From assembly GCF_023130475.1 (NCBI RefSeq), contig NZ_JAKHEX010000002.1, positions 1 to 64,000 on the forward strand: a DNA stretch of 64,000 bases, given 5' to 3'. Positions 1 through 64,000 of this stretch are shown here, piece by piece. A model generated the notes under the pieces. The model was not told the DNA's origin. It was given only the letters and a program-made list of their open reading frames with translations, and ran no database searches. The stretch comes from Aciditerrimonas ferrireducens (lineage in GTDB: Bacteria; Actinomycetota; Acidimicrobiia; Acidimicrobiales; UBA8190). A program made the position numbers and the translations under genes. The stretch's first letter is position 1; each line of letters starts with the position of its first letter.

Positions 1-1016
1 GCGGGCTCGACGGTCTGGAGGCGGTCGAAGACGCAGACGTCGGCCTGGTAGCCGGGCCCGAGGTGACCGAGGTGGGTGAAGCCGTGGTAGGCGGCCGGGT
101 TGGCGGTGGCGAGGACGAAGGCGTCGGTATCAGGCACGCCGTGGCGAATGGCGAGGCGGACGCAGTCGTTCATGTGGCCGAGCTCCACCAAGGTGGTGGG
201 CTCGCGGTCGTCGGTGCAGAGGGCCACGAGGTCGGTGCCGTGGCGGAGCACGGTGGGGATGAGAGCGGCCAGGTTCTGGCTGGCCGAGCCTTGGCGGACG
301 AAGACCCACATGCCCTTGGCCCGGCGTTCCTCGGCCTCGGCGAGGGTGGTGCACTCGTGGTCGGACTCGACCCCGGCGGCCAGGTAGGCGTCGAGCTGGG
401 GGCCGTGGAGGCCAGGGGCGTGGCCGTCGACCCGCCGGCGGCCGGCCCGGGCGATCTTGGCCCGGATGGTGGGGTCGCCGGCCACCACCCCGGGGAAGTC
501 CATGACCTCGGCGAGGCCGATGGCCCCGAGGTCCTCGAGGAGCACCCCGACCTCCTCGGGGCCGAGGCTGGCGCCGGGGCTCTCGAAGGGGGAGGCCGGG
601 ACGCAGCTGGAGGCGCAGATGCCGAAGGTGAAGGGCAGGCGGCGGGCCGCCTCGGCCAGCGCTGCCACCCCGGGGACCCCGGCGACGTTGGCGATCTCGT
701 GGGGGTCGGCGGCCACCGCCGTGGTGCCCCGGGGCAGGACGGTGGCCACGAACTGGTCCACCCAGAGCTTCGTGGACTCCAGGTGCATGTGGGCGTCGAT
801 GAGCCCGGGGGTGAGGGCCGCCCCGTCGACGTCGATGACCTCGGCGGCGTCCCGGGTGCCCCAGGCGCAGACCACGCCGTCGGCGATGGCCAGGTCGGTG
901 GGCACCCACTGGCGGGTGGCGCAGGCCAGCACCCGGCCGCCTCGCAGGAGGAGGTCGGCTGGCTGCTCGCCTCGGGCGACGGCCAGGGCCCGCTCGGATG
1001 CCGGGGGTCGGGCCAT
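1..1016 (-). CDS. ade: Adenine deaminase, N-terminal part (cut by window edge)
   Basis: This gene deaminates adenine to hypoxanthine and ammonia, feeding the xanthine dehydrogenase encoded upstream in the same operon. Its ATG at 1014-1016 overlaps the stop codon of add (ATGA). The first 338 residues are visible and the C-terminal part lies outside the window. The amidohydrolase metal motif DAHMHLE occurs near residue 70. It is followed by GTTAVAADPHEIANVAG, which is the family signature of AdeC-type adenine deaminases rather than generic amidohydrolases. A later DDREP stretch and the sequence ATANPAAYHG also fit. It is the last visible gene of a five-gene purine operon read right to left. Assignment is strong; the missing end prevents a check of the C-terminal domain. 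Confidence 0.9.
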   Translation of the reverse strand, partial: MARPPASERALAVARGEQPADLLLRGGRVLACATRQWVPTDLAIADGVVCAWGTRDAAEVIDVDGAALTPGLIDAHMHLESTKLWVDQFVATVLPRGTTAVAADPHEIANVAGVPGVAALAEAARRLPFTFGICASSCVPASPFESPGASLGPEEVGVLLEDLGAIGLAEVMDFPGVVAGDPTIRAKIARAGRRRVDGHAPGLHGPQLDAYLAAGVESDHECTTLAEAEERRAKGMWVFVRQGSASQNLAALIPTVLRHGTDLVALCTDDREPTTLVELGHMNDCVRLAIRHGVPDTDAFVLATANPAAYHGFTHLGHLGPGYQADVCVFDRLQTVEP

Positions 1017-2068
1017 CAGGCCCTGGCCTCGGCGTGGACCTGGTCCCAGGCTTCGAGGCGCCTGGCCAGGTGCTCTCGGGTGGCGGCGTCGCAGAAGGCG
1101 GCCCGGAGGCCGGCCCGCTGGGCCTCGGCCAGCCGGGGCAGCCCCCAGTGGGCGACGGCCGCGGCCCGGGCCAGCTCTTCGGGCAGGTCGATGCCGAAGG
1201 TCAGCGGGTCGTCGGTGCCGATGCTCAGGGGCACTCCGGCCCGGTCGAGGAGCGCCAGGGGGTGGTGTTCGAGGCTGCCGTAGAGCAGGTGGGCGTTGGA
1301 GGTGGGGCAGACCGAGAGGGTGATCGCCTCGGCGGCCAGGCGGGTCAGGAGGCCGGGGTCCTCGGCGGCCCGGACCCCGTGGTCGATGCGACGGACCCCG
1401 AGCTGCTCGAGGGCCGCCACCACCCCCTCGGGGCCCGAGGATTCCCCGGCGTGGGCGGTGACCCCGAGGCCGATGCGGCGGGCCTCGGCGAAGGCCTCGC
1501 CGAACACCGGGCGGTGGGCGCCGGGGGCCCGCTCGTCCCCGTCGACCCCGAGGCCCACCACCCGGGCAGGGCGCTCCCGGGCGAGCTCGGCGAGGACCTG
1601 GCGGACCTGGTCGTCGGGCTGGTCCCGGCGCAAGGAGACCACGAGGCGGCAATCAGCGGCGCCCTCGTCGGCCGCCCGGTCGAACCCGGCGCAGACCGCC
1701 GCCACGAGCCGGGGACGGGGCAGGCCGGTCCAGTGGGTCGGGTTGACCGTGACTTCGGCGTAGGCCACGCCGCTCGCCCCGAGGAAACGGGCGAAGCCGG
1801 CCGCCTGGTCGAGGGCCTGCTCCTCGGTCCGGACCAGGGAGCACCACCAGTCCAAGGCGGCCAGGAAGTCGGCCAGGTCCTCGGTGGCGAAGGCCCAGGC
1901 CACCCGCGCCTCGACCGCCGGTTCCCTCGCGGCCCGGGCCAGCTCGGCGACCCGCTTCGGCGAGAAACTGCCCTCGAGGTGGACGTGGAGCTCGACGGTC
2001 GGCAGGCCGAGGAGATCCTGGCGGGTCGGCGTCGGTGCGGGGTCAGGGTGGCCGCTGGTCGGGCTCAC
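1016..2068 (-). CDS. add: Adenosine deaminase
   Basis: Predicted zinc hydrolase of about 350 residues that converts adenosine to inosine. The HVHLEGS motif near residue 30 supplies the first zinc ligands. HAGE, SVCPTSN and IGTDDPLTF appear in the usual order for the adenosine/AMP deaminase family, including the catalytic Asp pair in TDDP. The GTG start at 2066-2068 overlaps the stop of the molybdenum subunit of xanthine dehydrogenase (GTGA), indicating translational coupling, and no better in-frame start exists downstream. Together with adenine deaminase it channels adenine compounds into hypoxanthine metabolism. An aminodeoxyfutalosine deaminase is possible by homology, but the purine operon context favours adenosine. 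Confidence 0.87.
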   Translation of the reverse strand: MSPTSGHPDPAPTPTRQDLLGLPTVELHVHLEGSFSPKRVAELARAAREPAVEARVAWAFATEDLADFLAALDWWCSLVRTEEQALDQAAGFARFLGASGVAYAEVTVNPTHWTGLPRPRLVAAVCAGFDRAADEGAADCRLVVSLRRDQPDDQVRQVLAELARERPARVVGLGVDGDERAPGAHRPVFGEAFAEARRIGLGVTAHAGESSGPEGVVAALEQLGVRRIDHGVRAAEDPGLLTRLAAEAITLSVCPTSNAHLLYGSLEHHPLALLDRAGVPLSIGTDDPLTFGIDLPEELARAAAVAHWGLPRLAEAQRAGLRAAFCDAATREHLARRLEAWDQVHAEARA

Positions 2069-4368
2069 GGCCGGGGGTCTCCGGGGGTGGCGAGGGCGAT
2101 GTCGGCGGGGCGGACCGGCACCCGGGTGAGGGGGAGGCCGGTGGCGGCCCGGATGGCGGCCACGACCGCCGGGGTGGAGGAGATCGTGGGGGGCTCGCCC
2201 ACCCCTTTCGCCCCGAAGGGGGCCCCGGGCTCGGGTTCCTCGACGAGGGCGGCGACGGCCACGTCGGGCATGTCGAGGGCGGTGGGGATGAGGTAGTCGG
2301 TGAACGAGGGGTTCCGGACCCGACCCTGGTCGAGGACGATCTCCTCCATGACCGCCAGGCCCACGCCCTGGGCGATGCCGCCCTCGATCTGGCCGAGGAC
2401 CTGGAGGGGGTTGAGGACCCGGCCGACGTCCTGGGCGGTGGCGATCTGGACCACCTTCACGAGGCCGAGGTCCAGGTCCACGTCGACCACGGCCCGGTGG
2501 GCGGCGAAGGCGAAGGCCACGTGGGCGTCCCCCTGGCCTCGCTCGTCGAGGGGCTCGGTCTGGCGGTGGTGGAAGGTGACGGTCTCCTCCAGGGGCCCCT
2601 CGGCGAGCAGCTCGGCGACCGAGAGCGCGTCGGCCCCCTCGAGGGCCTGGACCGCCCCTTCGGCGAGGACCAGGCGGCCCGGGTCGGTGCCGAGGCGGCG
2701 GGCAGCCCGCTCGAGGAGCCGGCCGGCCACCGCCCGGCAGGCCTCGGCCACCGCCCCGCCGGACATCCAGGTCTGGCGGCTGGCCGAGGTGGAGCCAGCC
2801 GAGCCGATGCGCGCGGTGCTGGGCGGGGCGAGGACCACCCGCTCGACACCGAGCTCCTCTTCGCAGATCTGGCGGGCCAGGGTCACGAACCCCTGGCCGA
2901 CCTCGGCGGCCGCGCAGGTCACGGTGGCCAGGGGGCCGTCTTCGGCGAGCTCCAGGCGGACCCTGGCCTCCGAGGCGTCGTCGAAGCCCTCGGAGTACAT
3001 GAGGTTCTTGTAGCCCACCGCGAAGCCCACTCCCCGGCGGACCCGGCTGCGGGTCGCCGTGCGGCCGGCTCCCCCGGGGAGGGCCACGTCGGGCAGGGCC
3101 TCGGGGCCCACCGCCGGGAGGGGCGCGCCAGCGGCCGCCTCGATGACTTGGGCGACCGGGGCGCTGCCCTCGATGCGCTGTCCGGTGATGAGGGTGTCGC
3201 CGTGGCGCAGGGCGTTGGCCAGGCGGAGCTGGACCGGGTCCATCCCGAGGGCCGCCGCGAGCTTGTCCATCTGGGCCTCGTAGGCGAAGCAGGCCTGGAC
3301 GGCCCCGAAGCCCCGCATGGCCCCGCAGGGCGGGTTGTTCGTCCGGACCACCCAGCCGTCGACGGTGGCGTTCGGCACCCGGTAGGGGCCGGTGGCGAAG
3401 GCGGTGGCGTTCGAGATGACGGCGGTCGACGAGGAGGCGTAGGCCCCGCCGTCGAGCAGGACCCGAGCGTCGACCCGGACGAGGCGGCCCTGGCGGTCCG
3501 CCTGGTGGCGGAGCCAGATGCGGGCCGGGTGGCGGTGCACGTGGGAGAAGAACGAGTCCTCCCGGGACAGGACCATCTTCACCGGCCGGCCGGTGGCCAG
3601 GGCGAGGAGGCAGAGGTGGACCTGGATGCTGACGTCCTCCCGGGCGCCGAAGGCCCCGCCGACCCCGGCCAGGTGGAGCCGGACCTTCTCGAGGGGCAGG
3701 CCCAGGCAGCGGGCCACCTGGTCCCGGTCGACGTGGAGCCACTGGGTGGCGATGTAGAGGTCCACGCCGCCGTCCTCGGCCGGCACGGCCAGGCCGGACT
3801 CGGGTCCCATGAAGGCCTGGTCCTGCATGCCGACCTCGTAGGTCCCCTCGACCACCACCTCGCCACGGGCCTCGGGGTCGCCGTGCTCGATGCGCAGGTG
3901 CCGGAAGACGTTGCCGTCGGGGTGGATGGGCGGGGCCGAGATGGCGTCCTCGGGGTCGACGAGGGGGTCCAGGGGCTCGTAGTCGACCAGGACCGCTGCG
4001 GCGGCCCGGCGGGCGGTCTCGGGGTGGTCGGCGGCGACGGCGACCACCGGCTCGCCCATGTAGCGGACCACGTCGGCGGCCAGGACCGGCTGGTCGGGGA
4101 TCTCGAGCCCGTAGGTCGGCGCCCCGGGCACGTCGGCAGCGGTCAGGACCGCCCGGACCCCGTCGATGGCCCAGGCCGGGCCGACGTCGAGACGGCGGAT
4201 GCGGGCCGAGGGGTGGGGGGAGCGCAGGACGTGGCCCCAGAGCATCCCCTCGGCAAAGAGGTCGGAGGAGAACTGGAACTGGCCCCGGACCTTGGGCACC
4301 CCGTCGGGTCGGGGGGCCGAGACCCCCACGCCCCGGGTGGCCCGACGGGGACGCTCGAGGACGGTCAC
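2065..4368 (-). CDS. pucD: Xanthine dehydrogenase, molybdopterin-binding subunit
   Basis: Large catalytic subunit (767 residues) of a three-subunit molybdenum hydroxylase oxidising hypoxanthine to xanthine and urate. The N-terminal hammerhead domain (about residues 10-140) is followed by two Moco-binding domains. GGAFG lies at residues 237-241, AMRGFG further on, and GVGEPP near residue 725 carries the presumed catalytic glutamate. It resembles PucD-type proteins more than CO dehydrogenases. The GTG start at 4366-4368 overlaps the stop of the Fe-S subunit gene. A longer open frame extends upstream but runs over the Fe-S gene. The order FAD, Fe-S, Mo subunit with GTGA overlaps and downstream adenine/adenosine deaminases supports a purine role. 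No XdhC-like insertion factor is visible here. Confidence 0.88.
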   Translation of the reverse strand: MTVLERPRRATRGVGVSAPRPDGVPKVRGQFQFSSDLFAEGMLWGHVLRSPHPSARIRRLDVGPAWAIDGVRAVLTAADVPGAPTYGLEIPDQPVLAADVVRYMGEPVVAVAADHPETARRAAAAVLVDYEPLDPLVDPEDAISAPPIHPDGNVFRHLRIEHGDPEARGEVVVEGTYEVGMQDQAFMGPESGLAVPAEDGGVDLYIATQWLHVDRDQVARCLGLPLEKVRLHLAGVGGAFGAREDVSIQVHLCLLALATGRPVKMVLSREDSFFSHVHRHPARIWLRHQADRQGRLVRVDARVLLDGGAYASSSTAVISNATAFATGPYRVPNATVDGWVVRTNNPPCGAMRGFGAVQACFAYEAQMDKLAAALGMDPVQLRLANALRHGDTLITGQRIEGSAPVAQVIEAAAGAPLPAVGPEALPDVALPGGAGRTATRSRVRRGVGFAVGYKNLMYSEGFDDASEARVRLELAEDGPLATVTCAAAEVGQGFVTLARQICEEELGVERVVLAPPSTARIGSAGSTSASRQTWMSGGAVAEACRAVAGRLLERAARRLGTDPGRLVLAEGAVQALEGADALSVAELLAEGPLEETVTFHHRQTEPLDERGQGDAHVAFAFAAHRAVVDVDLDLGLVKVVQIATAQDVGRVLNPLQVLGQIEGGIAQGVGLAVMEEIVLDQGRVRNPSFTDYLIPTALDMPDVAVAALVEEPEPGAPFGAKGVGEPPTISSTPAVVAAIRAATGLPLTRVPVRPADIALATPGDPRP

Positions 4369-4853
4369 CGGGTCACCGCCTGCTCGGCGAAGGCCCGGGC
4401 GGCCCGCTGGACGGCGTCGAGGATGCGGCCGTAGCCGGTGCAGCGGCAGAGGTTCCCGGAGATGGCCTCCCGGATCTCCCACTCACTCGGCTGGGGCACC
4501 CGGCGGAGCAGGTCGTGGACGGCCACGACGAGGCCGGGGGTGCAAAACCCGCACTGGACCGCCCCGGCCTCGACGAAGGCCCGCTGGATGGGGTCGAGGT
4601 CCTCGGGACCCTCGCCCCCGAGCCCCTCGACGGTGGTGATCTCGGCCCCCACGGCGCTCGCCGCCAGGACCAGGCAGGCGCAGACCAGGCGACCGTCAAG
4701 GAGGACCGAGCAGGAGCCGCACTCGCCTTGCTCGCAGGCGTTCTTCGAGCCGGGCAGGCCGAGGCGCTCCCGGAGGACGTAGAGGAGGCTCTCGCCGAGC
4801 CAGCTGCTGTCGACCTCCCGGGGGGTGCCGTTCACGACGAGCTCGTACCTCAC
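4365..4853 (-). CDS. pucE: Xanthine dehydrogenase, 2Fe-2S subunit
   Basis: Electron-transfer subunit (162 residues) with two [2Fe-2S] clusters. The plant-type ferredoxin cluster is made by Cys40, Cys45, Cys48 and Cys60 (spacing C-x4-C-x2-C-x11-C). The second, helical-bundle cluster is shown by QCGFCTPG and NLCRCTGY in the C-terminal half. Length and motif order match small subunits of bacterial xanthine dehydrogenases. The GTG start at 4851-4853 overlaps the FAD subunit stop, and the gene's own stop overlaps the next start, so all three subunits are translationally coupled and probably made in equal amounts. Confidence 0.92.
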   Translation of the reverse strand: MRYELVVNGTPREVDSSWLGESLLYVLRERLGLPGSKNACEQGECGSCSVLLDGRLVCACLVLAASAVGAEITTVEGLGGEGPEDLDPIQRAFVEAGAVQCGFCTPGLVVAVHDLLRRVPQPSEWEIREAISGNLCRCTGYGRILDAVQRAARAFAEQAVTR

Positions 4854-5755
4854 GCCGCCACCTCCCCGAGGGCCGCGCCGGGCGCCGGTCGGAGGAGCCG
4901 CTCGAGGGCCCGGGCGACGCAGACCCCGACGGCGTGGCGGCGGTAAGCGGCGCTGGAGCGGTGGTCGTCGATGGGCTGGGCGGCCTCGGCCACCAGGCGC
5001 CGGACCTCGGCCAGGGCGGCGTCGCCGTCGCGAAGCTCGAAGGCGGACGTGGCGGTGGGCCCGGTGCCCTGGGGCACGAGCTGCTCGGCCAGGTAGGCCT
5101 CGGCGGCCCGGGCCCGCAGGGGGGTGGGGCCGACCGAGCCGAGGGCGATGCGGACCTGGCCGGTCCCCGGGTCGAGGACGACGCAGACGCTGGCCACGGC
5201 GATGACCATGGCGTTGCGGGTCCCGACCTTCACGAACTCCTGGCGGCCGAAGGGGGCGGGGAACCGGACGGCGACGAGGAGCTCGTCGGGTCGGCGGGCG
5301 CAACGCTTGGGCCCGAGGAGGAACGCCTCGAGGGGAAGGGTCCGGGTCCCCTGGGCGCTGGCCAGCTCGACCTCGGCGTCGAGGGCGAGGAGCACCGGCA
5401 GGGTGTCGCCGGCGGGCGAGGCGGTCACGAGGTTGCCGCCGATCGTCCCGGCGTTGCGGATCTGGGGCGACCCGACGGTGCGGGCCGCCTGGGCGAGGGC
5501 TGGGGCCAGCTCGGCCAGGGGCGGTTCGAGGAGCTGGGTGTACGTGACCCCCGCCCCAAGCCGGAGCTGGCCGTCGCTCTGCTGCCACTGCCCGAGGGCG
5601 TCGATCCGGGACACCGCCAGGATCGCCTCGGGGCGTCGGCGAGCGAAGTTCACCTCGACCATGAAGTCGGTGCCCCCGGCGAGGACTTCGGGGGGCGGGT
5701 CGGCGGCGAGGGCCTGGAGGGCCTCGGGGACCGACCTGGCCACGGTGACCGTCAT
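4850..5755 (-). CDS. pucC: Xanthine dehydrogenase, FAD-binding subunit
   Basis: FAD subunit (301 residues) of the molybdenum hydroxylase. LAGGTDFM near residue 26 and the later TIGGNL motif are the two conserved flavin pyrophosphate-binding stretches of the CO dehydrogenase medium-chain family. The C-terminal third has the CO_deh_flav_C-type fold sequence. It is the first gene of the operon. The ATG at 5753-5755 lies 7 nt from a -10-like box with a perfect TTGACA 18 nt further upstream, so the transcript is probably leaderless; no Shine-Dalgarno sequence is seen. It diverges from the 5892 operon across a shared intergenic region holding a GlnR-type operator. Confidence 0.9.
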   Translation of the reverse strand: MTVTVARSVPEALQALAADPPPEVLAGGTDFMVEVNFARRRPEAILAVSRIDALGQWQQSDGQLRLGAGVTYTQLLEPPLAELAPALAQAARTVGSPQIRNAGTIGGNLVTASPAGDTLPVLLALDAEVELASAQGTRTLPLEAFLLGPKRCARRPDELLVAVRFPAPFGRQEFVKVGTRNAMVIAVASVCVVLDPGTGQVRIALGSVGPTPLRARAAEAYLAEQLVPQGTGPTATSAFELRDGDAALAEVRRLVAEAAQPIDDHRSSAAYRRHAVGVCVARALERLLRPAPGAALGEVAA

Positions 5756-5762
5756 CCGCCCA

Positions 5763-5792
5763 AGCGTCGCACGGCTTTCAACCTTTTGTCAA
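5763..5792 (-). promoter_or_regulatory. Promoter of the xanthine dehydrogenase operon
   Basis: On the minus strand TTGACA (5787-5792) is separated by 18 nt from GACGCT (5763-5768), and the ATG starts 7 nt later. The -35 is perfect for a housekeeping sigma factor while the -10 is weak. The distance to the start codon implies a leaderless message. Confidence 0.6.
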
Positions 5793-5829
5793 CGCGCGGA
5801 GGACAGGAGACGGGGTATCGGCAGCAACG

Positions 5830-5867
5830 GTGACGATGCGGAAACAGCCCGGAAACACGCAGGAAAC
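5830..5867 (+). promoter_or_regulatory. GlnR-type operator, four units
   Basis: GTGAC (5830), GAAAC (5841), GAAAC (5852) and GAAAC (5863) follow each other at exact 11-nt steps with 6-nt spacers. This matches the known actinobacterial GlnR consensus gTnAc-n6-GaAAc. The site lies between the divergent xanthine dehydrogenase operon and the 5892 operon. Its last unit overlaps the expected -35 of the plus-strand promoter (-10 at 5880), a position suited to activation under nitrogen limitation. The regulator gene itself is not in the window. Confidence 0.7.
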
Positions 5868-5879
5868 AGGCCGTCGGAG

Positions 5880-5885
5880 TAGGCT
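5880..5885 (+). promoter_or_regulatory. -10 box (TAGGCT) of the 5892 operon
   Basis: TAGGCT sits 6 nt before the ATG at 5892, the spacing seen at many genes here and expected for a leaderless transcript. There is no good -35, consistent with activator dependence on the adjoining operator. Confidence 0.5.
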
Positions 5886-5891
5886 GCTGCC

Positions 5892-6242
5892 ATGGCGCTG
5901 GACGCGGTCGGCAACGCAGTCGGCAACGCGGTTGGCACGGCCGAGGGGCAGCCGTCGGAGGCCCAGGGGGAAGCGGCGGCCGCCCCGTGGCTGCGGGCCG
6001 AGGCGACGGTCGAGCCCTTCGTGCCCGGTCAGCGGGGACCCCACGTCGAGGCCCTGGCCGAGGCGGCCCGTTCGGCCGGGGTGCGGCTCGTGGTGGGGCC
6101 CTTCGGGGACCTCGTGGAGGGGCCGGCCGAGGCGGTGGCCCGGGCGCTCGCCGAGGCCGTCCGGGCGGCCTTCGCCGCCGGGGCGAGCCGGCTGACGGTG
6201 CAGGTGACCCGGGAGGAGCCACCGGAGCCGACCGATGCCTGA
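5892..6242 (+). CDS. MTH1187/YkoF-type thiamine-binding family protein
   Basis: Small protein of 116 residues. After a low-complexity alanine- and glycine-rich start of about 30 residues, the rest reads like the MTH1187 (UPF0045) family. It has a beta strand AEATVEPFV, a conserved GPHV, a VVGPFGDLVEG strand and a final LTVQVTREE strand. Family members are small ferredoxin-fold proteins, some shown to bind thiamine or hydroxymethylpyrimidine; the actual ligand here is unknown. It heads the operon leading to the ammonia-lyase-like gene, directly behind the GlnR-type operator and a leaderless promoter. A role in binding a heterocyclic nitrogen compound is an inference from context only. Confidence 0.65.
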   Translation: MALDAVGNAVGNAVGTAEGQPSEAQGEAAAAPWLRAEATVEPFVPGQRGPHVEALAEAARSAGVRLVVGPFGDLVEGPAEAVARALAEAVRAAFAAGASRLTVQVTREEPPEPTDA

Positions 6243-6267
6243 CAGTTTGTTGAGGCTCGGGTAGCCT
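6239..6267 (+). promoter_or_regulatory. Internal promoter before the ammonia-lyase-like gene
   Basis: CTGACA (6239-6244) is followed after 17 nt by TAGCCT (6262-6267). The 13-nt string TGACAGTTTGTTG that starts in the -35 recurs exactly in the -35 region of the NCS1 permease promoter at 14468-14480. This suggests a shared regulator as well as polymerase. Confidence 0.55.
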
Positions 6268-6318
6268 GCGGGCATCGACCGGATCCTGGTTCCCAACCCC
6301 CTCCAGCAGGACCCCGAG

Positions 6319-7479
6319 GTGCTGGCCGTGACCCTGGGCCCACCGGACGACGCGCCGCTGCGGTTCCATCGGCGGCTGCCGGGGTACGAGCCGACGCCGT
6401 TGCGGGACCTGCCGGCCCTGGCCGAGGAGCTGGGGGTGGGGCAGGTGCTGCTGAAGGACGAGTCGAGCCGGCTGGGCCTGCCGTCGTTCAAGGCCCTCGG
6501 GGCCTCCTGGGCCCTCTACCGGACCCTCGAGGCCCACCTGGGCCGGAGCCTGGAGCCCTGGGCGAACCTCGGGGAGCTGGCCGAGCGGCTGGCGCCGGCG
6601 CTGCCCCTGCGGGTGGTGGCGGCCACCGACGGGAACCACGGCCGGGCGGTGGCGGCCATGGCCCGGCAGCTGGGCCTGGGCTGTCGGATCTTCGTCCCGC
6701 GGGGCACCGCGGCCGCCCGGATCGCGGCCATCGAGGGCGAGGGGGCGAGCTGCGAGGTGGTCGAGGGGGACTACGACGCCGCCGTGGCTCGTTCGGCGGC
6801 CGAGGCGGCCGAGGACCGAAGCGGCCGGACCCTGGTGGTCTCGGACACCTCCTGGCCGGGCTACGAGGACGTGCCGCGCTGGGTCAGCGAGGGTTACAGC
6901 ACCATGCTGGCCGAGGTCGACGAAGCCCTGGCTGCCCGGGGCGAGGGGCCGGTGGACCTGGTGGTGGTGCCCATGGGGGTCGGGGCCCTGGCCGCCGGGG
7001 TGGTGCGGCACTACCGGCGCCCCGGCCTGGCTGACCCGCCGGCCATCTTGGGGGTCGAGCCGGTCGGGGCTGACTGCGTGGGCCAGTCCCTGCGGGCCAA
7101 GGAGCGGCGGACCCTTCGGGACTACCGGCCATCAATCATGGCCGGGTTGAACTGTGAGACCCCGTCGCTGGTGGCCTGGCCGTTGGTGGCCGGGGGGCTG
7201 AGCGGGGCGGTGGCGGTGACCGACGAGGAGGCAGCTGCGGCCATGGTGGCCCTGGCCGCCCAGGGCGTGGTGGCCGGGGAGACGGGGGCGGCGGCCCTGG
7301 CCGGACTGCGGGTGGTGCTGGACGGCCCCGGGGCGGCCGAGCGCCGGCGCCTGTTGCGGGCCGGGCCGGGGCAGCGGGTCCTGCTGCTCTGCACCGAGGG
7401 GGCCACGGACCCCGAGGCCTACCGGCGGCTGGTGGGCCGGGACCCCGAGGCGGTGGCGGCGGGGGGCGCGGCGTCGTGA
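6319..7479 (+). CDS. Diaminopropionate ammonia-lyase-like PLP enzyme
   Basis: Fold-type II PLP enzyme of 386 residues from this start. LPGYEPTPL near residue 20 matches the GYxPTPL of YgeX-type 2,3-diaminopropionate ammonia-lyases. KDESSRLGLPSFKALG holds the PLP lysine, ATDGNHG the substrate/phosphate loop, and PMGVGALAAG the glycine-rich PLP phosphate loop. YgeX belongs to a urate degradation gene set in enterobacteria, and here the enzyme neighbours 8-oxoguanine deaminase and hydantoinase, so a purine-ring role is likely. Start: GTG 6319 has AGGA 7 nt upstream. The promoter, however, places a leaderless 5' end at 6274, where the in-frame codon is ATC; the 15 extra codons (IDRILVPNPLQQDPE) look protein-like. 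The true start is therefore open. The stop overlaps the next start (GTGA). Confidence 0.8.
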   Translation: MLAVTLGPPDDAPLRFHRRLPGYEPTPLRDLPALAEELGVGQVLLKDESSRLGLPSFKALGASWALYRTLEAHLGRSLEPWANLGELAERLAPALPLRVVAATDGNHGRAVAAMARQLGLGCRIFVPRGTAAARIAAIEGEGASCEVVEGDYDAAVARSAAEAAEDRSGRTLVVSDTSWPGYEDVPRWVSEGYSTMLAEVDEALAARGEGPVDLVVVPMGVGALAAGVVRHYRRPGLADPPAILGVEPVGADCVGQSLRAKERRTLRDYRPSIMAGLNCETPSLVAWPLVAGGLSGAVAVTDEEAAAAMVALAAQGVVAGETGAAALAGLRVVLDGPGAAERRRLLRAGPGQRVLLLCTEGATDPEAYRRLVGRDPEAVAAGGAAS

Positions 7480-8768
7480 GCCGGCTGGTGCTGCGGGGGG
7501 CCCGGGCCCCGGGGGACGTGGCGGTGCGGGACGGACGGATCGAGGCGGTGGGCCGAGTGCCCCCGGAGCCCGGGGACGAGGTGCTGGACTGCGAGGGCTG
7601 CCTGGTGACCCCGGGGCTGGTGAACACCCACCACCACCTCTACCAGTGGCTGACCCGGGGCCGGGCGGTGGACCAGGGGCTCTTCGGCTGGCTGGTGACC
7701 CTCTACCCGGTCTGGGCCCGCCTCGACCCCGAGGACGTGGCGGCGGCCGCCCGGGTGGGCCTGGCGGAGCTGGCCGTCTCGGGGGCGAGCACGGTGGCCG
7801 ACCACCACTACGTGGTGCCCGGCGGGGACGACTCGGTGTTCGACGCCCTGGCCGACGCGGCCCGGGCGGTGGGGGTCCGGCTGCACCTCTCCCGGGGATC
7901 CATGGACCTGGGCCAGTCCCACGGCGGCCTGCCCCCGGACCAGGTGGTGGAGGACACCGAGGCCATCCTGGCCTCGACCGAGGCGGTGGCCGGGCGCCTG
8001 CAGGACGGGGAGCGGGTCTTCGTGAACGTGGCCCCCTGCAGCCCGTTCTCGGTGTCGACCACCCTGCTCGAGGAGTCGGCCGCCTTGGCTCGGCGCCTGG
8101 GCCTGCGGCTGCACACCCACCTGGCGGAGACGAAGGACGAGGAGCGGGAGTGCCTGGCCCGCTTCGGGCGGCGGCCGGTGGCGGTGCTCGACGAGCTGGG
8201 CTGGGTGGGGCCCGACGTCTGGGTGGCCCACGGGGTGCACCTGGATGCCGGCGAGGTGGCCCGGCTGGGGGCGGCCCGGACGGGGGTGGCCCACTGCCCG
8301 ACCTCGAACGGCCGGTTGGGTTCGGGGATCTGCCCGGTGGTGCCCCTCCGGCGAGCAGGGGCGCCGGTGGGCCTGGGGGTGGACGGGGCAGCCTCGAACG
8401 AGTGCGGCCGGCTACAGCCCGAGCTGCGCCAGGCCCTCGTCCTGGCCCGCTTGGCCGCCGGCGACGCCGGGGCGCTGCAGCCCGCGGAGGTGCTGGCCAT
8501 GGCGACGGCGGAAGGGGCGGCCTGCCTGGGCCTGGAGGACGTGGGCCGACTCGAGCCCGGGGCCCGGGCCGACCTGGCGGTCTGGGACCTGGGCGACGCC
8601 TGGGACGTGGCCGACCCGGTGGCCGCCTTCGTGCTGGGACCCGAGCGGCCCTGCCGGACCCTGCTGGTGGGCGGCGAGGTGGTGGTGGAGGGCGGGGAAC
8701 CCACCCGCGTGGACCTCGGGGCTGCCCGGGCGGAGCTCGCTCGGCGGGCCCGGCGGCTGTGGCCATGA
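7476..8768 (+). CDS. 8-oxoguanine deaminase
   Basis: Zinc amidohydrolase of 430 residues in the AtzB/TrzN-like group. It converts 8-oxoguanine to urate, or a related aminopurine to its oxo form. The metal ligands are in VNTHHHLYQ (about residue 50), HTHLAE and AHGVHL, with the final Asp in GVDGAASNE. The stretches FGWLVTLYPVWARL, TVADHHY, LSRGSMDL and APCSPFSVST are very close to characterised 8-oxoguanine deaminases and distinguish it from guanine deaminase. The GTG start overlaps the stop of the upstream PLP enzyme, and the stop overlaps the ATG of the hydantoinase. Product urate would join that of xanthine dehydrogenase. Confidence 0.88.
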   Translation: MSRLVLRGARAPGDVAVRDGRIEAVGRVPPEPGDEVLDCEGCLVTPGLVNTHHHLYQWLTRGRAVDQGLFGWLVTLYPVWARLDPEDVAAAARVGLAELAVSGASTVADHHYVVPGGDDSVFDALADAARAVGVRLHLSRGSMDLGQSHGGLPPDQVVEDTEAILASTEAVAGRLQDGERVFVNVAPCSPFSVSTTLLEESAALARRLGLRLHTHLAETKDEERECLARFGRRPVAVLDELGWVGPDVWVAHGVHLDAGEVARLGAARTGVAHCPTSNGRLGSGICPVVPLRRAGAPVGLGVDGAASNECGRLQPELRQALVLARLAAGDAGALQPAEVLAMATAEGAACLGLEDVGRLEPGARADLAVWDLGDAWDVADPVAAFVLGPERPCRTLLVGGEVVVEGGEPTRVDLGAARAELARRARRLWP

Positions 8769-10267
8769 GCACCGGCACTGGGAGCACCGGCACTGGGGGT
8801 CCTGGCGTGGGCGTGTCGGGAGGACCGGTGACGCTGGTGGTGGAAGGCGGCCAGGTGGTGACCCCCGAGGGGGTGGTGGCGGCCGACGTGGTGGTGGCCG
8901 GGGAGCAGGTGGCCGGGCTGGTCGCCCCCGGGCAGGCCGGCGTGCTGGCCGGACCGGGGGCGACTCGGCTGGACGCCCGGGGGATGCTGGTGCTACCCGG
9001 CGGCGTGGACGTGCACACCCACCTGGACATGCCCCTGGGCGAGCTGCGGAGCGCGGACGACTTCGCCAGTGGCACCGAGGCCGCGCTGGTGGGGGGGACG
9101 ACGACGGTGGTGGACTTCTGCGTGCAGCCCCGGGGGCAGAGCCCGCTGGCCGGCCTCGCCGAGTGGCGGGAGCTGGCCGAGGGCCGGGCGGTGTGCGACT
9201 ACGGCTTCCACGCGATCCTCTCGGACCCGAGCGAGGCGGCCCTGGCCGACCTGCCGGCGCTGGTGGCCGAGGGGGTGAGCAGCGTGAAGGTCTTCACCGC
9301 CTACCCGGGGCGGCTCTACGCCGACGACGGGCGGATCCTGCGGACCATGCAGGAGGCGGCAGCCTTGGGCATGGTCTGCATGGTGCACGCCGAGAACGGG
9401 CTGGCCATCGACGTGCTGGTGGCCCAGGCCCTGGCCCGGGGCGAGCTGGGGCCCGCGGCCCACGGGACGACCCGGCCCTCGGTGCTGGAAGGCGAGGCCA
9501 CCCAGCGGGCGATCTGCCTCGCCGAGGTGGCCCGCTGCCCGCTCTACGTCGTGCACCTGTCGGCGGCTGAGGCGCTGGCCGCGGTGCGCCGGGCCCGGCG
9601 ACGGGGCCAGCCGGTGTTCGCCGAGACCTGCCCGCAGTACCTGTTCCTGGACGAGGGGTTGCTGGGGGGGCCCGGCGGGGAGCGGTTCGTCTGCTCGCCG
9701 CCGCTGCGCTCCACGCGGCACCAGGAGGCCCTGTGGCGGGGACTGGCCCGAGGGGACCTCCAGACGGTGGCCACCGACCACTGCCCGTTCTGCCTGGCCG
9801 AACGGGCCCCGTGGGTCGGGGTGGACTTCTCGAAGATCCCGAACGGCCTGCCGGGCATCGAGCACCGGCTGGACCTTTTGCACCAAGGGGTGGTGGAAGG
9901 CCGGCTGACCTTGGAGCGGATGGTGGAGCTGGCGGCGAGCACGCCGGCCCGGCTCTTCGGGCTCTGGCCGAAGAAGGGCTCGCTGCTGCCCGGGGCCGAC
10001 GCCGACCTGGTGGTCTACGACCCGAGGTCCCGCCAGGAGCTGTCGGCCAGTCGGCACCACATGGCGGTGGACTACTCGGCTTACGAGGGCATGGTGGTGA
10101 CCGGCGTCGTGCGCAGCGTGGTGCAGCGGGGGGAGGTGGTGGTGCGCGACGGGCGGTTCGTGGGCCGGCCCGGCCGGGGACGGTACCTCCCGCGGCCCGC
10201 GGGGGTGCTGGGCTGGCCGACGGGGACCCTGGCCGATGAGGGCGTGGAGGCCGACAAGGAGGCCTGA
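8765..10267 (+). CDS. D-hydantoinase / dihydropyrimidinase
   Basis: Amidohydrolase of 500 residues that opens cyclic imides such as dihydropyrimidines or hydantoins. DVHTHLD near residue 80 gives the first metal pair. SSVKVFTAYPG carries the lysine that is carbamylated in this family. HAENG, VVHLSAAEAL and ATDHCPF supply further ligands. The ATG at 8765 overlaps the previous stop (ATGA). The first 25 codons include an imperfectly repeated STGTG stretch encoded by two copies of a 15-nt repeat (8768-8797) and are probably disordered. Neighbours suggest an allantoin-like or urate-derived ring as substrate rather than uracil only, but this is inference. Confidence 0.85.
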   Translation: MSTGTGSTGTGGPGVGVSGGPVTLVVEGGQVVTPEGVVAADVVVAGEQVAGLVAPGQAGVLAGPGATRLDARGMLVLPGGVDVHTHLDMPLGELRSADDFASGTEAALVGGTTTVVDFCVQPRGQSPLAGLAEWRELAEGRAVCDYGFHAILSDPSEAALADLPALVAEGVSSVKVFTAYPGRLYADDGRILRTMQEAAALGMVCMVHAENGLAIDVLVAQALARGELGPAAHGTTRPSVLEGEATQRAICLAEVARCPLYVVHLSAAEALAAVRRARRRGQPVFAETCPQYLFLDEGLLGGPGGERFVCSPPLRSTRHQEALWRGLARGDLQTVATDHCPFCLAERAPWVGVDFSKIPNGLPGIEHRLDLLHQGVVEGRLTLERMVELAASTPARLFGLWPKKGSLLPGADADLVVYDPRSRQELSASRHHMAVDYSAYEGMVVTGVVRSVVQRGEVVVRDGRFVGRPGRGRYLPRPAGVLGWPTGTLADEGVEADKEA

Positions 10268-11304
10268 TGGTCGAGGGACCCGTCGACTGGCTGGCGAACG
10301 ACGATCGCCGGCTGCGGCGAGCCTGGCACCCGGTGGCGAGGGTGGCGGAGCTCGGGGAGCGGCCACTTCGGCGCTGGCTGCTGGGGGAGCCCTGGGTGCT
10401 GGTCCGGCTGGGCGGCGGGGTCCGGGCGTTCCTGGACCGCTGCCCCCACCGGCGGGTGCCCTTGTCGCTCGGGGCGGTGGAGGACGGCCGGGTGCTGCGC
10501 TGCGCCTACCACGGCTGGTGCTTCGACGGCGAGGGCCGCTGCGTGGAGATCCCGGCTCTCGGGCCTGGCGCCGCCCTGCCACCCCAGGCCCGGCTGGTGC
10601 CGGCGGCGGCGGTGGCCGTCCACCTGGGTCTGGTCTGGGTGGCCCCGGAGGCACCCCGGGGATCGCTGCCGGTCGTGCCGGAGGCCGAGGACCCCGGGTT
10701 CGAGCGGGGGGACCTGCCGGTGCGGGAAGCCCGGTGCTCGGCGGGGATGCTGCTCGACAACTTCCTGGACTTCGCCCACTTCCCCTTCGTCCACCGGGGC
10801 ACCTTCGGAGCCGAGGAGGAGCGGGAGGTCGAGCCCTACGCACCGCAGGTCGAGGGGAACGTGGTGCGGTTGCGCCTCGAGCACTGGTTCGCCAACCGGG
10901 AGGACCCGGCGGTGGCTCGAGGGGAGCGGCCCCTGCGGCAGCGACGGGTCATGTCCTACGAGTACACGCCGCCGTTCTTCGCCCGGCTGCGGCTGGACTT
11001 CGTGGACGCCGGGGGCACGAACACTATCGTGCTGGCCGTCCAACCCGAGACCGCCGAGCGCTGCCGGATCTACTCGTCGCTGTTCCGGGACGACCTCGGT
11101 GGGGACGAGGCCGCCATGGCCGAGGCGGTGGCCTACGAGCAGCGGATCCTGGAGGAGGACCTGGCGGTCCAAGAGGCCCTGGACGACCTGCGCTTGTCCT
11201 TGACGCTGCCGGTCGAGGTCCACACGCGGGCCGACCGGATCACCGTCGAGCTGCGCCGGGCCCTGTCCCGTTTCCTGGGCGACGGCGGCGCCGGGCCCGG
11301 CTGA
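10267..11304 (+). CDS. Rieske non-heme iron oxygenase
   Basis: Oxygenase alpha-subunit-like protein of 345 residues. The Rieske [2Fe-2S] motif is CPHR (about residue 59) and CAYHGW (about residue 79). The mononuclear iron site is suggested by DNFLDFAHFPFVH near residue 165. The overall shape resembles VanA/pheophorbide a oxygenase-type demethylases or hydroxylases. The ATG overlaps the hydantoinase stop by one base, so it is the last gene of the purine operon. No reductase or ferredoxin is encoded nearby, and electrons must come from elsewhere. A Rieske oxygenase is not part of the known 8-oxoguanine/hydantoinase/diaminopropionate gene sets, so its substrate is unknown. Confidence 0.83.
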   Translation: MVEGPVDWLANDDRRLRRAWHPVARVAELGERPLRRWLLGEPWVLVRLGGGVRAFLDRCPHRRVPLSLGAVEDGRVLRCAYHGWCFDGEGRCVEIPALGPGAALPPQARLVPAAAVAVHLGLVWVAPEAPRGSLPVVPEAEDPGFERGDLPVREARCSAGMLLDNFLDFAHFPFVHRGTFGAEEEREVEPYAPQVEGNVVRLRLEHWFANREDPAVARGERPLRQRRVMSYEYTPPFFARLRLDFVDAGGTNTIVLAVQPETAERCRIYSSLFRDDLGGDEAAMAEAVAYEQRILEEDLAVQEALDDLRLSLTLPVEVHTRADRITVELRRALSRFLGDGGAGPG

Positions 11305-11321
11305 GCACGAGGCGGCCGGGC
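11295..11321. terminator. Hairpin between convergent genes
   Basis: GCCCGGC (11295-11301) can pair with GCCGGGC (11315-11321) across the 17-nt gap between the Rieske gene and the convergent lipoprotein gene. There is no T-run, so this is at best a weak bidirectional terminator. Confidence 0.3.
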
Positions 11322-12533
11322 TCAGGACCCGCCGGTGGTGGCGGTGCCGGCGCTGAACTGGTACTCGCTGGCGAACGGCCAGGGTTCGGTGACGGTCGCC
11401 CCGCTCTGGTTGGTGAAGGTGACCGCGGTCGGCAGGTTGCTCGGGCTGATCTGGACCTTGCTGGCGACGATGTAGCCGGCCCGAGCGGCGTTGCTCTGTG
11501 GCCAGAGGAGGGAGAAGGGGGTGGGGGTGCGGGGGAGGTGGTGGGGCAGGTGCTCGATGACCGCCACCCCGACGGCCGCGGCCCGATCGGCGGCCAGGAC
11601 CCCCTGGTAGGCGTTCGGGTACCAGGGGCTGTCGGAGATGCCCCGGACGACCAACCAGGGCACGCCGAGCTGGGCGTTCGCGTAGGCGAAGCCCATGCCC
11701 TCGTTCTCCCCGGCGTCGCTCTGGTAGAGGGCGTTCTGGATCTCCTGGTCGGCGAGCGGCTCGGTCCACTGGTTGGCGCTCCCGATGACCCCGACGAGCA
11801 GGTGGTTCGTGAGGGTGCCGGTCGCGCTGGTGTTCCCGGTGGCATCGGCAACGGAGATGGTGCCGAGTGCCGGGGCGTGGGCCAGGGCGTCGTCCACCAG
11901 GGCCTCGGGGGCGGCGAGGTCCTCGACGTAGACGTACCGCTTCGTGGTGGTCGAGGGACCAGCGCCGTAGGTGGCGGCGTCCTTCGGGGTGGGCCCGACG
12001 GCCCCGTACCCGCCGACGATGGCGCCCTCGGTGTCGCTGCGCTGGGTGACCTCCATCTCGACGCCGGTGTAGGGCGAGAGGTAGCCGCGGTCGTGGAAGT
12101 GGATGGAGGACTTGTCGACCACCGCTCCGCTGACCACGACGTCCCCGACGTTGACCGCCGGGTTCCGCGAGCCGGCGGTGCCCGTGAGGATGGCGGCCCG
12201 GACGTGGAAGGTGAGGTCCATGAGGGTGGTGGCGAGCTCCGCGGCGTACTCCTTCTCCCCCGAGCGGACGTCGACCACCGGCACCCCGTCGATGGTGCCG
12301 AGGAAGAACCGGTAGCCGTCGACGATCCGACTGCCAGTGACGTGCATGGCGGCCAGGATCGGGGCCTGCTCCATGCCCATGGCGTTCACGATGCCGACCA
12401 GGGGGGTGCCGGGGCCGAGCCGGGCGGCCGCGGCGCTGGCCGAGGGGCTGGCGCCGCAGGCGGCGAGGCCGGCGCCAGCACCCAGGAGACCGAGGCCGGC
12501 GAGGAGGGACGGGACAAGACGAGTACGGGACAC
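11322..12533 (-). CDS. Lipoprotein of the MTA/SAH nucleosidase (PNP/UDP) family
   Basis: Predicted exported lipoprotein of 403 residues. An N-terminal signal peptide ends in the lipobox LAAC with the lipidated cysteine at position 26. The mature part belongs to the nucleoside phosphorylase/nucleosidase superfamily: LVGIVNAMGMEQAPIL, LTGTAGSRNP and NVGDVVVSG are characteristic beta strands and loops. NEGMGFAYANAQLGVPWLVVRGISD matches the catalytic region with the ribose-binding glutamate and aspartate. An enzyme of this type outside the membrane would release bases from nucleosides. Its neighbour on the same strand is an NCS1 nucleobase permease, which fits extracellular salvage. The distance to the permease is 93 nt, so they are probably cotranscribed. 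Confidence 0.78.
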   Translation of the reverse strand: MSRTRLVPSLLAGLGLLGAGAGLAACGASPSASAAAARLGPGTPLVGIVNAMGMEQAPILAAMHVTGSRIVDGYRFFLGTIDGVPVVDVRSGEKEYAAELATTLMDLTFHVRAAILTGTAGSRNPAVNVGDVVVSGAVVDKSSIHFHDRGYLSPYTGVEMEVTQRSDTEGAIVGGYGAVGPTPKDAATYGAGPSTTTKRYVYVEDLAAPEALVDDALAHAPALGTISVADATGNTSATGTLTNHLLVGVIGSANQWTEPLADQEIQNALYQSDAGENEGMGFAYANAQLGVPWLVVRGISDSPWYPNAYQGVLAADRAAAVGVAVIEHLPHHLPRTPTPFSLLWPQSNAARAGYIVASKVQISPSNLPTAVTFTNQSGATVTEPWPFASEYQFSAGTATTGGS

Positions 12534-12626
12534 GAGGTCTCCCTTCGGGGTGGGGCGGTCGGCGTGGGTGGGACGAGGTACGGCTCGCGAGGCCTGCCTT
12601 CCCGGGACCCCCAGGAGCCGAGACGC

Positions 12627-14126
12627 TCAGGAGGCGGCCTGGCCCGCGCCGACTCCGGGCAGGCTGCCGCCCAGGGGCAGGGTGGCCTCGGCCGGAACGG
12701 AACGGAAGGAGAGGAGCCAGTAGGCGATGCCGCCGACGAGCATGCCGATGACCCAGCTGAAGTCGGCCCCGTTCGTGGCGTTGGAGAGCGGCCCGGTGTA
12801 GGAGGGAACGTAGAAGGCGGCGTCGATCCACATCATGGCCGCGGCCATGCCGAGGAACAGGGAGACGATGGCCTTCCAGTTCACGCCGCCGTTGCGCCAG
12901 TAGGTGCCGCCCCGCTCGGCGAAGAGCGCCTGGCGGTCGTAGCGGCCCCGGCGGAGCAGGTAGTCCACGAAGACGATGGCGAACCAGGGCGCGAGCCAGA
13001 CGACGATGTAGTCGAGGAATCCGGAGAGGTCGGTGTAGAAGTTGCCCTTGAAGATGACGAGGGCGGTGACCGCACCGGCCACGATGGTGTCGATGATGAC
13101 CGCACCCCAGCGCTTCACGGGGACCCCGAGGGCCTGGAGGGTGACCCCCGAGGAGTAGAGGTCCAGGCTGTTGATGGCGAAGATCTGGGGCAAGGCCAGG
13201 ATGAGGAACGGCCAGAAGAACCAGCTGGCGAAGGACGCCGGCAGGCCGGTCACCGCGGTGGCCTTGGGGCTCACGATGTAGGCGGCGGCGCCGAGGAGCT
13301 CGAGGAGGATCGAGGGGATCGCCGCCCCGAGGGTGGCGGCCCAGAGGGTCTTGGCCTTGGAGGTCTGGCGGGGCAGGTAGCGGGAGTAGTCGTTGCCGTT
13401 CTCCGTCCAGCCCAACCCGCCGGCCGAGACCAGCAGGACCACGGCGGTCGTCCAGATCTCCCACGTGGCGCTCTTGTGGTACGTGCCGAGGTGGACGTGG
13501 GGGATGACCAGGGCGGCCATGATGGCGAAGACGACGATGAAGACGAAGGAGAGGTAGCGGAGAAGCTTCGTGATGGTGGCGTGGCCGAGGAACGGGGCGA
13601 TGAACTGGACGGCCACGGCGAAGAGGATGAGCCCGATCTTGATCCCGGTCCCGGCCGAGACCCCTTCGTGGGAGAGCATGGCCTCGACGACCAGGACCAC
13701 GAGGACCAGTCCCTCGACCTCGAAGCCCACCTGGGTGATCCAGTTGAAGAGCGAGGGCACGCGGTTCCCGTTGATGCCGAAGGGGGCCCTGCTGACCCCG
13801 AAGGCGGTGGTGCCGGCCTCGGGGCCCTGGATGGAGGCCATGCCGAGCAGGACGTAGAAGACGTTGCCGACCAGGATGGCGATGACCGCCTGGGTGAAGG
13901 AGAGGCCGAAGGAGACGATGAGGGCCCCGTAGACGAGGAACTCGACGTTCCAGATGGCCCCGGCCCAGAGCCAGAAGAGGTCCGAGGGCCGCATGGGCCG
14001 CTGGTCGTCGGGGATGAGCTCGATCCCCCGGCTCTCGACCTTGAAGGCCTGGTAGGCGTCCTCCGAGGGGGCGCTGCCGCCGCCCACCGTCGTCCCCACC
14101 GCCGCCGAGGCAGCGTCACTGGCCAT
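12627..14126 (-). CDS. NCS1-family nucleobase permease
   Basis: Integral membrane transporter of 499 residues with about 12 hydrophobic segments, of the purine-cytosine permease family (nucleobases, allantoin, hydantoin, thiamine). SDLFWLWAGAIWN near residue 40 and GLGWTENGNDYSRYLP in the middle match conserved loops of this family. The ATG at 14124-14126 is preceded by a strong AAGGAGGGG Shine-Dalgarno sequence. A longer open frame reaches 14390, but the ribosome site and the family N-terminus support this start. A promoter lies about 320 nt upstream, leaving an unusually long leader. The GlnR-type operator and the neighbouring nucleosidase suggest nitrogen-controlled import of bases. The exact substrate cannot be read from the sequence. 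Confidence 0.88.
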   Translation of the reverse strand: MASDAASAAVGTTVGGGSAPSEDAYQAFKVESRGIELIPDDQRPMRPSDLFWLWAGAIWNVEFLVYGALIVSFGLSFTQAVIAILVGNVFYVLLGMASIQGPEAGTTAFGVSRAPFGINGNRVPSLFNWITQVGFEVEGLVLVVLVVEAMLSHEGVSAGTGIKIGLILFAVAVQFIAPFLGHATITKLLRYLSFVFIVVFAIMAALVIPHVHLGTYHKSATWEIWTTAVVLLVSAGGLGWTENGNDYSRYLPRQTSKAKTLWAATLGAAIPSILLELLGAAAYIVSPKATAVTGLPASFASWFFWPFLILALPQIFAINSLDLYSSGVTLQALGVPVKRWGAVIIDTIVAGAVTALVIFKGNFYTDLSGFLDYIVVWLAPWFAIVFVDYLLRRGRYDRQALFAERGGTYWRNGGVNWKAIVSLFLGMAAAMMWIDAAFYVPSYTGPLSNATNGADFSWVIGMLVGGIAYWLLSFRSVPAEATLPLGGSLPGVGAGQAAS

Positions 14127-14452
14127 GGATCGTCCCCTCCTTCGTCGGTCCTCCGGGTCCACTCGGGCGCCAGCCGCCCCCAGTCGGCGCACCGTAGTCG
14201 GTCGTGGTGATGCGGGGGCGGGCTCCGGGGACGGCCCCTGGCCTTCGAGGCCGGTGACGCAGCGCCCCGGGAGAGCGAAGGAGCGGGGAGGACGCCGACG
14301 ACGACCACCGGGCCCAAGCCGGCTCGGCGGCGCTCGACTCACCAGAACGGTCCTGGTGCACCGTTCCCCCTCCCCCTGGCCCCTGGCCACCGACTGGCAG
14401 GGGCGAGCACCGGCCGGCTGTGGGCAGCTGACCGGCGACCCTCCTGCGCCGC
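14127..14452 (-). other. Long untranslated leader of the NCS1 permease
   Basis: About 320 nt separate the predicted promoter from the permease start. No known riboswitch class was recognised. At 14340-14366 two hairpins exclude each other: GAACGGT with ACCGTTC, and CACCAG with CTGGTG, where each hairpin uses the other's stem as loop. This could be an RNA switch or chance. Confidence 0.35.
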
Positions 14453-14481
14453 ACCGTACGCCCTGTGCAACAAACTGTCAA
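14453..14481 (-). promoter_or_regulatory. Promoter of the NCS1 permease
   Basis: On the minus strand TTGACA (14476-14481) is followed after 17 nt by TACGGT (14453-14458). The -35 begins TTGACAGTTTGTTG, identical over 13 nt to the promoter at 6239. Confidence 0.6.
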
Positions 14482-14512
14482 GGATTGCACCCCCTCACCC
14501 TCGCAGGGCCGT

Positions 14513-14539
14513 GTTTCGAACGGGTGAACGGGGGATGAA
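14513..14539 (-). promoter_or_regulatory. GlnR-type operator upstream of the NCS1 permease
   Basis: On the minus strand TTCAT, TTCAC and GAAAC (low-coordinate ends 14535, 14524, 14513) follow at 11-nt steps. The layout equals the cyanase operator at 23056. It lies about 31 nt upstream of the permease -35. It could alternatively be read as a PhoP-type GTTCA direct repeat. Confidence 0.5.
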
Positions 14540-14655
14540 CGGCCGATGTCGGACCCTCGGACATCCTCCGGGACGGACGATGGGCATTTGTGGACGCGTT
14601 GGTACGCTTGTCTCGTTGGGTGCGACCGTGCGTCGCGCTCACGGAGGGGGGTGCC

Positions 14656-16348
14656 ATGGCATGGAAGCGCTTGCCTCCGGGGCCACCCCGTTGCTCATCG
14701 TCGGATCGTGGCCAGCGAACGGGGTCGACAAGGTCATTCGTGGGGGCCCAGGGAACGGGCGCGGCCACCCTGGCGGCGCAGAGGTCGCGGGTGCGGCCGT
14801 CCGAGGACGCGGCGAGCGTGGTAATGCCCCTCGGAGTCGGGTTCGTGCTCGCAGCCCTCACCTGGGCGCTGGTGGGCGCCGCGGGCCTCACCGGGCTGGC
14901 CCAGGGCCGCATCGTCGTTCGAGTCTCCGAGGTCCTGAGCCTCTTGACGGTGACAGCCGCCACCTTGGGGGCTTTCCTGGCCCTCCTGGTCCATCGGGTT
15001 GTGGGACAAGGATCGGGCTTCCTGGTGCTGGCCGTGGGTTTGGTGGTCGGCGCGGGCCTGGAGGGGGAGCTGCTTCTCCGCCAGCTGTCCCCGGGGGCCT
15101 CGGGACCGCTCGGGCAGTGGGCCCGGCCAGAGGCGGCCATGCCGGCCTCGGGGGTCGTGCTGGCGGTCTGCCTGTCGGTCTGGGTGGCCGATACCGTGGC
15201 CTCCCAAGCCTTCGGTGAACGGGGCGTTGGGGACTGGGGAGCCCGCCAACGCTGGCCCACCGTGGTGCTCTCGGCTGCCGGGGTGGCGACGGTGGCCCTC
15301 GTCTTGGGGGTGTGGCCGTGGCTGGATCGGGTTCGGCTCGCCGAGGCCCTCGGACTGGTCTCCCTGTGCGTGTTGGTTTTCGCCCTCGGGTCGTTCTGGC
15401 TCCGCCGACGGGTGTTCGTCCCCCCCATGGGTGCTTGCGGCCGTGGCCATCCTTCTCCAGAACGGCTTCGTTCCGCTTCTGGATTCGGCTGGAAGCCCGT
15501 CGTGGCTGGGTGACCTCGCCGGGAGCTCGTTCCGCTGGGAGGCGACCGTCGGGGTCGGCGTAGGCCTCTTTTCCACCCTGCGGGGCGCGTGGCGAGAGGA
15601 GCAGCGCAGGCACCAGCGGGAGAGTCGGCGGCTTCGGGCCATGGTGGCCAGAGCGGACGCTCTGCGGGCCGAGCAGCGGCACATGGCCCATGGCATGAAG
15701 GCCACCATGCTGGTCCTGCGGAGCAGCATCGCCCAGATCGAGGCGTGGGGTGCTCGCAACGGCGACCCGTCGCTGTCCGATGCAATCCGGTTCCTGCGGC
15801 ATGGGTGCGACTCCCTGGCGGCCCTGGTGCGAGCCGAGCGACAGGGTGTGCACCGAATCGACATCCGGGCCGTGCTCGACCTGGAGTTCCTCGGCGCTCG
15901 CACGTTGGGGCTGCGTGCGGTGGAGGTCCGAGGCCCGGCGTCTCCGGTGATGGCGGAAGCGGACCCGTTCGTGCTCAGCCAGGCCCTCCGGGAGGTCCTG
16001 TGCAACGTGGTGGAGCACGCCCCTGCGGCTCGGCTGGTCGTGGACCTCCTCGAGGAGGGCGAGACCGTGCGCATCCGACTCGACGACAACGGCCCCGGGT
16101 TCCCGTCGCCGGGTGAACCGGATCCCCTGATGCGGAGGTCCGGCTCCCCAGGCACCGTCGCCGAGCCTGGACAGGGTCTCAGTCTGGTGCAGACCCTTCT
16201 CGAATCCCAGGGCGGGCACCTGGTGCTCGGACGGGGTGAGCTCGGTGGCGCTCGGGTGGAGCTCCGCCTGCAACGGGCGGCCCACGCGCCCCGCCCCGGG
16301 TACCGGACCGGCGACGACCACCGGGGGCCGACCACGGTATCGGCCTGA
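14656..16348 (+). CDS. Membrane sensor histidine kinase, frame broken at C7
   Basis: Two overlapping frames make one histidine kinase. The first (14656 to about 15420) encodes a membrane domain with at least six hydrophobic segments, starting at an ATG behind a GGAGGGGG site. The second (from about 15421) continues with another hydrophobic segment (VLAAVAILLQNGF), a coiled linker, the dimerisation/His region HMAHGMKATM and an ATPase domain. The ATPase domain has N box NVVEHA, DDNGPGF and GQGLSLV. The frames meet at seven consecutive C (15420-15426) and require a +1 shift; one C fewer would restore a single protein. Sequencing error, phase variation or programmed shifting are all possible. A -10-like TACGCT lies at 14603. 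The partner regulator follows 15 nt downstream. Confidence 0.7.
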
Positions 16349-16363
16349 GCAGCGGGAGGGGAC

Positions 16364-17092
16364 GTGGAGGGCCGGGTCCTACTGGTCGACAACCACCGCC
16401 TGCTGGGCCAGAGCCTGGCGGCGCTGCTGCGTGAGAAGGGCTGCGAGGTCGAGGTGATCGACGGCGTTGTGCGGGACTTCGGCGAGATACCGGCAATGGT
16501 GGCCCTAGCGGTTGCCGCCGGACGGCCTTCGGTGCCTGCCCTGGTGGGCCTGGTGGACCTCAACCTCGCAGCAGAGCTCGATGGTGTGGAGGTGATCCGG
16601 CTCCTTGCCCGTCACGGCCTGCCGGCAGCCGTCCTGAGCGGGGTGGTCGACCGGCTCCGACTCGGCGGCGCCATCGCCGCGGGCGCACGGGCTGTGCTCG
16701 GCAAGGACGCTCCCTTGGAGGACGTCCTCGCGGTGGTGGATGATCTGCTGGCGGGTCGGGAACCACCGGGTCGACGGCAGCGGGAGGAACTGCGCGAGCA
16801 CTACCTCCGGGACCAGCGGACCCGGGAACCGCTGCTGCGGAAGCTGGCGCGACTCACGAGCGCCGAGCAGGAGGTGCTTTGGCTCCTGGCCCACGGGTTG
16901 GACGTGCACGGCATCGCCCTGGAGCGGGTCGTCTCGGAGACGACGGTTCGCAGCCAGGTGCGGAGCATCCTGCTCAAGCTGGAGGTCCACTCGCAGCAGG
17001 AGGCCGTGACGTTGGTCCACCGATCCCGGTGGCGCCCATCCCTAGGTTCGCTGTTCCCGCTTGGATCGGTCGGTTTGGAGCAAGGGCGCTGA
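16364..17092 (+). CDS. NarL/FixJ-type response regulator
   Basis: Response regulator of 242 residues. The receiver domain begins LLVDN with an acidic-pocket Asp9, has the likely phosphoacceptor Asp65 in GLVDLN, the switch Ser in AVLSG and the conserved Lys in LGKDAP. A linker of about 40 residues leads to a LuxR-type helix-turn-helix (about residues 165-225: LTSAEQEVLWLLAHGLD and VSETTVRSQVRSILLKL). The GTG start has a GGGAGGGG site and lies 15 nt after the histidine kinase, which is its presumed partner. Its last 51 nt overlap tail-to-tail with the DUF5305 gene on the other strand. Targets are unknown. Confidence 0.85.
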   Translation: MEGRVLLVDNHRLLGQSLAALLREKGCEVEVIDGVVRDFGEIPAMVALAVAAGRPSVPALVGLVDLNLAAELDGVEVIRLLARHGLPAAVLSGVVDRLRLGGAIAAGARAVLGKDAPLEDVLAVVDDLLAGREPPGRRQREELREHYLRDQRTREPLLRKLARLTSAEQEVLWLLAHGLDVHGIALERVVSETTVRSQVRSILLKLEVHSQQEAVTLVHRSRWRPSLGSLFPLGSVGLEQGR

Positions 17093-18229
17093 GGGTGGGG
17101 GTGGCGGGTCGGGACAGCTCCAGCGGTAGCAGGTCTGGTCGAGGAGGACCCAGTAGACGCTGCGGTGCTCGTCGAGGTCACTGGCGACGAGGGGGAGCTC
17201 GAGCCGCTTGGCCAAGGCGGCGAGGTCCCGGCGGTCGGAGACGGGGACGACCACGGCCCCCGTGGGGAGGACAGCTGAGGCACTGCGAACCAGCAGACGT
17301 CCGAAGAGCAGTTCGGGAACGGCCCGAGGTTCGGCGAGCGCGAGGCGACGGGTTGCCCGGAGGAGCGCCGCGAGGGCGAGGACGAGGAGGGCCGCGAAAC
17401 CGGCGGCGGCGAAGCGGACGACGAGGACCGGGAGGTCGAGGAGGGTGCTCGGGGTGGCGCGAAGACCCGGGAGGAAGCCGTTGGCCGTGGCCTGGAGCCG
17501 TGTCGAGGGGGGCTGATCGGAGGCGGCCGCTCCGGTCGCGGTCGAGCCGTCGGCGCTGCTCGTGCTGGCTGGGACGAGCGAACCGTTGGTGGCGCTGAAG
17601 GGCACGCTGAGTGCCAGGGTCCGGTCGAGGGGACGCCCGGCGAGGGTGCCGTGAAGGGAAATGTTAGTTACCACTGCCAAGGTGGCGTTCTGCGGGCCGA
17701 AGGCGTCGTCGAGGCTGGTGAGGATGGTCTGGTAGGAGGTGAGGGGGAGCGCGACGTCGAGGACGGTGGCGGCCGAGTCCCAGGGCTGAACGGGGGTGCT
17801 CGCGAGCGTCCTGGTCAGGCCCTGGTCCTCCAGGACCAGGGCTGCGCCGAGGCTGCTGTGGAGCTGTGGCCGGGGAGCGGCGAGGGCCACGCGGACGGCG
17901 AAACCCACGGAGCGGAGCTGGCCGAGCAGCAGAGGCTGCCCGGCGCGAACGGTGACCGTGCCATAGACCGAACCCGGGATGGGAGTTCCGGCGTAGTCGA
18001 CCTGGACGGTCAGCCGGTAGTCGAGGGGTGCCGGGCGCAGCCGGGTCACCGGTCGGCTCGCGGCGACCCCGAGGAGGACGAGGGTGGCCACGAGGAGAAG
18101 AGCAAGAGTGACCGCTCGAGCCGCCAGTCGCTCAAGGCGCTGCTTGGCCTGCTCGATGCTGTCCCGAGAGGTCCAGACCCGTGGGGGGCGAGCCGGTCGC
18201 CTCGTGCCCGTCGGGGATCGGAAGGCCAT
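17042..18229 (-). CDS. DUF5305-like membrane protein
   Basis: Protein of 395 residues with an N-terminal transmembrane segment (about 38-58), an extracytoplasmic region of about 200 residues, a second transmembrane segment (about 270-290) and a C-terminal cytoplasmic domain ending in a proline-rich tail. The layout and the SYQTIL/SVPF stretches fit DUF5305 proteins, which often accompany SipW-type signal peptidases. The ATG is preceded by AAAGGAGG located inside the signal peptidase reading frame, so the two genes overlap by 98 nt. It is probably the last gene of the TasA-like/SipW/DUF5305 unit and may assist assembly of the secreted protein, which is inference. Confidence 0.65.
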   Translation of the reverse strand: MAFRSPTGTRRPARPPRVWTSRDSIEQAKQRLERLAARAVTLALLLVATLVLLGVAASRPVTRLRPAPLDYRLTVQVDYAGTPIPGSVYGTVTVRAGQPLLLGQLRSVGFAVRVALAAPRPQLHSSLGAALVLEDQGLTRTLASTPVQPWDSAATVLDVALPLTSYQTILTSLDDAFGPQNATLAVVTNISLHGTLAGRPLDRTLALSVPFSATNGSLVPASTSSADGSTATGAAASDQPPSTRLQATANGFLPGLRATPSTLLDLPVLVVRFAAAGFAALLVLALAALLRATRRLALAEPRAVPELLFGRLLVRSASAVLPTGAVVVPVSDRRDLAALAKRLELPLVASDLDEHRSVYWVLLDQTCYRWSCPDPPPPPSAPLLQTDRSKREQRT

Positions 18230-18731
18230 CGGGCCTCCTTTCGGTCGGGAAGGGGTGTCGTGGTCGTCGGCGACGGCGCCGTCGGGGGACAGCGGCGGTC
18301 GCGGCCCCCAGGCCGAGGAGCGGCCCGCCGACGGCTGGGTGCTGCATGGTCCGCAGGACCGTGCCGAGCCGGCCCAGGTCGAGCCAGAGTCGCCCCACGA
18401 CTTCGCGGGAGGTGGGCTGAGCGGGGTCGACGAAGGCGTTATTGACCCCCTTGGTCGAGAAATGGCCCCGATGCACGGCGATGATCTGGTGGACGATCGG
18501 AGCGCGCAGCTGGGGGGTCCGGTAGCCGACGATCTGCCCGACGCGGTAGACCGGAGCCTGGCGGAGGATCAGGAGGTCACCGCTCCACAGAATGGGTTCC
18601 ATGCTGGGTCCGTCGACGACGACGTAGGTGTCCCGACCTCCCAAGCTCCGAGGTGCGAGATACCACCACGCCGCGAGCACTCCAACCGCCATCAGCAGCG
18701 CTGCGATGACTCGGAGGCCGACGAAGCGCAT
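18132..18731 (-). CDS. Signal peptidase I, SipW/Sec11 type
   Basis: Membrane protease of 199 residues. After one N-terminal transmembrane helix comes DGPSMEPIL with the catalytic serine, then DLLILRQ and VGQIVGY, and IVHQIIAV where a histidine replaces the lysine of ordinary bacterial signal peptidases. This Ser-His arrangement is typical of ER/SipW-type enzymes that process TasA/CalY-like proteins. STKGVNNAFVD is the conserved box E-like segment. A second hydrophobic stretch and an arginine-rich C-terminal tail follow. It lies 109 nt downstream of a putative TasA-like substrate and overlaps DUF5305. A GGAGG site precedes the ATG by only 3-4 nt. Confidence 0.85.
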   Translation of the reverse strand: MRFVGLRVIAALLMAVGVLAAWWYLAPRSLGGRDTYVVVDGPSMEPILWSGDLLILRQAPVYRVGQIVGYRTPQLRAPIVHQIIAVHRGHFSTKGVNNAFVDPAQPTSREVVGRLWLDLGRLGTVLRTMQHPAVGGPLLGLGAATAAVPRRRRRRRPRHPFPTERRPDGLPIPDGHEATGSPPTGLDLSGQHRAGQAAP

Positions 18732-18776
18732 GGCCCTCCTGGCACTGGTCGATCGTTGGGGGACCCGAGAGCGGCG

Positions 18777-18812
18777 GGTGGTTGGCCGACCCGCAAGGGT
18801 CGGCCAACCACC
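18777..18812 (-). terminator. Perfect 16-bp hairpin between tasA-like and sipW-like genes
   Basis: A 16-bp perfect inverted repeat with a GCAA tetraloop occupies most of the 109-nt gap. There is no T-run after it in either direction. It may act as a partial terminator or as a 3' stabiliser, giving more substrate than protease mRNA. Confidence 0.6.
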
Positions 18813-18840
18813 GTTCGCTTGGGGTCGATGGTCGGTGCGA

Positions 18841-19305
18841 CTACTGGTTGACCTCGATCTCGAGGTTGTTGATCCAGCCGACGCCGGAACCCGGCTGGGG
18901 TTGCATGTTCACCGGGATGCCCGGGTTGAAGCTGCAGGTGAAGTTCGTGCTGTTCGATGTCCCACCTGGGGACACGGTGCAGACCGTCCAGGGTTGACGA
19001 GGCGCCGGGGGCGGTGGGTCGAGACGCACGAAGGCCTGGCTGGCAGCCAGCTCCCCAGCCGAGGTCGTGGTGGCAGTGAAGCTCACTGACGCCACCGAGA
19101 GCGGGGGCGGCACGCTGCTGTTGTTCGGGGGCGGCGGCGGGTCCACGGTGTAGTGGATGTTCGAGATGGCGTAGCCGTCAACCACGCCGTTGGAAACCCC
19201 TTCGCCCGACGCCGGTTGGGTGTTGACGGCCAAGAAGGCCGAGCCCCCGGTGGCCAGGAGACCCCCGACCACCAGCGGGGCCAGCACTCGTCGGGGTAGC
19301 ATCAT
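18841..19305 (-). CDS. Secreted TasA/CalY-like protein, SipW substrate candidate
   Basis: Small exported protein of 154 residues. A signal peptide (about residues 1-26, with VLAPLVVGGLLATGGSAFLAV as hydrophobic core in pieces) is followed by a beta-rich, Thr/Ser/Pro-rich mature domain with two polyproline stretches and a cysteine pair (TVCTV and FTCSF). The position next to a SipW-type peptidase and the short signal with AF after a glycine-rich region are typical of camelysin/TasA-type fibre proteins; sequence identity to TasA is not evident by eye. The ATG at 19303-19305 has a strong AAGGAGGA site; an upstream extension of the frame has no ribosome site. Confidence 0.55.
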   Translation of the reverse strand: MMLPRRVLAPLVVGGLLATGGSAFLAVNTQPASGEGVSNGVVDGYAISNIHYTVDPPPPPNNSSVPPPLSVASVSFTATTTSAGELAASQAFVRLDPPPPAPRQPWTVCTVSPGGTSNSTNFTCSFNPGIPVNMQPQPGSGVGWINNLEIEVNQ

Positions 19306-19465
19306 GGTAGTTCCTCCTTCTCTCGGTGGAACAGGCGGTGGTCCTGGCTCCGTGGCTGCGGAGTACGCCAGGGCCACCGCTGACGCTACGGCCCGAGGCG
19401 ACAAGCGACATCCTGCAGGCTGCAGGATCGCGGGCACCGGACCCGTCCGAGCCGCGCGTTGGCCT

Positions 19466-21382
19466 TCAGTCGTCGACGAGCTCGACGAGGACCTCGACCT
19501 CGAGGTGCTGGGTGCCCCCGCCGCGGACCGTGCCCCGGAGAGGGGCGACGTCGTCGTAGTCCCGGCCCCAGGCCAGGGTGACGTGGTGGTCGGAGACCAA
19601 GGGCTCGTTGGTCGGGTCGAGGTCGAGCCAGCCGGCGCCGGGCACGAAGACGGCGAACCAGGCGTGGGAAGCCTGGGCCCTCGGATCGACCGGGGTCCCG
19701 GCGGCCAGCAGGAGGTAGCCGCTCACGTAGCGGGCGGCCAGGCCGCGCGAGCGGAGGCAGGCCACGGCGAGGTGGGCGAAGTCCTGGCAGACCCCGCGGC
19801 GGGCGTCGAAGACCTCCTCGACGGGGGTGCTGACGGTGGTCGAGCCGGGCAGGTAGGCGAAGTCCTGCCTGATGCGGCACGCGAGGTCCAGGGCGGCTTC
19901 GTGGAGGGGCCGACCCGGGGGGAAGGACTCGGCGGCGTAGGCCGCCAAGGTGGGCGAGGCGGGGGCCTTGCGGCTCCCGGGCACGAACCGGCGGGCTTCG
20001 AGCACCGCGGCGTGGCGGTCGAGCTGGAGGAGGTGACGGACGGTCTCCCAGGGTGGGCTGGAGGCGGGGGATGCGCTGGGGAGCAGCTCGACGGTGCTCG
20101 AGGCGGTGACCTCGAGGGCGCGATGGGGCTCGTCGACGCTGAAGACCACGAGGTGGTTGCCGAAGGGGTCGAGGAGCGGGGTCGTGGTGGCCGGGGCAGG
20201 GTCGACGGTGAGCTGATGGGCGACGAGGCGCTGGCGGGGGGTGGCTCGGGGTCGGAGGTGGTCCTCGGTCGTCGAGGCGCTAGCGGGTTCCTCGTAGCGG
20301 TAGCGGGAGCGGTGGAGCACTCGGAGGCGGCGAGGTCCGACGGGAACGCGGCGCGCACGGGCGCGGCTGGCGGTCGCCGCAGTGCCCGGCGGGGAGGCCG
20401 GGAGCTTCCAGAGCTGGGTCAGCTGGCCGTGCACGCCGGTCAAAACAGTCCGGACGGCCGGAGCGACCACCGACGGGAGGAGGGCCTCGGCGGTGCTGAC
20501 GGCGTCGTCCAGGACGGTGCCGGCCTGGAGCAGGGCGGCGGTGGCGCGACAGGGGAAGGGCAACGCCTCGAGGAGCGTCAGGCAGGTGCCGAGCTCGGAG
20601 CGGACCGAGCCGGGGAAGGCCTCCTCGAGCAGCACGAAGAGCGGCACAGCGAGGGGGTTCTGGAGCCGCCAGCCGCCCCGTCGGAAGACGGCCTCGGCGT
20701 GGAGGGCTCGCAGGACCGTGGCCCGATGAATCGCGGCGAAGGGATCTGCGGTCCTCTCCAGGGCGGGCGCCCAGGCCTCGAGGACCCGGCAGGTGAGGTC
20801 GGCTCGCTCCAGGGCGCGACCGAGCCCGAGCAAGACGCCGGGCTGGTCGCGTCCGAGGGTCTCCTCCGCCACCCGACCAACGGCGGTCGTCGCGACCAGC
20901 AGATCGCCCAGCCACGCAAGGCGACGAGCCCGGTCAGGCACCACGACGGGGCCGTCCTGGGCGAGTTGCCAGAGGTCGTGAACGGCTGCCGCCACCTCCA
21001 TCGGCAGGAGGGCCGCAGCTGTCCGGGCGTTCGCCCGGACAGCCCGGAGGGAGGAGCGGAGCGCGCTGGGATTGGACAGGTCCAGCAGGCAGAAGGGCAG
21101 GACCTGGTCCTCGCCGGGGCCGGCGTCGGGGAGCTGCTCGCCGCCGAGGAGTGGTTGGTAGCGGTCGCGGAAGAGCTCCTCGGTGCCGCTCAAGCGCAGG
21201 AGGACCGTCCAGCCGAGCTCGGCCCCGACCGGCAGGTCGAAGAGCGCGTCGTGGTAGGCCTGGACGACCCGGACGGTGCCCTCGGCTCGGGCGAGGTACC
21301 GGCCAAGCCAGTAGAGAGCGTCGGCGATCCGGGCGAGGAGCGGCTGCTCCCGCCGGTGGACGGGCAGTGCGGTGGTGGTCAC
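19466..21382 (-). CDS. Fusion: alpha-E domain (DUF403) plus transglutaminase-like protease
   Basis: Protein of 638 residues joining two modules that are usually separate genes. Residues 1 to about 325 form the helical alpha-E domain (start LLARIADALYWLGRYLARAEGT, here shortened for display to its first and last parts). From about residue 345 comes a bacterial transglutaminase-like protein with an N-terminal beta domain (LRVLHRSRYRYE). Its papain-like core has the catalytic Cys in GVCQDFAHLA, His in ASHAWFAVFVP and Asp in LDLDPTNEP. Its GTG start overlaps the ATP-grasp gene stop. These three activities form a conserved cluster thought to ligate or hydrolyse peptide-like substrates, but its chemistry is not established. 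Confidence 0.82.
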   Translation of the reverse strand: MTTTALPVHRREQPLLARIADALYWLGRYLARAEGTVRVVQAYHDALFDLPVGAELGWTVLLRLSGTEELFRDRYQPLLGGEQLPDAGPGEDQVLPFCLLDLSNPSALRSSLRAVRANARTAAALLPMEVAAAVHDLWQLAQDGPVVVPDRARRLAWLGDLLVATTAVGRVAEETLGRDQPGVLLGLGRALERADLTCRVLEAWAPALERTADPFAAIHRATVLRALHAEAVFRRGGWRLQNPLAVPLFVLLEEAFPGSVRSELGTCLTLLEALPFPCRATAALLQAGTVLDDAVSTAEALLPSVVAPAVRTVLTGVHGQLTQLWKLPASPPGTAATASRARARRVPVGPRRLRVLHRSRYRYEEPASASTTEDHLRPRATPRQRLVAHQLTVDPAPATTTPLLDPFGNHLVVFSVDEPHRALEVTASSTVELLPSASPASSPPWETVRHLLQLDRHAAVLEARRFVPGSRKAPASPTLAAYAAESFPPGRPLHEAALDLACRIRQDFAYLPGSTTVSTPVEEVFDARRGVCQDFAHLAVACLRSRGLAARYVSGYLLLAAGTPVDPRAQASHAWFAVFVPGAGWLDLDPTNEPLVSDHHVTLAWGRDYDDVAPLRGTVRGGGTQHLEVEVLVELVDD

Positions 21383-22986
21383 CGGGGGTCCTGCGTCCTA
21401 CCGGGTCGGGGATCGAGGGGCGCCGGCCGGCCGGGGCCGAGCAGGGGGGATGGGAGCACTCGGGCCCCGGGCCGGCCAGCGGGGAGGCGATCGTCGACCA
21501 CCCAGGTGTCCTTGGAGGAGCCGCCCTGGGAGGAGTTGACCACTCGGCTCCCGAAGGGTGCGACCCGGGTCAGGCCGCCGGCCGCGCTGGTGGCGCCTGC
21601 GGGGGTCAGGACGGTGAAGGTGCGGAGGTCCACCCGGCGGGCCTGCAACGTCCCGTCGCCGGTCAGGCTGGGGGTCGTGGAGAGCTCCAAGGTGGGCTGG
21701 GCGACCCAGCCGGCCGGGTTCTGCTGGATGCGGGCGGCGACCGCCGTCAAGGACGCTCGGGGCACGTCGGGACCGACGACGACGCCGTAGCCGCCGCCTT
21801 CGGTCGTGGGCTTGACGACGAGTTCGGCCAGGTGGGCCAGGACGAAACGGCACTGCTCGGGGTCCCCGCACCACCAGGTCGGGACGTTCGCCAAGATGGG
21901 CTCCTCGTCGAGGAAGAAGCGGATGATCGCCGGGACGAAGGCGTAGACCGCCTTGTCGTCCGCGACACCGGTCCCCGGGGCGTTGGCCAGGGCCACCCGA
22001 CCGGCTCGCCAGCTACGGAGCAGCCCCGGGACGCCGACGAGGGAGTCGGGACGGCCCAGCTCGGGGTCGAGATAGTCGTCGGCCACCCGCCGGTAGACCA
22101 CGTCGACCGGCCGGAGCCCCTCGACGGTCCGGGCCTGGAGACGGTCCTGGTCGTCGACCAGGAGGTCCGCGCCCTCGACCAGGGGGATGCCGAGTTGGCG
22201 GGCCAAGAAGACGTGCTCGAACCAGGCCGGGTTTGCGGGGCCGGGCGTGAGCAGGACGGCCAGGTCGTCGTCGCTGCCTGTGCGGAACGCCGCGAGGCCC
22301 TCGCCGAGGGCGTCAAGGTAGGGCTCGACGGGGAGCACGCTCGCCTCCCGGAAGGCCTCGGGGACGACCGTCTTCGAGACCTGCCGGTTGACCAGCATGG
22401 AAGCGGCCCCCGAGGGGACCCGGAGGTTGTCTTCGAGGACCGCGAACTGGCCGCTCCCGTCCCGGACGACGTCGGTGCCGGCGACATGCGTCCAGATGCC
22501 CGCCGGTGGCGAGGTGCCGAGCAGGGCTGGCTCGAAGTGACGGGAACCGAGGACCACCTCGGGCGGGACCACCTTGGCTCGGAGGGCTTCCTGCGGACCG
22601 TAGCAGTCGGCCACGAAGGCGTTCAGGGCCACGAGCCGCTGGGCCAGGCCGGCGGCGAGGCGTTCCCATTCGGCGAGGGCGACGAGGCGAGGCAGGACGT
22701 CGAACGGCCAGATCCGCTCGGGGTCGGGGTCGGGGTCGCTGGCGAGCGGGAACGTGACCCCGAGGCGGGCGAGCTGGCGTTGGGCGGCCACCTGCCGGCC
22801 CAGGAGCCCCGCGGACCCGAGGTCCTCCAGGAACGCGGAGAGGCACGCGGCGTGGGGCCGTGGCTGGCCCGAGCTGTCGAAGAACTCGTCGAGGGGTGCC
22901 TCGGGTGCGGTCTCCGGGCAGCGACCAGGGACCGGAAGATCGCCGTGGGTCCTCGTCGGACGTTCGATGGGTGCCTCGACGGCCAC
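21379..22986 (-). CDS. Circularly permuted ATP-grasp type 2 protein
   Basis: Protein of 535 residues of the DUF404/DUF407 circularly permuted ATP-grasp group. FEPALLGTSPP, VLEDNLRVPSGAASML, the central DDLAVLLTPG and VVYRRV, VKPTTEGGGYGVVVG with the glycine-rich ATP loop, and the final TRVAPFGSRVVNSSQGGSSKD are family landmarks in the right order. It is predicted to form amide bonds using ATP, possibly on a peptide processed by the fused transglutaminase partner downstream. The GTG start lies 6 nt after a TACGGT box (minus strand), so the message is probably leaderless. The N-terminal 35 residues are variable. Confidence 0.85.
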   Translation of the reverse strand: MAVEAPIERPTRTHGDLPVPGRCPETAPEAPLDEFFDSSGQPRPHAACLSAFLEDLGSAGLLGRQVAAQRQLARLGVTFPLASDPDPDPERIWPFDVLPRLVALAEWERLAAGLAQRLVALNAFVADCYGPQEALRAKVVPPEVVLGSRHFEPALLGTSPPAGIWTHVAGTDVVRDGSGQFAVLEDNLRVPSGAASMLVNRQVSKTVVPEAFREASVLPVEPYLDALGEGLAAFRTGSDDDLAVLLTPGPANPAWFEHVFLARQLGIPLVEGADLLVDDQDRLQARTVEGLRPVDVVYRRVADDYLDPELGRPDSLVGVPGLLRSWRAGRVALANAPGTGVADDKAVYAFVPAIIRFFLDEEPILANVPTWWCGDPEQCRFVLAHLAELVVKPTTEGGGYGVVVGPDVPRASLTAVAARIQQNPAGWVAQPTLELSTTPSLTGDGTLQARRVDLRTFTVLTPAGATSAAGGLTRVAPFGSRVVNSSQGGSSKDTWVVDDRLPAGRPGARVLPSPLLGPGRPAPLDPRPGRTQDPR

Positions 22987-22992
22987 GGTCGG

Positions 22993-22998
22993 ACCGTA
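22993..22998 (-). promoter_or_regulatory. -10 box (TACGGT) of the ATP-grasp gene
   Basis: TACGGT on the minus strand ends 6 nt before the GTG at 22986, the spacing of leaderless genes in this window. No convincing -35 is visible. Confidence 0.45.
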
Positions 22999-23055
22999 CC
23001 GAGCAGACGTTGCCGGCGGGTTGCCGGGGTGTGAACAGGACGTGTCGGACCGAGG

Positions 23056-23082
23056 TTCACGAGGAGTTCACAGGCTCGAAAC
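23056..23082 (+). promoter_or_regulatory. GlnR-type operator upstream of cyanase
   Basis: TTCAC (23056), TTCAC (23067) and GAAAC (23078) at 11-nt steps, oriented toward cyanase 34 nt downstream. It has the same layout as the site before the NCS1 permease. Nitrogen control of cyanase is biologically reasonable. Confidence 0.5.
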
Positions 23083-23115
23083 CTGGGCGACCCATGGGGC
23101 GGGCGCGATGGGCGT

Positions 23116-23556
23116 ATGGATCGCTTGGAAGCCGGTGAAGCCGTTCGACGGGCAGTGCGAACACGGGGGCGGCGATGGTCGGAGCTGGCCGAGCTGCTTG
23201 GGCGGTCGGTGGTGTGGACCACGTCGGCCCTGCTGGGTCAGCAGCCCCTCGGACGGGAGCAGGCCGAGCTGGTGGCCAAGGAGCTCTCGCTGGGACCGGA
23301 GGTGGTCGAGGGACTCTGCCTCCCGCCGGTGCGCGGCGCTGCGGCCGTGGACCGCAGCGAACCGGTCGTCTACCGGCTCGAAGAGGTCGTGCAGGTCTAC
23401 GGCTCTGCGGTGGCGGAGCTGGTGGCCGAGGAGTTCGGCGACGGGATCATGAGCGCCATCGACTTCGAGATGGACCTCCGGCGAGAGCCGGACCCGAAGG
23501 GCGACCGGGTAGTGCTGACCCTGAGCGGCAAGTTCCTCCCGTACTGGGTCTGGTGA
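23116..23556 (+). CDS. cynS: Cyanase (cyanate hydratase)
   Basis: Enzyme of 146 residues that converts cyanate and bicarbonate to ammonia and CO2. The N-terminal helical domain contains SALLGQQPL, and the C-terminal catalytic domain contains YRLEEVVQVYGS with the catalytic Arg and Glu. FGDGIMSAIDF supplies the catalytic Ser. The final GKFLPYW matches the family C-terminus, and length is as usual (about 150). Cyanate arises from carbamoyl phosphate and urea, so the gene fits the nitrogen-scavenging context. The ATG has no clear ribosome site. No carbonic anhydrase or cyanate transporter is adjacent; the gene stands alone between divergent and convergent neighbours. Confidence 0.93.
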   Translation: MDRLEAGEAVRRAVRTRGRRWSELAELLGRSVVWTTSALLGQQPLGREQAELVAKELSLGPEVVEGLCLPPVRGAAAVDRSEPVVYRLEEVVQVYGSAVAELVAEEFGDGIMSAIDFEMDLRREPDPKGDRVVLTLSGKFLPYWVW

Positions 23557-23607
23557 GCGGCCAGCCCCGACTCGTCCGGCCTCGACTCGTCCGGCGCGGC
23601 GGCCCGG

Positions 23608-25368
23608 TCAGCGGGCCAGGAGCTGGAGGGCCGTCGCCATGAGGCCCGGATCGGGCTGCCCGCAAGCCGGACAACCGATCCCGGGCGAGGGGACGTTGAG
23701 CCAGTAGCCCTGGACGAGGTCGTGGGTGGCCTTGATGTCGCCGGCGAGTTCGGCCGCCGTGACCGGGCCGCCGCGGGGGTTGGCCGAGAGGCCGGCGAGG
23801 ACGATGGCATCGGGGCGGACGGCGTGGATCGTGGCCAGCGCCCGGGCGACCAGGGCCTCGTAGGTGGCGGGCTGGCGCTCGGACTGCTGGACGGTGTTGA
23901 GGCCGATGATATTGCAGGGTGGCACCTCGTCCTTCGGGGTTCGCTGATCGGCGGGGAGACGGTCGGGCTCGATGAGGTCGCAGATGGAGACCCAGTGGTG
24001 CTCGGCGGCGAGGGCGGCGACCCGCTGGTCGTAGGCCAGGGGGTTGGCCTGCTCGACCGAGGGGGTGTCGGGGAAGCGCTCGTTGTCGTAGAGCACGGCT
24101 CGGATGTCGCTTCGGACCTGACCGGCGGCTACCTGGTTCGCCAAGAGGCCCTCGCTGTGGACCACGAGCGTCGGGGTGACGGGGAGAAGACCGCTCGGTG
24201 CCTGCCGTGGTGAGACCGGTTCGAAGACGGTCCCGCCACCCATGAGGCGGGCCACGCCCGGTTGGCCGACCACCGCGGCGAACTGGGAGGCGGCCAGGAT
24301 CCAGTCGGCGGGGCGCCCGTTCGCGGCGAGGAGCTGACCGGCAGCGTCGAGGAGGGACCCCCGAGCCGAGGTGACGCTGCTCACCGGGCTGCTCGGCGCC
24401 CCGGGGTGGGGGCCGTGGCCGCGGGCGAGCTGCTCGAGGAAGGCCACGGCCACCTGGGGCTCGGGCTGGCCACAGCGCGGACAGGCTGCCCCGGCCTCGG
24501 GGACGTTAAGCCAGAACCCACTGGCCCCCGCTGCCCTGGCAGCCTCGGCGACCTGGAGGAGATCGGCCGGGGTGACCCGCCGGCCCGAGGGGTTCGTGGA
24601 GAGGCCGACGAGCACCGGGATGCCTGAGTGGGCGGTCTGCGCCGCCCGGACGGCGCCGCGGGTGAAGCTCGTCGCGTCAGCGGTGCCTTCGGTGCCCTGG
24701 GCCTGGACCTCGAAGACGTTGCTGACCTTGGCGCCGGGGCCGGCGAGAAGCCGGTCGTAGGCGGCGAGCAGCGCGGGTCCCTGGAGGTGCTGGCCGGTCA
24801 GCACCCGGACCAGGTCGACCCCGGGGGTGAAGATCAGGCGTTTGCCGGCCGCCTGCGCGGCGCGGAGGGCCTGGCCGGCGGCGGCGATGGGGTCGTCCTG
24901 CTCGGCAGTCGGGGTGAGCGGCCAGGCCTCGAGGTCGAGGACCAGGTCGGGCACCGAGGCGGGCACCCGATGGTCGGCCAGGGCCGCGATGAGGGCCTGG
25001 GCGCTGGTGAAGTCCGCCGCGGCCTGGGCGTGGGGGGCGAGGGTGTCGCTCCCGGCCCCGGTGGCGCCGAGGAGGATGGTGCTTCGCTGGTCGAAGAAGG
25101 ACGAGACCAGGCTGGGGGGCAGGCCGGCCTGGTCGATCCGTCCGAGGGCTCCGACCGAGAGCATCCAGGTGACCGGTCCTCCCGGGAGAGGGTCCGTGGT
25201 CATGTTCAGCACCGTGCCGGGATCGTGCGCCGACCGACTCGTGCCGGCCGTCCCGAGGAGGGCCCCCACGGCGAGACCTCCGGCGAGCAGGGCAGCCAGC
25301 GCGAGGCGCAGCCGGGACCGTCGGGGGCGACGGGTCGGCGGGGTCGTGGTGGGCGGGAAGCCTGCCAT
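23608..25368 (-). CDS. Secreted or anchored protein with two homologous halves
   Basis: Protein of 586 residues that I do not recognise. A basic N-terminus and one hydrophobic helix (about 20-45) indicate export. The rest contains two related segments. The first ends GFWLNVPEAGAACPRCGQPEP (motif given in parts: GFWLNVP, then CPRCGQPEP) and the second ends the protein with GYWLNVP and CPACGQPDP. Each is preceded by a VLVGLSTNPSGRRVTPADL / VLAGLSANPRGGPVTAAEL segment. Alternating hydrophobic strands and helices suggest TIM-barrel-like halves. The CxxC pairs could bind metal or form disulfides. It diverges from the gamma-glutamyltransferase gene across a repeat array. Function unknown. Confidence 0.6.
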   Translation of the reverse strand: MAGFPPTTTPPTRRPRRSRLRLALAALLAGGLAVGALLGTAGTSRSAHDPGTVLNMTTDPLPGGPVTWMLSVGALGRIDQAGLPPSLVSSFFDQRSTILLGATGAGSDTLAPHAQAAADFTSAQALIAALADHRVPASVPDLVLDLEAWPLTPTAEQDDPIAAAGQALRAAQAAGKRLIFTPGVDLVRVLTGQHLQGPALLAAYDRLLAGPGAKVSNVFEVQAQGTEGTADATSFTRGAVRAAQTAHSGIPVLVGLSTNPSGRRVTPADLLQVAEAARAAGASGFWLNVPEAGAACPRCGQPEPQVAVAFLEQLARGHGPHPGAPSSPVSSVTSARGSLLDAAGQLLAANGRPADWILAASQFAAVVGQPGVARLMGGGTVFEPVSPRQAPSGLLPVTPTLVVHSEGLLANQVAAGQVRSDIRAVLYDNERFPDTPSVEQANPLAYDQRVAALAAEHHWVSICDLIEPDRLPADQRTPKDEVPPCNIIGLNTVQQSERQPATYEALVARALATIHAVRPDAIVLAGLSANPRGGPVTAAELAGDIKATHDLVQGYWLNVPSPGIGCPACGQPDPGLMATALQLLAR

Positions 25369-25390
25369 GCCAGCAGCATCGGCCAGCGGT

Positions 25391-25451
25391 GTGAGGACAG
25401 TGCGACGATCGTGTGAGGGGTCGATGAGGGGATCGTGAGGGGTCGGTCAGG
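25391..25451. repeat. Array of 11-nt spaced GTGAGG-like units
   Basis: GTGAGG-type hexamers occur at 25391, 25413, 25424 (ATGAGG), 25435 and 25446 (GTCAGG), with a degenerate unit at 25402, all on an exact 11-nt register. Three central units are near-identical (25410-25442). Helical phasing suggests an OmpR/PhoB-type regulator binding site between divergent genes. Confidence 0.5.
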
Positions 25452-25559
25452 ACCGAACGGGTGATCGGGCCCGGCAACGGGCCGGGTGGTCCCTGCACCC
25501 CGCCGCCCGACGCCGGGGCGCGTGCCAACCTGTTCGCCGGTCCACACGGGAGGGACGAC

Positions 25560-26996
25560 ATGGGGACGATGCGCTGGGCGCCGGGTCGGCCACCTGCGGT
25601 GGCTCGGGATGGCATGGTGGCCACCAGCCAGGTCCCTGCGGTCCTGGCCGGGCTCGGGGCGCTGCGGGCCGGCGGCTCGGCCGCCGACGCAGCGGTGGCT
25701 GCCGCCGCCGTGCTTTGCGTGGCCGAGCCGATGGCCACGGGGTTGGGGGGCGACTGCTTCGCCCTGGTCTACGACGGCGACCAGCCAGTGGGCCTGGACG
25801 GCGGGGGCGCCGCACCGCGGTCGGCGAGCGGCCCGCCGGCGGAGCGGGGTCCCCGGTCGGTGGTGGTGCCCGGGGTGGTCGGGGCGTGGTCGGCGCTGCT
25901 GGAACGCTTTGGGCGCCTCGGCCTGGACCGTGTCCTGGCCCCGGCCATCGACGCCGCCGAGGGTGGCGTGGCGGCCGGCGCCCACTGCGCCGCTGCGTGG
26001 CAGGGGAGTCGAGTGGCGCCTGCCGCTCTCGGTCGGCCCCCGCGGGTCGGCGAGGTCTTCCGCCTCCCCGAGCTCGGGGGGACGCTGCGGCGGGTCGCGG
26101 AGGAAGGGCCGAGGGGGTTCTACGTAGGGCCGGTGGCCGACGCGCTGGTGCGGGCCAGCTGGTTGGCACCCGAGGACCTGGCCGCTTTCGAGGCCCGATG
26201 GGTCACCCCGATGCGCGGGACCTACGGTGGCCTCGAGGTCCTTGAGATGCCCCCGCCGACCCAGGGGGTGGCCGCGCTCGAAGGGCTTGGGCTGCTGGCC
26301 CTGATGCCGGACCGGGGCCTGGTGTCGAAGGTGCGCGCCGTCGCCCTGGCCTTGGAAGACGCCCGGCGAGTGGTCCGGGACGGGGCCCGGGTCGACCACC
26401 TGCTCGCCCCCGAAGTCCTGGCGGACCGGGCCGAGGCGTCGCCGACGCTCCTGGGGGAGCTGGCGGGGGGGACGGTCTACGTGGCCGTGGTGGACGGGGA
26501 GGGCATGGCGGTCTCCTTGATCCAGAGCCTCTACGAGGACTTCGGTTCGGGGGTGGTGGCGGAGGGAACGGGGGTCGTGCTGAACAACCGGGCGGCCTGC
26601 TTCGCCGTCGAGGGGGAGGTGCGCGCCGGACGACGGCCTTACCACACGACGATCCCCGGGATGCTGCTGGCCGACGGTCAGCTTCGGGGTCCGTTCGGGG
26701 TGGTGGGCGGCTTCCTCCAGGCCCAGGCCCACGTCCAGCTGGTGTCGTCGTTGGTGGACGACGGGCTGGACCCCCAGGCGGCCCTCGACCGGCCCCGGTT
26801 CCGAGTCGAGGACGGCGCCGTCCACCTGGAGGGGGGCCAGTGGCCCGAAGCCGCCTCGCTGACGGCTGCCGGCTACCCGGTGGTGCTGGACGCCGACCGG
26901 GTCGACTTCGGGGGCGGCCAGCTGATCTGGTCGGAGGACGGACGGTTGCTCGGCGGGTCGGATCCCCGGAAGGACGGCTGCGCGCTGGGGTGGTGA
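25560..26996 (+). CDS. Gamma-glutamyltransferase family protein
   Basis: Ntn-hydrolase of 478 residues acting on gamma-glutamyl compounds such as glutathione or related amides. The N-terminal half has GGSAADAAVAAAAVLCVAEP and GLGGDCFALVY, typical of the large subunit. The autocatalytic Thr is expected in AGGTVYVAVVDGEG, followed by AVSLIQSLYEDFGSG and GVVLNNR, the conserved oxyanion and substrate loops. GPFGVVGGFLQAQ replaces the GGS oxyanion motif region. No signal peptide is obvious, unlike exported GGTs, so it resembles cytoplasmic YwrD-like members. The ATG is preceded by GGGAGG; a longer frame reaches 25461 without a ribosome site. Confidence 0.82.
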   Translation: MGTMRWAPGRPPAVARDGMVATSQVPAVLAGLGALRAGGSAADAAVAAAAVLCVAEPMATGLGGDCFALVYDGDQPVGLDGGGAAPRSASGPPAERGPRSVVVPGVVGAWSALLERFGRLGLDRVLAPAIDAAEGGVAAGAHCAAAWQGSRVAPAALGRPPRVGEVFRLPELGGTLRRVAEEGPRGFYVGPVADALVRASWLAPEDLAAFEARWVTPMRGTYGGLEVLEMPPPTQGVAALEGLGLLALMPDRGLVSKVRAVALALEDARRVVRDGARVDHLLAPEVLADRAEASPTLLGELAGGTVYVAVVDGEGMAVSLIQSLYEDFGSGVVAEGTGVVLNNRAACFAVEGEVRAGRRPYHTTIPGMLLADGQLRGPFGVVGGFLQAQAHVQLVSSLVDDGLDPQAALDRPRFRVEDGAVHLEGGQWPEAASLTAAGYPVVLDADRVDFGGGQLIWSEDGRLLGGSDPRKDGCALGW

Positions 26997-27010
26997 GCCC
27001 CGCCGGGTGA

Positions 27011-27850
27011 TCAGGGGGAACGGTTCAGCCGGCCTGCGCTTCTGTCGGCCGGGTCGGCGGCGAGGCGGGCCGAGAGCTCGCCGAGGTGCTCGGCCATGCT
27101 CCGCGCTGCTGCTTCGGTGCGGCCGGCGACCATGGCGTCGAGCACGAGCTGGTGCTCTTCGACCTGCGCCAGGCGGGCCTCGGGGTGCCGGAGCGCGACC
27201 CGGTGCGCCAGCAGCCAGAGCGGGTGCTGGCCGGCGTCGACGAGCTGGGCCACGAGTCCGGCCAGGACGAGGTTGCGGCTCATCCTGGCCAGGTCCCGGT
27301 GGAAGGCAAGGTCCAGCTGAAGAAAATCGTCGAGATCGGCGTCGCTGTCCTGCGAGGCGAGCGCCGCCGATCGTTCGACGAGACCCTGGAGGTGACGCAG
27401 CTCCGAAGAGGCAGCAGCCGTGGTCGCAAGCGCCGCCGCTTCGGGCTCGAGGAGCCGACGGACCTGGAGGAGCTCCGCCGGCGCGGCAGCAGTGACCGAA
27501 CTGATCGGGGGGTTCGGACCGGGGAGGCCGACGCCGGTCAGGTAGTGGCCTGCTCCTCGGCGGACCTCCACGATGCCGGCGAGCTCAAGGGCCAAGAGAG
27601 CTTCCCGAACGGTCGAGCGGGCGGCGTGGCACCGATCGGCCAGGGTCCGCTCGTCGGGAAGCCGATCGCCCGCCCGGTGGTGGTCAAGGATCAAGCCAGA
27701 AAGGATTTGCTCGGCGACGTCGAGGTAACGGCGTCGAGCTCGCTCGGGACGGGGTTTTCGTCGCAGTGGTGATGGGGACACGGTCGACACCCCGGTGCGC
27801 CAGACCACGTCGGATCTCTGCGGGCCGTGGGGGCCGACCGTGTCCGCCAT
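27011..27850 (-). CDS. GntR/FadR-family transcriptional regulator
   Basis: Regulator of 279 residues from the ATG at 27848-27850. An N-terminal winged helix (about residues 40-105: LDVAEQILSGLI, LPDERTLADRCHAARSTVREALLALELAGIVEVRRGAG given in parts) is followed by an all-helical FCD ligand domain. The FCD domain has RRLLEPEAAALA and the FHRDLARMSRN metal/ligand region. It is the last gene of the guanidine operon, starting 9 nt after the permease stop, so it is probably autoregulated. The palindrome at 32430-32454 in the operon promoter is a candidate binding site. A later GTG start (VSTVSPSP) is possible. The ligand is unknown; a guanidine or carboxylate compound is a guess. Confidence 0.83.
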   Translation of the reverse strand: MADTVGPHGPQRSDVVWRTGVSTVSPSPLRRKPRPERARRRYLDVAEQILSGLILDHHRAGDRLPDERTLADRCHAARSTVREALLALELAGIVEVRRGAGHYLTGVGLPGPNPPISSVTAAAPAELLQVRRLLEPEAAALATTAAASSELRHLQGLVERSAALASQDSDADLDDFLQLDLAFHRDLARMSRNLVLAGLVAQLVDAGQHPLWLLAHRVALRHPEARLAQVEEHQLVLDAMVAGRTEAAARSMAEHLGELSARLAADPADRSAGRLNRSP

Positions 27851-27859
27851 CGTGGGTTC

Positions 27860-29368
27860 TCAGCTCGCCGCGGGGGCGACGGCCGGCTCGGTCTGCTCCC
27901 CTTCGGGCAGGTGGTCGGCGTCGAAGCCCGTGGCGTCGATGCGCGCCCGCTGCGCGGCCCGATCGGCGCTCGTGGTGGGTCGCCGTCGGGTCACGTAGTA
28001 GACCGCCCCGAGGGCCAAGCCGCCAAGGAGGACGACCGGTCCCCAGGCCGTGGGGAACGAGACCGGGTAGAAGGTGTAGTAGATGCCGAGCAGGGTGGTC
28101 ACGAGCGAGGCCAGCGGCAGGATGACGTGGACGACCGGTTTGGTGATCCGGCGTCGGCGTGCGAAGGCTGGGAGGGCGGCATTGCCGAGGATGTGGCCGA
28201 CGAACTCGCCCATGGTCCCGATCAGGATGAGGACCGTGAAGGCGGTGTCGATGCCCCCGATGGCCCCCGTCAGGAGTGTGCCGAGCGCCGCCGCGGCGAA
28301 GGTGGTGACCACGGCGACCTTCGGGCTGCCGCTTCGGGGGTTCACCTTGGCCAGGGCGCCGGGCAGGAGACCCGCCTCGCCCATGGCGTAGGACACTCGA
28401 CTGACCACCAAGGTCGAGGCCACGATGGCGCTCATGATGGAGTTTGCCATGAAGATGGCGACCAGGATCTCGACGGCCGAACCGAGGAAGTGGTGGATGA
28501 CGAGGAGGCCAGGGATGTTCGAGTTGGCGAAGGCCGCCATCTTCGTGGGCCCCCAGCCGACGGTCATGGCGTAGGAGACCAGCATGAAGACGACCACGAC
28601 CGCGGAGGTGGAGAGGACCAGGCCTCGGCGGATGGAACGGTGGGGCAGCTTGGCCTCGTGCCCGAGGTAGACGGTGGCGGTGGAGCCGGACATGGAGAAG
28701 TCGGCGAGGAGCATGCCGATGCCGACACCGGCGAAGCCGTTGTGGGCCAGGGAGGGTTCGAAGACCCGGCCGGTGTTGGCGTGGCCCGCCAGGAAGACGA
28801 TGGCGAGGGCAGTGCCGACCATGAGGACCAGCTCGATGAGGCCCGTGACGAGGCCGTAGCGGAGGGAGGGTCGGATTCCCCGGTAGACGAGCCCGATCGG
28901 CACGGCCAGGACGGCGACCGGCAAGACCACCCACACCCAGCCTGGTCCGGTCGAGGCCCCGAACTGCTGGAGGAGGGACTGGACCATGACCGAGAAGTAG
29001 ACGGCCCCGGCGGCGGCGAAGGCCGAGTAGTAGATGGCGTAGGACAGGCCGGTCACGAAGCCGACCAAGGGAGAGGTGCTCTTGGTGACGAAGTAGAACA
29101 TGCCACCGGAGCTGACGAGCTTCCTGGAGTACTGCAGGGGGGTGTTGACCCAGAGCCAGACCAGGACGGCCCCGAGGAGGTAGGCCAGGGGCATGGCACC
29201 CCGGGCGTAGATGGCGGCGGAGGTCATGACGGCACCCATGCAGAGCAAGGGGCCGTTGGCGATGATCCCCTGGGCGACGACGTGGTTGGGAACCGCGCTG
29301 TCTCGCTGGAGGCCCACGCTGGCGTCGTCAGCGCTCGGCGGGGAAGTGGGGCGGAGGGTGAGGCTCAT
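27860..29368 (-). CDS. APC-superfamily amino acid/amine permease
   Basis: Membrane transporter of 502 residues with about 12 hydrophobic segments. The start region NHVVAQGIIANGPLL and GGMFYFVTKSTSPLVGFV follow the amino acid-polyamine-organocation fold, where the GSG-like loop of helix 1 binds the substrate backbone. The ATG at 29366-29368 has AAGGAG 7 nt upstream and overlaps the stop of the HRI1-like gene. It sits in the riboswitch-controlled operon with guanidine hydrolase, which suggests import of guanidine or a guanidino compound such as an alkylguanidine or arginine-like amine. This is inferred from context; the sequence alone does not fix the substrate. Confidence 0.82.
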   Translation of the reverse strand: MSLTLRPTSPPSADDASVGLQRDSAVPNHVVAQGIIANGPLLCMGAVMTSAAIYARGAMPLAYLLGAVLVWLWVNTPLQYSRKLVSSGGMFYFVTKSTSPLVGFVTGLSYAIYYSAFAAAGAVYFSVMVQSLLQQFGASTGPGWVWVVLPVAVLAVPIGLVYRGIRPSLRYGLVTGLIELVLMVGTALAIVFLAGHANTGRVFEPSLAHNGFAGVGIGMLLADFSMSGSTATVYLGHEAKLPHRSIRRGLVLSTSAVVVVFMLVSYAMTVGWGPTKMAAFANSNIPGLLVIHHFLGSAVEILVAIFMANSIMSAIVASTLVVSRVSYAMGEAGLLPGALAKVNPRSGSPKVAVVTTFAAAALGTLLTGAIGGIDTAFTVLILIGTMGEFVGHILGNAALPAFARRRRITKPVVHVILPLASLVTTLLGIYYTFYPVSFPTAWGPVVLLGGLALGAVYYVTRRRPTTSADRAAQRARIDATGFDADHLPEGEQTEPAVAPAAS

Positions 29369-29988
29369 GGGTTGCTCCTTGTCGCGGGCGGGTGGGGTGG
29401 TCCGGCCTTCGCTGGGCGTTCGCTGAGCTCGACGGGGCTGGTCCGCAGCGGGTGGTGCTCCGCGGGGTCCCGAGCTCGGGGCCGGGCCGCCGCGGGGACG
29501 AGGACCCGGAGCTCGAGGGGGAGCGGGCGGGCCGCTCGGACCAGGACGCCCTGGTCGTCGAGCCGGATGCTGAGCTCGTTCGGGCCGAGCAGGCGTTCCC
29601 AGCGTTCCCGGTAGGCGAGGGTGCCCTCGGGGCCGGGGAAGATGCCGCTCTCGACGAGGACCTGGTCGTCCCGGCGGGCGATCCGACCCACGTCGGGATC
29701 GTCGGCCGGCAGGGAGTCCAGGAGATGGTGCCAGCGGAGATGGGGCGGGGCCCAGCTGGTGCGGCCGGCGAAGATGCGAGGTCCGTCGAGGCCGGTCGGT
29801 CCCGGCCCGCGGAGGTCGAGGAAGCTCGTCCCGTCCTGGAGCCACAGCGCCGTCCCGGCGTGGCGGACGACCCGTCCGGCGATGACCAGGCGGGTTCGCC
29901 ACCAGGCGCCCGAGAGCCAGTCGGGAACCGGCCCTTCCCGAATGCTTGCGGGGGCTGGCGGAGCGGAGCCGGGTTCAGGCTGGCGCAC
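29365..29988 (-). CDS. HRI1-like beta-barrel protein of unknown function
   Basis: Predicted soluble protein of 207 residues. SGAWWRTRLVI, ALWLQDGTSFLDLR, FAGRTSW, LRWHHLLDS and LAYRERWERL resemble the HRI1/lipocalin-like family found in yeast and scattered bacteria, judged by eye only. The alternating strands suggest a beta barrel able to bind a small ligand. The GTG at 29986-29988 overlaps the Rieske gene by 14 nt, and the stop overlaps the permease start. A longer frame to 30138 lies inside the Rieske gene and is not credible. Position between a Rieske oxygenase and a permease in a guanidine operon suggests a ligand carrier, accessory factor or small enzyme. Confidence 0.6.
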   Translation of the reverse strand: MRQPEPGSAPPAPASIREGPVPDWLSGAWWRTRLVIAGRVVRHAGTALWLQDGTSFLDLRGPGPTGLDGPRIFAGRTSWAPPHLRWHHLLDSLPADDPDVGRIARRDDQVLVESGIFPGPEGTLAYRERWERLLGPNELSIRLDDQGVLVRAARPLPLELRVLVPAAARPRARDPAEHHPLRTSPVELSERPAKAGPPHPPATRSNP

Positions 29989-31093
29989 CGCAGATCTCCG
30001 CGACCACGCGTCGGAACCCGACGAGGTCCGCCTCGAGGGTTCGAGCCAGGGGTCCCTCGGGCACGCCGCTGCCGAGCGCGGCCTGGACCGCTTCGCAGGC
30101 GTCGATGTCCTCCCGGACGAACCCGAGGACGTCGTCAAACAGGGCCTCGGGGTCAGAGCCTTCGGTGCCGCGGACGACGAGGTGCAGGCGGGTCCGGTCC
30201 GGGGCCAGGGGTTCGAGCCAGGCGGTGGCCAGCCACCAGGGGGTGGTGACGATCAGGAGGCCGGGGAAGAGCAGGTGGGCTCCCATGCCGACTCGGCCGA
30301 GGTTCGGAACGGGCACCAGGCCGCTTGGGGGCGGTGCAGCCGGGCGAAGCGGTTCGAAGCTGGTCCAGATGCCATCCGGTCGGAGCCGGCTGGTGAAGCG
30401 CCGGTGGTCGTAGGCACCGAGGGACCGCTGATGGAGGTACCAGAGGTGGTAGCCGTCGAGGTGGTTCTCGACGAGGAGCTTCCAGTTGCACGCCGCGACC
30501 AGGGTGCGGCGGAGCACCACCGGCAAGGTGGGGGGGTCGTGATCGGCGAGCTCCTTGGCGACGAGAGCGACGGGGTCGTCCGAGTCGGAAGGGAACGACC
30601 TGGGGGCGGCGTCACCGGGGGACTCGAGGCGCCCGAGGAGCAGGCCGGCAAGTTCCGTGCTCGGCACCTCGGCGAGGCGGAGCCGGGTGGGATCGAGGTC
30701 GGGGAGCTCGCGTGCCCGCTGTGGGACCACGAGGAGCTGGCCGTCGAGGGCGTAGCGCCAACCGTGGTAGGGACAGGTGAGCGCCTGGTGCTGGCCCGCA
30801 GTGGCACAGAGACGCATGGCCCGGTGGCGGCAGACGTTCGAGAGGAGCCGGACGGACTCGGCGTCCCGGACTGCCAGCAGGGGGACACCGGCGAGGTCGA
30901 GGGGGACGACGGCCCCGGGTCGGGCCAGGTCCTCGAGGGGCAGGGCGGCCAGCCAGTGGCTGGGCCAGAGGGTCCGACGTTCGAGGGCGAGGAAGTCGGG
31001 GTCCTGGTAGACGAGTCGACGGTCCACCCAGCGACCGGCGGGGTCGAGGAGGCCGAGCGAGGGGATCCTGTCGAGCAGGGCCACGGTGCTCAT
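29975..31093 (-). CDS. Rieske non-heme iron oxygenase in the guanidine operon
   Basis: Oxygenase alpha subunit of 372 residues. The Rieske cluster is CRHR (about residue 88) and CPYHGW (about residue 108). The mononuclear iron ligands are in ENHLDGYHLWYLH near residue 210, with a likely Asp in REDIDACE. The architecture is like the N-demethylases/hydroxylases of quaternary amines and betaines (CntA, GbcA, stachydrine demethylase). The ATG at 31091-31093 overlaps the guanidine hydrolase stop (ATGA). Because its operon is under a guanidine riboswitch, it may oxidise a substituted guanidine, for example N-demethylating methylguanidine to guanidine. No reductase gene is nearby. Confidence 0.83.
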   Translation of the reverse strand: MSTVALLDRIPSLGLLDPAGRWVDRRLVYQDPDFLALERRTLWPSHWLAALPLEDLARPGAVVPLDLAGVPLLAVRDAESVRLLSNVCRHRAMRLCATAGQHQALTCPYHGWRYALDGQLLVVPQRARELPDLDPTRLRLAEVPSTELAGLLLGRLESPGDAAPRSFPSDSDDPVALVAKELADHDPPTLPVVLRRTLVAACNWKLLVENHLDGYHLWYLHQRSLGAYDHRRFTSRLRPDGIWTSFEPLRPAAPPPSGLVPVPNLGRVGMGAHLLFPGLLIVTTPWWLATAWLEPLAPDRTRLHLVVRGTEGSDPEALFDDVLGFVREDIDACEAVQAALGSGVPEGPLARTLEADLVGFRRVVAEICGAPA

Positions 31094-32253
31094 CGGGCCG
31101 CTCCTGCCCCCGCGTCGGTGGTCCGCCGTCGGGGGAGGTGGCCGGCGCGGACTAGGCAGCCGAGGGTGTCGCAGATGACCCGGGTGGCGATGAGCGAGGT
31201 GATCTCGGCGTTGTCGTAGGGCGGGGAGCACTCGACCACCTCGATGCCGGCCAGTGGGCGCTCGGCGACGAGCTGGATGAACTTGAGGACCTCCCGGGGC
31301 AGGAAGCCGCCTGGTTCGGGCCAGCCGGTGCCGGGCACGAAGGCGGCGTCGAGGCAGTCGACGTCGAAGCTGAGCCAGACTGCCTTGGCCCCGTCCCAGG
31401 CCACCTCCAGGGCCCGCTCGGCCGCCTGCTCGATCCCCATCTCGACGCAGTCGGTGACCGTCATGATGGTGGTGCCGCGCTCCCGACCGACCTTCACCCC
31501 CGGCCGGGGTGCCTGCCAGCCCCCGATGCCGATCTGGACGAGGTTCTTGGGTGGCACGTTGGGGATGTCGGTGGCGTGGAACCAGGGTGTGGTGTGCATC
31601 CGCTCGTCGAGGTCGGTCTCCTGGGTGTCGACGTGCCGGTCGAAGTGGATGATCCCGAGGTTCCCCGAGAGGTGCTGGGCCACGCCACGGACGGTCGGGT
31701 AGCCGATGGAGTGGTCGCCGCCGAGCACGACGGGGAAGGCGCCCGAGGCGAAGACGTGGGCCACGGCCTTGCTGATCTGGTCGAAGGTCTTCTCGATGTT
31801 TGCCGGGATGGTGAACACGTCGCCGAGGTCGGCGATGGTGATGGACTCCCGGAGGTCGACGCCGAGCTCGAAGCTGTAGGGGCCGTAGAGGGCGGAGATG
31901 CGGCGGATGCCCTGCGGGCCGAAGCGGGTGCCGGGACGGTAGGTCGTTCCCCCGTCGAAGGGTGCCCCGAGGACGGCGACGTCGTACTCGCCGCAGCGAC
32001 GGACGTCCTCGAGGAAGGGGGCCTTGAGGAAGGTGTTGATGCCGGCGAAGTGCGGCAGTTCCCCGCGGGAGAACGTGGGGATCCGGCGGTCCACGATGGA
32101 GTCGGCGCCCGGGAGGCCGAGCTCGAGACCCCGTCGGACCTCGGCCTCCCAGCGGGCGGTGGGGAGCTCGGCTTCCCGGGCGACGGCGTAGGCCGCTTCG
32201 GGCCCGTAACGGTCGTGGAGGAGGGTCCGGGGGTCTGGGTCGCGGTGGGTCAC
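31090..32253 (-). CDS. gdmH: Guanidine hydrolase (ureohydrolase/agmatinase family)
   Basis: Metal hydrolase of 387 residues predicted to split guanidine into urea and ammonia. The ureohydrolase metal ligands are in GGDHS (178-182), HFDRHVD (203-209) and FDVDCLD (296-302). The N-terminal extension of about 80 residues, the DRHVDTQETDLDERMH segment and NLVQIGIGGWQ and VPGTGWPEPGG match Sll1077-type nickel-dependent guanidine hydrolases rather than canonical agmatinases (which have DAHxD). The GTG start has GGAGG 8 nt upstream. A guanidine-I riboswitch in its leader independently supports the substrate. It heads the five-gene operon and faces the urease genes, which would use the urea formed. 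Nickel supply could be shared with urease. Confidence 0.88.
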   Translation of the reverse strand: MTHRDPDPRTLLHDRYGPEAAYAVAREAELPTARWEAEVRRGLELGLPGADSIVDRRIPTFSRGELPHFAGINTFLKAPFLEDVRRCGEYDVAVLGAPFDGGTTYRPGTRFGPQGIRRISALYGPYSFELGVDLRESITIADLGDVFTIPANIEKTFDQISKAVAHVFASGAFPVVLGGDHSIGYPTVRGVAQHLSGNLGIIHFDRHVDTQETDLDERMHTTPWFHATDIPNVPPKNLVQIGIGGWQAPRPGVKVGRERGTTIMTVTDCVEMGIEQAAERALEVAWDGAKAVWLSFDVDCLDAAFVPGTGWPEPGGFLPREVLKFIQLVAERPLAGIEVVECSPPYDNAEITSLIATRVICDTLGCLVRAGHLPRRRTTDAGAGAAR

Positions 32254-32304
32254 GGTGCACCTCCGAGAGCGAGGGCGGCTGGGACCGCCGGCTGGACGTT
32301 TCCT

Positions 32305-32425
32305 TCGCTCTCCCGGGCTTTTGTCCCGCCGTGGAGCGAGCGCCGCTGGCCGCGACGACGCCTGCACCTCTCGGACCAGACCCACCGTCGAGGTGGCGGA
32401 ACCCTAGGTGCGCCCCGCCGATTCC
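32305..32425 (-). promoter_or_regulatory. Guanidine-I (ykkC) riboswitch
   Basis: The minus-strand leader of gdmH contains, in order, CTAGGGTTCCG (about 32407-32397), GGTCTGGTCCGAGAG, and GGGACAAAAGCCCGGGAGA (32327-32309), the three most conserved blocks of the guanidine-I class, with pairing segments between them. It ends about 50 nt before the Shine-Dalgarno sequence. It is expected to switch the operon on when guanidine is bound. Confidence 0.9.
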
Positions 32426-32429
32426 CAGC

Positions 32430-32454
32430 GGGTCGTAGACAGTGTCCACGACCC
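32430..32454. promoter_or_regulatory. 25-nt palindrome at the gdmH promoter
   Basis: GGGTCGT and ACGACCC arms flank an inner GACA/TGTC palindrome. It covers the presumed -10 (TACGAC on the minus strand, 32432-32437) just before the riboswitch. Likely operator of the GntR regulator encoded at the operon end. Confidence 0.55.
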
Positions 32455-32456
32455 CT

Positions 32457-32483
32457 GTTTCCGGCGGTTTTCCCGTGTGTGAA
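32457..32483 (-). promoter_or_regulatory. GlnR-type operator in the gdmH/ureA intergenic region
   Basis: On the minus strand TTCAC, GAAAA and GAAAC follow at exact 11-nt steps (low-coordinate ends 32479, 32468, 32457), with a weaker GCAAC one step further upstream. The site is about 20 nt upstream of the gdmH -10 and about 60 nt upstream of the ureA -10, so it could act on both. Confidence 0.6.
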
Positions 32484-32543
32484 CATTGTGTTGCCAGCGG
32501 GTCCCGTTTCGACGTTCAACGGGCCCCTCGGGAACGCGGCGCC

Positions 32544-32549
32544 TAGCAT
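32544..32549 (+). promoter_or_regulatory. -10 box (TAGCAT) of the urease operon
   Basis: TAGCAT lies 6 nt before the ureA ATG, implying a leaderless transcript. No clear -35 is seen. Confidence 0.5.
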
Positions 32550-32555
32550 GCGGTC

Positions 32556-32858
32556 ATGCGGTTGACTCCGCACGAACAGGAGCGGCTCCTGGTCTCGGTG
32601 GCGGCCATGGTGGCCCGCGACCGGCGGGAGCGGGGCTTGAAGCTGAACTATCCCGAAGCCGTGGCCATCATCAGCGCGTTCGTGCTCGAAGGGGCCAGGG
32701 AGGGTCGAAGCGTGGCCGAGCTCATGGAGAGCGCCCGGCACGCCGTGCGCCGGGAGGAGCTCATGGAGGGCGTCGCCGAGCTGCTGGACCCGGTGCAGGT
32801 CGAGGCGACGTTCCCCGACGGGACGAAGCTCGTGACCGTCCATCGGCCGGCACCGTGA
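32556..32858 (+). CDS. ureA: Urease gamma subunit
   Basis: Complete gamma subunit of 100 residues, the usual length. [20 protein letters not shown], with [19 protein letters not shown] and [15 protein letters not shown], is diagnostic (shown in parts). It is the first gene of the urease operon; the start codon is 6 nt after a TAGCAT box and lacks a ribosome site, so it is probably leaderless. The stop overlaps the ureB GTG (GTGA). The subunit itself is intact, unlike the two structural genes that follow. Confidence 0.93.
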
Positions 32859-33188
32859 CCGGCGGTTCCCCAGTGCCGCCATCCGAGCCTGACCGGCTGG
32901 TGCCTGGCGAGTTGTGGCTGGCGAGCGACCCGATCGCACTACCACTTCGCCCAGGCGAATCCTGCCCTGCGCTTCGACCGGTCCCGAGCCCTCGGCCGTC
33001 GTCTGGCCATCCCGGCCGGGACGTCAGTGCGCTTCGAACCAGGCATCGAACGGGAAGTGGCCCTCGTACCCCTCCGGGGCCGACGAACCGTCCTGGGTCT
33101 GCGCCGGGATCTCCCCGGTCTGCGAGACGGCGAACCACTGGACGTCGCCGACGATCCGGGCCAGGCACGGGAGGGGCAGCGTGACTGA
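32855..33188 (+). pseudogene. ureB: Urease beta subunit, internal deletion and frameshift
   Basis: The gene begins at GTG 32855 and reads [15 protein letters not shown]. About 22 conserved residues (the strand ending in NTGDRPVQVG) are then absent, and the sequence resumes one frame later at 32934 with [16 protein letters not shown] and ends normally at 33188, overlapping ureC. TCGCACT at the junction could represent both the end of the left part and the start of the right part (GSHY), as expected for a deletion of roughly 74 nt between 7-nt direct repeats. As written no functional beta subunit can be made. Assembly error is a serious alternative, because other conserved genes here show similar breaks. 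Confidence 0.75.
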
Positions 33189-34873
33189 GATCGACCGGGC
33201 CCGCTACGCCGCCCTGTACGGACCGACGGTCGGGGACCGGATCCGCTTGGCCGACACCGATCTGTGGATCGAGGTGACCGAGGATCGCTGCGGGCGCGGG
33301 GACGAAGCGGTCTTCGGCGGAGGCAAGGTCCTCCGGGAGTCCATGGGGCTGGCCCGTGCCACCCGAGCCGAGGGCACCCCGGACCTGGTGATCACAGGAG
33401 TGGTGGTGTTGGATTACTGGGGCGTGGTCAAGGCCGACGTCGGCGTCCGGGACGGTCGGATCGTGGCCCTGGGCAAGGCCGGGAACCCCGACATCATGGA
33501 CGGCGTCCACGATCCTCGCCGGCAACGGCCTGATCCTGACGGCCGGCGCGGTCGACTGCCACGTGCACCTCATCTGTCCCCAGCAGGCCGAGGAGGCGCT
33601 GGCCTCGGGCGTGACCACCTGGATCGGTGGGGGCACCGGACCGGCAGAGGGTACGAAGGCCACGACGGTCACCCCCGGGGCCTGGCACCTCGAGCGCATG
33701 CTTCTGGCCACCGCCGGCCTGCCGCTGAACCTCGTGCTCCTGGGCAAGGGGAGCTCGGTGTCTGAGGAGGCCTTGTTGGAGCAGGTCCGGGCGGGAGCCG
33801 GTGGCTTCAAGGTCCACGAGGACTGGGGGGCCACGCCCGCCGCCCTCGACGCCTGCCTCCGGGTCGCCGACGCCACCGGTGTCCAGGTCGCCCTGCACAG
33901 CGACACCCTGAACGAGGCCGGTTACGTGCAGGACACCCTGGCGACCATCGGGGGTCGGACGATCCACGCCTACCACACCGAGGGAGCCGGCGGGGGGCAC
34001 GCGCCGGACATCATCGTGGTAGCCGGCGAACGGAACGTCCTGCCTTCCTCGACCAACCCGACGCGGCCCTACACGGTCAACACGGTGGACGAGCACCTGG
34101 ACATGCTGATGGTCTGCCACCACCTGAACCCTGGGGTTCCCGAGGACCTGGCGTTCGCCGAGTCGCGGATCCGCCCGAGCACGATCGCTGCAGAGGACGT
34201 CCTGCACGACCTCGGGGCCATCGCCATGGTCGGTTCGGACTCCCAGGCCATGGGCCGGGTCGGGGAGATCGTGCTGCGGACCTGGCAGACCGCCCACGTC
34301 ATGAGGCGGCACCGCGGCGCTCTGCCGGGGGACGGACCAGCGGACAACCTGCGGGCCCGGCGCTACGTGGCCAAGGTCACCATCTGCCCGGCGGTGGCCC
34401 ACGGCATCGACCACGTGCTGGGTTCGGTGGAGCCAGGGAAGCTGGCCGACCTGGTGCTGTGGCGCCCGGGCTTCTTCGGGGTGCGGCCCGAGGTGGTCCT
34501 GAAGGGCGGCATGGTGGCCTGGGCGGCCATGGGCGACGCCAATGCGTCGATCCCGACGCCCCAGCCGGTCTTCCCTCGGCCCATGTGGGGCGCGGCGCCG
34601 ACGGTGGCCGCCGAGCGGAGCCTGAGCTTCGTGGCGCCCTTGGCCCTGGAGGGCGGCCTGGCCGAACGGCTGGCCGAATTGGGTCTCGGATCCCGGCCGC
34701 TCGCTCCCTTGGCCGACGTGCGCCGGCGGTCGAAGGCCGACCTGCCGCTGAACGACGCCTGTCCCCGAATCGAAGTGGACCCGGAACGATTCAGCGTCCG
34801 GGTGGATGGCGAGGAGATCGAGGTGCCCCCGGTGACCAGCTTGCCCATGGCTCAGCGCTACTTCCTCTTCTGA
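33181..34873 (+). pseudogene. ureC: Urease alpha (catalytic) subunit, short deletion and frameshift
   Basis: GTG 33181 opens the normal alpha subunit and runs through [10 protein letters not shown] (to 33510). The frame then shifts +1 at 33511/33512 and continues [21 protein letters not shown] to the stop at 34873. About ten residues usually present between these parts are missing (about 29 nt). Everything else is intact. The HVH nickel ligands, the carbamylated Lys in [27 protein letters not shown], the flap MVCHHL and GSDSQAMGR are all present. With the deletion the protein would stop early. True inactivation or a sequence artefact cannot be separated here. Confidence 0.8.
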
Positions 34874-35586
34874 TGGGCCGGCTCGTCTCGGTGCTCGTCC
34901 TGGCTGACGGCCGGTTCCCCGCCGGGACCTACGCCCACGCCCTCGGCCTGGAAGAGGCCGTGCGCCAGGGGCTGGTCGTCGACCTGGCGACGACGGCTGC
35001 CTACGTGGACGGCGTGCTGGCCACCAGCGGGGTGCTGGCAGCCCACGCCGCTGCGGCGGCATGGCAGCTGGAACGGGCGGAGGCGCCGATCGATCGCTGG
35101 TTGCGGCTCGACGCCGAGATCGACGCCAGGACCGCGTCACCATGGGCCCGGCACACCGCTCGGCTGCTCGGGCGGCACCTCTTGCGGGCAGCGGCCGCGC
35201 TCGGTCCGTCGGCCGAGGCTGCGGCCCGTCGAGCGGCCGCCGACGGGCCCGCAGGACCGCAGCAGGTGCTGGCCCTCGGTGCCGTCGTGGCCGCCGTGGG
35301 CGGGGGAGCCGACGAGGCTGCCCTACTCGCCGTGCTGGGGGTGGCCAGCGCGGTCGTCCAGGGGGCTGTTCGGCTCCTCGGCCTGGACCCCGTGGCTGCC
35401 ACCGGCCTACTGGCCGGCCGAGCAGACCACATGGAGGCCCTGGCATCGGAAGCGGCGGCTCGGTCGGCGACGGTGCTGGAGGACTGGCCGGCGAGCCTCG
35501 CCGAGCTGCCGGCGACAGCCGGGGCGATGCTGGACCATCTCTTGGAGTGCCAAGCCGCCCGGCCCGACCGGCTCTTCGCTTCGTGA
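34873..35586 (+). CDS. ureF: Urease accessory protein UreF
   Basis: Accessory protein of 237 residues that works with UreD and UreG in nickel insertion. VLVLADGRFPAGTYAHALGLEEAV is the typical N-terminus (given as a run of family landmarks: ADGRFPAGTYAHALGLEE). The remainder is alanine-rich and helical, as in actinobacterial UreF, and ends with MLDHLLECQAARPDRLFAS-like residues. The ATG overlaps the ureC stop (TGATG). The gene is intact, which argues that the urease operon has not been decaying for long. The order ureABCFGD is typical of actinobacteria. Confidence 0.88.
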   Translation: MGRLVSVLVLADGRFPAGTYAHALGLEEAVRQGLVVDLATTAAYVDGVLATSGVLAAHAAAAAWQLERAEAPIDRWLRLDAEIDARTASPWARHTARLLGRHLLRAAAALGPSAEAAARRAAADGPAGPQQVLALGAVVAAVGGGADEAALLAVLGVASAVVQGAVRLLGLDPVAATGLLAGRADHMEALASEAAARSATVLEDWPASLAELPATAGAMLDHLLECQAARPDRLFAS

Positions 35587-35613
35587 CGGTGGCGACGGGA
35601 GGAGGAACGCTGC

Positions 35614-36285
35614 GTGACGAGGACGCTCGACGATCGCACCGGCCCGAGGGATGTGGGTCCACGGGACGGGCGGCAGACCCTGCGGGTGGGCATCGGGGGA
35701 CCGGTTGGCAGCGGCAAGACGGCCCTCGTCGCGTCCTTGTGCCGGCTGCTCGGCGAGGAGCTGGAGCTCGTGGTGGTGACGAACGACGTCTACACCACCG
35801 AGGACGCCGACTTCCTGCGCCGTCGAGGCGTCCTGCCGGTGGAGCGGATCGTTGCGGTGCAGACCGGCTGCTGCCCGCACACGGCGATCCGCGACGACAT
35901 CGCGGCCAACCAGGACGCCCTGGAGGGACTGGAACGCCGATTCCCGGGGGCTGACGTGGCGCTCGTGGAGAGCGGTGGGGACAACCTCACAGCCATCTTC
36001 AGCCAGGCCCTGGTGGACCGGCAGATCTTCGTCGTCGACGTGGCCGGGGGCGACAAAGTCCCCCGCAAGGGTGGACCGGGGGTGACCCGAGCCGACCTCT
36101 TGGTGGTGAACAAGACCGACCTGGCCCCCTTGGTGGGGGCGGACCTCGACGTCATGGCCCGCGATGCGCGGGCCCAGCGGGGCGAGCTGCCGACGGTCTT
36201 CACAAGCCTGGTCGGCCCCGAGGGAGCCGAACCGGTCGCTGGTTGGCTTCGGGCGCAGCTGGCGGCCTGGCGAGATCGACGGTGA
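35614..36285 (+). CDS. ureG: Urease accessory GTPase UreG
   Basis: SIMIBI-class GTPase of 223 residues that drives nickel delivery to urease. [11 protein letters not shown] is the P loop, [13 protein letters not shown] the switch region, and [12 protein letters not shown] holds the Cys-x-His (CPH) nickel site. [10 protein letters not shown] and VNKTDLAP are the remaining signature motifs. The GTG start has a GGGAGGAGGAA site. It ends with a GTGA overlap to ureD. UreG could also assist the nickel-dependent guanidine hydrolase, which in other bacteria uses HypA/HypB-like chaperones; none is seen here. Confidence 0.95.
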
Positions 36286-37058
36286 CCCTGGTGGCCGGCC
36301 CGAGGGGTGCCGAGGTCGTGGTGGCCCCCGGGCCGGATGGTCGGCCGCGCTACCGGGTGCTGCGGCAAGGTCCGTTGCTGGCCTTGCGACCCACCCCGGC
36401 GGGCCTCCACCTCGTCTCCCCGGCGGCCACCCCGCTCGGCGGTGACGAGGTGACGCTGCGGCTCGCCGTGGAGGCGGGCGCCAGGCTGGTCGTCCGGTCG
36501 GCGGCGGCCAGTGTCGCCCGGCGGGGACCGAGGGGGGCGCCGTCGCGCCTCGAGGTCCGGGCCACCGTGGAAGAGGGAGCGTGGCTGAGCTGGCTGGTCG
36601 AGCCCACCGTGGTCGCCGACGGGGCGACGCACGACGCGGCGAGCTCCCTGGAGCTGGCCGAGGGGGCCGGCTTGTGGTGGCGGGAGGCGACCATCCTGGG
36701 CCGGAGCGGCGAATCGGGGGGGCGTGGCCGGTCTCGGCTGGCCGTGGATCGGGCCGGGTGGCCGGTGGTGCGCCACGAACTGCGGTTCGCGGCCGACGAC
36801 CCGGCGCTCGGCGGTCCCGCGGGCCTGGGCGGTGCTCGGGTGGTGGGCACTGCGCTGGCGACGGTGCTGGCCAGGAGCCCGGCGCCGGGCCCGTTGACCC
36901 AGGCCAGCGGGTGCCGGGTCGTGGTCCTGCCGACGGTCGACCCGGGCCTCGTCCTCGTCCAAGGTCTGGCCGAGGGCTGGCGCGAGCTCGAGGAGGCCTG
37001 GGGGCCAGCGCTGGCGTGGGTGGCGAGCGTCCACCGATGCGGGGAAGTGCCCTGGTAG
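36282..37058 (+). CDS. ureD: Urease accessory protein UreD
   Basis: Beta-rich accessory protein of 258 residues that forms the UreDFG complex on apo-urease. [34 protein letters not shown] (landmarks: [14 protein letters not shown]) and later WREATILGR are family features. The GTG at 36282 overlaps the ureG stop; an alternative frame start at 36243 lies inside ureG. The last gene of the operon; a 126-nt gap follows before the DivIVA-like gene. Confidence 0.83.
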
Positions 37059-37184
37059 GGTCCGAGGGGACTGGCGCGGGCCGGGCGCACCGGCGAGGTT
37101 CGATGGTCGGCCGAGACGTGCCGAGGGGAGGGTGGCTCGACCGGGCGTGGGCCCAGGGACCCAGGACGAGGGCGAGGAGCAACC

Positions 37185-38318
37185 ATGGCACGAGGCTCGC
37201 AGTGGGGCAACGGTTCGGCCGGGGTCGACTGGCGGCGACCTCCGCCCTACGACCTCGAGGAGGACGACGCCGTCCTGGCCAGGGTGGTCGAACCGAACGT
37301 CCCGACCGAGGGCCGCAGCGGTCGGCGTCGACCGGCCGAGGGGCCAGGTGACGACCTGGGTGGCGGCAGCGAGGCCGCCGGACTCGGCCAGACCGGACAG
37401 GGGGACACGGAGGTGGCCCCGCCGAGCTGGGTGTCGGGCGAGGAGCGCGCCAGCGAAGGGGTGACCGTGCTGGCCTCTTCGTCGGGTGCCGCCGTGGCCG
37501 GGCGCCCGGCTGGTGTGGGCCAGCCCGGCGAGACGCCCCGGCCGTCGGAGGGCACCGAGCCTCGGACCCAGGCGTACCGTCTGGCCCCGACCCGTCCGAC
37601 CGGTTCGGCGAGCCCGGATCCTGCCGGGGCGTGGTCCCCGGAGGCCGGCGAGGTGGAGCTGCCGGCCTTCAGCGTGGTGCGCCGGGGTTTCGACCCCGAC
37701 GAGGTGCAGGCCTACGTGGAGGACCGGGAGCGGCAGCTCGCCTTCCTCCAGGGCCAGGCCGACGCCGCCGAACGGCAGCTGCGCAACGCCCTGGAGCAGC
37801 TGGCAGCCGAGCGGCGACGGGTCGAGGAGCTGGAGGCCCGGCTGCAGGCCAGCGAGGCCGAGCGGCTGCGGGACCCGGCCCCGCCCCCCTCGATCGCGGC
37901 CCTCGGGGAGCGAGTGAGCCGGATCCTCGAGGAGGCCTGGGAGGCGGCCGAGGCGCTGCGGCGGGAGGCCGAGGGCGCGGCCGAGCGGGCCCGGGAGGAA
38001 GCCCGGCAGATCCTGGAGCAGGCCGAGGTCGAGGCCCGGCGGCGGGCCGACAAGGTGGCGGCCGAGACCGAGCAGCACCGACGCCGGGTCCTGGAGGAGC
38101 TGGACGCCGCCCGGGCCGAGCAGCAGGCCGCCTTGGCGGCGCTGCAGGAGCGCCGGGAGGCGGCCATGGCCGAGCTGGGCCGCATCCACCGGTTCTTGCA
38201 GGACGCCCTGGGCGGCATCGCCGGGCGGGCCGGTCCGGGAACCGGCGAGAGCGGAGCAGTCGAGCCGGGCGGGAGCGGAGCGCCCGAGGCGCAGGAGGGT
38301 CGAGGCGAGGATGCCTGA
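37185..38318 (+). CDS. DivIVA/Wag31-type coiled-coil protein
   Basis: Protein of 377 residues. The first 150 residues are low complexity and probably disordered. Then FSVVRRGFDPDEVQAYVE matches the membrane-targeting DivIVA domain, followed by about 150 residues of heptad coiled coil rich in Glu, Arg and Ala, ending in a Gly/Glu-rich tail. Such proteins mark cell poles or septa in actinobacteria. The ATG has a GAGGAG site. It overlaps the next gene by 8 nt. It is not the main Wag31 of the division cluster by position, so it may be a paralogue with a different role. Confidence 0.75.
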   Translation: MARGSQWGNGSAGVDWRRPPPYDLEEDDAVLARVVEPNVPTEGRSGRRRPAEGPGDDLGGGSEAAGLGQTGQGDTEVAPPSWVSGEERASEGVTVLASSSGAAVAGRPAGVGQPGETPRPSEGTEPRTQAYRLAPTRPTGSASPDPAGAWSPEAGEVELPAFSVVRRGFDPDEVQAYVEDRERQLAFLQGQADAAERQLRNALEQLAAERRRVEELEARLQASEAERLRDPAPPPSIAALGERVSRILEEAWEAAEALRREAEGAAERAREEARQILEQAEVEARRRADKVAAETEQHRRRVLEELDAARAEQQAALAALQERREAAMAELGRIHRFLQDALGGIAGRAGPGTGESGAVEPGGSGAPEAQEGRGEDA

Positions 38319-39285
38319 GGACGCCCGGGCGGCCACGGGCGCGCTGCAGGAACCGGGCCGGGACGAGCGGCGGGCGGCCCTTCGGGTGGCCCTGGCGCCG
38401 GTCGGCATCTGGACGGGCCAGCTCGACATGGTGCCGGCCGCCCGGGCCCAGGAGCTGGCGGCCGAGCTCGAGGAGCTGGGCTACCGGGCCGTGTGGCTGC
38501 CCGAGGTGGCGGGCCGGGACGTCTTCGTGCACCTGGCCCTGCTCCTCTCGGCCACTCGGCGGCTGATCGGCGCGACGGGCATCGCCAACATCTGGGCTCG
38601 GGACGCCGTGACCATGGCCGGGGCCATGAAGGGCCTGACCGAGGCCTTCCCGGACCGGGTGGTGATCGGCCTCGGGGTCAGCCACAAGAACCTGGTCGAG
38701 GACCTCCGGGGCCACCGCTACGAGCAGCCCCTGACGGCCATGCGGCGCTACCTGGAAGCGGTCGACGCCAGCCCCTACACCGCGCAGCGGCCCGCGGCCG
38801 CCCCGTGGCGGGTCCTGGCGGCCCTCGGTCCGAAGATGCTGGCCCTGGCGGCCGAGGCGGCCGACGGGGCCCACCCCTACTTCGTGACCCCCGAGCACAC
38901 CGCCTCGGCCCGTGCCACCCTCGGAGCGGACCGGCTGCTCTGCCCCGAACAGGCCGTCCTGCTCGAGCAGGACCCCAGCCGGGCCCGGGAGGTGGGCCGG
39001 GCCTACACCGCCCTCTACCTCTCCCAACCGAACTACGTCCGGAACCTCCGCCGCCTGGGGTTCCCCGAGGAGGACCTCCGGGGCGGGGGCAGCGACCGGC
39101 TGGTCGACGCCCTCGTGGCCTGGGGGGACGAGGAGGCCATCGTGCGGCGGGTCCAGGCCCATCTGGACGCCGGGGCCGACCACGTCGGGGTCCAGCCCTT
39201 GCCGACCGAGCGGCGGGGGGTGCCCGACGACCAGTGGCGCCGGCTCGCCTCGGCGTTGACCGGCCTGCGGCGAACCGGCACCTGA
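38311..39285 (+). CDS. Luciferase-like (LLM class) F420-dependent oxidoreductase
   Basis: TIM-barrel flavin/F420 oxidoreductase of 324 residues. VALAPVGIWTGQLD, LGYRAVWLPEV, IGATGIANIWARDAVTMA, RVVIGLGVSHKNLV and HPYFVTPEHTASAR are typical of the actinobacterial TIGR03620-like subgroup, most of which use cofactor F420. The ATG overlaps the coiled-coil gene by 8 nt. Substrate unknown. The first 25 residues precede the conserved barrel start, so a later start is possible. Confidence 0.82.
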   Translation: MPEDARAATGALQEPGRDERRAALRVALAPVGIWTGQLDMVPAARAQELAAELEELGYRAVWLPEVAGRDVFVHLALLLSATRRLIGATGIANIWARDAVTMAGAMKGLTEAFPDRVVIGLGVSHKNLVEDLRGHRYEQPLTAMRRYLEAVDASPYTAQRPAAAPWRVLAALGPKMLALAAEAADGAHPYFVTPEHTASARATLGADRLLCPEQAVLLEQDPSRAREVGRAYTALYLSQPNYVRNLRRLGFPEEDLRGGGSDRLVDALVAWGDEEAIVRRVQAHLDAGADHVGVQPLPTERRGVPDDQWRRLASALTGLRRTGT

Positions 39286-39346
39286 GGACTGCCTGGGCGC
39301 TGGGCTTCGCCCGGTCCGGCGGGCGCCGCCGCGGTGCCTGAAGGCC

Positions 39347-40966
<1,620 letters not shown>

Positions 40967-41012
40967 CTGGACCCCCTCCCTGGTCGACGCCCCCTGGTGC
41001 CATCATCGCGCC

Positions 41013-41051
41013 GTGGCTCCCTCTCCGACCTGCTCTCGGGCGGTGCCATGA
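41013..41051 (+). CDS. Possible 12-codon leader peptide coupled to patatin gene
   Basis: GTG at 41013 lies 6 nt after CATCAT (41001-41006), the leaderless spacing of this genome. The ORF encodes VAPSPTCSRAVP and its TGA overlaps the patatin ATG (ATGA). This would let leaderless initiation feed ribosomes to a gene lacking its own ribosome site. No protein function is expected. Confidence 0.35.
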   Translation: MAPSPTCSRAVP

Positions 41052-41893
41052 GCGTGGCGTTCGTGCTCAGCGGCGGTGGCAACCTCGGCGCCCTCCAGGC
41101 CGGGGCCCTGCGGGCCCTGGTCGAGGCCGGGATCCGGCCGGACCTCGTGGTGGGCACCTCGGTCGGGGCCATCAACGGCGCGTTCTTCGCCAGCCGGCCG
41201 GGGCTCGAGGGCTGCTGGGCCCTTGAGGACGGCTGGCGTCGGCTGCGCCGCCGGGACCTCTTCCGCTTCCGGCTCGGCCTGGCGCTCGGGGGCTTCCTCG
41301 GGCTCGGCGACCACCTGGTCGGCACCGGGCGGCTGCGGGCCTGGATCGAGGAGCACCTGACGGTTCGTCGCGTCGAGGACACCCCGGTGCGCTTCGCTGC
41401 CGTCGCCACCGACGCCCTGCGGGGCGACCCCGTGGTGCTGACCGAGGGGGACCTGGCCAGCGCGCTGCTGGCCAGCTCGGCCATCCCGGGCATCTTCCCG
41501 CCCGTTCGGATCGGGGACCGCTGGCTGGTCGACGGCAGCCTGGCGGCGGGGACGCCCGTGCTCGAGGCCCTGGCCCTGGGTGCCCGGGAGGTCTACGTGC
41601 TGACCACCCAGACCGCTCCCCGGCGCCGACCACCCCGTGGCGCGATCGCCATGGCCATGAACAGCGTCAGCTTGACCACCGCTCAGCTGCAGCGGGAGCA
41701 GGTGGCGGCGGCTGCCCGGGACCTCGAGGCCCGAGGGGGTCGGCTCCACCTGGTGCCCTCGCCCGCCCCGGAGGCGCCCTCGCCGTTCGACTTCCGCCAA
41801 GGCGGACGGCTGGCCGACCTGGCCTACGCCCGGACCCGAGCGTGGCTGGCCGGCGTTCCCCAGGTCGCTGCCGCGGCCGGCGAGGAGGCCTAA
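41048..41893 (+). CDS. Patatin-like phospholipase
   Basis: Serine lipase of 281 residues with the Ser-Asp dyad of the patatin/RssA family. SGGGNLGALQAGAL is the oxyanion loop at residue 8, GTSVGAING (about residue 40) carries the nucleophile Ser, and VDGSLAAGTP (about residue 160) the catalytic Asp in the DGS/DGA motif. It is predicted to release fatty acids from phospholipids. The start codon overlaps a tiny upstream ORF and has no clear Shine-Dalgarno sequence. It diverges from an acyl-CoA ligase gene. Confidence 0.9.
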   Translation: MSVAFVLSGGGNLGALQAGALRALVEAGIRPDLVVGTSVGAINGAFFASRPGLEGCWALEDGWRRLRRRDLFRFRLGLALGGFLGLGDHLVGTGRLRAWIEEHLTVRRVEDTPVRFAAVATDALRGDPVVLTEGDLASALLASSAIPGIFPPVRIGDRWLVDGSLAAGTPVLEALALGAREVYVLTTQTAPRRRPPRGAIAMAMNSVSLTTAQLQREQVAAAARDLEARGGRLHLVPSPAPEAPSPFDFRQGGRLADLAYARTRAWLAGVPQVAAAAGEEA

Positions 41894-41981
41894 CCGCCGC
41901 GTTTGGGGACGAGAACGCGGGATTCGCCAGCGTGGGCGGTCCCGGCGGGGGTCGGGGGGCCGGTCCCGACGGGCGGCTGCA

Positions 41982-42012
41982 AATCACAACATGTCACACA
42001 AACTCCACAACG
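41982..42012 (+). repeat. 31-nt repeated element, copy 1
   Basis: Identical to 56827-56857. It is AC-rich and contrasts with the GC-rich surroundings. It consists of three 10-nt units beginning TCACAACATG, TCACACAAAC and TCCACAACG. On the minus strand the units read GTGGA, TGTGA, TGTGA at 10-nt spacing. It lies between the convergent patatin and proline dehydrogenase genes. Confidence 0.7.
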
Positions 42013-42030
42013 GGCGCCGGACCCTCCTGA

Positions 42031-45000
42031 CTACTGGCCGACCGGGGCTGGAGCCTGGGCACGCAGCCCGGGTCGCCGCGGGCTTGGGTCGCCGTGGCGG
42101 TGGAGGGTCTCGGAGACGGCCTGCTCGCGGACCCAACGCTGGACCTCGACGGCGGGATCGGCGGCCAGGGGCCGGGTGTCGAGCCAGGCACCGGCGTCGA
42201 GGAGGGCGAGGAGGGCGGCGCCGGGGACCTCGCCGAGGACCCGGCACTTGCCGCCCAGCTCGACCCGCCCGAGCGCCGCCGCCTGGTCGAGGACCTGGAG
42301 GTGCACCCCGAGGGCCCCGGCCGCGGCCTCGGCCAGGGCCACGGTGGCGGCATCGACCCCGTCGCCGGGGACGAGGACGGCCCGGTCGAGGGGGAGGCGG
42401 CGCAGGACGTTGGACTCGGCGGCCAGCCCAGCGAGCTCGACGGGTTGTCGGAGCCGACCCCAGGCGGCTCGGCAGGCAGCGGCGTAGGCCGCCGGGTCGG
42501 TGTCGGGTGGGAGGGGTCGGGGCCGGGTGAGGCTTGGCACGTAGCTGGGCCCGCCGGTCTTGGCCCCCGGGCCGACCACGGAGCGTTTCCAGCCGCCGAA
42601 GGGCTGGCGGCCGACGACGGCCCCGGTGATGTGCCGGTTGACGTAGAGGTTGCCGGCCTGGACCCGGTCGCGCCAGAAGGCGATCTCGGCCGGGTCGAGG
42701 GCGTGAAGGCCGGCGGTGAGGCCGTAGGGGGGCTGGTTCTGGAGGCGGATGGCTTCGTCGAGGTCCGCGGCCCGCATGATCCCGAGGACGGGCCCGAAGC
42801 ACTCGGTGAGGTGGAAGGGCGAGCCGGGCTGGACGCCGAGCTTGACCCCTGGGGACCAGAGGTGGCCCGACTCGTCGAGACGGCGAGGCGCCACCAGCCA
42901 GCGCTCGCCGTCCTCGAGGTGCTCGAGGGCGTGCCGGAGAGGATCGGCTGGCGGGCGGATGAGGGGACCCATCTGGGTAGCGAGGTCCCAGGCGGGCCCG
43001 ACCCGGAGGCTGCGGACGGCGTCGGCCAGGCGGCGGAGGAAGCGGCGGTCCTCGAGGAGGGGCGCCTCGACGATGGCCAGGCTGGCCGCCGAGCACTTCT
43101 GGCCGGCGTGGCCGAAGGCCGAGCGGACCAGGTCACGGATGGCGTCGTCGAGGTCCGCGGTGGCCGTGACGACGAGGGCGTTCTTGCCGGAGGTCTCGGC
43201 GTGGAGGTCGAGGCGGGGACGCCAGTCGAGGAAAAGGCGGGCGGTGTCCCAGCTGCCAGTCAGGACGACGGCGTCGACGTCCGGGTGGGTCACGAGGAGC
43301 TGGCTGGCTTCGCCGTCGAGGCAGGGGACGAACTGGAGGGCCGAGGGGGGCACACCGGCGTCGAGGAGCACCCGGACCAGTTCGGCAGCCACGGCGACCG
43401 CCTCGGGGGCGGGTTTGAGGATGACGGTGTTGCCGGCAGCGAGGGCCCCGAGGACCCCGCCGGCCGGGATGGCGAGGGGGAAGTTCCAGGGGGCGGCGAC
43501 GAGCACCGTGCCGAGGGGCTCGAGGTCCGCCGGGGGGACCTGCGTGGCGTAGTAATTGGCGTAGTCGACGGCTTCGGAGACCTCGGTGTCGCCTTCCCGG
43601 ACGGTCTTGCCGGTCTCGACGGCCATGGTGGCCACCAGGCGTCCCCGGGCGCGGGCGAGGGCCGCTGCCGCCTGGCGGAGGATGCGGGCCCGCTCGTGGG
43701 GGTCGGTGGCTGCCCAGGCCGCCTGCCCGTCCCTGGCGGCCCGGATGGCGGCGAGGACCACCTCCTCCTGGGCGGCGGCCCAGCGGGAGGGGGGGCCGCC
43801 GGTGGGTGCGCTGGGGTCGAGGCCCTCGACGAGGACGGTGCCCTCGTGCCGCTCCTGCCCCTCGACGATGGGCGCGTCGCGAGCATCGCGTTCGGCGCGG
43901 CGGGCCGCGAGGTGGCCCTGGACCCAGGTGCGGTTCACCGGCCGGGTGAAGTCGGTGTCGGGCTCGTTGCGGAACCGGGGGGAGGGCGGGCTCCGCAGGG
44001 GGGCGGTCTCCTCGGCCCGGCGGTCCTGGGTGCGGCGGGTGGGCGGGGCTGGTCGGGCGGCGTCGGAGACGGCTCGCCGGAAGCGGTCGGCCTCCTCGCG
44101 CCACGCGGGGGAGCCGACCCGGAGGGAGAACTGGCGGGCCAGCGAGGCGGCGGACGAGGTAGGCGACGGCGGACTCGAGGTCGTGGCGGTCGACGAGGGG
44201 GGCGTAGAGCAGCAGGTCGCCGAAGCGCTCGGCACAGACGCGGGCCAGGGCCGGAGCCATGCCCTCGAGCATCTCGAGCTGGAGACGGTCGAGGGCACCG
44301 AGGTCTTCGGCCCGGACCACCGCCCAGGCCAGGTCGAAGACGTTGTGGCTGGCCACGCCGACCCGGAGGGCGCCGGCGTTGGCCGGGTCGAGGGCCGCCT
44401 CGAGGAGGCGCTTGTAGTGGGCGTCGGTATCGGCCTTGTGGTCGAAGGGGGCCGGGGGCCAGCAGGCCAGCTCGGCCTCGACCCGCTCCATGGGCAGGTT
44501 GGCCCCCTTGACCAGGCGGACCTTGAGGGGCACCGCCCCTCGACGCCGGCGCTCGTGGGCGAAGCGGGCGAGCTCCTCCAGTGCGGGGAGCGAGTCGGGG
44601 AGGTAGGCCTGGAGGGCCAGGCCGGCAGGCAGGGCGTCGAGGCCGGGGCGGTCGAGGACCCGGCGGAAGACGGCCAGGGTGAGCTCGAGGTCTCGGAAGC
44701 CCTCCATGTCGAGGTCCAGACCCTTAGGGGGCGTGGCGGCGGCCGCCACCCGGGCGAGGTCGAGGAGCCGCTCGGTCAGCCGCTCGACCTCGTGGTCGAA
44801 GCGCAGGGGATCGAGCTGGGCGGCGAGGGCGCTAATCTTCACCGAGAGCTGCTGGACGGCGGGCCAGGCGAGGAGGTGGCGGAGCCGGGCGACCCGTGCC
44901 GCCGCCTCGTGGTCCCCGAGGACCTCCTCGCCGAGGAGGTTGACGTTGAGGCGGATGCCCTGGCGCTGCCGGCGGCGGGCGTGGCGGGCGAAGCGGCAGC

Positions 45001-45421
45001 GGCTGGCGGGCAGGACGACGTCGCCGAGCTCCCAGAGGACCCGCCGGCGGACCACGGGGAGGACGAGCTCGGGAACCAGGCGACCGAGGCGGGCCCCGGC
45101 AACGAGAGCCAGGCGGTCGAGGGGGCCCAGGCCGCGCCCCGGCGCCTCGGCCAGCTCGGCCAAGACGGCCGCCGCCCGGGAGGCGTGGCGGATGCGGAGG
45201 ACCTCGTCGGTGAGCGCACCGACGGTGGCCATGGCCTGGGGGTCGGTCAGCAGACGGGCGAGGCGCCGGGCCCGGGCCCGCTCGCGGCGCCCCTGGCGAC
45301 GGGCGGCGTGCTCGGCCAAGGCGGCGGCGAGGGCCAGGGCCCGTTCGACGCTGGGGTTCTCGCTGGCTGCGCTGGGCTCGGGTGCCGACGGGGGTGTCGG
45401 ACCGCTGGCACCGGGGCTCAC
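42031..45421 (-). pseudogene. putA: Bifunctional proline dehydrogenase / P5C dehydrogenase, frameshifted
   Basis: Two frames make one actinobacterial-type bifunctional enzyme converting proline to glutamate. The first (45421 to about 44143, GTG start) encodes the FAD-dependent proline dehydrogenase barrel ending LYAPLVDRHDLESAVAYLVRRL (landmark AVAYLVRRL). The second (about 44142 to 42031) encodes the aldehyde dehydrogenase with LVAAPWNFPLAIPAGG, the general-base Glu in HAETSGKN and the nucleophile in GHAGQKCSAAS, plus a C-terminal domain of about 170 residues. At the junction about nine conserved residues (DENTxPENF region) are missing and a +1 shift is required. This is the same kind of break as in ureB, ureC and thrC. 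Start overlaps the thioesterase stop. Confidence 0.8.
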
Positions 45422-45846
45422 GGCCAGGCCTCCGGTGGTCCGAGGGCCCGGCGGAGCACCGCGGGGACGGGGCGGCTGCCGGAGCCGTCGGTGGCCACGA
45501 CGACGTAGACGGTCTGGCCCCGGGCCACCTGCTGGCCGCCGGCGCTCTGGGCCCGGACCTCGAACCCGAGGGTGAAGGAGGTCCGGCCGAGGCGGAGCAG
45601 CCGGACCGCCACCTCAGCCTCGTCGGGCCAGCGCAGCGAGCCGGACCAGTCCAGCTCGCTGTGGACCAGCTGGACGTCGTAGCCGGCGGCCAGGAGGTCC
45701 GGGTAGGCCAGGCCGCCCTCGGCGAGGAACTGGGTCATGGCCTCGTCGAAGTAGCCGAGGTACCACATGTTGAAGACCACGCCCTGCTGGTCCGCCTCGA
45801 AGTAGCGGACCGGGTGACGCCAATGGGTGGTGCGGGGATCGGTCAC
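45418..45846 (-). CDS. YbgC/FadM-type hotdog acyl-CoA thioesterase
   Basis: Hotdog-fold protein of 142 residues. HPVRYFEADQQGVVFNMWYLGYFDEAM carries the catalytic Asp and the hotdog helix of 4-hydroxybenzoyl-CoA thioesterases (landmark YFEADQQGVVFN). LGRTSFTLGFEV is the central strand. The GTG at 45844-45846 is preferred: the longer frame to 46002 has no conserved residues. The stop overlaps putA's start (GTGA), so it is translationally coupled to proline catabolism, although a functional link is unclear. Confidence 0.83.
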   Translation of the reverse strand: MTDPRTTHWRHPVRYFEADQQGVVFNMWYLGYFDEAMTQFLAEGGLAYPDLLAAGYDVQLVHSELDWSGSLRWPDEAEVAVRLLRLGRTSFTLGFEVRAQSAGGQQVARGQTVYVVVATDGSGSRPVPAVLRRALGPPEAWP

Positions 45847-46605
45847 GGAACGACGTCCTCGGCCTGAAAGGGGCAGCGTGCTTCCAGCCTCGTCAGCAAG
45901 CCCACCGATTGGCAAGCCGGCGTACCCCCGGACCGTCGGGTGCACGGAAAGGCTGCGGTGTGCCCCCGTCGGGCCGAGTTCCTGTCCCGCTGTGGACTTC
46001 ATCGTTCGGACTCAGCGGACGGCAGACGACGGGGTCGGATACGAGCCGAGGCGAGGTCGGCACGGCCGGGCTCACTGAGCTCCGTCAGGTATCCGTCTGT
46101 TGTCGCATGTGGTCGTCGTTCGAGACCTTCCAAAGGCAAAAGCGCCGTCCAGTCCCGATTCATGTCCGGGTTGGTGCGAGAAAGCGTTCCGGACCGCTGA
46201 AGGACCTCGAGTGCCAACGCAACGCTGGGGCTCTGGCGGCGACCCTGCCGCAAGCCGACCGCCTCGTCGCAGGTTCCCGCATCGCCCTCCCTCGCTGCAG
46301 GCATGACGGCATCCTCTCCGCGGGATCAGCATCGCCACGAAGCGAGAGGCACGTCACTACTCGACGAGCCCCCGTCGTCGACGTCGGCGTTCCCAAAGAC
46401 GCCGCCACATGCTGGCGGGCGCTCCCTGGAGGCGCGGAGATCGAAGCTCGCAACCGGTCCATCAACCACCCTGCTCTCGTTTCAGCCACCATCCCGGAGG
46501 ACACCGCCTCGGCTGGCGAGAGATCATCGTCGTGGCACCGACGCGACGCAGAGCGCTGGTGAGCAGAAGTCGGGCCACCAGCCCTCTGCTTTGTGTACGA
46601 GCGAG
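45847..46605. other. Gene-free stretch downstream of tRNA-Arg
   Basis: About 760 nt with lower GC and less codon bias than the neighbours. Open frames exist on both strands but none resembles a protein. No insertion-sequence ends or repeats of the tRNA 3' end were recognised. Sitting at the 3' side of a tRNA gene, it may be a remnant of integrated DNA. Confidence 0.4.
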
Positions 46606-46677
46606 CGCCCCCGGCAGGACTCGAACCTGCGCACCCGGCTCCGGAGGCCGGTGCTCTATCCACTGAGCTACGGGGGC
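46606..46677 (-). tRNA. tRNA-Arg (anticodon CCG)
   Basis: Read on the minus strand from 46677: a 7-bp acceptor stem GCCCCCG/CGGGGGC, D arm GCTC..GAGC, anticodon stem CCGGC/GCCGG with loop CTCCGGA, and T arm GCAGG/CCTGC with loop TTCGAGT. Anticodon CCG decodes CGG, a frequent codon in this GC-rich genome. CCA is not encoded. Confidence 0.95.
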
Positions 46678-46759
46678 GTGACGGGGCTCGGCGCCGGGAC
46701 GGGCTGGACCCCGAAGGTTGCCAGCCTGGCATCCTAGTGGCCCGGCGGGGACCCGACGG

Positions 46760-46765
46760 TAACCT
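46760..46765 (+). promoter_or_regulatory. -10 box (TAACCT) of lysA
   Basis: TAACCT ends 6 nt before the GTG of lysA, consistent with a leaderless transcript. Confidence 0.5.
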
Positions 46766-46771
46766 GCGGCG

Positions 46772-48136
46772 GTGCTCGACCCCGCTGCTCTCCTCGCTGG
46801 CCAGGGGCCCGAGCCGTCGAGTGCGCCGGTGCCCCGGGTCCTGCTGCCGGAGACCGCCGAGGTGGACGGTGCCGGACGGCTGCGGGTCGGTGGCCTGGAC
46901 GTCTGCGAGCTGGCCGAGCGCTTCGGGACCCCGCTGTTCGTCTACGACGAGCTGGACCTGCGGCGGCGGTGCCGGGAGGCCAGGGCGGCATTCGGGGAGG
47001 GGGTGGCGTATGCGACCAAGGCCTTCCTCTGCCGGGCCATGGCCGCCCTGGCCGTCGAGGAGGGGCTGTGGCTGGACGTCTCGACCGGGGGGGAGCTGCA
47101 CGTGGCCCTGGCGGCCGGGGTGCCCCCGGAGCGGCTGGTGCTGCACGGCAACAACAAGTCCGAGGAGGAGCTGGCCCAGGCCCTCGAGCTGGGGGTGGGC
47201 CGGATCGTGGTGGACTCCTTCGACGAGATCGACCGGCTCGGGGCCCTGCTCGGGCGGTCGGGCCGGGTGGGCGAGCGCCGGGTGCCTCAGCCCGTACTGG
47301 TGCGGGTGACCCCGGGGGTGGAGGCCCACACCCACGAGTTCGTCCGGACCGGCCAGGACGACTCGAAGTTCGGCTTCGGCCTGGCCTCGGGGGCGGCGGC
47401 CGAGGCGGTGGCCCGGGTGCGGGCCCTGGCGGGTCTGGAGCTGGTCGGGCTGCACGCCCACATCGGCAGCCAGGTGTTCAAGGTGGCCTCCTTCGCCGAG
47501 GCGGTGGCCGTCCTGGCCGAGTTCTTCCGGCCCCTGGGTCTGGGTGAGCTCTGCGTCGGTGGTGGCCTCGGGGTGCCCTACGTCACCGGCGAGCCGGCCC
47601 CGACGATGGCGGAGTGGGCAGCCGCGGTGCGGGGGGCCTGCGAGGCGGCGGGGATCGGGCCGGAGGTCCGGGTGACGGCCGAGCCGGGGCGGGCCATCGT
47701 GGCCCGGGCCGGCATGACTCTCTACCGGGTGGGGACGGTGAAGGAGCTGCCGGGTATCCGGACCTACGTGGCGGTCGACGGGGGGATGAGCGACAACCCC
47801 CGGCCGGTGCTCTACGGCTCGGGGTACGAGGCCTTCTTGCCCCGGGCCGCCCTGGCGGCCCGCCCGAGGGCGGTGCGGGTCGTGGGGAAGCACTGCGAGA
47901 GTGGCGACGTGGTGGTGGCCGACGCCCGGGTGCCCGAGGACCTGGCGGTGGGCGACGTGCTGGCCACTCCGGTGACGGGGGCCTACGGCTACGCCATGGC
48001 GTCCAACTACAACAAGGTGCCCCGTCCGGCGGTCGTCTTCGTGGCCGAGGGCCGGGCCCGGGTGGTGGTCCGGCGGGAGACCCTGGACGATCTGCTGCGC
48101 CTCGACGTGGGGCCCGGGGACGCCGGGGTAGCGTGA
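46772..48136 (+). CDS. lysA: Diaminopimelate decarboxylase
   Basis: PLP enzyme of 454 residues making lysine from meso-diaminopimelate. FGTPLFVYDE starts the barrel; VAYATKAFL holds the PLP lysine. HGNNKS, HAHIGSQ, GGGLGVPY and EPGRAIVARAG line the cofactor and phosphate sites. GKHCESGD provides the catalytic Cys contributed to the partner active site, and SNYNKVPRP is the conserved end. The GTG start is leaderless-type. It begins the conserved actinobacterial order lysA-hom-thrC-rho. Confidence 0.95.
   Translation: MLDPAALLAGQGPEPSSAPVPRVLLPETAEVDGAGRLRVGGLDVCELAERFGTPLFVYDELDLRRRCREARAAFGEGVAYATKAFLCRAMAALAVEEGLWLDVSTGGELHVALAAGVPPERLVLHGNNKSEEELAQALELGVGRIVVDSFDEIDRLGALLGRSGRVGERRVPQPVLVRVTPGVEAHTHEFVRTGQDDSKFGFGLASGAAAEAVARVRALAGLELVGLHAHIGSQVFKVASFAEAVAVLAEFFRPLGLGELCVGGGLGVPYVTGEPAPTMAEWAAAVRGACEAAGIGPEVRVTAEPGRAIVARAGMTLYRVGTVKELPGIRTYVAVDGGMSDNPRPVLYGSGYEAFLPRAALAARPRAVRVVGKHCESGDVVVADARVPEDLAVGDVLATPVTGAYGYAMASNYNKVPRPAVVFVAEGRARVVVRRETLDDLLRLDVGPGDAGVA
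48129..48134 (+). promoter_or_regulatory. -10 box (TAGCGT) of hom
   Basis: TAGCGT, overlapping the end of lysA, ends 6 nt before the GTG of hom, fitting a second leaderless transcript inside the operon. Confidence 0.4.
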
Positions 48137-48140
48137 GCCG

Positions 48141-49574
48141 GTGGTCGAGAGCCGACGACGGGGGACCGTGCGGGTGGCCGTCTTGGGCTGTGGCACGGTG
48201 GGCGGGGCACTGGTCCGGTTGCTGCTCGAGGACCCCGAGGGCTTGGCCGACCGGGCCGGTGTGGGCCTGGAGCTGGTCGGGGTCGCGGTCGCCGACCCCA
48301 CGAGGGACCGGCCGGGGGTGCCGCGAGCGCTGCTGACCGGCGACGCCGCCCAGCTGGTGGCCGACCCGACGGTCGAGGTGGTGGTGGAGCTGATCGGTGG
48401 CCTCTCCCCGGCCCGGGAGCTGGTCGAGGAGGCCCTGACCCGGGGCAAGGCGGTGGTGACGGCGAACAAGGCCCTGGTGGCCAGCTGCGGGCCCGACCTG
48501 GCCGAGAAGGCGGCGGCCGCCGGGGTGGACCTGCTCTACGAGGCGGCCGTGGCGGGGGCCATCCCGATCATCCGTCCGCTGCGCGAGTCCCTGGCCGGGG
48601 AGCGGGTCCAACGGGTGGCGGGGATCGTGAACGGCACGACGAACTTCGTGCTGACCCGGATGGCCGAGGCCGGTGAGCCCTACGAGGCGGCCCTGGCGGA
48701 GGCCCAGCGGCTGGGGTACGCCGAGCGGGACCCGACGGCCGACGTGGGCGGCCACGACGCGGCCCAGAAGGCGGCCATCCTGGCCGGTCTGGCTTTTCGC
48801 TGCGCCGTGCGGGACCAGGACGTGTCGCGAGAGGGCATCGAGGGCCTGCAGGCCGCCGACGTCGCGGCGGCCCGGCGCCTGGGGTTCGAGGTGAAGCTCC
48901 TGGCCGTGGCCGAGATGGTCGACGGCGGGGCGGTTTCGGTGCGGGTCCACCCGGCCCTGGTGCCCCAGGAACACCCCCTGGCGGCCGTCCGGGGTGCCTT
49001 CAACGCCGTGTTCGTCGAGGGCCAGGCCTGCGGGGAGCTCATGCTCTACGGTCGGGGTGCGGGCGGCGCGCCCACGGCCTCGGCGGTGCTCGGCGACCTC
49101 ATCGACGCGGCCTGGAACCGGCTGAGCGGCACGGCCGCCCCGGCCCCGGTGCTCGGGCCGGCCCGGATCCAGCCGCTGGCCGAGCTGCGCTGCCCGTTCT
49201 ACCTGAGCCTCGAGGTCGCCGACCGCCCGGGCGTGCTGGCTGCGGTGGCCTCGGTCTTCGGTCGCCACGGCGTCTCGATCCGGTCCATGGAGCAAGACGG
49301 CCAGGGGGACGAGGCCCGGCTGATCTTCCTGACCCACAGCGCCCGGGACGGTGACGTCCAGGCCACCTTGGCCGAGCTGGCTCGGTTGGACGCCGTCCGG
49401 CACATCGGGGCCGCCATCCGGGTGGCCGGCGTGGAGGAGGCTGAGGAGCCAGGTGAGGCCGACCGGGGGGCGAACCGGGCCGGCGGCCCCCGTCGCGAAG
49501 GGCCGGTTGGTGGCGCGCCACGGGCCGGCGACCGGCGGCGGGCTCGGGTTGGCTGGGCGAGGGGGTCCGAGTGA
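48141..49574 (+). CDS. hom: Homoserine dehydrogenase
   Basis: NAD(P)-dependent enzyme of 477 residues reducing aspartate semialdehyde to homoserine. [11 protein letters not shown] is the Rossmann motif near residue 15. [18 protein letters not shown] and [20 protein letters not shown] (landmark [10 protein letters not shown], with the catalytic Lys) follow. An ACT domain ([27 protein letters not shown], landmark [11 protein letters not shown]) near residue 355 indicates threonine feedback control. The last 45 residues are a low-complexity tail. The stop overlaps the thrC GTG (GTGA). Confidence 0.94.
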
Positions 49575-50579
49575 GTCGGCTGGGCTGGCCTGGAGTCATC
49601 GAGGCCTACCGGGCGTTCCTGCCGGTGGGGCCCCGGACCCCGGTGGTGACCCTCCTCGAGGGGGGAACCCCGCTGCTGGAGGCCCCGAAGCTCTCGGCCC
49701 GGGTCGGAGCCCGGGTGCTGCTGAAGCTCGAGGGCATGAACCCGACGGGTTCGTTCAAGGACCGGGGCATGACCATGGCCATCACGAAGGCCCTGGAGGC
49801 CGGGGCCAAGGCGGTGGTCTGCGCCTCGACCGGCAACACCTCGGCGTCGGCCGCCGCCTACGCGGCCCGGGCCGGCCTCCGGGCGGCCGTGCTCATCCCC
49901 GAGGGCCACATCGCGCTCGGCAAGCTGGCCCAGGCGCTGGTGCACGGGGCCCGGGTGCTCCAGGTGCGAGGGAACTTCGACGAGGCCCTCCGGATCGTCC
50001 GGGAGCTCGGCGAACGGGCCCCGGTCACGGTGGTGAACTCGGTCAACCCGGACCGGCTCGAGGGGCAGAAGACCGGGGCCTTCGAGATCGTGGGTGGGGA
50101 ACGCCGGGAACATTACGGCCTACTGGCGGGGTTACCTGGAGTACCGGGAAGCCGGCCGGGCCACCCGACTGCCTCGGATGCTGGGGTTCCAAGCGAAGGG
50201 GGCCGCCCCCATCGTGGAGGGTCGAGTCGTGGAGCGACCCGAGACCATCGCCACGGCCATCCGCATCGGCAACCCGGCCTCCTGGCGGGGCGCCGAGGCA
50301 GCGGCCGCCGAGTCCGGCGGGGCGATCGCCGCGGTCTCCGACGAGGAGATCCTCGACGCCTACCGGTTCCTGGCCGTCGAGGAGTCGGTCTTCTGCGAGG
50401 CCGCCTCGGCAGCGGCCGTCGCCGGGTTGCTGCGCAGCGAGGTGCCCCGCGGGGCAACGGTGGTCTGCGTGCTGACCGGCCACGGCCTGAAGGACCCCGA
50501 CCTGGCCATCAGCCAGATCCAGGTGCCCGATGCCGTGGAGCCGACCTTCGGCGCAGTGACCGAAGCCCTCGGCCTGTAG
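49571..50579 (+). pseudogene. thrC: Threonine synthase, short deletion and frameshift
   Basis: The first frame (GTG 49571 to about 50093) gives the PLP site GSFKDRGM and ASTGNTSAS and runs to [10 protein letters not shown]. The protein resumes +1 at 50094 with [14 protein letters not shown], the phosphate-binding glycine loop, and ends at 50579. The roughly 13 residues normally between these parts (a D-L-G-x-A-P-D region) are missing, about 38 nt. Apart from that both halves are well conserved. In a free-living cell threonine synthase should be needed, so either a second copy exists, or the sequence is wrong at this point. Confidence 0.82.
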
Positions 50580-50674
50580 GCTGGAGGTGGGTCCGTTCGG
50601 CCCGCTGCCGGGGGTGGGACGGCGTGTCCGTGGCCAGCAGCTGGGCGGTCCAGGGGTTCCGACCAGGCCGATGG

Positions 50675-50704
50675 TTGGCGGGGACCGTCGGCATGCTCTA
50701 GCAT
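50675..50704 (+). promoter_or_regulatory. Promoter of rho
   Basis: TTGGCG (50675-50680), 18-nt spacer, TAGCAT (50699-50704). The start of rho is about 200 nt downstream, so the mRNA has a long leader. Long leaders are common for autoregulated rho. A small CCCAGG/CCCTGGG hairpin lies within it near 50747-50761. The 335 nt between thrC and rho contain no thrB and no other recognisable gene. Confidence 0.5.
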
Positions 50705-50914
50705 GAGGGTCGCCGCCCGGCTCTGCTTCGAGGGTGCGGCAGCAGCCCCCAGGAACCCTGGGTGGTGCGACCGGACGGGGTCGGCAGCTCGGTGAGCGGG
50801 GGTCGAGAGCAACGCTCGTCGGCTGGCAGAACGGGTGGGCGGCCCATGGATGTCGTTGGCTGCGTTGGCCTGTCCGAGGATCGGGGCAGTGCGGCGCGAG
50901 CGTGTGAGGGAGCA

Positions 50915-52855
50915 ATGGCTGCAGAGCAGCTGGAGCGCTCGGTGCTCGAGCGCAAGGAGCGGGACGAACTCCGGGCAATCGCCCAGGCGATGGCCATCGA
51001 GGCGACGTCCCGGATGCGGAAGGCGGATCTGATCACCAAGATCCTCGTGGCCGCTGGGGTCGAAGCGCCGTCCCCGGACGCCGAGGGGGTGACGAGCGCG
51101 CCCCGAAGCGGTCGGGGGCGGGGACGGAAGGCTGCCGAGGACGCCGCCCCGAGCGAATCCCTCTTCGCCGAGGCGACCGAAGGGTCGGACGCACGGGTCG
51201 TGGAGCCCGAGGCAGCCCGAGCAGGGTCGGGAACCCCTGGCCTGGGGGAGAGGCCGAGGGACAGCGAGGCCACCCCGGACGGCAACGATCCGGTCCAGGC
51301 GGCGACCGAGGCGAGCGGCCAGGCCAACAACGGCCAGGGAGGGGTCCCGCCGGTGGCGAACGGCAGCGCCATCGGGGCGGGGTCCAGCGGACCCGACAGC
51401 GTCGGCACCCGGGGCAACGGCGCCGGTCCGGTGGCCGCTGGCGAGGAGGGGAGAGGCGGGCCGACCGCCGCTCCGTCTCCGGGTTCGGCGGCCGGGACCG
51501 ATGCAGGTCCGGGAGGTTCGAGCAGCAACGGGCAGTCGTTGAGTCCGGCCGGGCTGCCGACCGTGGTCCCAAACGGTGGGCAGAGCGCCAACGGTGAGGG
51601 CGGCGGGCCCAGTGGGCCCCGCTTCGAACCCGGTGGGAGCCGGCGGGGCCGGCGGCGGCGGGGCCGGGGACAGGACCGGGGCGAGCCGCACGGCAACGAG
51701 CAGCATTACCAGGGCGAGCTGGTCCCGGTCCGGGGGCTGCTGGACCTGCGGGAGGAGGGCTACGGCTTCCTGCGGGCCGAGGGCTACCTCCCGAGCCAGC
51801 GGGACGTCTACGTCTCGATGAGCCAGGCCCGCCGGTTCGCCCTGCGGAAGGGCGACTGGGTGGAAGGGGCCTGCCGGCCGGCAGGCAACAGCGAGAAGTT
51901 CCCTGCCCTGGTGCGGATCGACTCCGTGTCGGGCATGTCCCCCGAGGAAGCCCGGAGCCGGCCCCGGTTCGAGGACCTGACGCCCCTGTTCCCCGACACT
52001 CGCCTGCGCCTGGAGACCCCGGGCTCTCCGGACAACCTGACGGCCCGGATCATCGACCTCCTGGCCCCGATCGGCAAGGGGCAGCGGGGGCTGATCGTCT
52101 CCCCGCCAAAGGCGGGCAAGACGACCATCATGAAGCAGATCGCGCACTCCATCGAGGCCAACAACCCCGAGGTGCACCTCATGGTGCTCCTGGTGGACGA
52201 ACGGCCCGAGGAGGTGACGGACATGCGGCGGTCGGTGAAGGGCGAGGTGATCGCCTCGACCTTCGACCGACCTTCCGACGAGCACACCCAGGTGGCCGAG
52301 CTGGTCATCGAGCGAGCCAAGCGGCTGGTGGAGCTCGGCAAGGACGTCGTGATCATCCTGGACGGCATCACCCGGCTGGCCCGGGCCTACAACCTCGCCC
52401 AGCCGGCCAGCGGGCGGATCATGTCCGGTGGGGTCGACTCCGGGGCCCTCTACCCGCCGAAGAAGTTCTTCGGGGCCGCTCGGAACATCGAGGAGGGCGG
52501 CTCGCTGACCATCCTGGCCACCGCGCTGGTCGAGACCGGCTCGAAGATGGACGAGGTCATCTTCGAGGAGTTCAAGGGCACCGGCAACATGGAGCTCCGC
52601 CTCGACCGGCGGCTGGCCGAGCGCCGCCTCTACCCGGCGATCGACGTGAACGCCAGCTCGACCCGGCATGAGGAGCTGCTGTTCGAGCGCGGCCAGCTCC
52701 AGCAGGTCTGGAAGCTGCGGCGGGTGCTGAACGCCCTGGCGGCCGAGGGCAACGCGGCTGCCGGGCTGGACCTGCTGTTGGACAAGATCAAGACCACCCG
52801 GTCCAACGACGAGTTCCTGGCGGAGATCGCCAAGGGCCCCGCCCCGGTGGCCTGA
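50915..52855 (+). CDS. rho: Transcription termination factor Rho
   Basis: RNA-dependent ATPase of 646 residues. The N-terminal Rho_N helix region (about 1-50, [13 protein letters not shown]) is followed by about 200 residues of Gly/Ser/Arg-rich disordered insert, typical of actinobacteria. Next comes the RNA-binding OB domain ([18 protein letters not shown], with [10 protein letters not shown]) and the ATPase core. The core has Walker A PPKAGKTT, Walker [10 protein letters not shown], and the Q/R loops including [19 protein letters not shown] (landmark [11 protein letters not shown]). The ATG 50915 is chosen because it is preceded by GAGGGAG and begins the conserved helix; an upstream frame extension is not conserved. 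Confidence 0.95.
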
Positions 52856-52903
52856 GCTCGCCGGCCCCGACGGACGACGGTCACAGAAGGAGAGGAAGCT
52901 GCC

Positions 52904-53134
52904 ATGAAAGCCGACATCCACCCCGCCTACGTCGAGAGCCGGGTGACCTGCTCCTGCGGCAACACCTTCACCACCCGCTCCACCAAGGCCGAGCTGCACG
53001 TGGAGCTCTGCAACGAGTGCCACCCCTTCTTCACGGGCAAGCAGAAGCTGGTGGACTCCGGTGGGCGGGTGGAGCGCTTCCAGCGCCGCTACGGCCAGCG
53101 GGCTACCCGGCGGCGCCCGGCCAGCCGGGCCTGA
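52904..53134 (+). CDS. rpmE: Ribosomal protein L31 (zinc-binding form)
   Basis: Protein of 76 residues, bound at the central protuberance of the 50S subunit. [22 protein letters not shown] (landmark HPAYVE, CSCGN) and [25 protein letters not shown] (landmark [13 protein letters not shown]) carry the four zinc cysteines, so this is the zinc-containing type rather than the zinc-free paralogue. AGAAGGAGAGG precedes the ATG. The gene follows rho, as usual in actinobacteria. Confidence 0.97.
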
Positions 53135-53241
53135 GGCCCCTGGAGGCCGTACGCCATTCGTCTGGTTCGGGTCGGTTCCAGGGTCCTGCGCACCGGGGCA
53201 GCTGAGCACCGCGCCGTCGCGGGCTGCAGCCTGAGGCTCGG

Positions 53242-53247
53242 TACCCT
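53242..53247 (+). promoter_or_regulatory. -10 box (TACCCT) of prfA
   Basis: TACCCT ends 6 nt before the GTG of prfA, the leaderless spacing. Confidence 0.45.
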
Positions 53248-53253
53248 GGGACC

Positions 53254-54390
53254 GTGGAGGCCCCCGAGCTGGCGGCGCAAACAGCCACCTGGCGAGCCGA
53301 GCACCAGGCCGTCCTCGAAGCGCTGAGCGACCCGGCAGTCCTGCGGGACCCGGCCCGGCTCCGGCAGGTCTCCCGTCGGGAGAAGGAGCTGGCGGCGCTC
53401 GTCGAGGCCGCTGAGGCGGTGCAGCGGGCCGAGGCCGACCGGGCGGTGGCCCGGGAGCTGGTGGCCCACGCCGGTGGGGGGCCCGACCGGGACCTGGCTC
53501 GGGAAGAGCTCGAACACGCCGAGACGGTGCTCGAGGAGGCCTGGGCGGCGTTGCGCTCCCTGCTCGTCCCGAAGGACCCCGACGACGGCCGGGACGTGAT
53601 CCTGGAGATCCGCGGCGCCGAGGGTGGCGAGGAAGCCAACCTCTTCGCCCGCGATCTCTTCGAGATGTACCGCCGCTACGCCGAGCGGCGGGGCTGGGAC
53701 GTCGAGGTGCTCTCCCTCACGCTCTCGGACCTCCAGGGCATCGACCAGGTGACCCTGGTGGTCAAGGGACCCGACGCCTGGCAGCGGCTCAAGCACGAGG
53801 GCGGGCCGCACCGGGTGCAGCGGGTGCCGGCCACCGAGTCCCAGGGGCGGATCCATACCTCCTCGGCCACCGTGACCGTGCTGCCCCAAGCCGAGGAGGT
53901 CGAGGTCGAGATCGACCCGGCGGACCTGCGGGTGGACGTCTTCCGGTCGACCGGGCCAGGGGGGCAGTCGGTGAACACCACCGACTCGGCGGTCCGCATC
54001 ACCCACCTGCCGACCGGCATCGTGGTCAGCATGCAGGACGAGAAGAGCCAGATCCAGAACCGGCAGAAGGCCATGGCGGTCCTGCGGTCCCGGCTGCGGC
54101 GCCTCGAGGAGGAACGGCAGCAGGCCGAGGCCAGCTCCCTGCGACGCAGCCAGGTCGGCAGCGGCGGCCGGTCGGAGAAGATCCGGACCTACAACTTCAA
54201 GGAGAACCGGGTCACCGACCATCGGATCCAGCTGACCCTCTACAAGCTGGACCGCATCCTCGAGGGCGACCTCGACGAGCTCGTCGACGCGCTCCTGGCC
54301 GCCGAACGAGCCGAGCAGCTGGCCCAACCCCTTGCCGAGGCTGCCTCGGCTACGCCGACCCCGAGTGGGGCCCGTCGGGCCCTGACCTGA
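53254..54390 (+). CDS. prfA: Peptide chain release factor 1
   Basis: Class I release factor of 378 residues for UAA/UAG. The N-terminal helical domain is followed by the codon-recognition domain, with [20 protein letters not shown] (landmark [11 protein letters not shown], containing the PxT-type motif PAT). [15 protein letters not shown] contains the universal GGQ that triggers peptide release and is the methylation target of PrmC, encoded next. The GTG start follows a TACCCT box with no ribosome site. The C-terminus ends in an Ala/Pro-rich tail. Confidence 0.94.
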
Positions 54391-54411
54391 GCCGATCCCC
54401 GAGGAGACACG

Positions 54412-55416
54412 ATGGCGGAGTCACGGTTCGCCCCAGACCCGGGGAGCGGCGAGGACCACGGGCAGGAGGTCCGGGACGTGCTCCTGCGGACAGCCCGGCA
54501 GCTCGGTTCGGCCATGGAGGCCCGCTGGGTCCTCGAACACGTCCTCGGGCAGGGCACCAGCGCGATCCTCCTCGCCCAACGGGCCGCTCGGCTCGACCCC
54601 GGTGCCCTGGCCCGCCTGGATCGGCTGGTCGACCGGCGCCTGTCCGGGGAACCCCTGCAGTACGTGCTCGGCAGCTGGTCCTTCCGGGGCATCGAACTGC
54701 GGGTCGACCCCCGGGTGCTGATCCCCCGACCCGAGACCGAGGTCGTCGTCGGCCACGCCCTCGACGAGCTCGGCCCGGCGCTCGACCTGGCCGCCGCCCT
54801 CGGCCAGAGCCCGCACGCCGAGGTCCTGGCCGTGGACCTCGGGACTGGCTCGGGGGCCATCGCCGCTGCCCTGGCCGTCGAGGGTCCGGCGCGCGTCGGC
54901 GACCGACCCCTGCGGGTCCTGGCGGTCGACGACGCCCCCGACGCCTTGGAGGTCGCAGCCGCCAACCTCCAGGCCCTCGGGAAGCGCCATCCCGGTGCGG
55001 CGCCGGTGGAGCTGCGCCAGGGGGACTGGTTCGACGCCCTGCCCGGGGACCTGGCCGGCCAGGTGACCCTGGCCGTGGCCAACCCGCCCTACGTGGCCGA
55101 AGCCGAGTGGCGAGCGCTCGACCCGACGGTCCGGGACCACGAGCCCCGACGGGCTCTCGTCGGGGGCCCGACCGGCCGGGAAGCGGTCGACCGGATCCTC
55201 GCCCAAGCCTGCCGCTGGCTGGCCCCCTGGGGGGTGCTCGTCGTCGAGCTGGCCCCCAGCCAGGCCGAGGACGCTGCCCTGCGGGCCCTGGTCGACGGCT
55301 TCGACGCCGTTGTCGTCCGCCACGATCTCGCCGGTCGACCCCGGGCCCTGATCGCTCGCCGCTGGGGCACCACCGCCGAGGACCCGACCGACGACGAGGA
55401 GGAGCACCGTGGCTGA
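54412..55416 (+). CDS. prmC: Release factor glutamine methyltransferase
   Basis: SAM-dependent enzyme of 334 residues methylating the GGQ glutamine of release factors. The N-terminal helical domain includes GEPLQYVLGSWSF; RVLIPRPETEVVV and VDLGTGSGAIAAAL form the SAM site. NPPYVAEAEW is the NPPY catalytic motif. An insert of about 15 residues sits between the first two strands. It starts 21 nt after prfA, with GAGGAG at the ribosome site, and overlaps the next gene by 8 nt. Confidence 0.93.
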   Translation: MAESRFAPDPGSGEDHGQEVRDVLLRTARQLGSAMEARWVLEHVLGQGTSAILLAQRAARLDPGALARLDRLVDRRLSGEPLQYVLGSWSFRGIELRVDPRVLIPRPETEVVVGHALDELGPALDLAAALGQSPHAEVLAVDLGTGSGAIAAALAVEGPARVGDRPLRVLAVDDAPDALEVAAANLQALGKRHPGAAPVELRQGDWFDALPGDLAGQVTLAVANPPYVAEAEWRALDPTVRDHEPRRALVGGPTGREAVDRILAQACRWLAPWGVLVVELAPSQAEDAALRALVDGFDAVVVRHDLAGRPRALIARRWGTTAEDPTDDEEEHRG

Positions 55417-56080
55417 CCCCGACGGGCCCCTGGGCGCGACGCCGGCGCGGCTGGTGCCCCGGGGACCAGCGGCCCTCGATCGCGTGGCCGAGGCCCTGGC
55501 CGCAGGGGCGGTCGTGGCCCTCCCGACCGACACCGTCTACGGCCTGGCGGTGCGGGCCTCCCTGCCCGAGGCGGCGGCGACCCTCAGCCGGGCCAAGGGC
55601 CGGGACGAGGCCACCCCGACGCAGGTGCTCGTGGCGGATCGGACCCAGGCCGAGGCGCTCGCCGCCCCGGGAACGCTCACCGGACCGATCGCCGGGCTCC
55701 TGGACCGCTTCTGGCCCGGGGGGCTGACCGTCGTCCTGCCCCGTCGACCCGGGGTGACCCTCGACCTCGGTGGGCAGGAGGACAGCGTGGGCCTGCGCTG
55801 CCCTGACGACCCCTGGCTCCAGGCCCTCTGCCGCCGGGTCGGGCCCCTTGCGGCCACCAGTGCCAACCGGCACGGCGAGCCGCCCCTGACCACGGCCGAA
55901 GCTGTCGTCGCCACCCTGGGTGAGGCGGTGGCCCTGGTCGTCGACGGCGGCGTCGGCGGGCAACTGGCCTCGAGCGTGCTGGACCTCCGCGCCGCGCCCC
56001 GGGTGCTCCGGGAAGGCGCCATACCCTCGGGTGCGCTCCTCGCCGCCCTCGGCGACGCCGGGGAGGCCGGCGGGTCGTGA
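55409..56080 (+). CDS. tsaC: L-threonylcarbamoyladenylate synthase
   Basis: Sua5/YciO/YrdC-family protein of 223 residues that makes threonylcarbamoyl-AMP for the t6A37 modification of ANN-decoding tRNAs. VVALPTDTVYGLAV is the signature near residue 35. LLDRFWPGGLTVVLPRR and GLRCPDDPWLQALC and ATSANRHGEPP follow in the usual order. The GTG start overlaps prmC and has GAGGAGGAG upstream. The gene order prfA-prmC-tsaC is widespread. The C-terminal Sua5 domain is absent, so it is the short form. Confidence 0.92.
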   Translation: MADPDGPLGATPARLVPRGPAALDRVAEALAAGAVVALPTDTVYGLAVRASLPEAAATLSRAKGRDEATPTQVLVADRTQAEALAAPGTLTGPIAGLLDRFWPGGLTVVLPRRPGVTLDLGGQEDSVGLRCPDDPWLQALCRRVGPLAATSANRHGEPPLTTAEAVVATLGEAVALVVDGGVGGQLASSVLDLRAAPRVLREGAIPSGALLAALGDAGEAGGS

Positions 56081-56529
56081 GCCGGGCCGCCCTGGTCCTC
56101 CTGGGCTTGCTCCTCGCGGGCCTGGCGGCGACCAGCCGGCCGTTCACCGACGCGGCCGACGCCGAGACCGCTGCCGGCTTCGTCTTGGTCCTCGGACCTG
56201 CCGTCCTCGAGTGGCGACGCCAACGGCCCCGTGGGACCGACTCGGCAGACCTCGGGCCGCCGGCCGGGGTCGCGTCGGCCCCGGCCCAGCCCGACTGCCA
56301 CCCGCCGGCCCGGAGCTGGCCCTGGCTGACCCTTTTCGCCCTGGCCGGGGCCCTCGAGCTGGCCACCTATTTCGCCGGCTTCGACGGCCAGCGCGCCCAG
56401 TTCCCGACCATCAGCTCCTTCGAGACCGCGGTGGACGCCCAACCCGTGCTGCGGGCCCTGCTCTTTCTCGGCTGGCTGGCCCTCGGGGCCAGCTTCGCCC
56501 TGGCAGGGCGGCCTCGAGGGAACCCGTGA
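56077..56529 (+). CDS. Small membrane protein, unknown function
   Basis: Protein of 150 residues that I do not recognise. There are four probable membrane segments: an N-terminal one (about 5-25), one around 35-50, one around 85-105 and a C-terminal one around 125-145, with a Pro-rich loop between. The GTG start overlaps the tsaC stop (GTGA), and another small membrane protein follows 4 nt later, so the two are probably coexpressed and may interact. Confidence 0.6.
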   Translation: MSRAALVLLGLLLAGLAATSRPFTDAADAETAAGFVLVLGPAVLEWRRQRPRGTDSADLGPPAGVASAPAQPDCHPPARSWPWLTLFALAGALELATYFAGFDGQRAQFPTISSFETAVDAQPVLRALLFLGWLALGASFALAGRPRGNP

Positions 56530-56533
56530 GGAC

Positions 56534-56761
56534 GTGGACCGGGTGCTGGTGACCATCGCCCTCGACGCGCTCTGGGCCGCCCTCGCCGCTGGGCTCGTCG
56601 GCCTCGTGGTGGCCAGCCACCTGCCCCGCCCGGTCGACCGCCCCGCACCGCTCGTCCAGCCCTTCGGCCAGCTGGTCCGCCGCGCCGTTGAGCGCCCCTG
56701 GGCCCGGGGTCTGCTCCTCCTCGGGTGGCTCTGGCTGGGCTGGCACTTCTTCGCTCGCTGA
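56534..56761 (+). CDS. DUF6186-like small membrane protein
   Basis: Protein of 75 residues with two hydrophobic segments (about 8-30 and 58-73) and a short basic loop. The pattern LARGLLLLGWLWLGWHFF-like at the end (here ARGLLLLGWLWLGWHFFAR, in part) fits DUF6186, a small actinobacterial family of unknown function. The GTG start is 4 nt after the preceding gene. Family assignment is by eye and uncertain. Confidence 0.55.
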   Translation: MDRVLVTIALDALWAALAAGLVGLVVASHLPRPVDRPAPLVQPFGQLVRRAVERPWARGLLLLGWLWLGWHFFAR

Positions 56762-56826
56762 ACCCCCGCCGCCTGCGGTCGTCTGGTCGGGGCCGTCGAG
56801 CTGGGGTGGGCGGCGGTCAGGCCCGG

Positions 56827-56857
56827 AATCACAACATGTCACACAAACTCCACAACG
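56827..56857 (+). repeat. 31-nt repeated element, copy 2
   Basis: Exact copy of 41982-42012, here 81 nt upstream of the PAS-GGDEF gene and downstream of a membrane protein gene. The flanks of the two copies are unrelated, so the element itself is the conserved unit. It could be a protein binding site with three 10-nt spaced half-sites. Confidence 0.7.
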
Positions 56858-56938
56858 CCGGACACGGTCCCCACCCCACCGCCCCTTCTCGACACCAGGT
56901 CGCTTCACCTCCGGGCGCGGCGTGCCGATGCCGGGGAC

Positions 56939-58231
56939 GTGGAACCCTCGGGCCCGCCAGCCGAGTGGCTGCGGCGGATCGTGGAGCAGATCGGCGAGGG
57001 CGTGGGGGTGGCCGACACCCGGGGCCGCATCGTGTTCATCAACGGTACGGGGGCCGCCATGGTCGGGTGGCCGGTAGAGGAGCTGCTCGGCCGGCACATC
57101 TCGGTCCTGCACCGCCCCGAGGCCTACCGCCGGCAGCTGGAGCCGCTGCGGCAACGGGCCCTCAAGGAGGGGACGGCCCGGGGCGTGGCGGAACACCTGC
57201 GGCGGGACGGCACGGTCTTCCTGGGTGAGACCACCATCAGTCGGCTGACCGACGAGGCGGGTCGCCCGCTGGGCCTGGTGCGGACCGTGCGGGACCTGAC
57301 CGGTGAGCTGGCCGCCCAGGCCCGGGAGGAGACCCAACGGGAGCGGCTGGCCACCATCCTGGGCGTGCTGCGGGACCTGGTGCTGGTCCTGGGGCCCAGC
57401 GGGGAGATCCGGATGGTCTCGGGGTCCTGGACCCAGCGGGCGGGCTACCCGGTGGCGGCCATGGTCGGTCGCTCGGCGTTCGACTTCGTGCATCCTGACG
57501 ACCAGGTCCGGGCGGCGACGCGGGCGGCTGAGCGGCTGGAGGAGCCGGCGGACAGCCCGGTCCGGCCCGTGGAGCTGCGGATCCGGCACGCCGACGGGCA
57601 ATACCGATGGTACGAGGCGCTGGCCAGCCCGCTGCGCAGCGGCAGCGAGACCGAGCTGGTGGTGACCTTGCGGAGCATCGACCACCACCGGGCCCTGGCC
57701 GAGCAGCTGCAGGTGTTGGCCCGCAGCGACGCCCTGACGGGCTTGGCGAACCGGCGAGGGGCGCTGGAGGACCTGGAGGTGCTGCTCGACCGTTGGCGCG
57801 TGGCGGGCAAGGCGCCGGCGGTCGGCCAGGTGGCGGTGCTGTTCGTGGACCTGGACGGGTTCAAGGTGGTGAACGACACCTTGGGCCATGGGGCGGGGGA
57901 CGACGTGTTGGTGGAGGCCGGGCGCCGGCTGCGAGGCTGCGTCCGTCGGGGGGACCTGGTGGCCCGTTGGGGCGGCGACGAGCTGCTGGTCGTGCTGGCC
58001 GACCCGCCGGATCAGGCGTTCGTGGACCGGGTGGCCGAGCGGGTGGCCGCAGCCCTGGCCGAACCGTTCGCGACCCGGGCCGGCCCTGCGTCGTTGCAGG
58101 CCAGCGTGGGTGTGGCGCTGGCGGCCCCGGGTGAGGGGGCCGAGGAGGTGGTCCGACGGGCCGACCGGGCGATGTACGCCAAGAAGCAGGCCCTGGGCCG
58201 ACACCCGACGGCGGTGAGCGGGGGCCGCTGA
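56939..58231 (+). CDS. PAS-PAS-GGDEF diguanylate cyclase
   Basis: Predicted soluble diguanylate cyclase of 430 residues. Two PAS domains (about residues 5-125 and 130-255) are followed by a GGDEF domain starting SDALTGLANRRGALEDLE. LFVDLDGFKVVND is the metal-binding strand, WGGDELLV the active site (GGDEL variant) and RRGD four residues earlier a likely product-inhibition site. The end DRAMYAKKQALGRH is typical. No membrane segment is seen, so the PAS domains probably sense a cytoplasmic signal. The start is GTG 56939 with GGGGACG upstream, a weak site. Confidence 0.9.
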   Translation: MEPSGPPAEWLRRIVEQIGEGVGVADTRGRIVFINGTGAAMVGWPVEELLGRHISVLHRPEAYRRQLEPLRQRALKEGTARGVAEHLRRDGTVFLGETTISRLTDEAGRPLGLVRTVRDLTGELAAQAREETQRERLATILGVLRDLVLVLGPSGEIRMVSGSWTQRAGYPVAAMVGRSAFDFVHPDDQVRAATRAAERLEEPADSPVRPVELRIRHADGQYRWYEALASPLRSGSETELVVTLRSIDHHRALAEQLQVLARSDALTGLANRRGALEDLEVLLDRWRVAGKAPAVGQVAVLFVDLDGFKVVNDTLGHGAGDDVLVEAGRRLRGCVRRGDLVARWGGDELLVVLADPPDQAFVDRVAERVAAALAEPFATRAGPASLQASVGVALAAPGEGAEEVVRRADRAMYAKKQALGRHPTAVSGGR

Positions 58232-58243
58232 GGGAGGGGCGAG

Positions 58244-59785
58244 CTAAGCGAGCCGGAGCTCCCGGCCCGGCTGGACGTGGCAGGGCTGGCGGAGGGGGTC
58301 GGTCTGGAGGAGGCCGGCGAGGACCTCAAGGTGGGTGCTCTGGGCCCAGGCCCGCTGGCCGGTGGGGGTCCGGACGGCGGCCACGGCCCGTTCGGGTTGG
58401 CCCTGGCGGTCGTGGACGACGGTGGCGACCTCGATGGTGGCGGGTCCCTGGTAGTTGGGGGCCTGGGGCTGGCGGGGGAGCTGGTCGACGTGCTGCTGGG
58501 GGTGGAGGAGCGCGAAGGGCCGCTCGGGGGGCCTGGTGGACCAGATCGAGAGCGCGTGCTTGGTGACGAACCAGCCCAGGCCGCTCACGAGGCCGAGGTC
58601 GCCGGGGTGCTGGCGGAGACGGTGGGCCATGGTGACGAGGCTGTGGGCGGCGTAGTCGTTGAGGGGCCCGCCGAAGAAGGTGAGGCCCCCGGTGACGGTG
58701 AGGTCCCGGCGGGGGTCGAAGGGGTCGAGCCCGAGCTCGGAGGCCGCGATCTGGACGGCCGAGGGGAAGCAGGAGTAGAGGTCGAAGTGGGCCAGATCGT
58801 CGACGCCGAGGCCGAGGTGGGCGAAGAGGGCCTGGCCGCAGGCGGCGATGGCCGGGGACCGGTGAAGCTCGGGCCGCTCGGAGACGAACCAGTGGTCGGT
58901 GGCCTCGGCGCCCGCCAGGGGGAAGACCCAGCGGTCCTCGGGCACCCCGGCGGCCCGGGCGGTGTCGAGCGAGCAGAGGACGAGGGCGGCGGCCTGGTCG
59001 ACCCGGTCGTAGGCCACGAGGTGGCGGGTGTAGGGGGTGGCGATGAGACGGTTGGCCGGGCCGGGGGTGATGAGCTGCTCGGCTGAACGGGGAGTGGGGT
59101 CCCAGGCGAAGGGGTGGCGGGCGGCGACCGTGGAGAAACGGGCCCAGAGCTGGCCGACGAGCTGCTGGTGGGCGGCCTGGTCCCGCTGGGCAGCGGCGCG
59201 GAGGGCCTCCTCGAAGAGGGGGTAGACGTGGATGGGCAGGCCGAGGCCGACGGCCAGCTCCTCCTCGGAGGAGCCGGGTCGGTCGACCCCGTGGAGGCGG
59301 GGCTCAGGGGTGTCGGGCCCCTGGGTGGTCCAGGGGGGTTCGGCCCCGTCGTGGGCTCGCCGGTGGGCGAGGCGGCTGGCGGTGCACTCGGCGCCGGCGA
59401 CGAGGACGACGTCGTGGTGGCCGGCGGCGATGGCCTCGGCAGCGGCGAGGGTGAGGGCGACGGGGCTGTTGCCGCCGATGGTCGACTGGACGAGCTCGGA
59501 CGGGGCGAGGCCGATGCGCCGGGCCAGGAGGAGGGGCGCGTTGCGGTAGTGCCAGCTGAGGGGCCGGACCATGCGGAGCGAGCCGAGGGCCCCGCGTAGA
59601 CGCGCACCGGCGCCGGTGTCCTCGAAGGCGGCCTGGGCGGCGAGGGCGGCCAGCTCGACCGGTTCGACACCGGGGGGCACCTCGAGGCCGTCCCGGGGCG
59701 TGAGCCCACCGACGCGGGGTGCACCGGGCCGGTTGGTGACCTGGGCAGCGCCGACGAGGACCGGGGTTCGCGGGTCGAGGGCCAT
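58244..59785 (-). CDS. Thiolase-like protein (SCPx/TLP1-like) without nucleophile Cys
   Basis: Thiolase-fold protein of 513 residues, often annotated acetyl-CoA acetyltransferase. [19 protein letters not shown] aligns with the nucleophile loop, but the reactive Cys is replaced (GGNS instead of CxSG). [13 protein letters not shown] replaces the HEAFA motif and [12 protein letters not shown] the CGxG loop. It therefore belongs to the thiolase-like group with altered catalysis, as in several mycobacterial proteins. The ATG lies 6 nt after TAAGCT (minus strand), a leaderless arrangement. The gene diverges from glyA. Confidence 0.8.
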
Positions 59786-59791
59786 GCGCCC

Positions 59792-59797
59792 AGCTTA
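59792..59797 (-). promoter_or_regulatory. -10 box (TAAGCT) of the thiolase-like gene
   Basis: TAAGCT on the minus strand ends 6 nt before the ATG at 59785, the leaderless spacing. Confidence 0.5.
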
Positions 59798-59862
59798 TCG
59801 ATTAGCGAGTCAGTTTCCCAGGGGGCCGGGACGTGCGGCGGGGCGCCGGGCGGGGTGCTGGC

Positions 59863-59868
59863 TAAGCT
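59863..59868 (+). promoter_or_regulatory. -10 box (TAAGCT) of glyA
   Basis: TAAGCT about 46 nt upstream of the glyA ATG, which has its own Shine-Dalgarno sequence. The same hexamer serves the divergent gene. Confidence 0.4.
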
Positions 59869-59914
59869 CGCTGCGTCGTTCCCGGCAGGAGCCGGCTGGC
59901 GAAGAGGAGGTTGG

Positions 59915-61240
59915 ATGGGCGAGCGGGTGGAGGTGGAGCCGTTGGCGACGCCGTTCGACACCTGGCTCGCCGGAGACCCCGAGGTCCGAAAGCTCCTGCG
60001 GGAGGAGGCGGTGCGGCAGCGGACCTGCCTGCAGCTGATCGCCTCGGAGAACTTCACCTCGCCGGCCGTGCTGGCGGCCACGGGGTCGGTGCTGACGAAC
60101 AAGTACGCGGAGGGGTACCCGGGGCGGCGCTACTACGGCGGCAACCAGGTCATCGACGAGGTGGAGGACCTGGCGCGGCGGCGGGCGACGGAACTGTTCG
60201 GGGCGGAGCACGCCAACGTGCAGCCCCACTCGGGGGCCTCGGCGAACCTGGCCGTCTACCAGGCCCTGCTGGAGCCGGGTGACACGGTGCTGGCGATGCG
60301 GCTGGACCAGGGCGGGCACCTGACGCACGGCGCCCCGGCGAGCATCACCTCGAAGATCTGGCGTTTCGTGGCCTACGGGGTCACGCCGGCCTCGGCCGAC
60401 CCGGCCCGTCCCGGGGAGGTGATCGACCTGGAGCAGGTGGCCGAGCTGGCCCGTCGGGAGCGGCCCCGGCTGATCGTGGCCGGCGCCACCGCTTACCCGC
60501 GGGTGCTCGACGCCCAGCCGTTCCGGGAGATCGCCGACGAGGTGGGGGCGCTGTTGATGGTCGACCTCGCCCACCCCGCCGGGCTGGTCGCCGGGAAGGC
60601 CCATCCGAGCCCGGTGCCCTTCGCCGACGTCGTGACCTTCACCACCCACAAGACCCTGCGGGGGCCCCGGGGCGGTGCCATCCTCTGTCGGGAGGACCTG
60701 GCGAAGCGGATCGACCAGGCGGTGTTCCCCGGCCTGCAGGGTGGGCCGCTGGAGCACGTGGTGGCCGCCAAGGCGGTCGCCTTCGGCGAGGCCCTGCAGC
60801 CCTCTTTCCAGGCCTATGCCGCAGCGGTGGTGGCGAACGCCCGGGCCCTGGCCGAGGCCCTGGCGGCCGAGGGCTTCCGGCTGGTCTCGGGGGGGACGGA
60901 CAACCACCTGGTGCTGGTCGACCTGCGGCCCTTCGACCCGGAGCTGACCGGCAAGGAAGCCCAGGAGGTGCTGGACCGGGCGGGCATCACGGTGAACCGG
61001 AACACCATCCCGGACGATCCGCGCTCGGCGTTCGTGACCTCGGGTCTTCGGTTGGGGACGGCGGCCGAGACGACGGCCGGCATGGGGCCGAGCGAGATGG
61101 CCCGGATCGCCGGGCTGCTGGTGCGGGCCCTGCGGTGCCGGCACGAGGACGCCGAGGTGGCCCGGGTGCGAGCCGAGGTGGCCGAGCTCTGCGCCAGCTT
61201 CCCGCCCTACCCGGAGCTGGAACGGGCCCAGGAGGCCTGA
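59915..61240 (+). CDS. glyA: Serine hydroxymethyltransferase
   Basis: PLP enzyme of 441 residues interconverting serine and glycine with tetrahydrofolate. [12 protein letters not shown] starts the conserved core, and [28 protein letters not shown] and [14 protein letters not shown] (with the PLP lysine in THKT) follow. The ATG 59915 is preceded by GAGGAGG and is preferred over the upstream GTG 59855. It is followed 4 nt later by the wecA-like gene. In actinobacteria glyA often sits just before the cell-wall and ATP synthase genes. Confidence 0.96.
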
Positions 61241-61244
61241 GATC

Positions 61245-62519
61245 GTGCCCGACGGCGGCTACCTGGCCGTCGCGGCCGTGGCCGCCGTGGTGACCTTCGC
61301 CGGCACCTTCGGCGTGCGGGCCCTGGCTCCCCGGGTGGGCCTGGTGGACCGGCCCGGGGGTCGGCGGGTGCACCTGCGACCCACCCCCCTGGGCGGCGGG
61401 GCGGCCATGCTCCTGGGGGTCGTGGTGGCGATGGCCGTGGCCGGTCTGCTGCCCGGCCTGGGGCGGGTGACGGCTGGCAGCTCGGAGCCCCTGGGGGTCT
61501 GCCTGGGGGCGGCGGTGATCTTCGGGGTGGGGCTGATCGACGACTTCCGGGAGATGTCGGCCCCGGCGAAGGTGGCGGGGGAGGTCCTGGCAGCCAGCGT
61601 GCTGGTGGTGACCGGGGTGACCTTGTTCCAGCTGAAGGTTCCCTTCGCCGGGTTCGTGGTCCTCTCGCCCCAGATGATCCCGTTGCTGACGGCCCTCTGG
61701 GTGATCGTGATCACCAACGCCGTGAACCTCATCGACGGCCTGGACGGCCTGGCTGCCGGGGTGGTGGGGATCGCCGCGGCCGCCCTGTGCGTCTACGGGC
61801 TGCGGCTGATCCACGACGGTTCGCTGCCGGCGGACAACCTGGGACCGTTGCTGGCGGCGGTGACCGTCGGGGTGTGTGTGGGGTTCCTGCCGCACAACGT
61901 CCACCCGGCGAAGGTGTTCATGGGGGACAGCGGGGCGCTGCTCCTCGGCCTGCTGATGGCGGCGGCGACCATGGTGGTGGGCGGGCGGACCAGCGAGGTG
62001 GTGAGCGGCCAGACCTACTTTTTCTTCGCGCCCCTGTTCATCCCGCTGTTCATCCTGGGGGTGCCGATCGCCGACATGGTCTTCGCCATCGTCCGCCGGA
62101 CGGCCCGTCGCCAGGGGTTCCACACCCCGGACAAGGACCATGTGCACCATCGGTTGCTGCGGCTGGGCCACGGGCACCGGCGGACGGTGGTGATCCTGTG
62201 GGCGTGGACGGCGGTGCTCTCGGGGTTCGTCCTGACGCCCTTGTTCGTGCCGGCCGGCAACGCGGTGATCCCCTTCGGGGCGGCGGTGCTGGGCCTGCTG
62301 CTCTACACGTTCTTCCACCCGGGCCTGCACCGGGGCGGCGATCCGGGCGAGGTTGGGGCGACGACGGGCGTCGGCCAGGGAGACCCGGGGGCTGGGCCGT
62401 TGCACGGGGACGAACCGGGGGCCGCCGAGCCGACGGCTGTCCTGGAGACCGTCCCGCCTGGCCCTCGGGCGCCGGGAAGCGGCGGCCCGCGGGCCACCCC
62501 GCAGGACCCCTGGGCTTAG
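61245..62519 (+). CDS. wecA: Undecaprenyl-phosphate N-acetylglucosaminyl 1-phosphate transferase
   Basis: Integral membrane glycosyltransferase of 424 residues of the MraY/WecA/TagO family, starting polymer synthesis on the lipid carrier. About ten membrane segments are visible. GLIDDFREMSAPAK carries the DDxxD-like Asp pair, NAVNLIDGLDGLAAG the second Asp motif and HTPDKDHVHHRLL the carbohydrate-recognition loop. FMGDSGALLLG completes the site. The C-terminal 60 residues form a hydrophilic tail. The GTG start is 4 nt after glyA. The gene lies upstream of the ATP synthase genes, as in many actinobacteria. Confidence 0.9.
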   Translation: MPDGGYLAVAAVAAVVTFAGTFGVRALAPRVGLVDRPGGRRVHLRPTPLGGGAAMLLGVVVAMAVAGLLPGLGRVTAGSSEPLGVCLGAAVIFGVGLIDDFREMSAPAKVAGEVLAASVLVVTGVTLFQLKVPFAGFVVLSPQMIPLLTALWVIVITNAVNLIDGLDGLAAGVVGIAAAALCVYGLRLIHDGSLPADNLGPLLAAVTVGVCVGFLPHNVHPAKVFMGDSGALLLGLLMAAATMVVGGRTSEVVSGQTYFFFAPLFIPLFILGVPIADMVFAIVRRTARRQGFHTPDKDHVHHRLLRLGHGHRRTVVILWAWTAVLSGFVLTPLFVPAGNAVIPFGAAVLGLLLYTFFHPGLHRGGDPGEVGATTGVGQGDPGAGPLHGDEPGAAEPTAVLETVPPGPRAPGSGGPRATPQDPWA

Positions 62520-62549
62520 GCGCCGCAGGCGCCCTGGTCAGTGGCCGTT

Positions 62550-62579
62550 TTGGCACCGGCCGCCGGGCGATGCCATCAT
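62550..62579 (+). promoter_or_regulatory. Promoter upstream of the ATP synthase genes
   Basis: TTGGCA (62550-62555), 18-nt spacer, CATCAT (62574-62579). It reads toward a short ORF at 62587 and then atpZ. Confidence 0.45.
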
Positions 62580-62586
62580 GGCGCCC

Positions 62587-62664
62587 GTGCCGTATCCCGA
62601 ACCTGCGTCGACCATGGCGCCGGTGACGTGCCCGTTGACGGGGCGCCGCCGGGTGGCCGGCTGA
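62587..62664 (+). CDS. Possible 25-residue leader ORF before the ATP synthase operon
   Basis: A GTG-started ORF 7 nt after CATCAT, ending 40 nt before the atpZ start. It has no recognisable product and may be non-coding. It is listed because its start fits the leaderless rule. Confidence 0.2.
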   Translation: MPYPEPASTMAPVTCPLTGRRRVAG

Positions 62665-62691
62665 CGGCGGCGGGGCGGAGCGATGGCTCGG

Positions 62692-62697
62692 TACGCT
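62692..62697 (+). promoter_or_regulatory. -10 box (TACGCT) of the ATP synthase operon
   Basis: TACGCT ends 7 nt before the GTG at 62705, matching leaderless spacing. Confidence 0.45.
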
Positions 62698-62704
62698 CTG
62701 CGCT

Positions 62705-62956
62705 GTGGCGCGCGCGAGGCCAGCAGGCGGGGAGTCGAGCGGGCCGCAGGGGCCCGGGCAGCCGCCGTCCCCGGGGCTGTTCGATCTGCTGGCCTTGGGG
62801 TTGACCATGGCCTTGCTGGTCGGCGGTGGCCTGGGGATCGGTCTCCTGGTGGACGACTGGCTGGGCAGCTCGCCCATCGCCACGTTCTGCGGCTTGGGCC
62901 TCGGGGTGGTCTTCGCCGGCCTGGCGCTCTGGGACCGCTCGCGGCGCTACCTCTGA
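62705..62956 (+). CDS. AtpZ-like small membrane protein
   Basis: Protein of 83 residues with two transmembrane helices (about 27-48 and 55-74). GGGLGIGLLVDDWLGSSPI and GLALWDRSRRYL match AtpZ/AtpI-type proteins encoded at the head of ATP synthase operons, which help calcium/magnesium transport or c-ring assembly. The first 24 residues are hydrophilic and Gly/Pro-rich. The GTG start is leaderless-type. Confidence 0.72.
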   Translation: MARARPAGGESSGPQGPGQPPSPGLFDLLALGLTMALLVGGGLGIGLLVDDWLGSSPIATFCGLGLGVVFAGLALWDRSRRYL

Positions 62957-62990
62957 ACCCGCCCGGCACCGAGGAGGGGGGGCGGGCGCC

Positions 62991-63419
62991 ATGGTGAACG
63001 TCCTCTCGGCCCTCTCGGTGCCCCAGCTCTCCGTCCTGGCCCGGCGGACTGCTCTGGTCGCCCTCGGGGTAGGCGTGGTGGCCCTCATCGTGACCTTCGT
63101 GCTGGGCATGCCCCTGGCCGGCCTCGGGGTGTGCCTGGGGCTGGCCATGGCCCTGGTGAACTTCCGGCTGATCGCCCGGTCCACGGCTCGAGCCTCGGCG
63201 GCAGCCGAGCCGGCTCGGCGCCGGCCCCTGGTGACCTCGACGCTGGGACGCCTGGGGGCCATCAGCGTGGTGGCCCTCCTGCTGGCCTGGCTGGTCCGAC
63301 CCCTCGGGTTCGGCACCATCGTCGGCCTCGCCCTCTTCCAGTTCGCCCTGCTGGCCAACGTGGTGACCGCGCTGCTGCGGGACGGGGCCCTTCGGACCGA
63401 GGAGGACGGTCGGTCGTGA
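62991..63419 (+). CDS. atpI: ATP synthase subunit I-like protein
   Basis: Membrane protein of 142 residues with four predicted helices (about 22-40, 42-62, 85-105 and 107-125). MAVNF-like content (here LGLAMALVNFRLIARS) is typical of the AtpI/ATP synthase I family, thought to assist c-ring assembly. The ATG has GAGGAGGGGG upstream. Its stop overlaps the atpB GTG. Assignment is by context and hydrophobic pattern. Confidence 0.7.
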   Translation: MVNVLSALSVPQLSVLARRTALVALGVGVVALIVTFVLGMPLAGLGVCLGLAMALVNFRLIARSTARASAAAEPARRRPLVTSTLGRLGAISVVALLLAWLVRPLGFGTIVGLALFQFALLANVVTALLRDGALRTEEDGRS

Positions 63420-64000
63420 GTCTGCTGGGAAGCGGCCTGGGCCGGCTGGGCGGGGGCCTGCCGATCCTCGCCACGAACATCAGCGTCGGCGACCACCTGC
63501 ACGTGGCCGCCGGTGGCCTGACCTTCAACCTGGACACCCTCTGGGAGACCGGGGTGGCCATGCTGGTCGTCATCGGCCTGGGGCTGCTCGTCAGCCGGCG
63601 GGCCACCTCGGGCGTGCCGGGCAAGCTGCAGCTCATGTGGGAGATGGCTGTGGATGCGATCAACCGGCAGCTCGAAGGCTCGGTCGGGCCGCGGGGCCGG
63701 TCGATCGTGCCCTTGGCCCTGGCCCTGTTCGTCTTCATCTTGGTGGCCAACTGGCTGACCACCTTCGAGATAGGGGCGAAGATCGACCCCTTGGGGCCGC
63801 CGACCGCCGACATCAACCTCACCCTGGCCCTGGCGGTCATCGTGATCGTCCCGGTGCACGTCGCGTCGATCCGGACCCGAGGCCTTCGGGGCTACGTGAA
63901 GCACTACTTCAGCCCGTACCCCTTCCTGTTCCCGATCAACCTCGTCGAGGAGATCGCCAAGCCGATCACCCTGGCCCTGCGGCTCTTCGGCAACCTGCTC
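63416..64000 (+). CDS. atpB: ATP synthase subunit a, N-terminal part (cut by window edge)
   Basis: First 195 residues of the F0 a subunit, the proton channel half next to the c ring. The GTG at 63416 overlaps the previous stop. Helix 1 (about 40-60), VPLALALFVFILVANWL, the ADINLTLALAV helix and FPINLVEEIAKPITLALRLFGNL are diagnostic. The last of these contains the start of the conserved helix with the essential Arg in LALRLFGN. The gene continues beyond the window. Confidence 0.95.
   Translation, partial: MSLLGSGLGRLGGGLPILATNISVGDHLHVAAGGLTFNLDTLWETGVAMLVVIGLGLLVSRRATSGVPGKLQLMWEMAVDAINRQLEGSVGPRGRSIVPLALALFVFILVANWLTTFEIGAKIDPLGPPTADINLTLALAVIVIVPVHVASIRTRGLRGYVKHYFSPYPFLFPINLVEEIAKPITLALRLFGNLL

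What the first reader, a model, noticed from the sequence alone, without database searches (positions are those of the whole stretch)
6319..11304. Purine-ring operon combining ammonia-lyase, 8-oxoguanine deaminase, hydantoinase and a Rieske oxygenase
The known enterobacterial and gut urate route uses YgeX, SsnA, HyuA and YgfK-type reductase genes. Here the first enzymes are represented, but a Rieske oxygenase closes the operon and a molybdenum xanthine dehydrogenase diverges from it. This may be an oxygen-dependent variant of the diaminopropionate route. Urate oxidase and allantoinase genes are not seen in the window.
Basis: partly seen in the sequence, partly recalled or inferred. Interest (0 to 1): 0.65.

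Follow-up and report, generated by a model that had tools for sequence, protein, structure and literature searches.

The report
Feeder half of reductive urate-breakdown island
This oxygen-respiring actinobacterium carries the recently described "anaerobic" reductive route for breaking down uric acid, apparently run on the cofactor F420, and the Rieske oxygenase next to it looks like an added tool for trimming purines rather than a replacement for the missing reductase.

Summary
Window 6319-11304 (+) is a tightly overlapping four-gene operon: diaminopropionate ammonia-lyase (YgeX type), 8-oxoguanine deaminase, hydantoinase and a VanA-type Rieske oxygenase. It lies opposite adenine deaminase, adenosine deaminase and a PucD-type xanthine dehydrogenase.

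The reading is only partly right. The deaminase is not SsnA. The supposedly missing genes are next door: contig C19 ends with the exact 99 bases that begin this contig, inside adenine deaminase, and carries UacY-like, YgeY, XdhD, true SsnA and an F420-type luciferase-like reductase. Together they make a near-complete reductive urate pathway, with no uricase, HIU hydrolase or OHCU decarboxylase found (genome 85% complete). In relatives the same island is contiguous, with or without the Rieske gene, so the Rieske does not stand in for the reductase.

Rieske relatives recur beside purine genes (34 of 66 loci; 0 of 20 arbitrary windows). Their closest folds act on purine-like substrates: saxitoxin hydroxylases and methylxanthine demethylases. 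I therefore read it as a peripheral purine demethylase or hydroxylase; its substrate is unknown.

The route was tied to obligate or facultative anaerobes; here it sits in a cytochrome-oxidase-bearing actinobacterium. The F420-type reductase was noted before only in Chloroflexota. New variant of a known kind.

The parts
3..1016 (-). Adenine deaminase (ade), N-terminal part; continues off the contig into contig C19 (C-terminal 267 aa at C19:32252-33055, -)
   Evidence: TIGR01178 3.8e-90 partial; exact 99-base overlap between C19 end and window start; both halves align to one full ADE of relative G049, 80% and 66% identity
1016..2068 (-). Adenosine deaminase (add)
   Evidence: TIGR01430 227 bits > cutoff 216.6
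2065..4368 (-). Xanthine dehydrogenase molybdenum subunit, PucD type
   Evidence: TIGR03196 928 bits > cutoff 784
4365..4853 (-). Xanthine dehydrogenase 2Fe-2S subunit
   Evidence: TIGR03198 / NF043084, 166 and 160 bits, below cutoffs; position and order
4850..5755 (-). Xanthine dehydrogenase FAD subunit
   Evidence: Pfam FAD_binding_5 and CO_deh_flav_C; NF043083 180 bits
5892..6242 (+). Small Thiamine_BP-family (MTH1187/YkoF-like) protein, conserved member of the island in several relatives, role unknown
   Evidence: PF01910 26.2 bits, cutoff 24.9; found beside DAPAL/XDH or elsewhere in the island in L111, L113, L114, L116, L120 and in purine loci L038, L129
6319..7479 (+). 2,3-diaminopropionate ammonia-lyase (YgeX equivalent): last step, diaminopropionate to pyruvate and ammonia
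   Evidence: NF006058 329 bits > 276; 34% identity to E. coli YgeX; PDB 5ygr 5e-56
7476..8768 (+). 8-oxoguanine deaminase (feeds urate); not SsnA
   Evidence: NF006055 548 bits > 532; SsnA models 126 and 122 bits, cutoffs 444 and 455.5; PDB 3hpa/7ww2
8765..10267 (+). Dihydropyrimidinase/D-hydantoinase family protein (HyuA equivalent): ureidomethyl-hydantoin to diureidopropionate
   Evidence: TIGR02033 526 bits > 393; allantoinase TIGR03178 259 < 358; 42% identity to E. coli HyuA over 457 aa
10267..11304 (+). VanA-type Rieske oxygenase, proposed purine N-demethylase or hydroxylase; Rieske ligands C59/H61/C79/H82 and iron ligands H171/H176/D298 all conserved
   Evidence: Pfam Rieske + VanA_C; motif residues invariant in 12- and 25-row alignments; model pLDDT 92.8, best folds GxtA/SxtT and NdmA/NdmB
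11322..12533 (-). Nucleoside phosphorylase superfamily protein (PNP_UDP_1)
   Evidence: Pfam 6.4e-17
12627..14126 (-). NCS1-type purine/cytosine permease, recurrent neighbour of the island
   Evidence: Pfam Transp_cyt_pur 4.3e-51; 76-86% identical permeases beside the island in G049, G103, G060, G154, G039, G086

Best explanation
The operon is one half of a purine-catabolism island that runs the reductive urate pathway. Nucleobases enter through the permease. Adenosine deaminase, adenine deaminase, nucleoside phosphorylase, xanthine dehydrogenase and 8-oxoguanine deaminase turn them into urate. On the adjoining contig C19, XdhD would reduce urate to yanthine (2,8-dioxopurine), an F420-type luciferase-like reductase would dearomatise yanthine in place of YgfK/UacX, and SsnA would open the ring to ureidomethyl-hydantoin. 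The window's hydantoinase opens the hydantoin, the UacY-like amidohydrolase and YgeY remove the two ureido groups, and the window's ammonia-lyase splits diaminopropionate into pyruvate and ammonia. The Rieske oxygenase is an accessory, O2-dependent entry enzyme on a modified purine: most likely N-demethylation, otherwise hydroxylation. Shown here: gene presence, families, linkage and conservation. Inferred: every reaction in this organism, the F420 dependence of the reductase, and the Rieske substrate class.
For: Families over curated cutoffs for DAPAL, 8-oxoguanine deaminase and hydantoinase and for YgeY (TIGR03526, 411 > 321.5). SsnA on C19 is 71% identical to the SsnA of G185 and 34% to E. 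coli SsnA. XdhD is a fused FeS+Mo protein, TIGR03311 818 bits, just under its cutoff of 830. LLM best matches F420-dependent Mer, structure 1z69 6e-43, and the genome has F420 synthesis, CofH over cutoff. C19 and the window share an exact 99-base end. The same island is contiguous in G060 and G049 and conserved in G103 and G092. DAPAL and SsnA co-occur: 26 of 28 DAPAL genomes have SsnA against 50 of 170 without DAPAL. Uricase, HIU hydrolase and OHCU decarboxylase are not found. Rieske: purine genes within 9 kb in 34 of 66 superclade loci against 0 of 20 arbitrary windows; a second Rieske in the G185, G002 and Aquihabitans clusters is NdmA/NdmB-like (248 bits); the model's nearest folds act on saxitoxin or methylxanthine. 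Pathway chemistry: PMC12507026.
Against: The LLM reductase is under every NCBIfam cutoff, so its substrate rests on gene order and on a remark about Chloroflexota in PMC12507026. SsnA and XdhD fall short of their curated cutoffs. The electron donor of XdhD is unknown: no YgfM-like FAD subunit lies next to it. 23 of the 35 closest Rieske loci have no panel purine gene nearby, so the Rieske substrate could lie outside purines. No NAD_binding_1 reductase was found for it. The genome is 85% complete, so absences are weak.
Confidence: 0.78

Rival explanations
1. One reading: the Rieske oxygenase replaces the reductase and dearomatises urate with O2, giving an oxygen-dependent diaminopropionate route.
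For: Rieske is the last, translationally coupled gene of the operon; its nearest folds act on purine-like rings; uricase is absent; cytochrome oxidase is present.
Against: SsnA, XdhD, YgeY, a UacY-like gene and an F420-type reductase are on the adjoining contig. The island exists without the Rieske gene in G049, G092, G103, G060. The Rieske family also occurs in genomes without SsnA or DAPAL. Reaching diaminopropionate needs C4 at the CH2 level, that is net reduction, not oxidation (pathway chemistry, PMC12507026).
Confidence: 0.05
2. The Rieske enzyme is an HpxD-like hypoxanthine/xanthine hydroxylase: an O2-dependent alternative to xanthine dehydrogenase.
For: HpxDE of Klebsiella is a Rieske pair proposed for hypoxanthine oxidation, and HpxD-like Rieske genes follow xanthine/urate riboswitches (PMC7373994). 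Purine neighbourhoods recur.
Against: A xanthine dehydrogenase is encoded next door, which would make it redundant; no HpxE-type reductase was found (PF00175 none); no HpxD sequence was on hand to place it in the tree; no riboswitch was found in the 15 related loci scanned.
Confidence: 0.2
3. Separate functions: the four genes are co-transcribed, but the Rieske acts on an unrelated compound and joined the operon recently.
For: 23 of 35 nearest Rieske loci show no panel purine gene and share almost no conserved neighbour; the three closest operons lack it.
Against: Independent purine contexts across the superclade (34 of 66), adjacent purine permeases (L036, L037, L152, L154, L157), purine-type ABC operons (L160-L162, L164, L166, L168) and the SsnA-LLM-XdhD clusters of G185/G002.
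Confidence: 0.2

Closest known systems
Reductive urate pathway of E. coli / C. difficile / C. sporogenes (XdhD, YgfK or UacX, SsnA, HyuA, YgeW or UacY, YgeY, YgeX; PMC12507026, PMC12990295)
   Same: YgeX, HyuA, YgeY, SsnA, XdhD and a UacY-type PF07969 amidohydrolase are all present in one island
   Different: YgfK/UacX replaced by an F420-type LLM reductase; coupled to PucD-type XDH, 8-oxoguanine deaminase and a Rieske oxygenase; host encodes cytochrome c oxidase
F420 variant noted in Chloroflexota (PMC12507026, Fig. 3c)
   Same: LLM-family putative F420-dependent reductase next to SsnA
   Different: Here in Actinomycetota, with complete downstream genes and two alternative ureidase sets (YgeY+UacY-like, or M20+CN_hydrolase)
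NdmA/NdmB methylxanthine N-demethylases (P. putida CBB5)
   Same: VanA-type Rieske fold, full-length match (TM 0.79-0.81), purine context; an actual NdmA/B-like Rieske sits in sister clusters
   Different: Only 24-26% identity; Glu instead of Asn/Gln at the NdmA Asn282 position; no NdmD reductase seen
SxtT / GxtA saxitoxin hydroxylases
   Same: Closest fold (TM 0.82-0.84) and closest profile match; substrate is a reduced purine-like tricycle
   Different: 26% identity; cyanobacterial biosynthesis rather than catabolism

Membership tests
Reductive urate degradation pathway | YgeX diaminopropionate ammonia-lyase | tested here: met
   NF006058 over cutoff
Reductive urate degradation pathway | SsnA aminohydrolase | tested here: inconclusive
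   C19 gene: best matches are the SsnA models (251 and 242 bits) but below cutoffs 444/455.5; 34% identity to E. coli SsnA; the protein lacks the N-terminal part of the model
Reductive urate degradation pathway | XdhD-type fused FeS-Mo urate reductase, distinct from XdhA | tested here: inconclusive
   Fused FeS+Mo protein, TIGR03311 818 vs cutoff 830; about equal similarity to E. coli XdhA and XdhD; Glu606 column not reliably aligned
Reductive urate degradation pathway | HyuA hydantoinase | tested here: met
   TIGR02033 526 > 393; 42% to E. coli HyuA
Reductive urate degradation pathway | YgeY hydrolase | tested here: met
   TIGR03526 411 > 321.5
Reductive urate degradation pathway | YgeW or UacY for the other ureido group | tested here: inconclusive
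   PF07969 protein divergent from ygeY, same Pfam as UacY; not compared with C. difficile UacY itself
Reductive urate degradation pathway | YgfK or UacX reductase | tested here: not met
   Neither is in the island; an LLM F420-type protein holds the position, as reported for Chloroflexota. So: variant, not the E. coli form
Reductive urate degradation pathway | Converts urate to pyruvate | not testable with these tools
   Needs growth or enzyme assays
SsnA (for window 7476-8768) | Scores above SsnA cutoffs | tested here: not met
   126 and 122 bits, cutoffs 444 and 455.5; 8-oxoguanine deaminase 548 > 532
Oxidative uricase/allantoin pathway | Uricase, HIU hydrolase, OHCU decarboxylase | tested here: not met
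   PF01014, PF00576, PF09349: no match in the own genome, 85% complete
NdmA/NdmB N-demethylase (for the Rieske) | Substrate-contact pair Asn282/Phe286 (NdmA) or Gln/Leu (NdmB) | tested here: not met
   Glu in the window protein and in 51 of 69 superclade sequences, Gln in 18; the G185-type second Rieske does have Gln/Leu
NdmA/NdmB N-demethylase (for the Rieske) | VanA-type Rieske fold with intact metal ligands | tested here: met
HpxD hypoxanthine oxygenase (for the Rieske) | Orthology to Klebsiella HpxD | not tested
   No HpxD sequence was on hand

The most novel reading that the evidence does not exclude
Aerobic Actinomycetota use a hybrid purine route: Rieske and other non-haem iron oxygenases (TauD/PhyH/2OG types in sister loci) strip methyl groups from damaged or modified purines with O2, and the urate is then degraded by an F420H2-driven reductive pathway previously thought confined to anaerobes. 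The window's Rieske would be a new purine-demethylase class that recognises guanine-like substrates through the conserved Glu.
Probability: 0.3. Interest if true: 0.68.

Novelty: new variant of a known kind. Interest (0 to 1): 0.5.

Why it matters
The reductive urate pathway, worked out in 2025 in gut bacteria, is described as restricted to obligate or facultative anaerobes (PMC12990295). Finding its genes in actinobacterial genomes that also encode cytochrome oxidase, xanthine dehydrogenase and O2-dependent oxygenases suggests that environmental aerobes bypass uricase by reduction. It turns a brief remark about an F420 reductase in Chloroflexota into a testable enzyme assignment, with a clean gene set, alternative ureidases and at least one cultured relative carrying the purine-Rieske part (Aquihabitans sp. 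G128).

Tried and rejected
SsnA identity for 7476-8768 tested and rejected. Allantoinase reading of the hydantoinase rejected. Rieske as reductase substitute rejected. Riboswitch control of the island looked for and not found (only Guanidine-I elsewhere in the window). XdhD Glu606 test (PMC12507026) tried but that column does not align reliably, so not used. Conserved neighbours of the soil Rieske orphans looked for: only weak, scattered sharing. Reductase partner for the Rieske: PF00175 finds none. CofD (PF01933) found but judged unspecific because it also matches E. coli; CofH used instead. A literature search for a published Rieske/diaminopropionate link found nothing.
Full report
WHAT IS THERE. 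The window is contig C12 of a 2.65-Mb, 43-contig genome, 85% complete; its relatives with names are mostly Acidimicrobiia (L162 is the same contig as G131, an Acidimicrobiaceae genome). A small Thiamine_BP-family gene (5892-6242) precedes them. On the opposite strand lie the FAD, FeS and Mo subunits of a PucD-type xanthine dehydrogenase, adenosine deaminase and the first 338 codons of adenine deaminase, cut by the contig end. After the operon come a phosphorylase-family gene and an NCS1 purine permease on the - strand.

NOT SsnA. The deaminase passes the 8-oxoguanine deaminase cutoff and falls far below both SsnA models. A search with the SsnA of relative G185 found the genome's real SsnA on contig C19, 71% identical.

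THE MISSING HALF. C19 carries, in one overlapping run on its - strand (locus L110): HTH_22 regulator 7723-8163, LLM reductase 8160-9194, SsnA 9234-10280, fused FeS-Mo XdhD 10277-12871, YgeY 12868-14166, and divergently a PF07969 amidohydrolase 14247-15995 of the UacY kind. YgeY passes both curated cutoffs; XdhD is just below its cutoff. The last 99 bases of C19 equal the first 99 bases of C12 exactly, and the two contig ends carry the two parts of one adenine deaminase gene in the right order and orientation. The two loci are therefore almost certainly one island of about 29 kb. In G060 all these genes lie within about 17 kb of each other; in G049 they are contiguous on one contig; G092 and G103 show the same order on two contigs.

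PATHWAY. Li et al. 2025 (PMC12507026) showed urate to yanthine (XdhD), dearomatisation (YgfK/UacX), ring opening to ureidomethyl-hydantoin (SsnA), diureidopropionate (HyuA), loss of two ureido groups (YgeW/UacY, YgeY), pyruvate (YgeX). Every step except YgfK/UacX has a candidate here, and an LLM protein whose best solved relatives are F420-dependent Mer enzymes sits in the YgfK place. The same paper mentions an F420 LLM in Chloroflexota clusters. The genome makes F420 (CofH over cutoff) and has a cytochrome oxidase subunit I. Uricase, HIU hydrolase and OHCU decarboxylase give no match. Among 198 genomes of the order, 26 of 28 with this ammonia-lyase have SsnA, against 50 of 170 without it (Fisher 1e-10, not corrected for relatedness). 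A close LLM homologue is in 28 of 396 sampled genomes of the phylum; in the six LLM loci read from that sample, SsnA is adjacent or close in all. A second form of the island replaces YgeY/UacY by an M20 hydrolase plus a CN_hydrolase beside XdhD (L116, L117, L120, L123, L124, L128). L252 has a YgeW-like gene.

THE RIESKE GENE. It is intact: C59-H61/C79-H82 Rieske ligands and H171/H176/D298 iron ligands are conserved. The AlphaFold model (pLDDT 92.8) is nearest to GxtA/SxtT (TM 0.82-0.84) and NdmA/NdmB (0.79-0.81), then dicamba and guaiacol demethylases; the profile ranks the same two groups on top. Relatives in G185 and G002 sit in clusters with LLM, SsnA, XdhD, ammonia-lyase and nucleoside hydrolase; others adjoin purine permeases or purine-type ABC transporters, ADA, ADE, XDH or 8-oxoguanine deaminase. 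By one criterion, 34 of 66 superclade loci have a purine gene within 9 kb, against none of 20 arbitrary 18-kb windows from relatives; related loci are counted separately, so this is not an independent sample. The second Rieske in G185/G002/Aquihabitans clusters groups with NdmA in the tree (100/96), matches NdmA with 248 bits, and has the Gln/Leu pair of the NdmA 'QL mutant' structures (that this pair is the NdmB type is my own knowledge). The window's protein has Glu at that site, as do 51 of 69 superclade members. I read it as an accessory purine oxygenase, probably a demethylase, with substrate open.

CAVEATS. The closest Rieske sequences (50-58%) in soil genomes mostly lack purine neighbours (23 of 35). 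The three genomes with the most similar ammonia-lyase lack the Rieske gene at 1e-30. No reductase partner was found. No reaction was tested.

VERDICT. Observation confirmed; 'oxygen-dependent variant of the diaminopropionate route' not supported as stated; a reductive F420-type urate island with an accessory Rieske oxygenase is the better account.

Noticed in passing
window 27860-32418 (-): A Guanidine-I riboswitch (RF00442, 71.8 bits) lies upstream of an arginase-family gene (31090-32253) that overlaps a second, unrelated Rieske/Ring_hydroxyl_A oxygenase (29975-31093) and is followed by an amino-acid permease (27860-29368). A Rieske oxygenase under a guanidine riboswitch suggests oxidation of an alkylguanidine before guanidine hydrolysis and urease.
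   Followed up: partly
window 33169-34873 (+): Urease alpha (ureC) is split over two reading frames: N-terminal part in the frame of 32914-33765, C-terminal 436 aa from 33563. Either a sequence error or a broken gene.
   Followed up: partly
window 5892-6242; L111, L113, L114, L116, L120, L129, L038: A small Thiamine_BP (MTH1187/YkoF-like) protein is a recurrent, unexplained member of these purine islands.
   Followed up: partly
L116, L117, L120, L123, L124, L128: Alternative ureidase pair: an M20 hydrolase and a CN_hydrolase beside XdhD in place of YgeY and the UacY-like gene.
   Followed up: partly
L122:5807-7000 (+): A YgfK-like protein (38% to E. coli YgfK) next to ammonia-lyase, SsnA and XdhD where no LLM reductase was seen: both reductase types may occur in one order.
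   Followed up: no
L035, L040, L038, L159, L170, L176: Non-haem iron dioxygenases (TauD, 2OG-Fe(II), PhyH) recur beside the purine Rieske genes.
   Followed up: no
L032, L036, L046, L047: Arginase-family genes (30-38% to the window's guanidine-operon enzyme) lie next to or near the purine-type Rieske gene.
   Followed up: no
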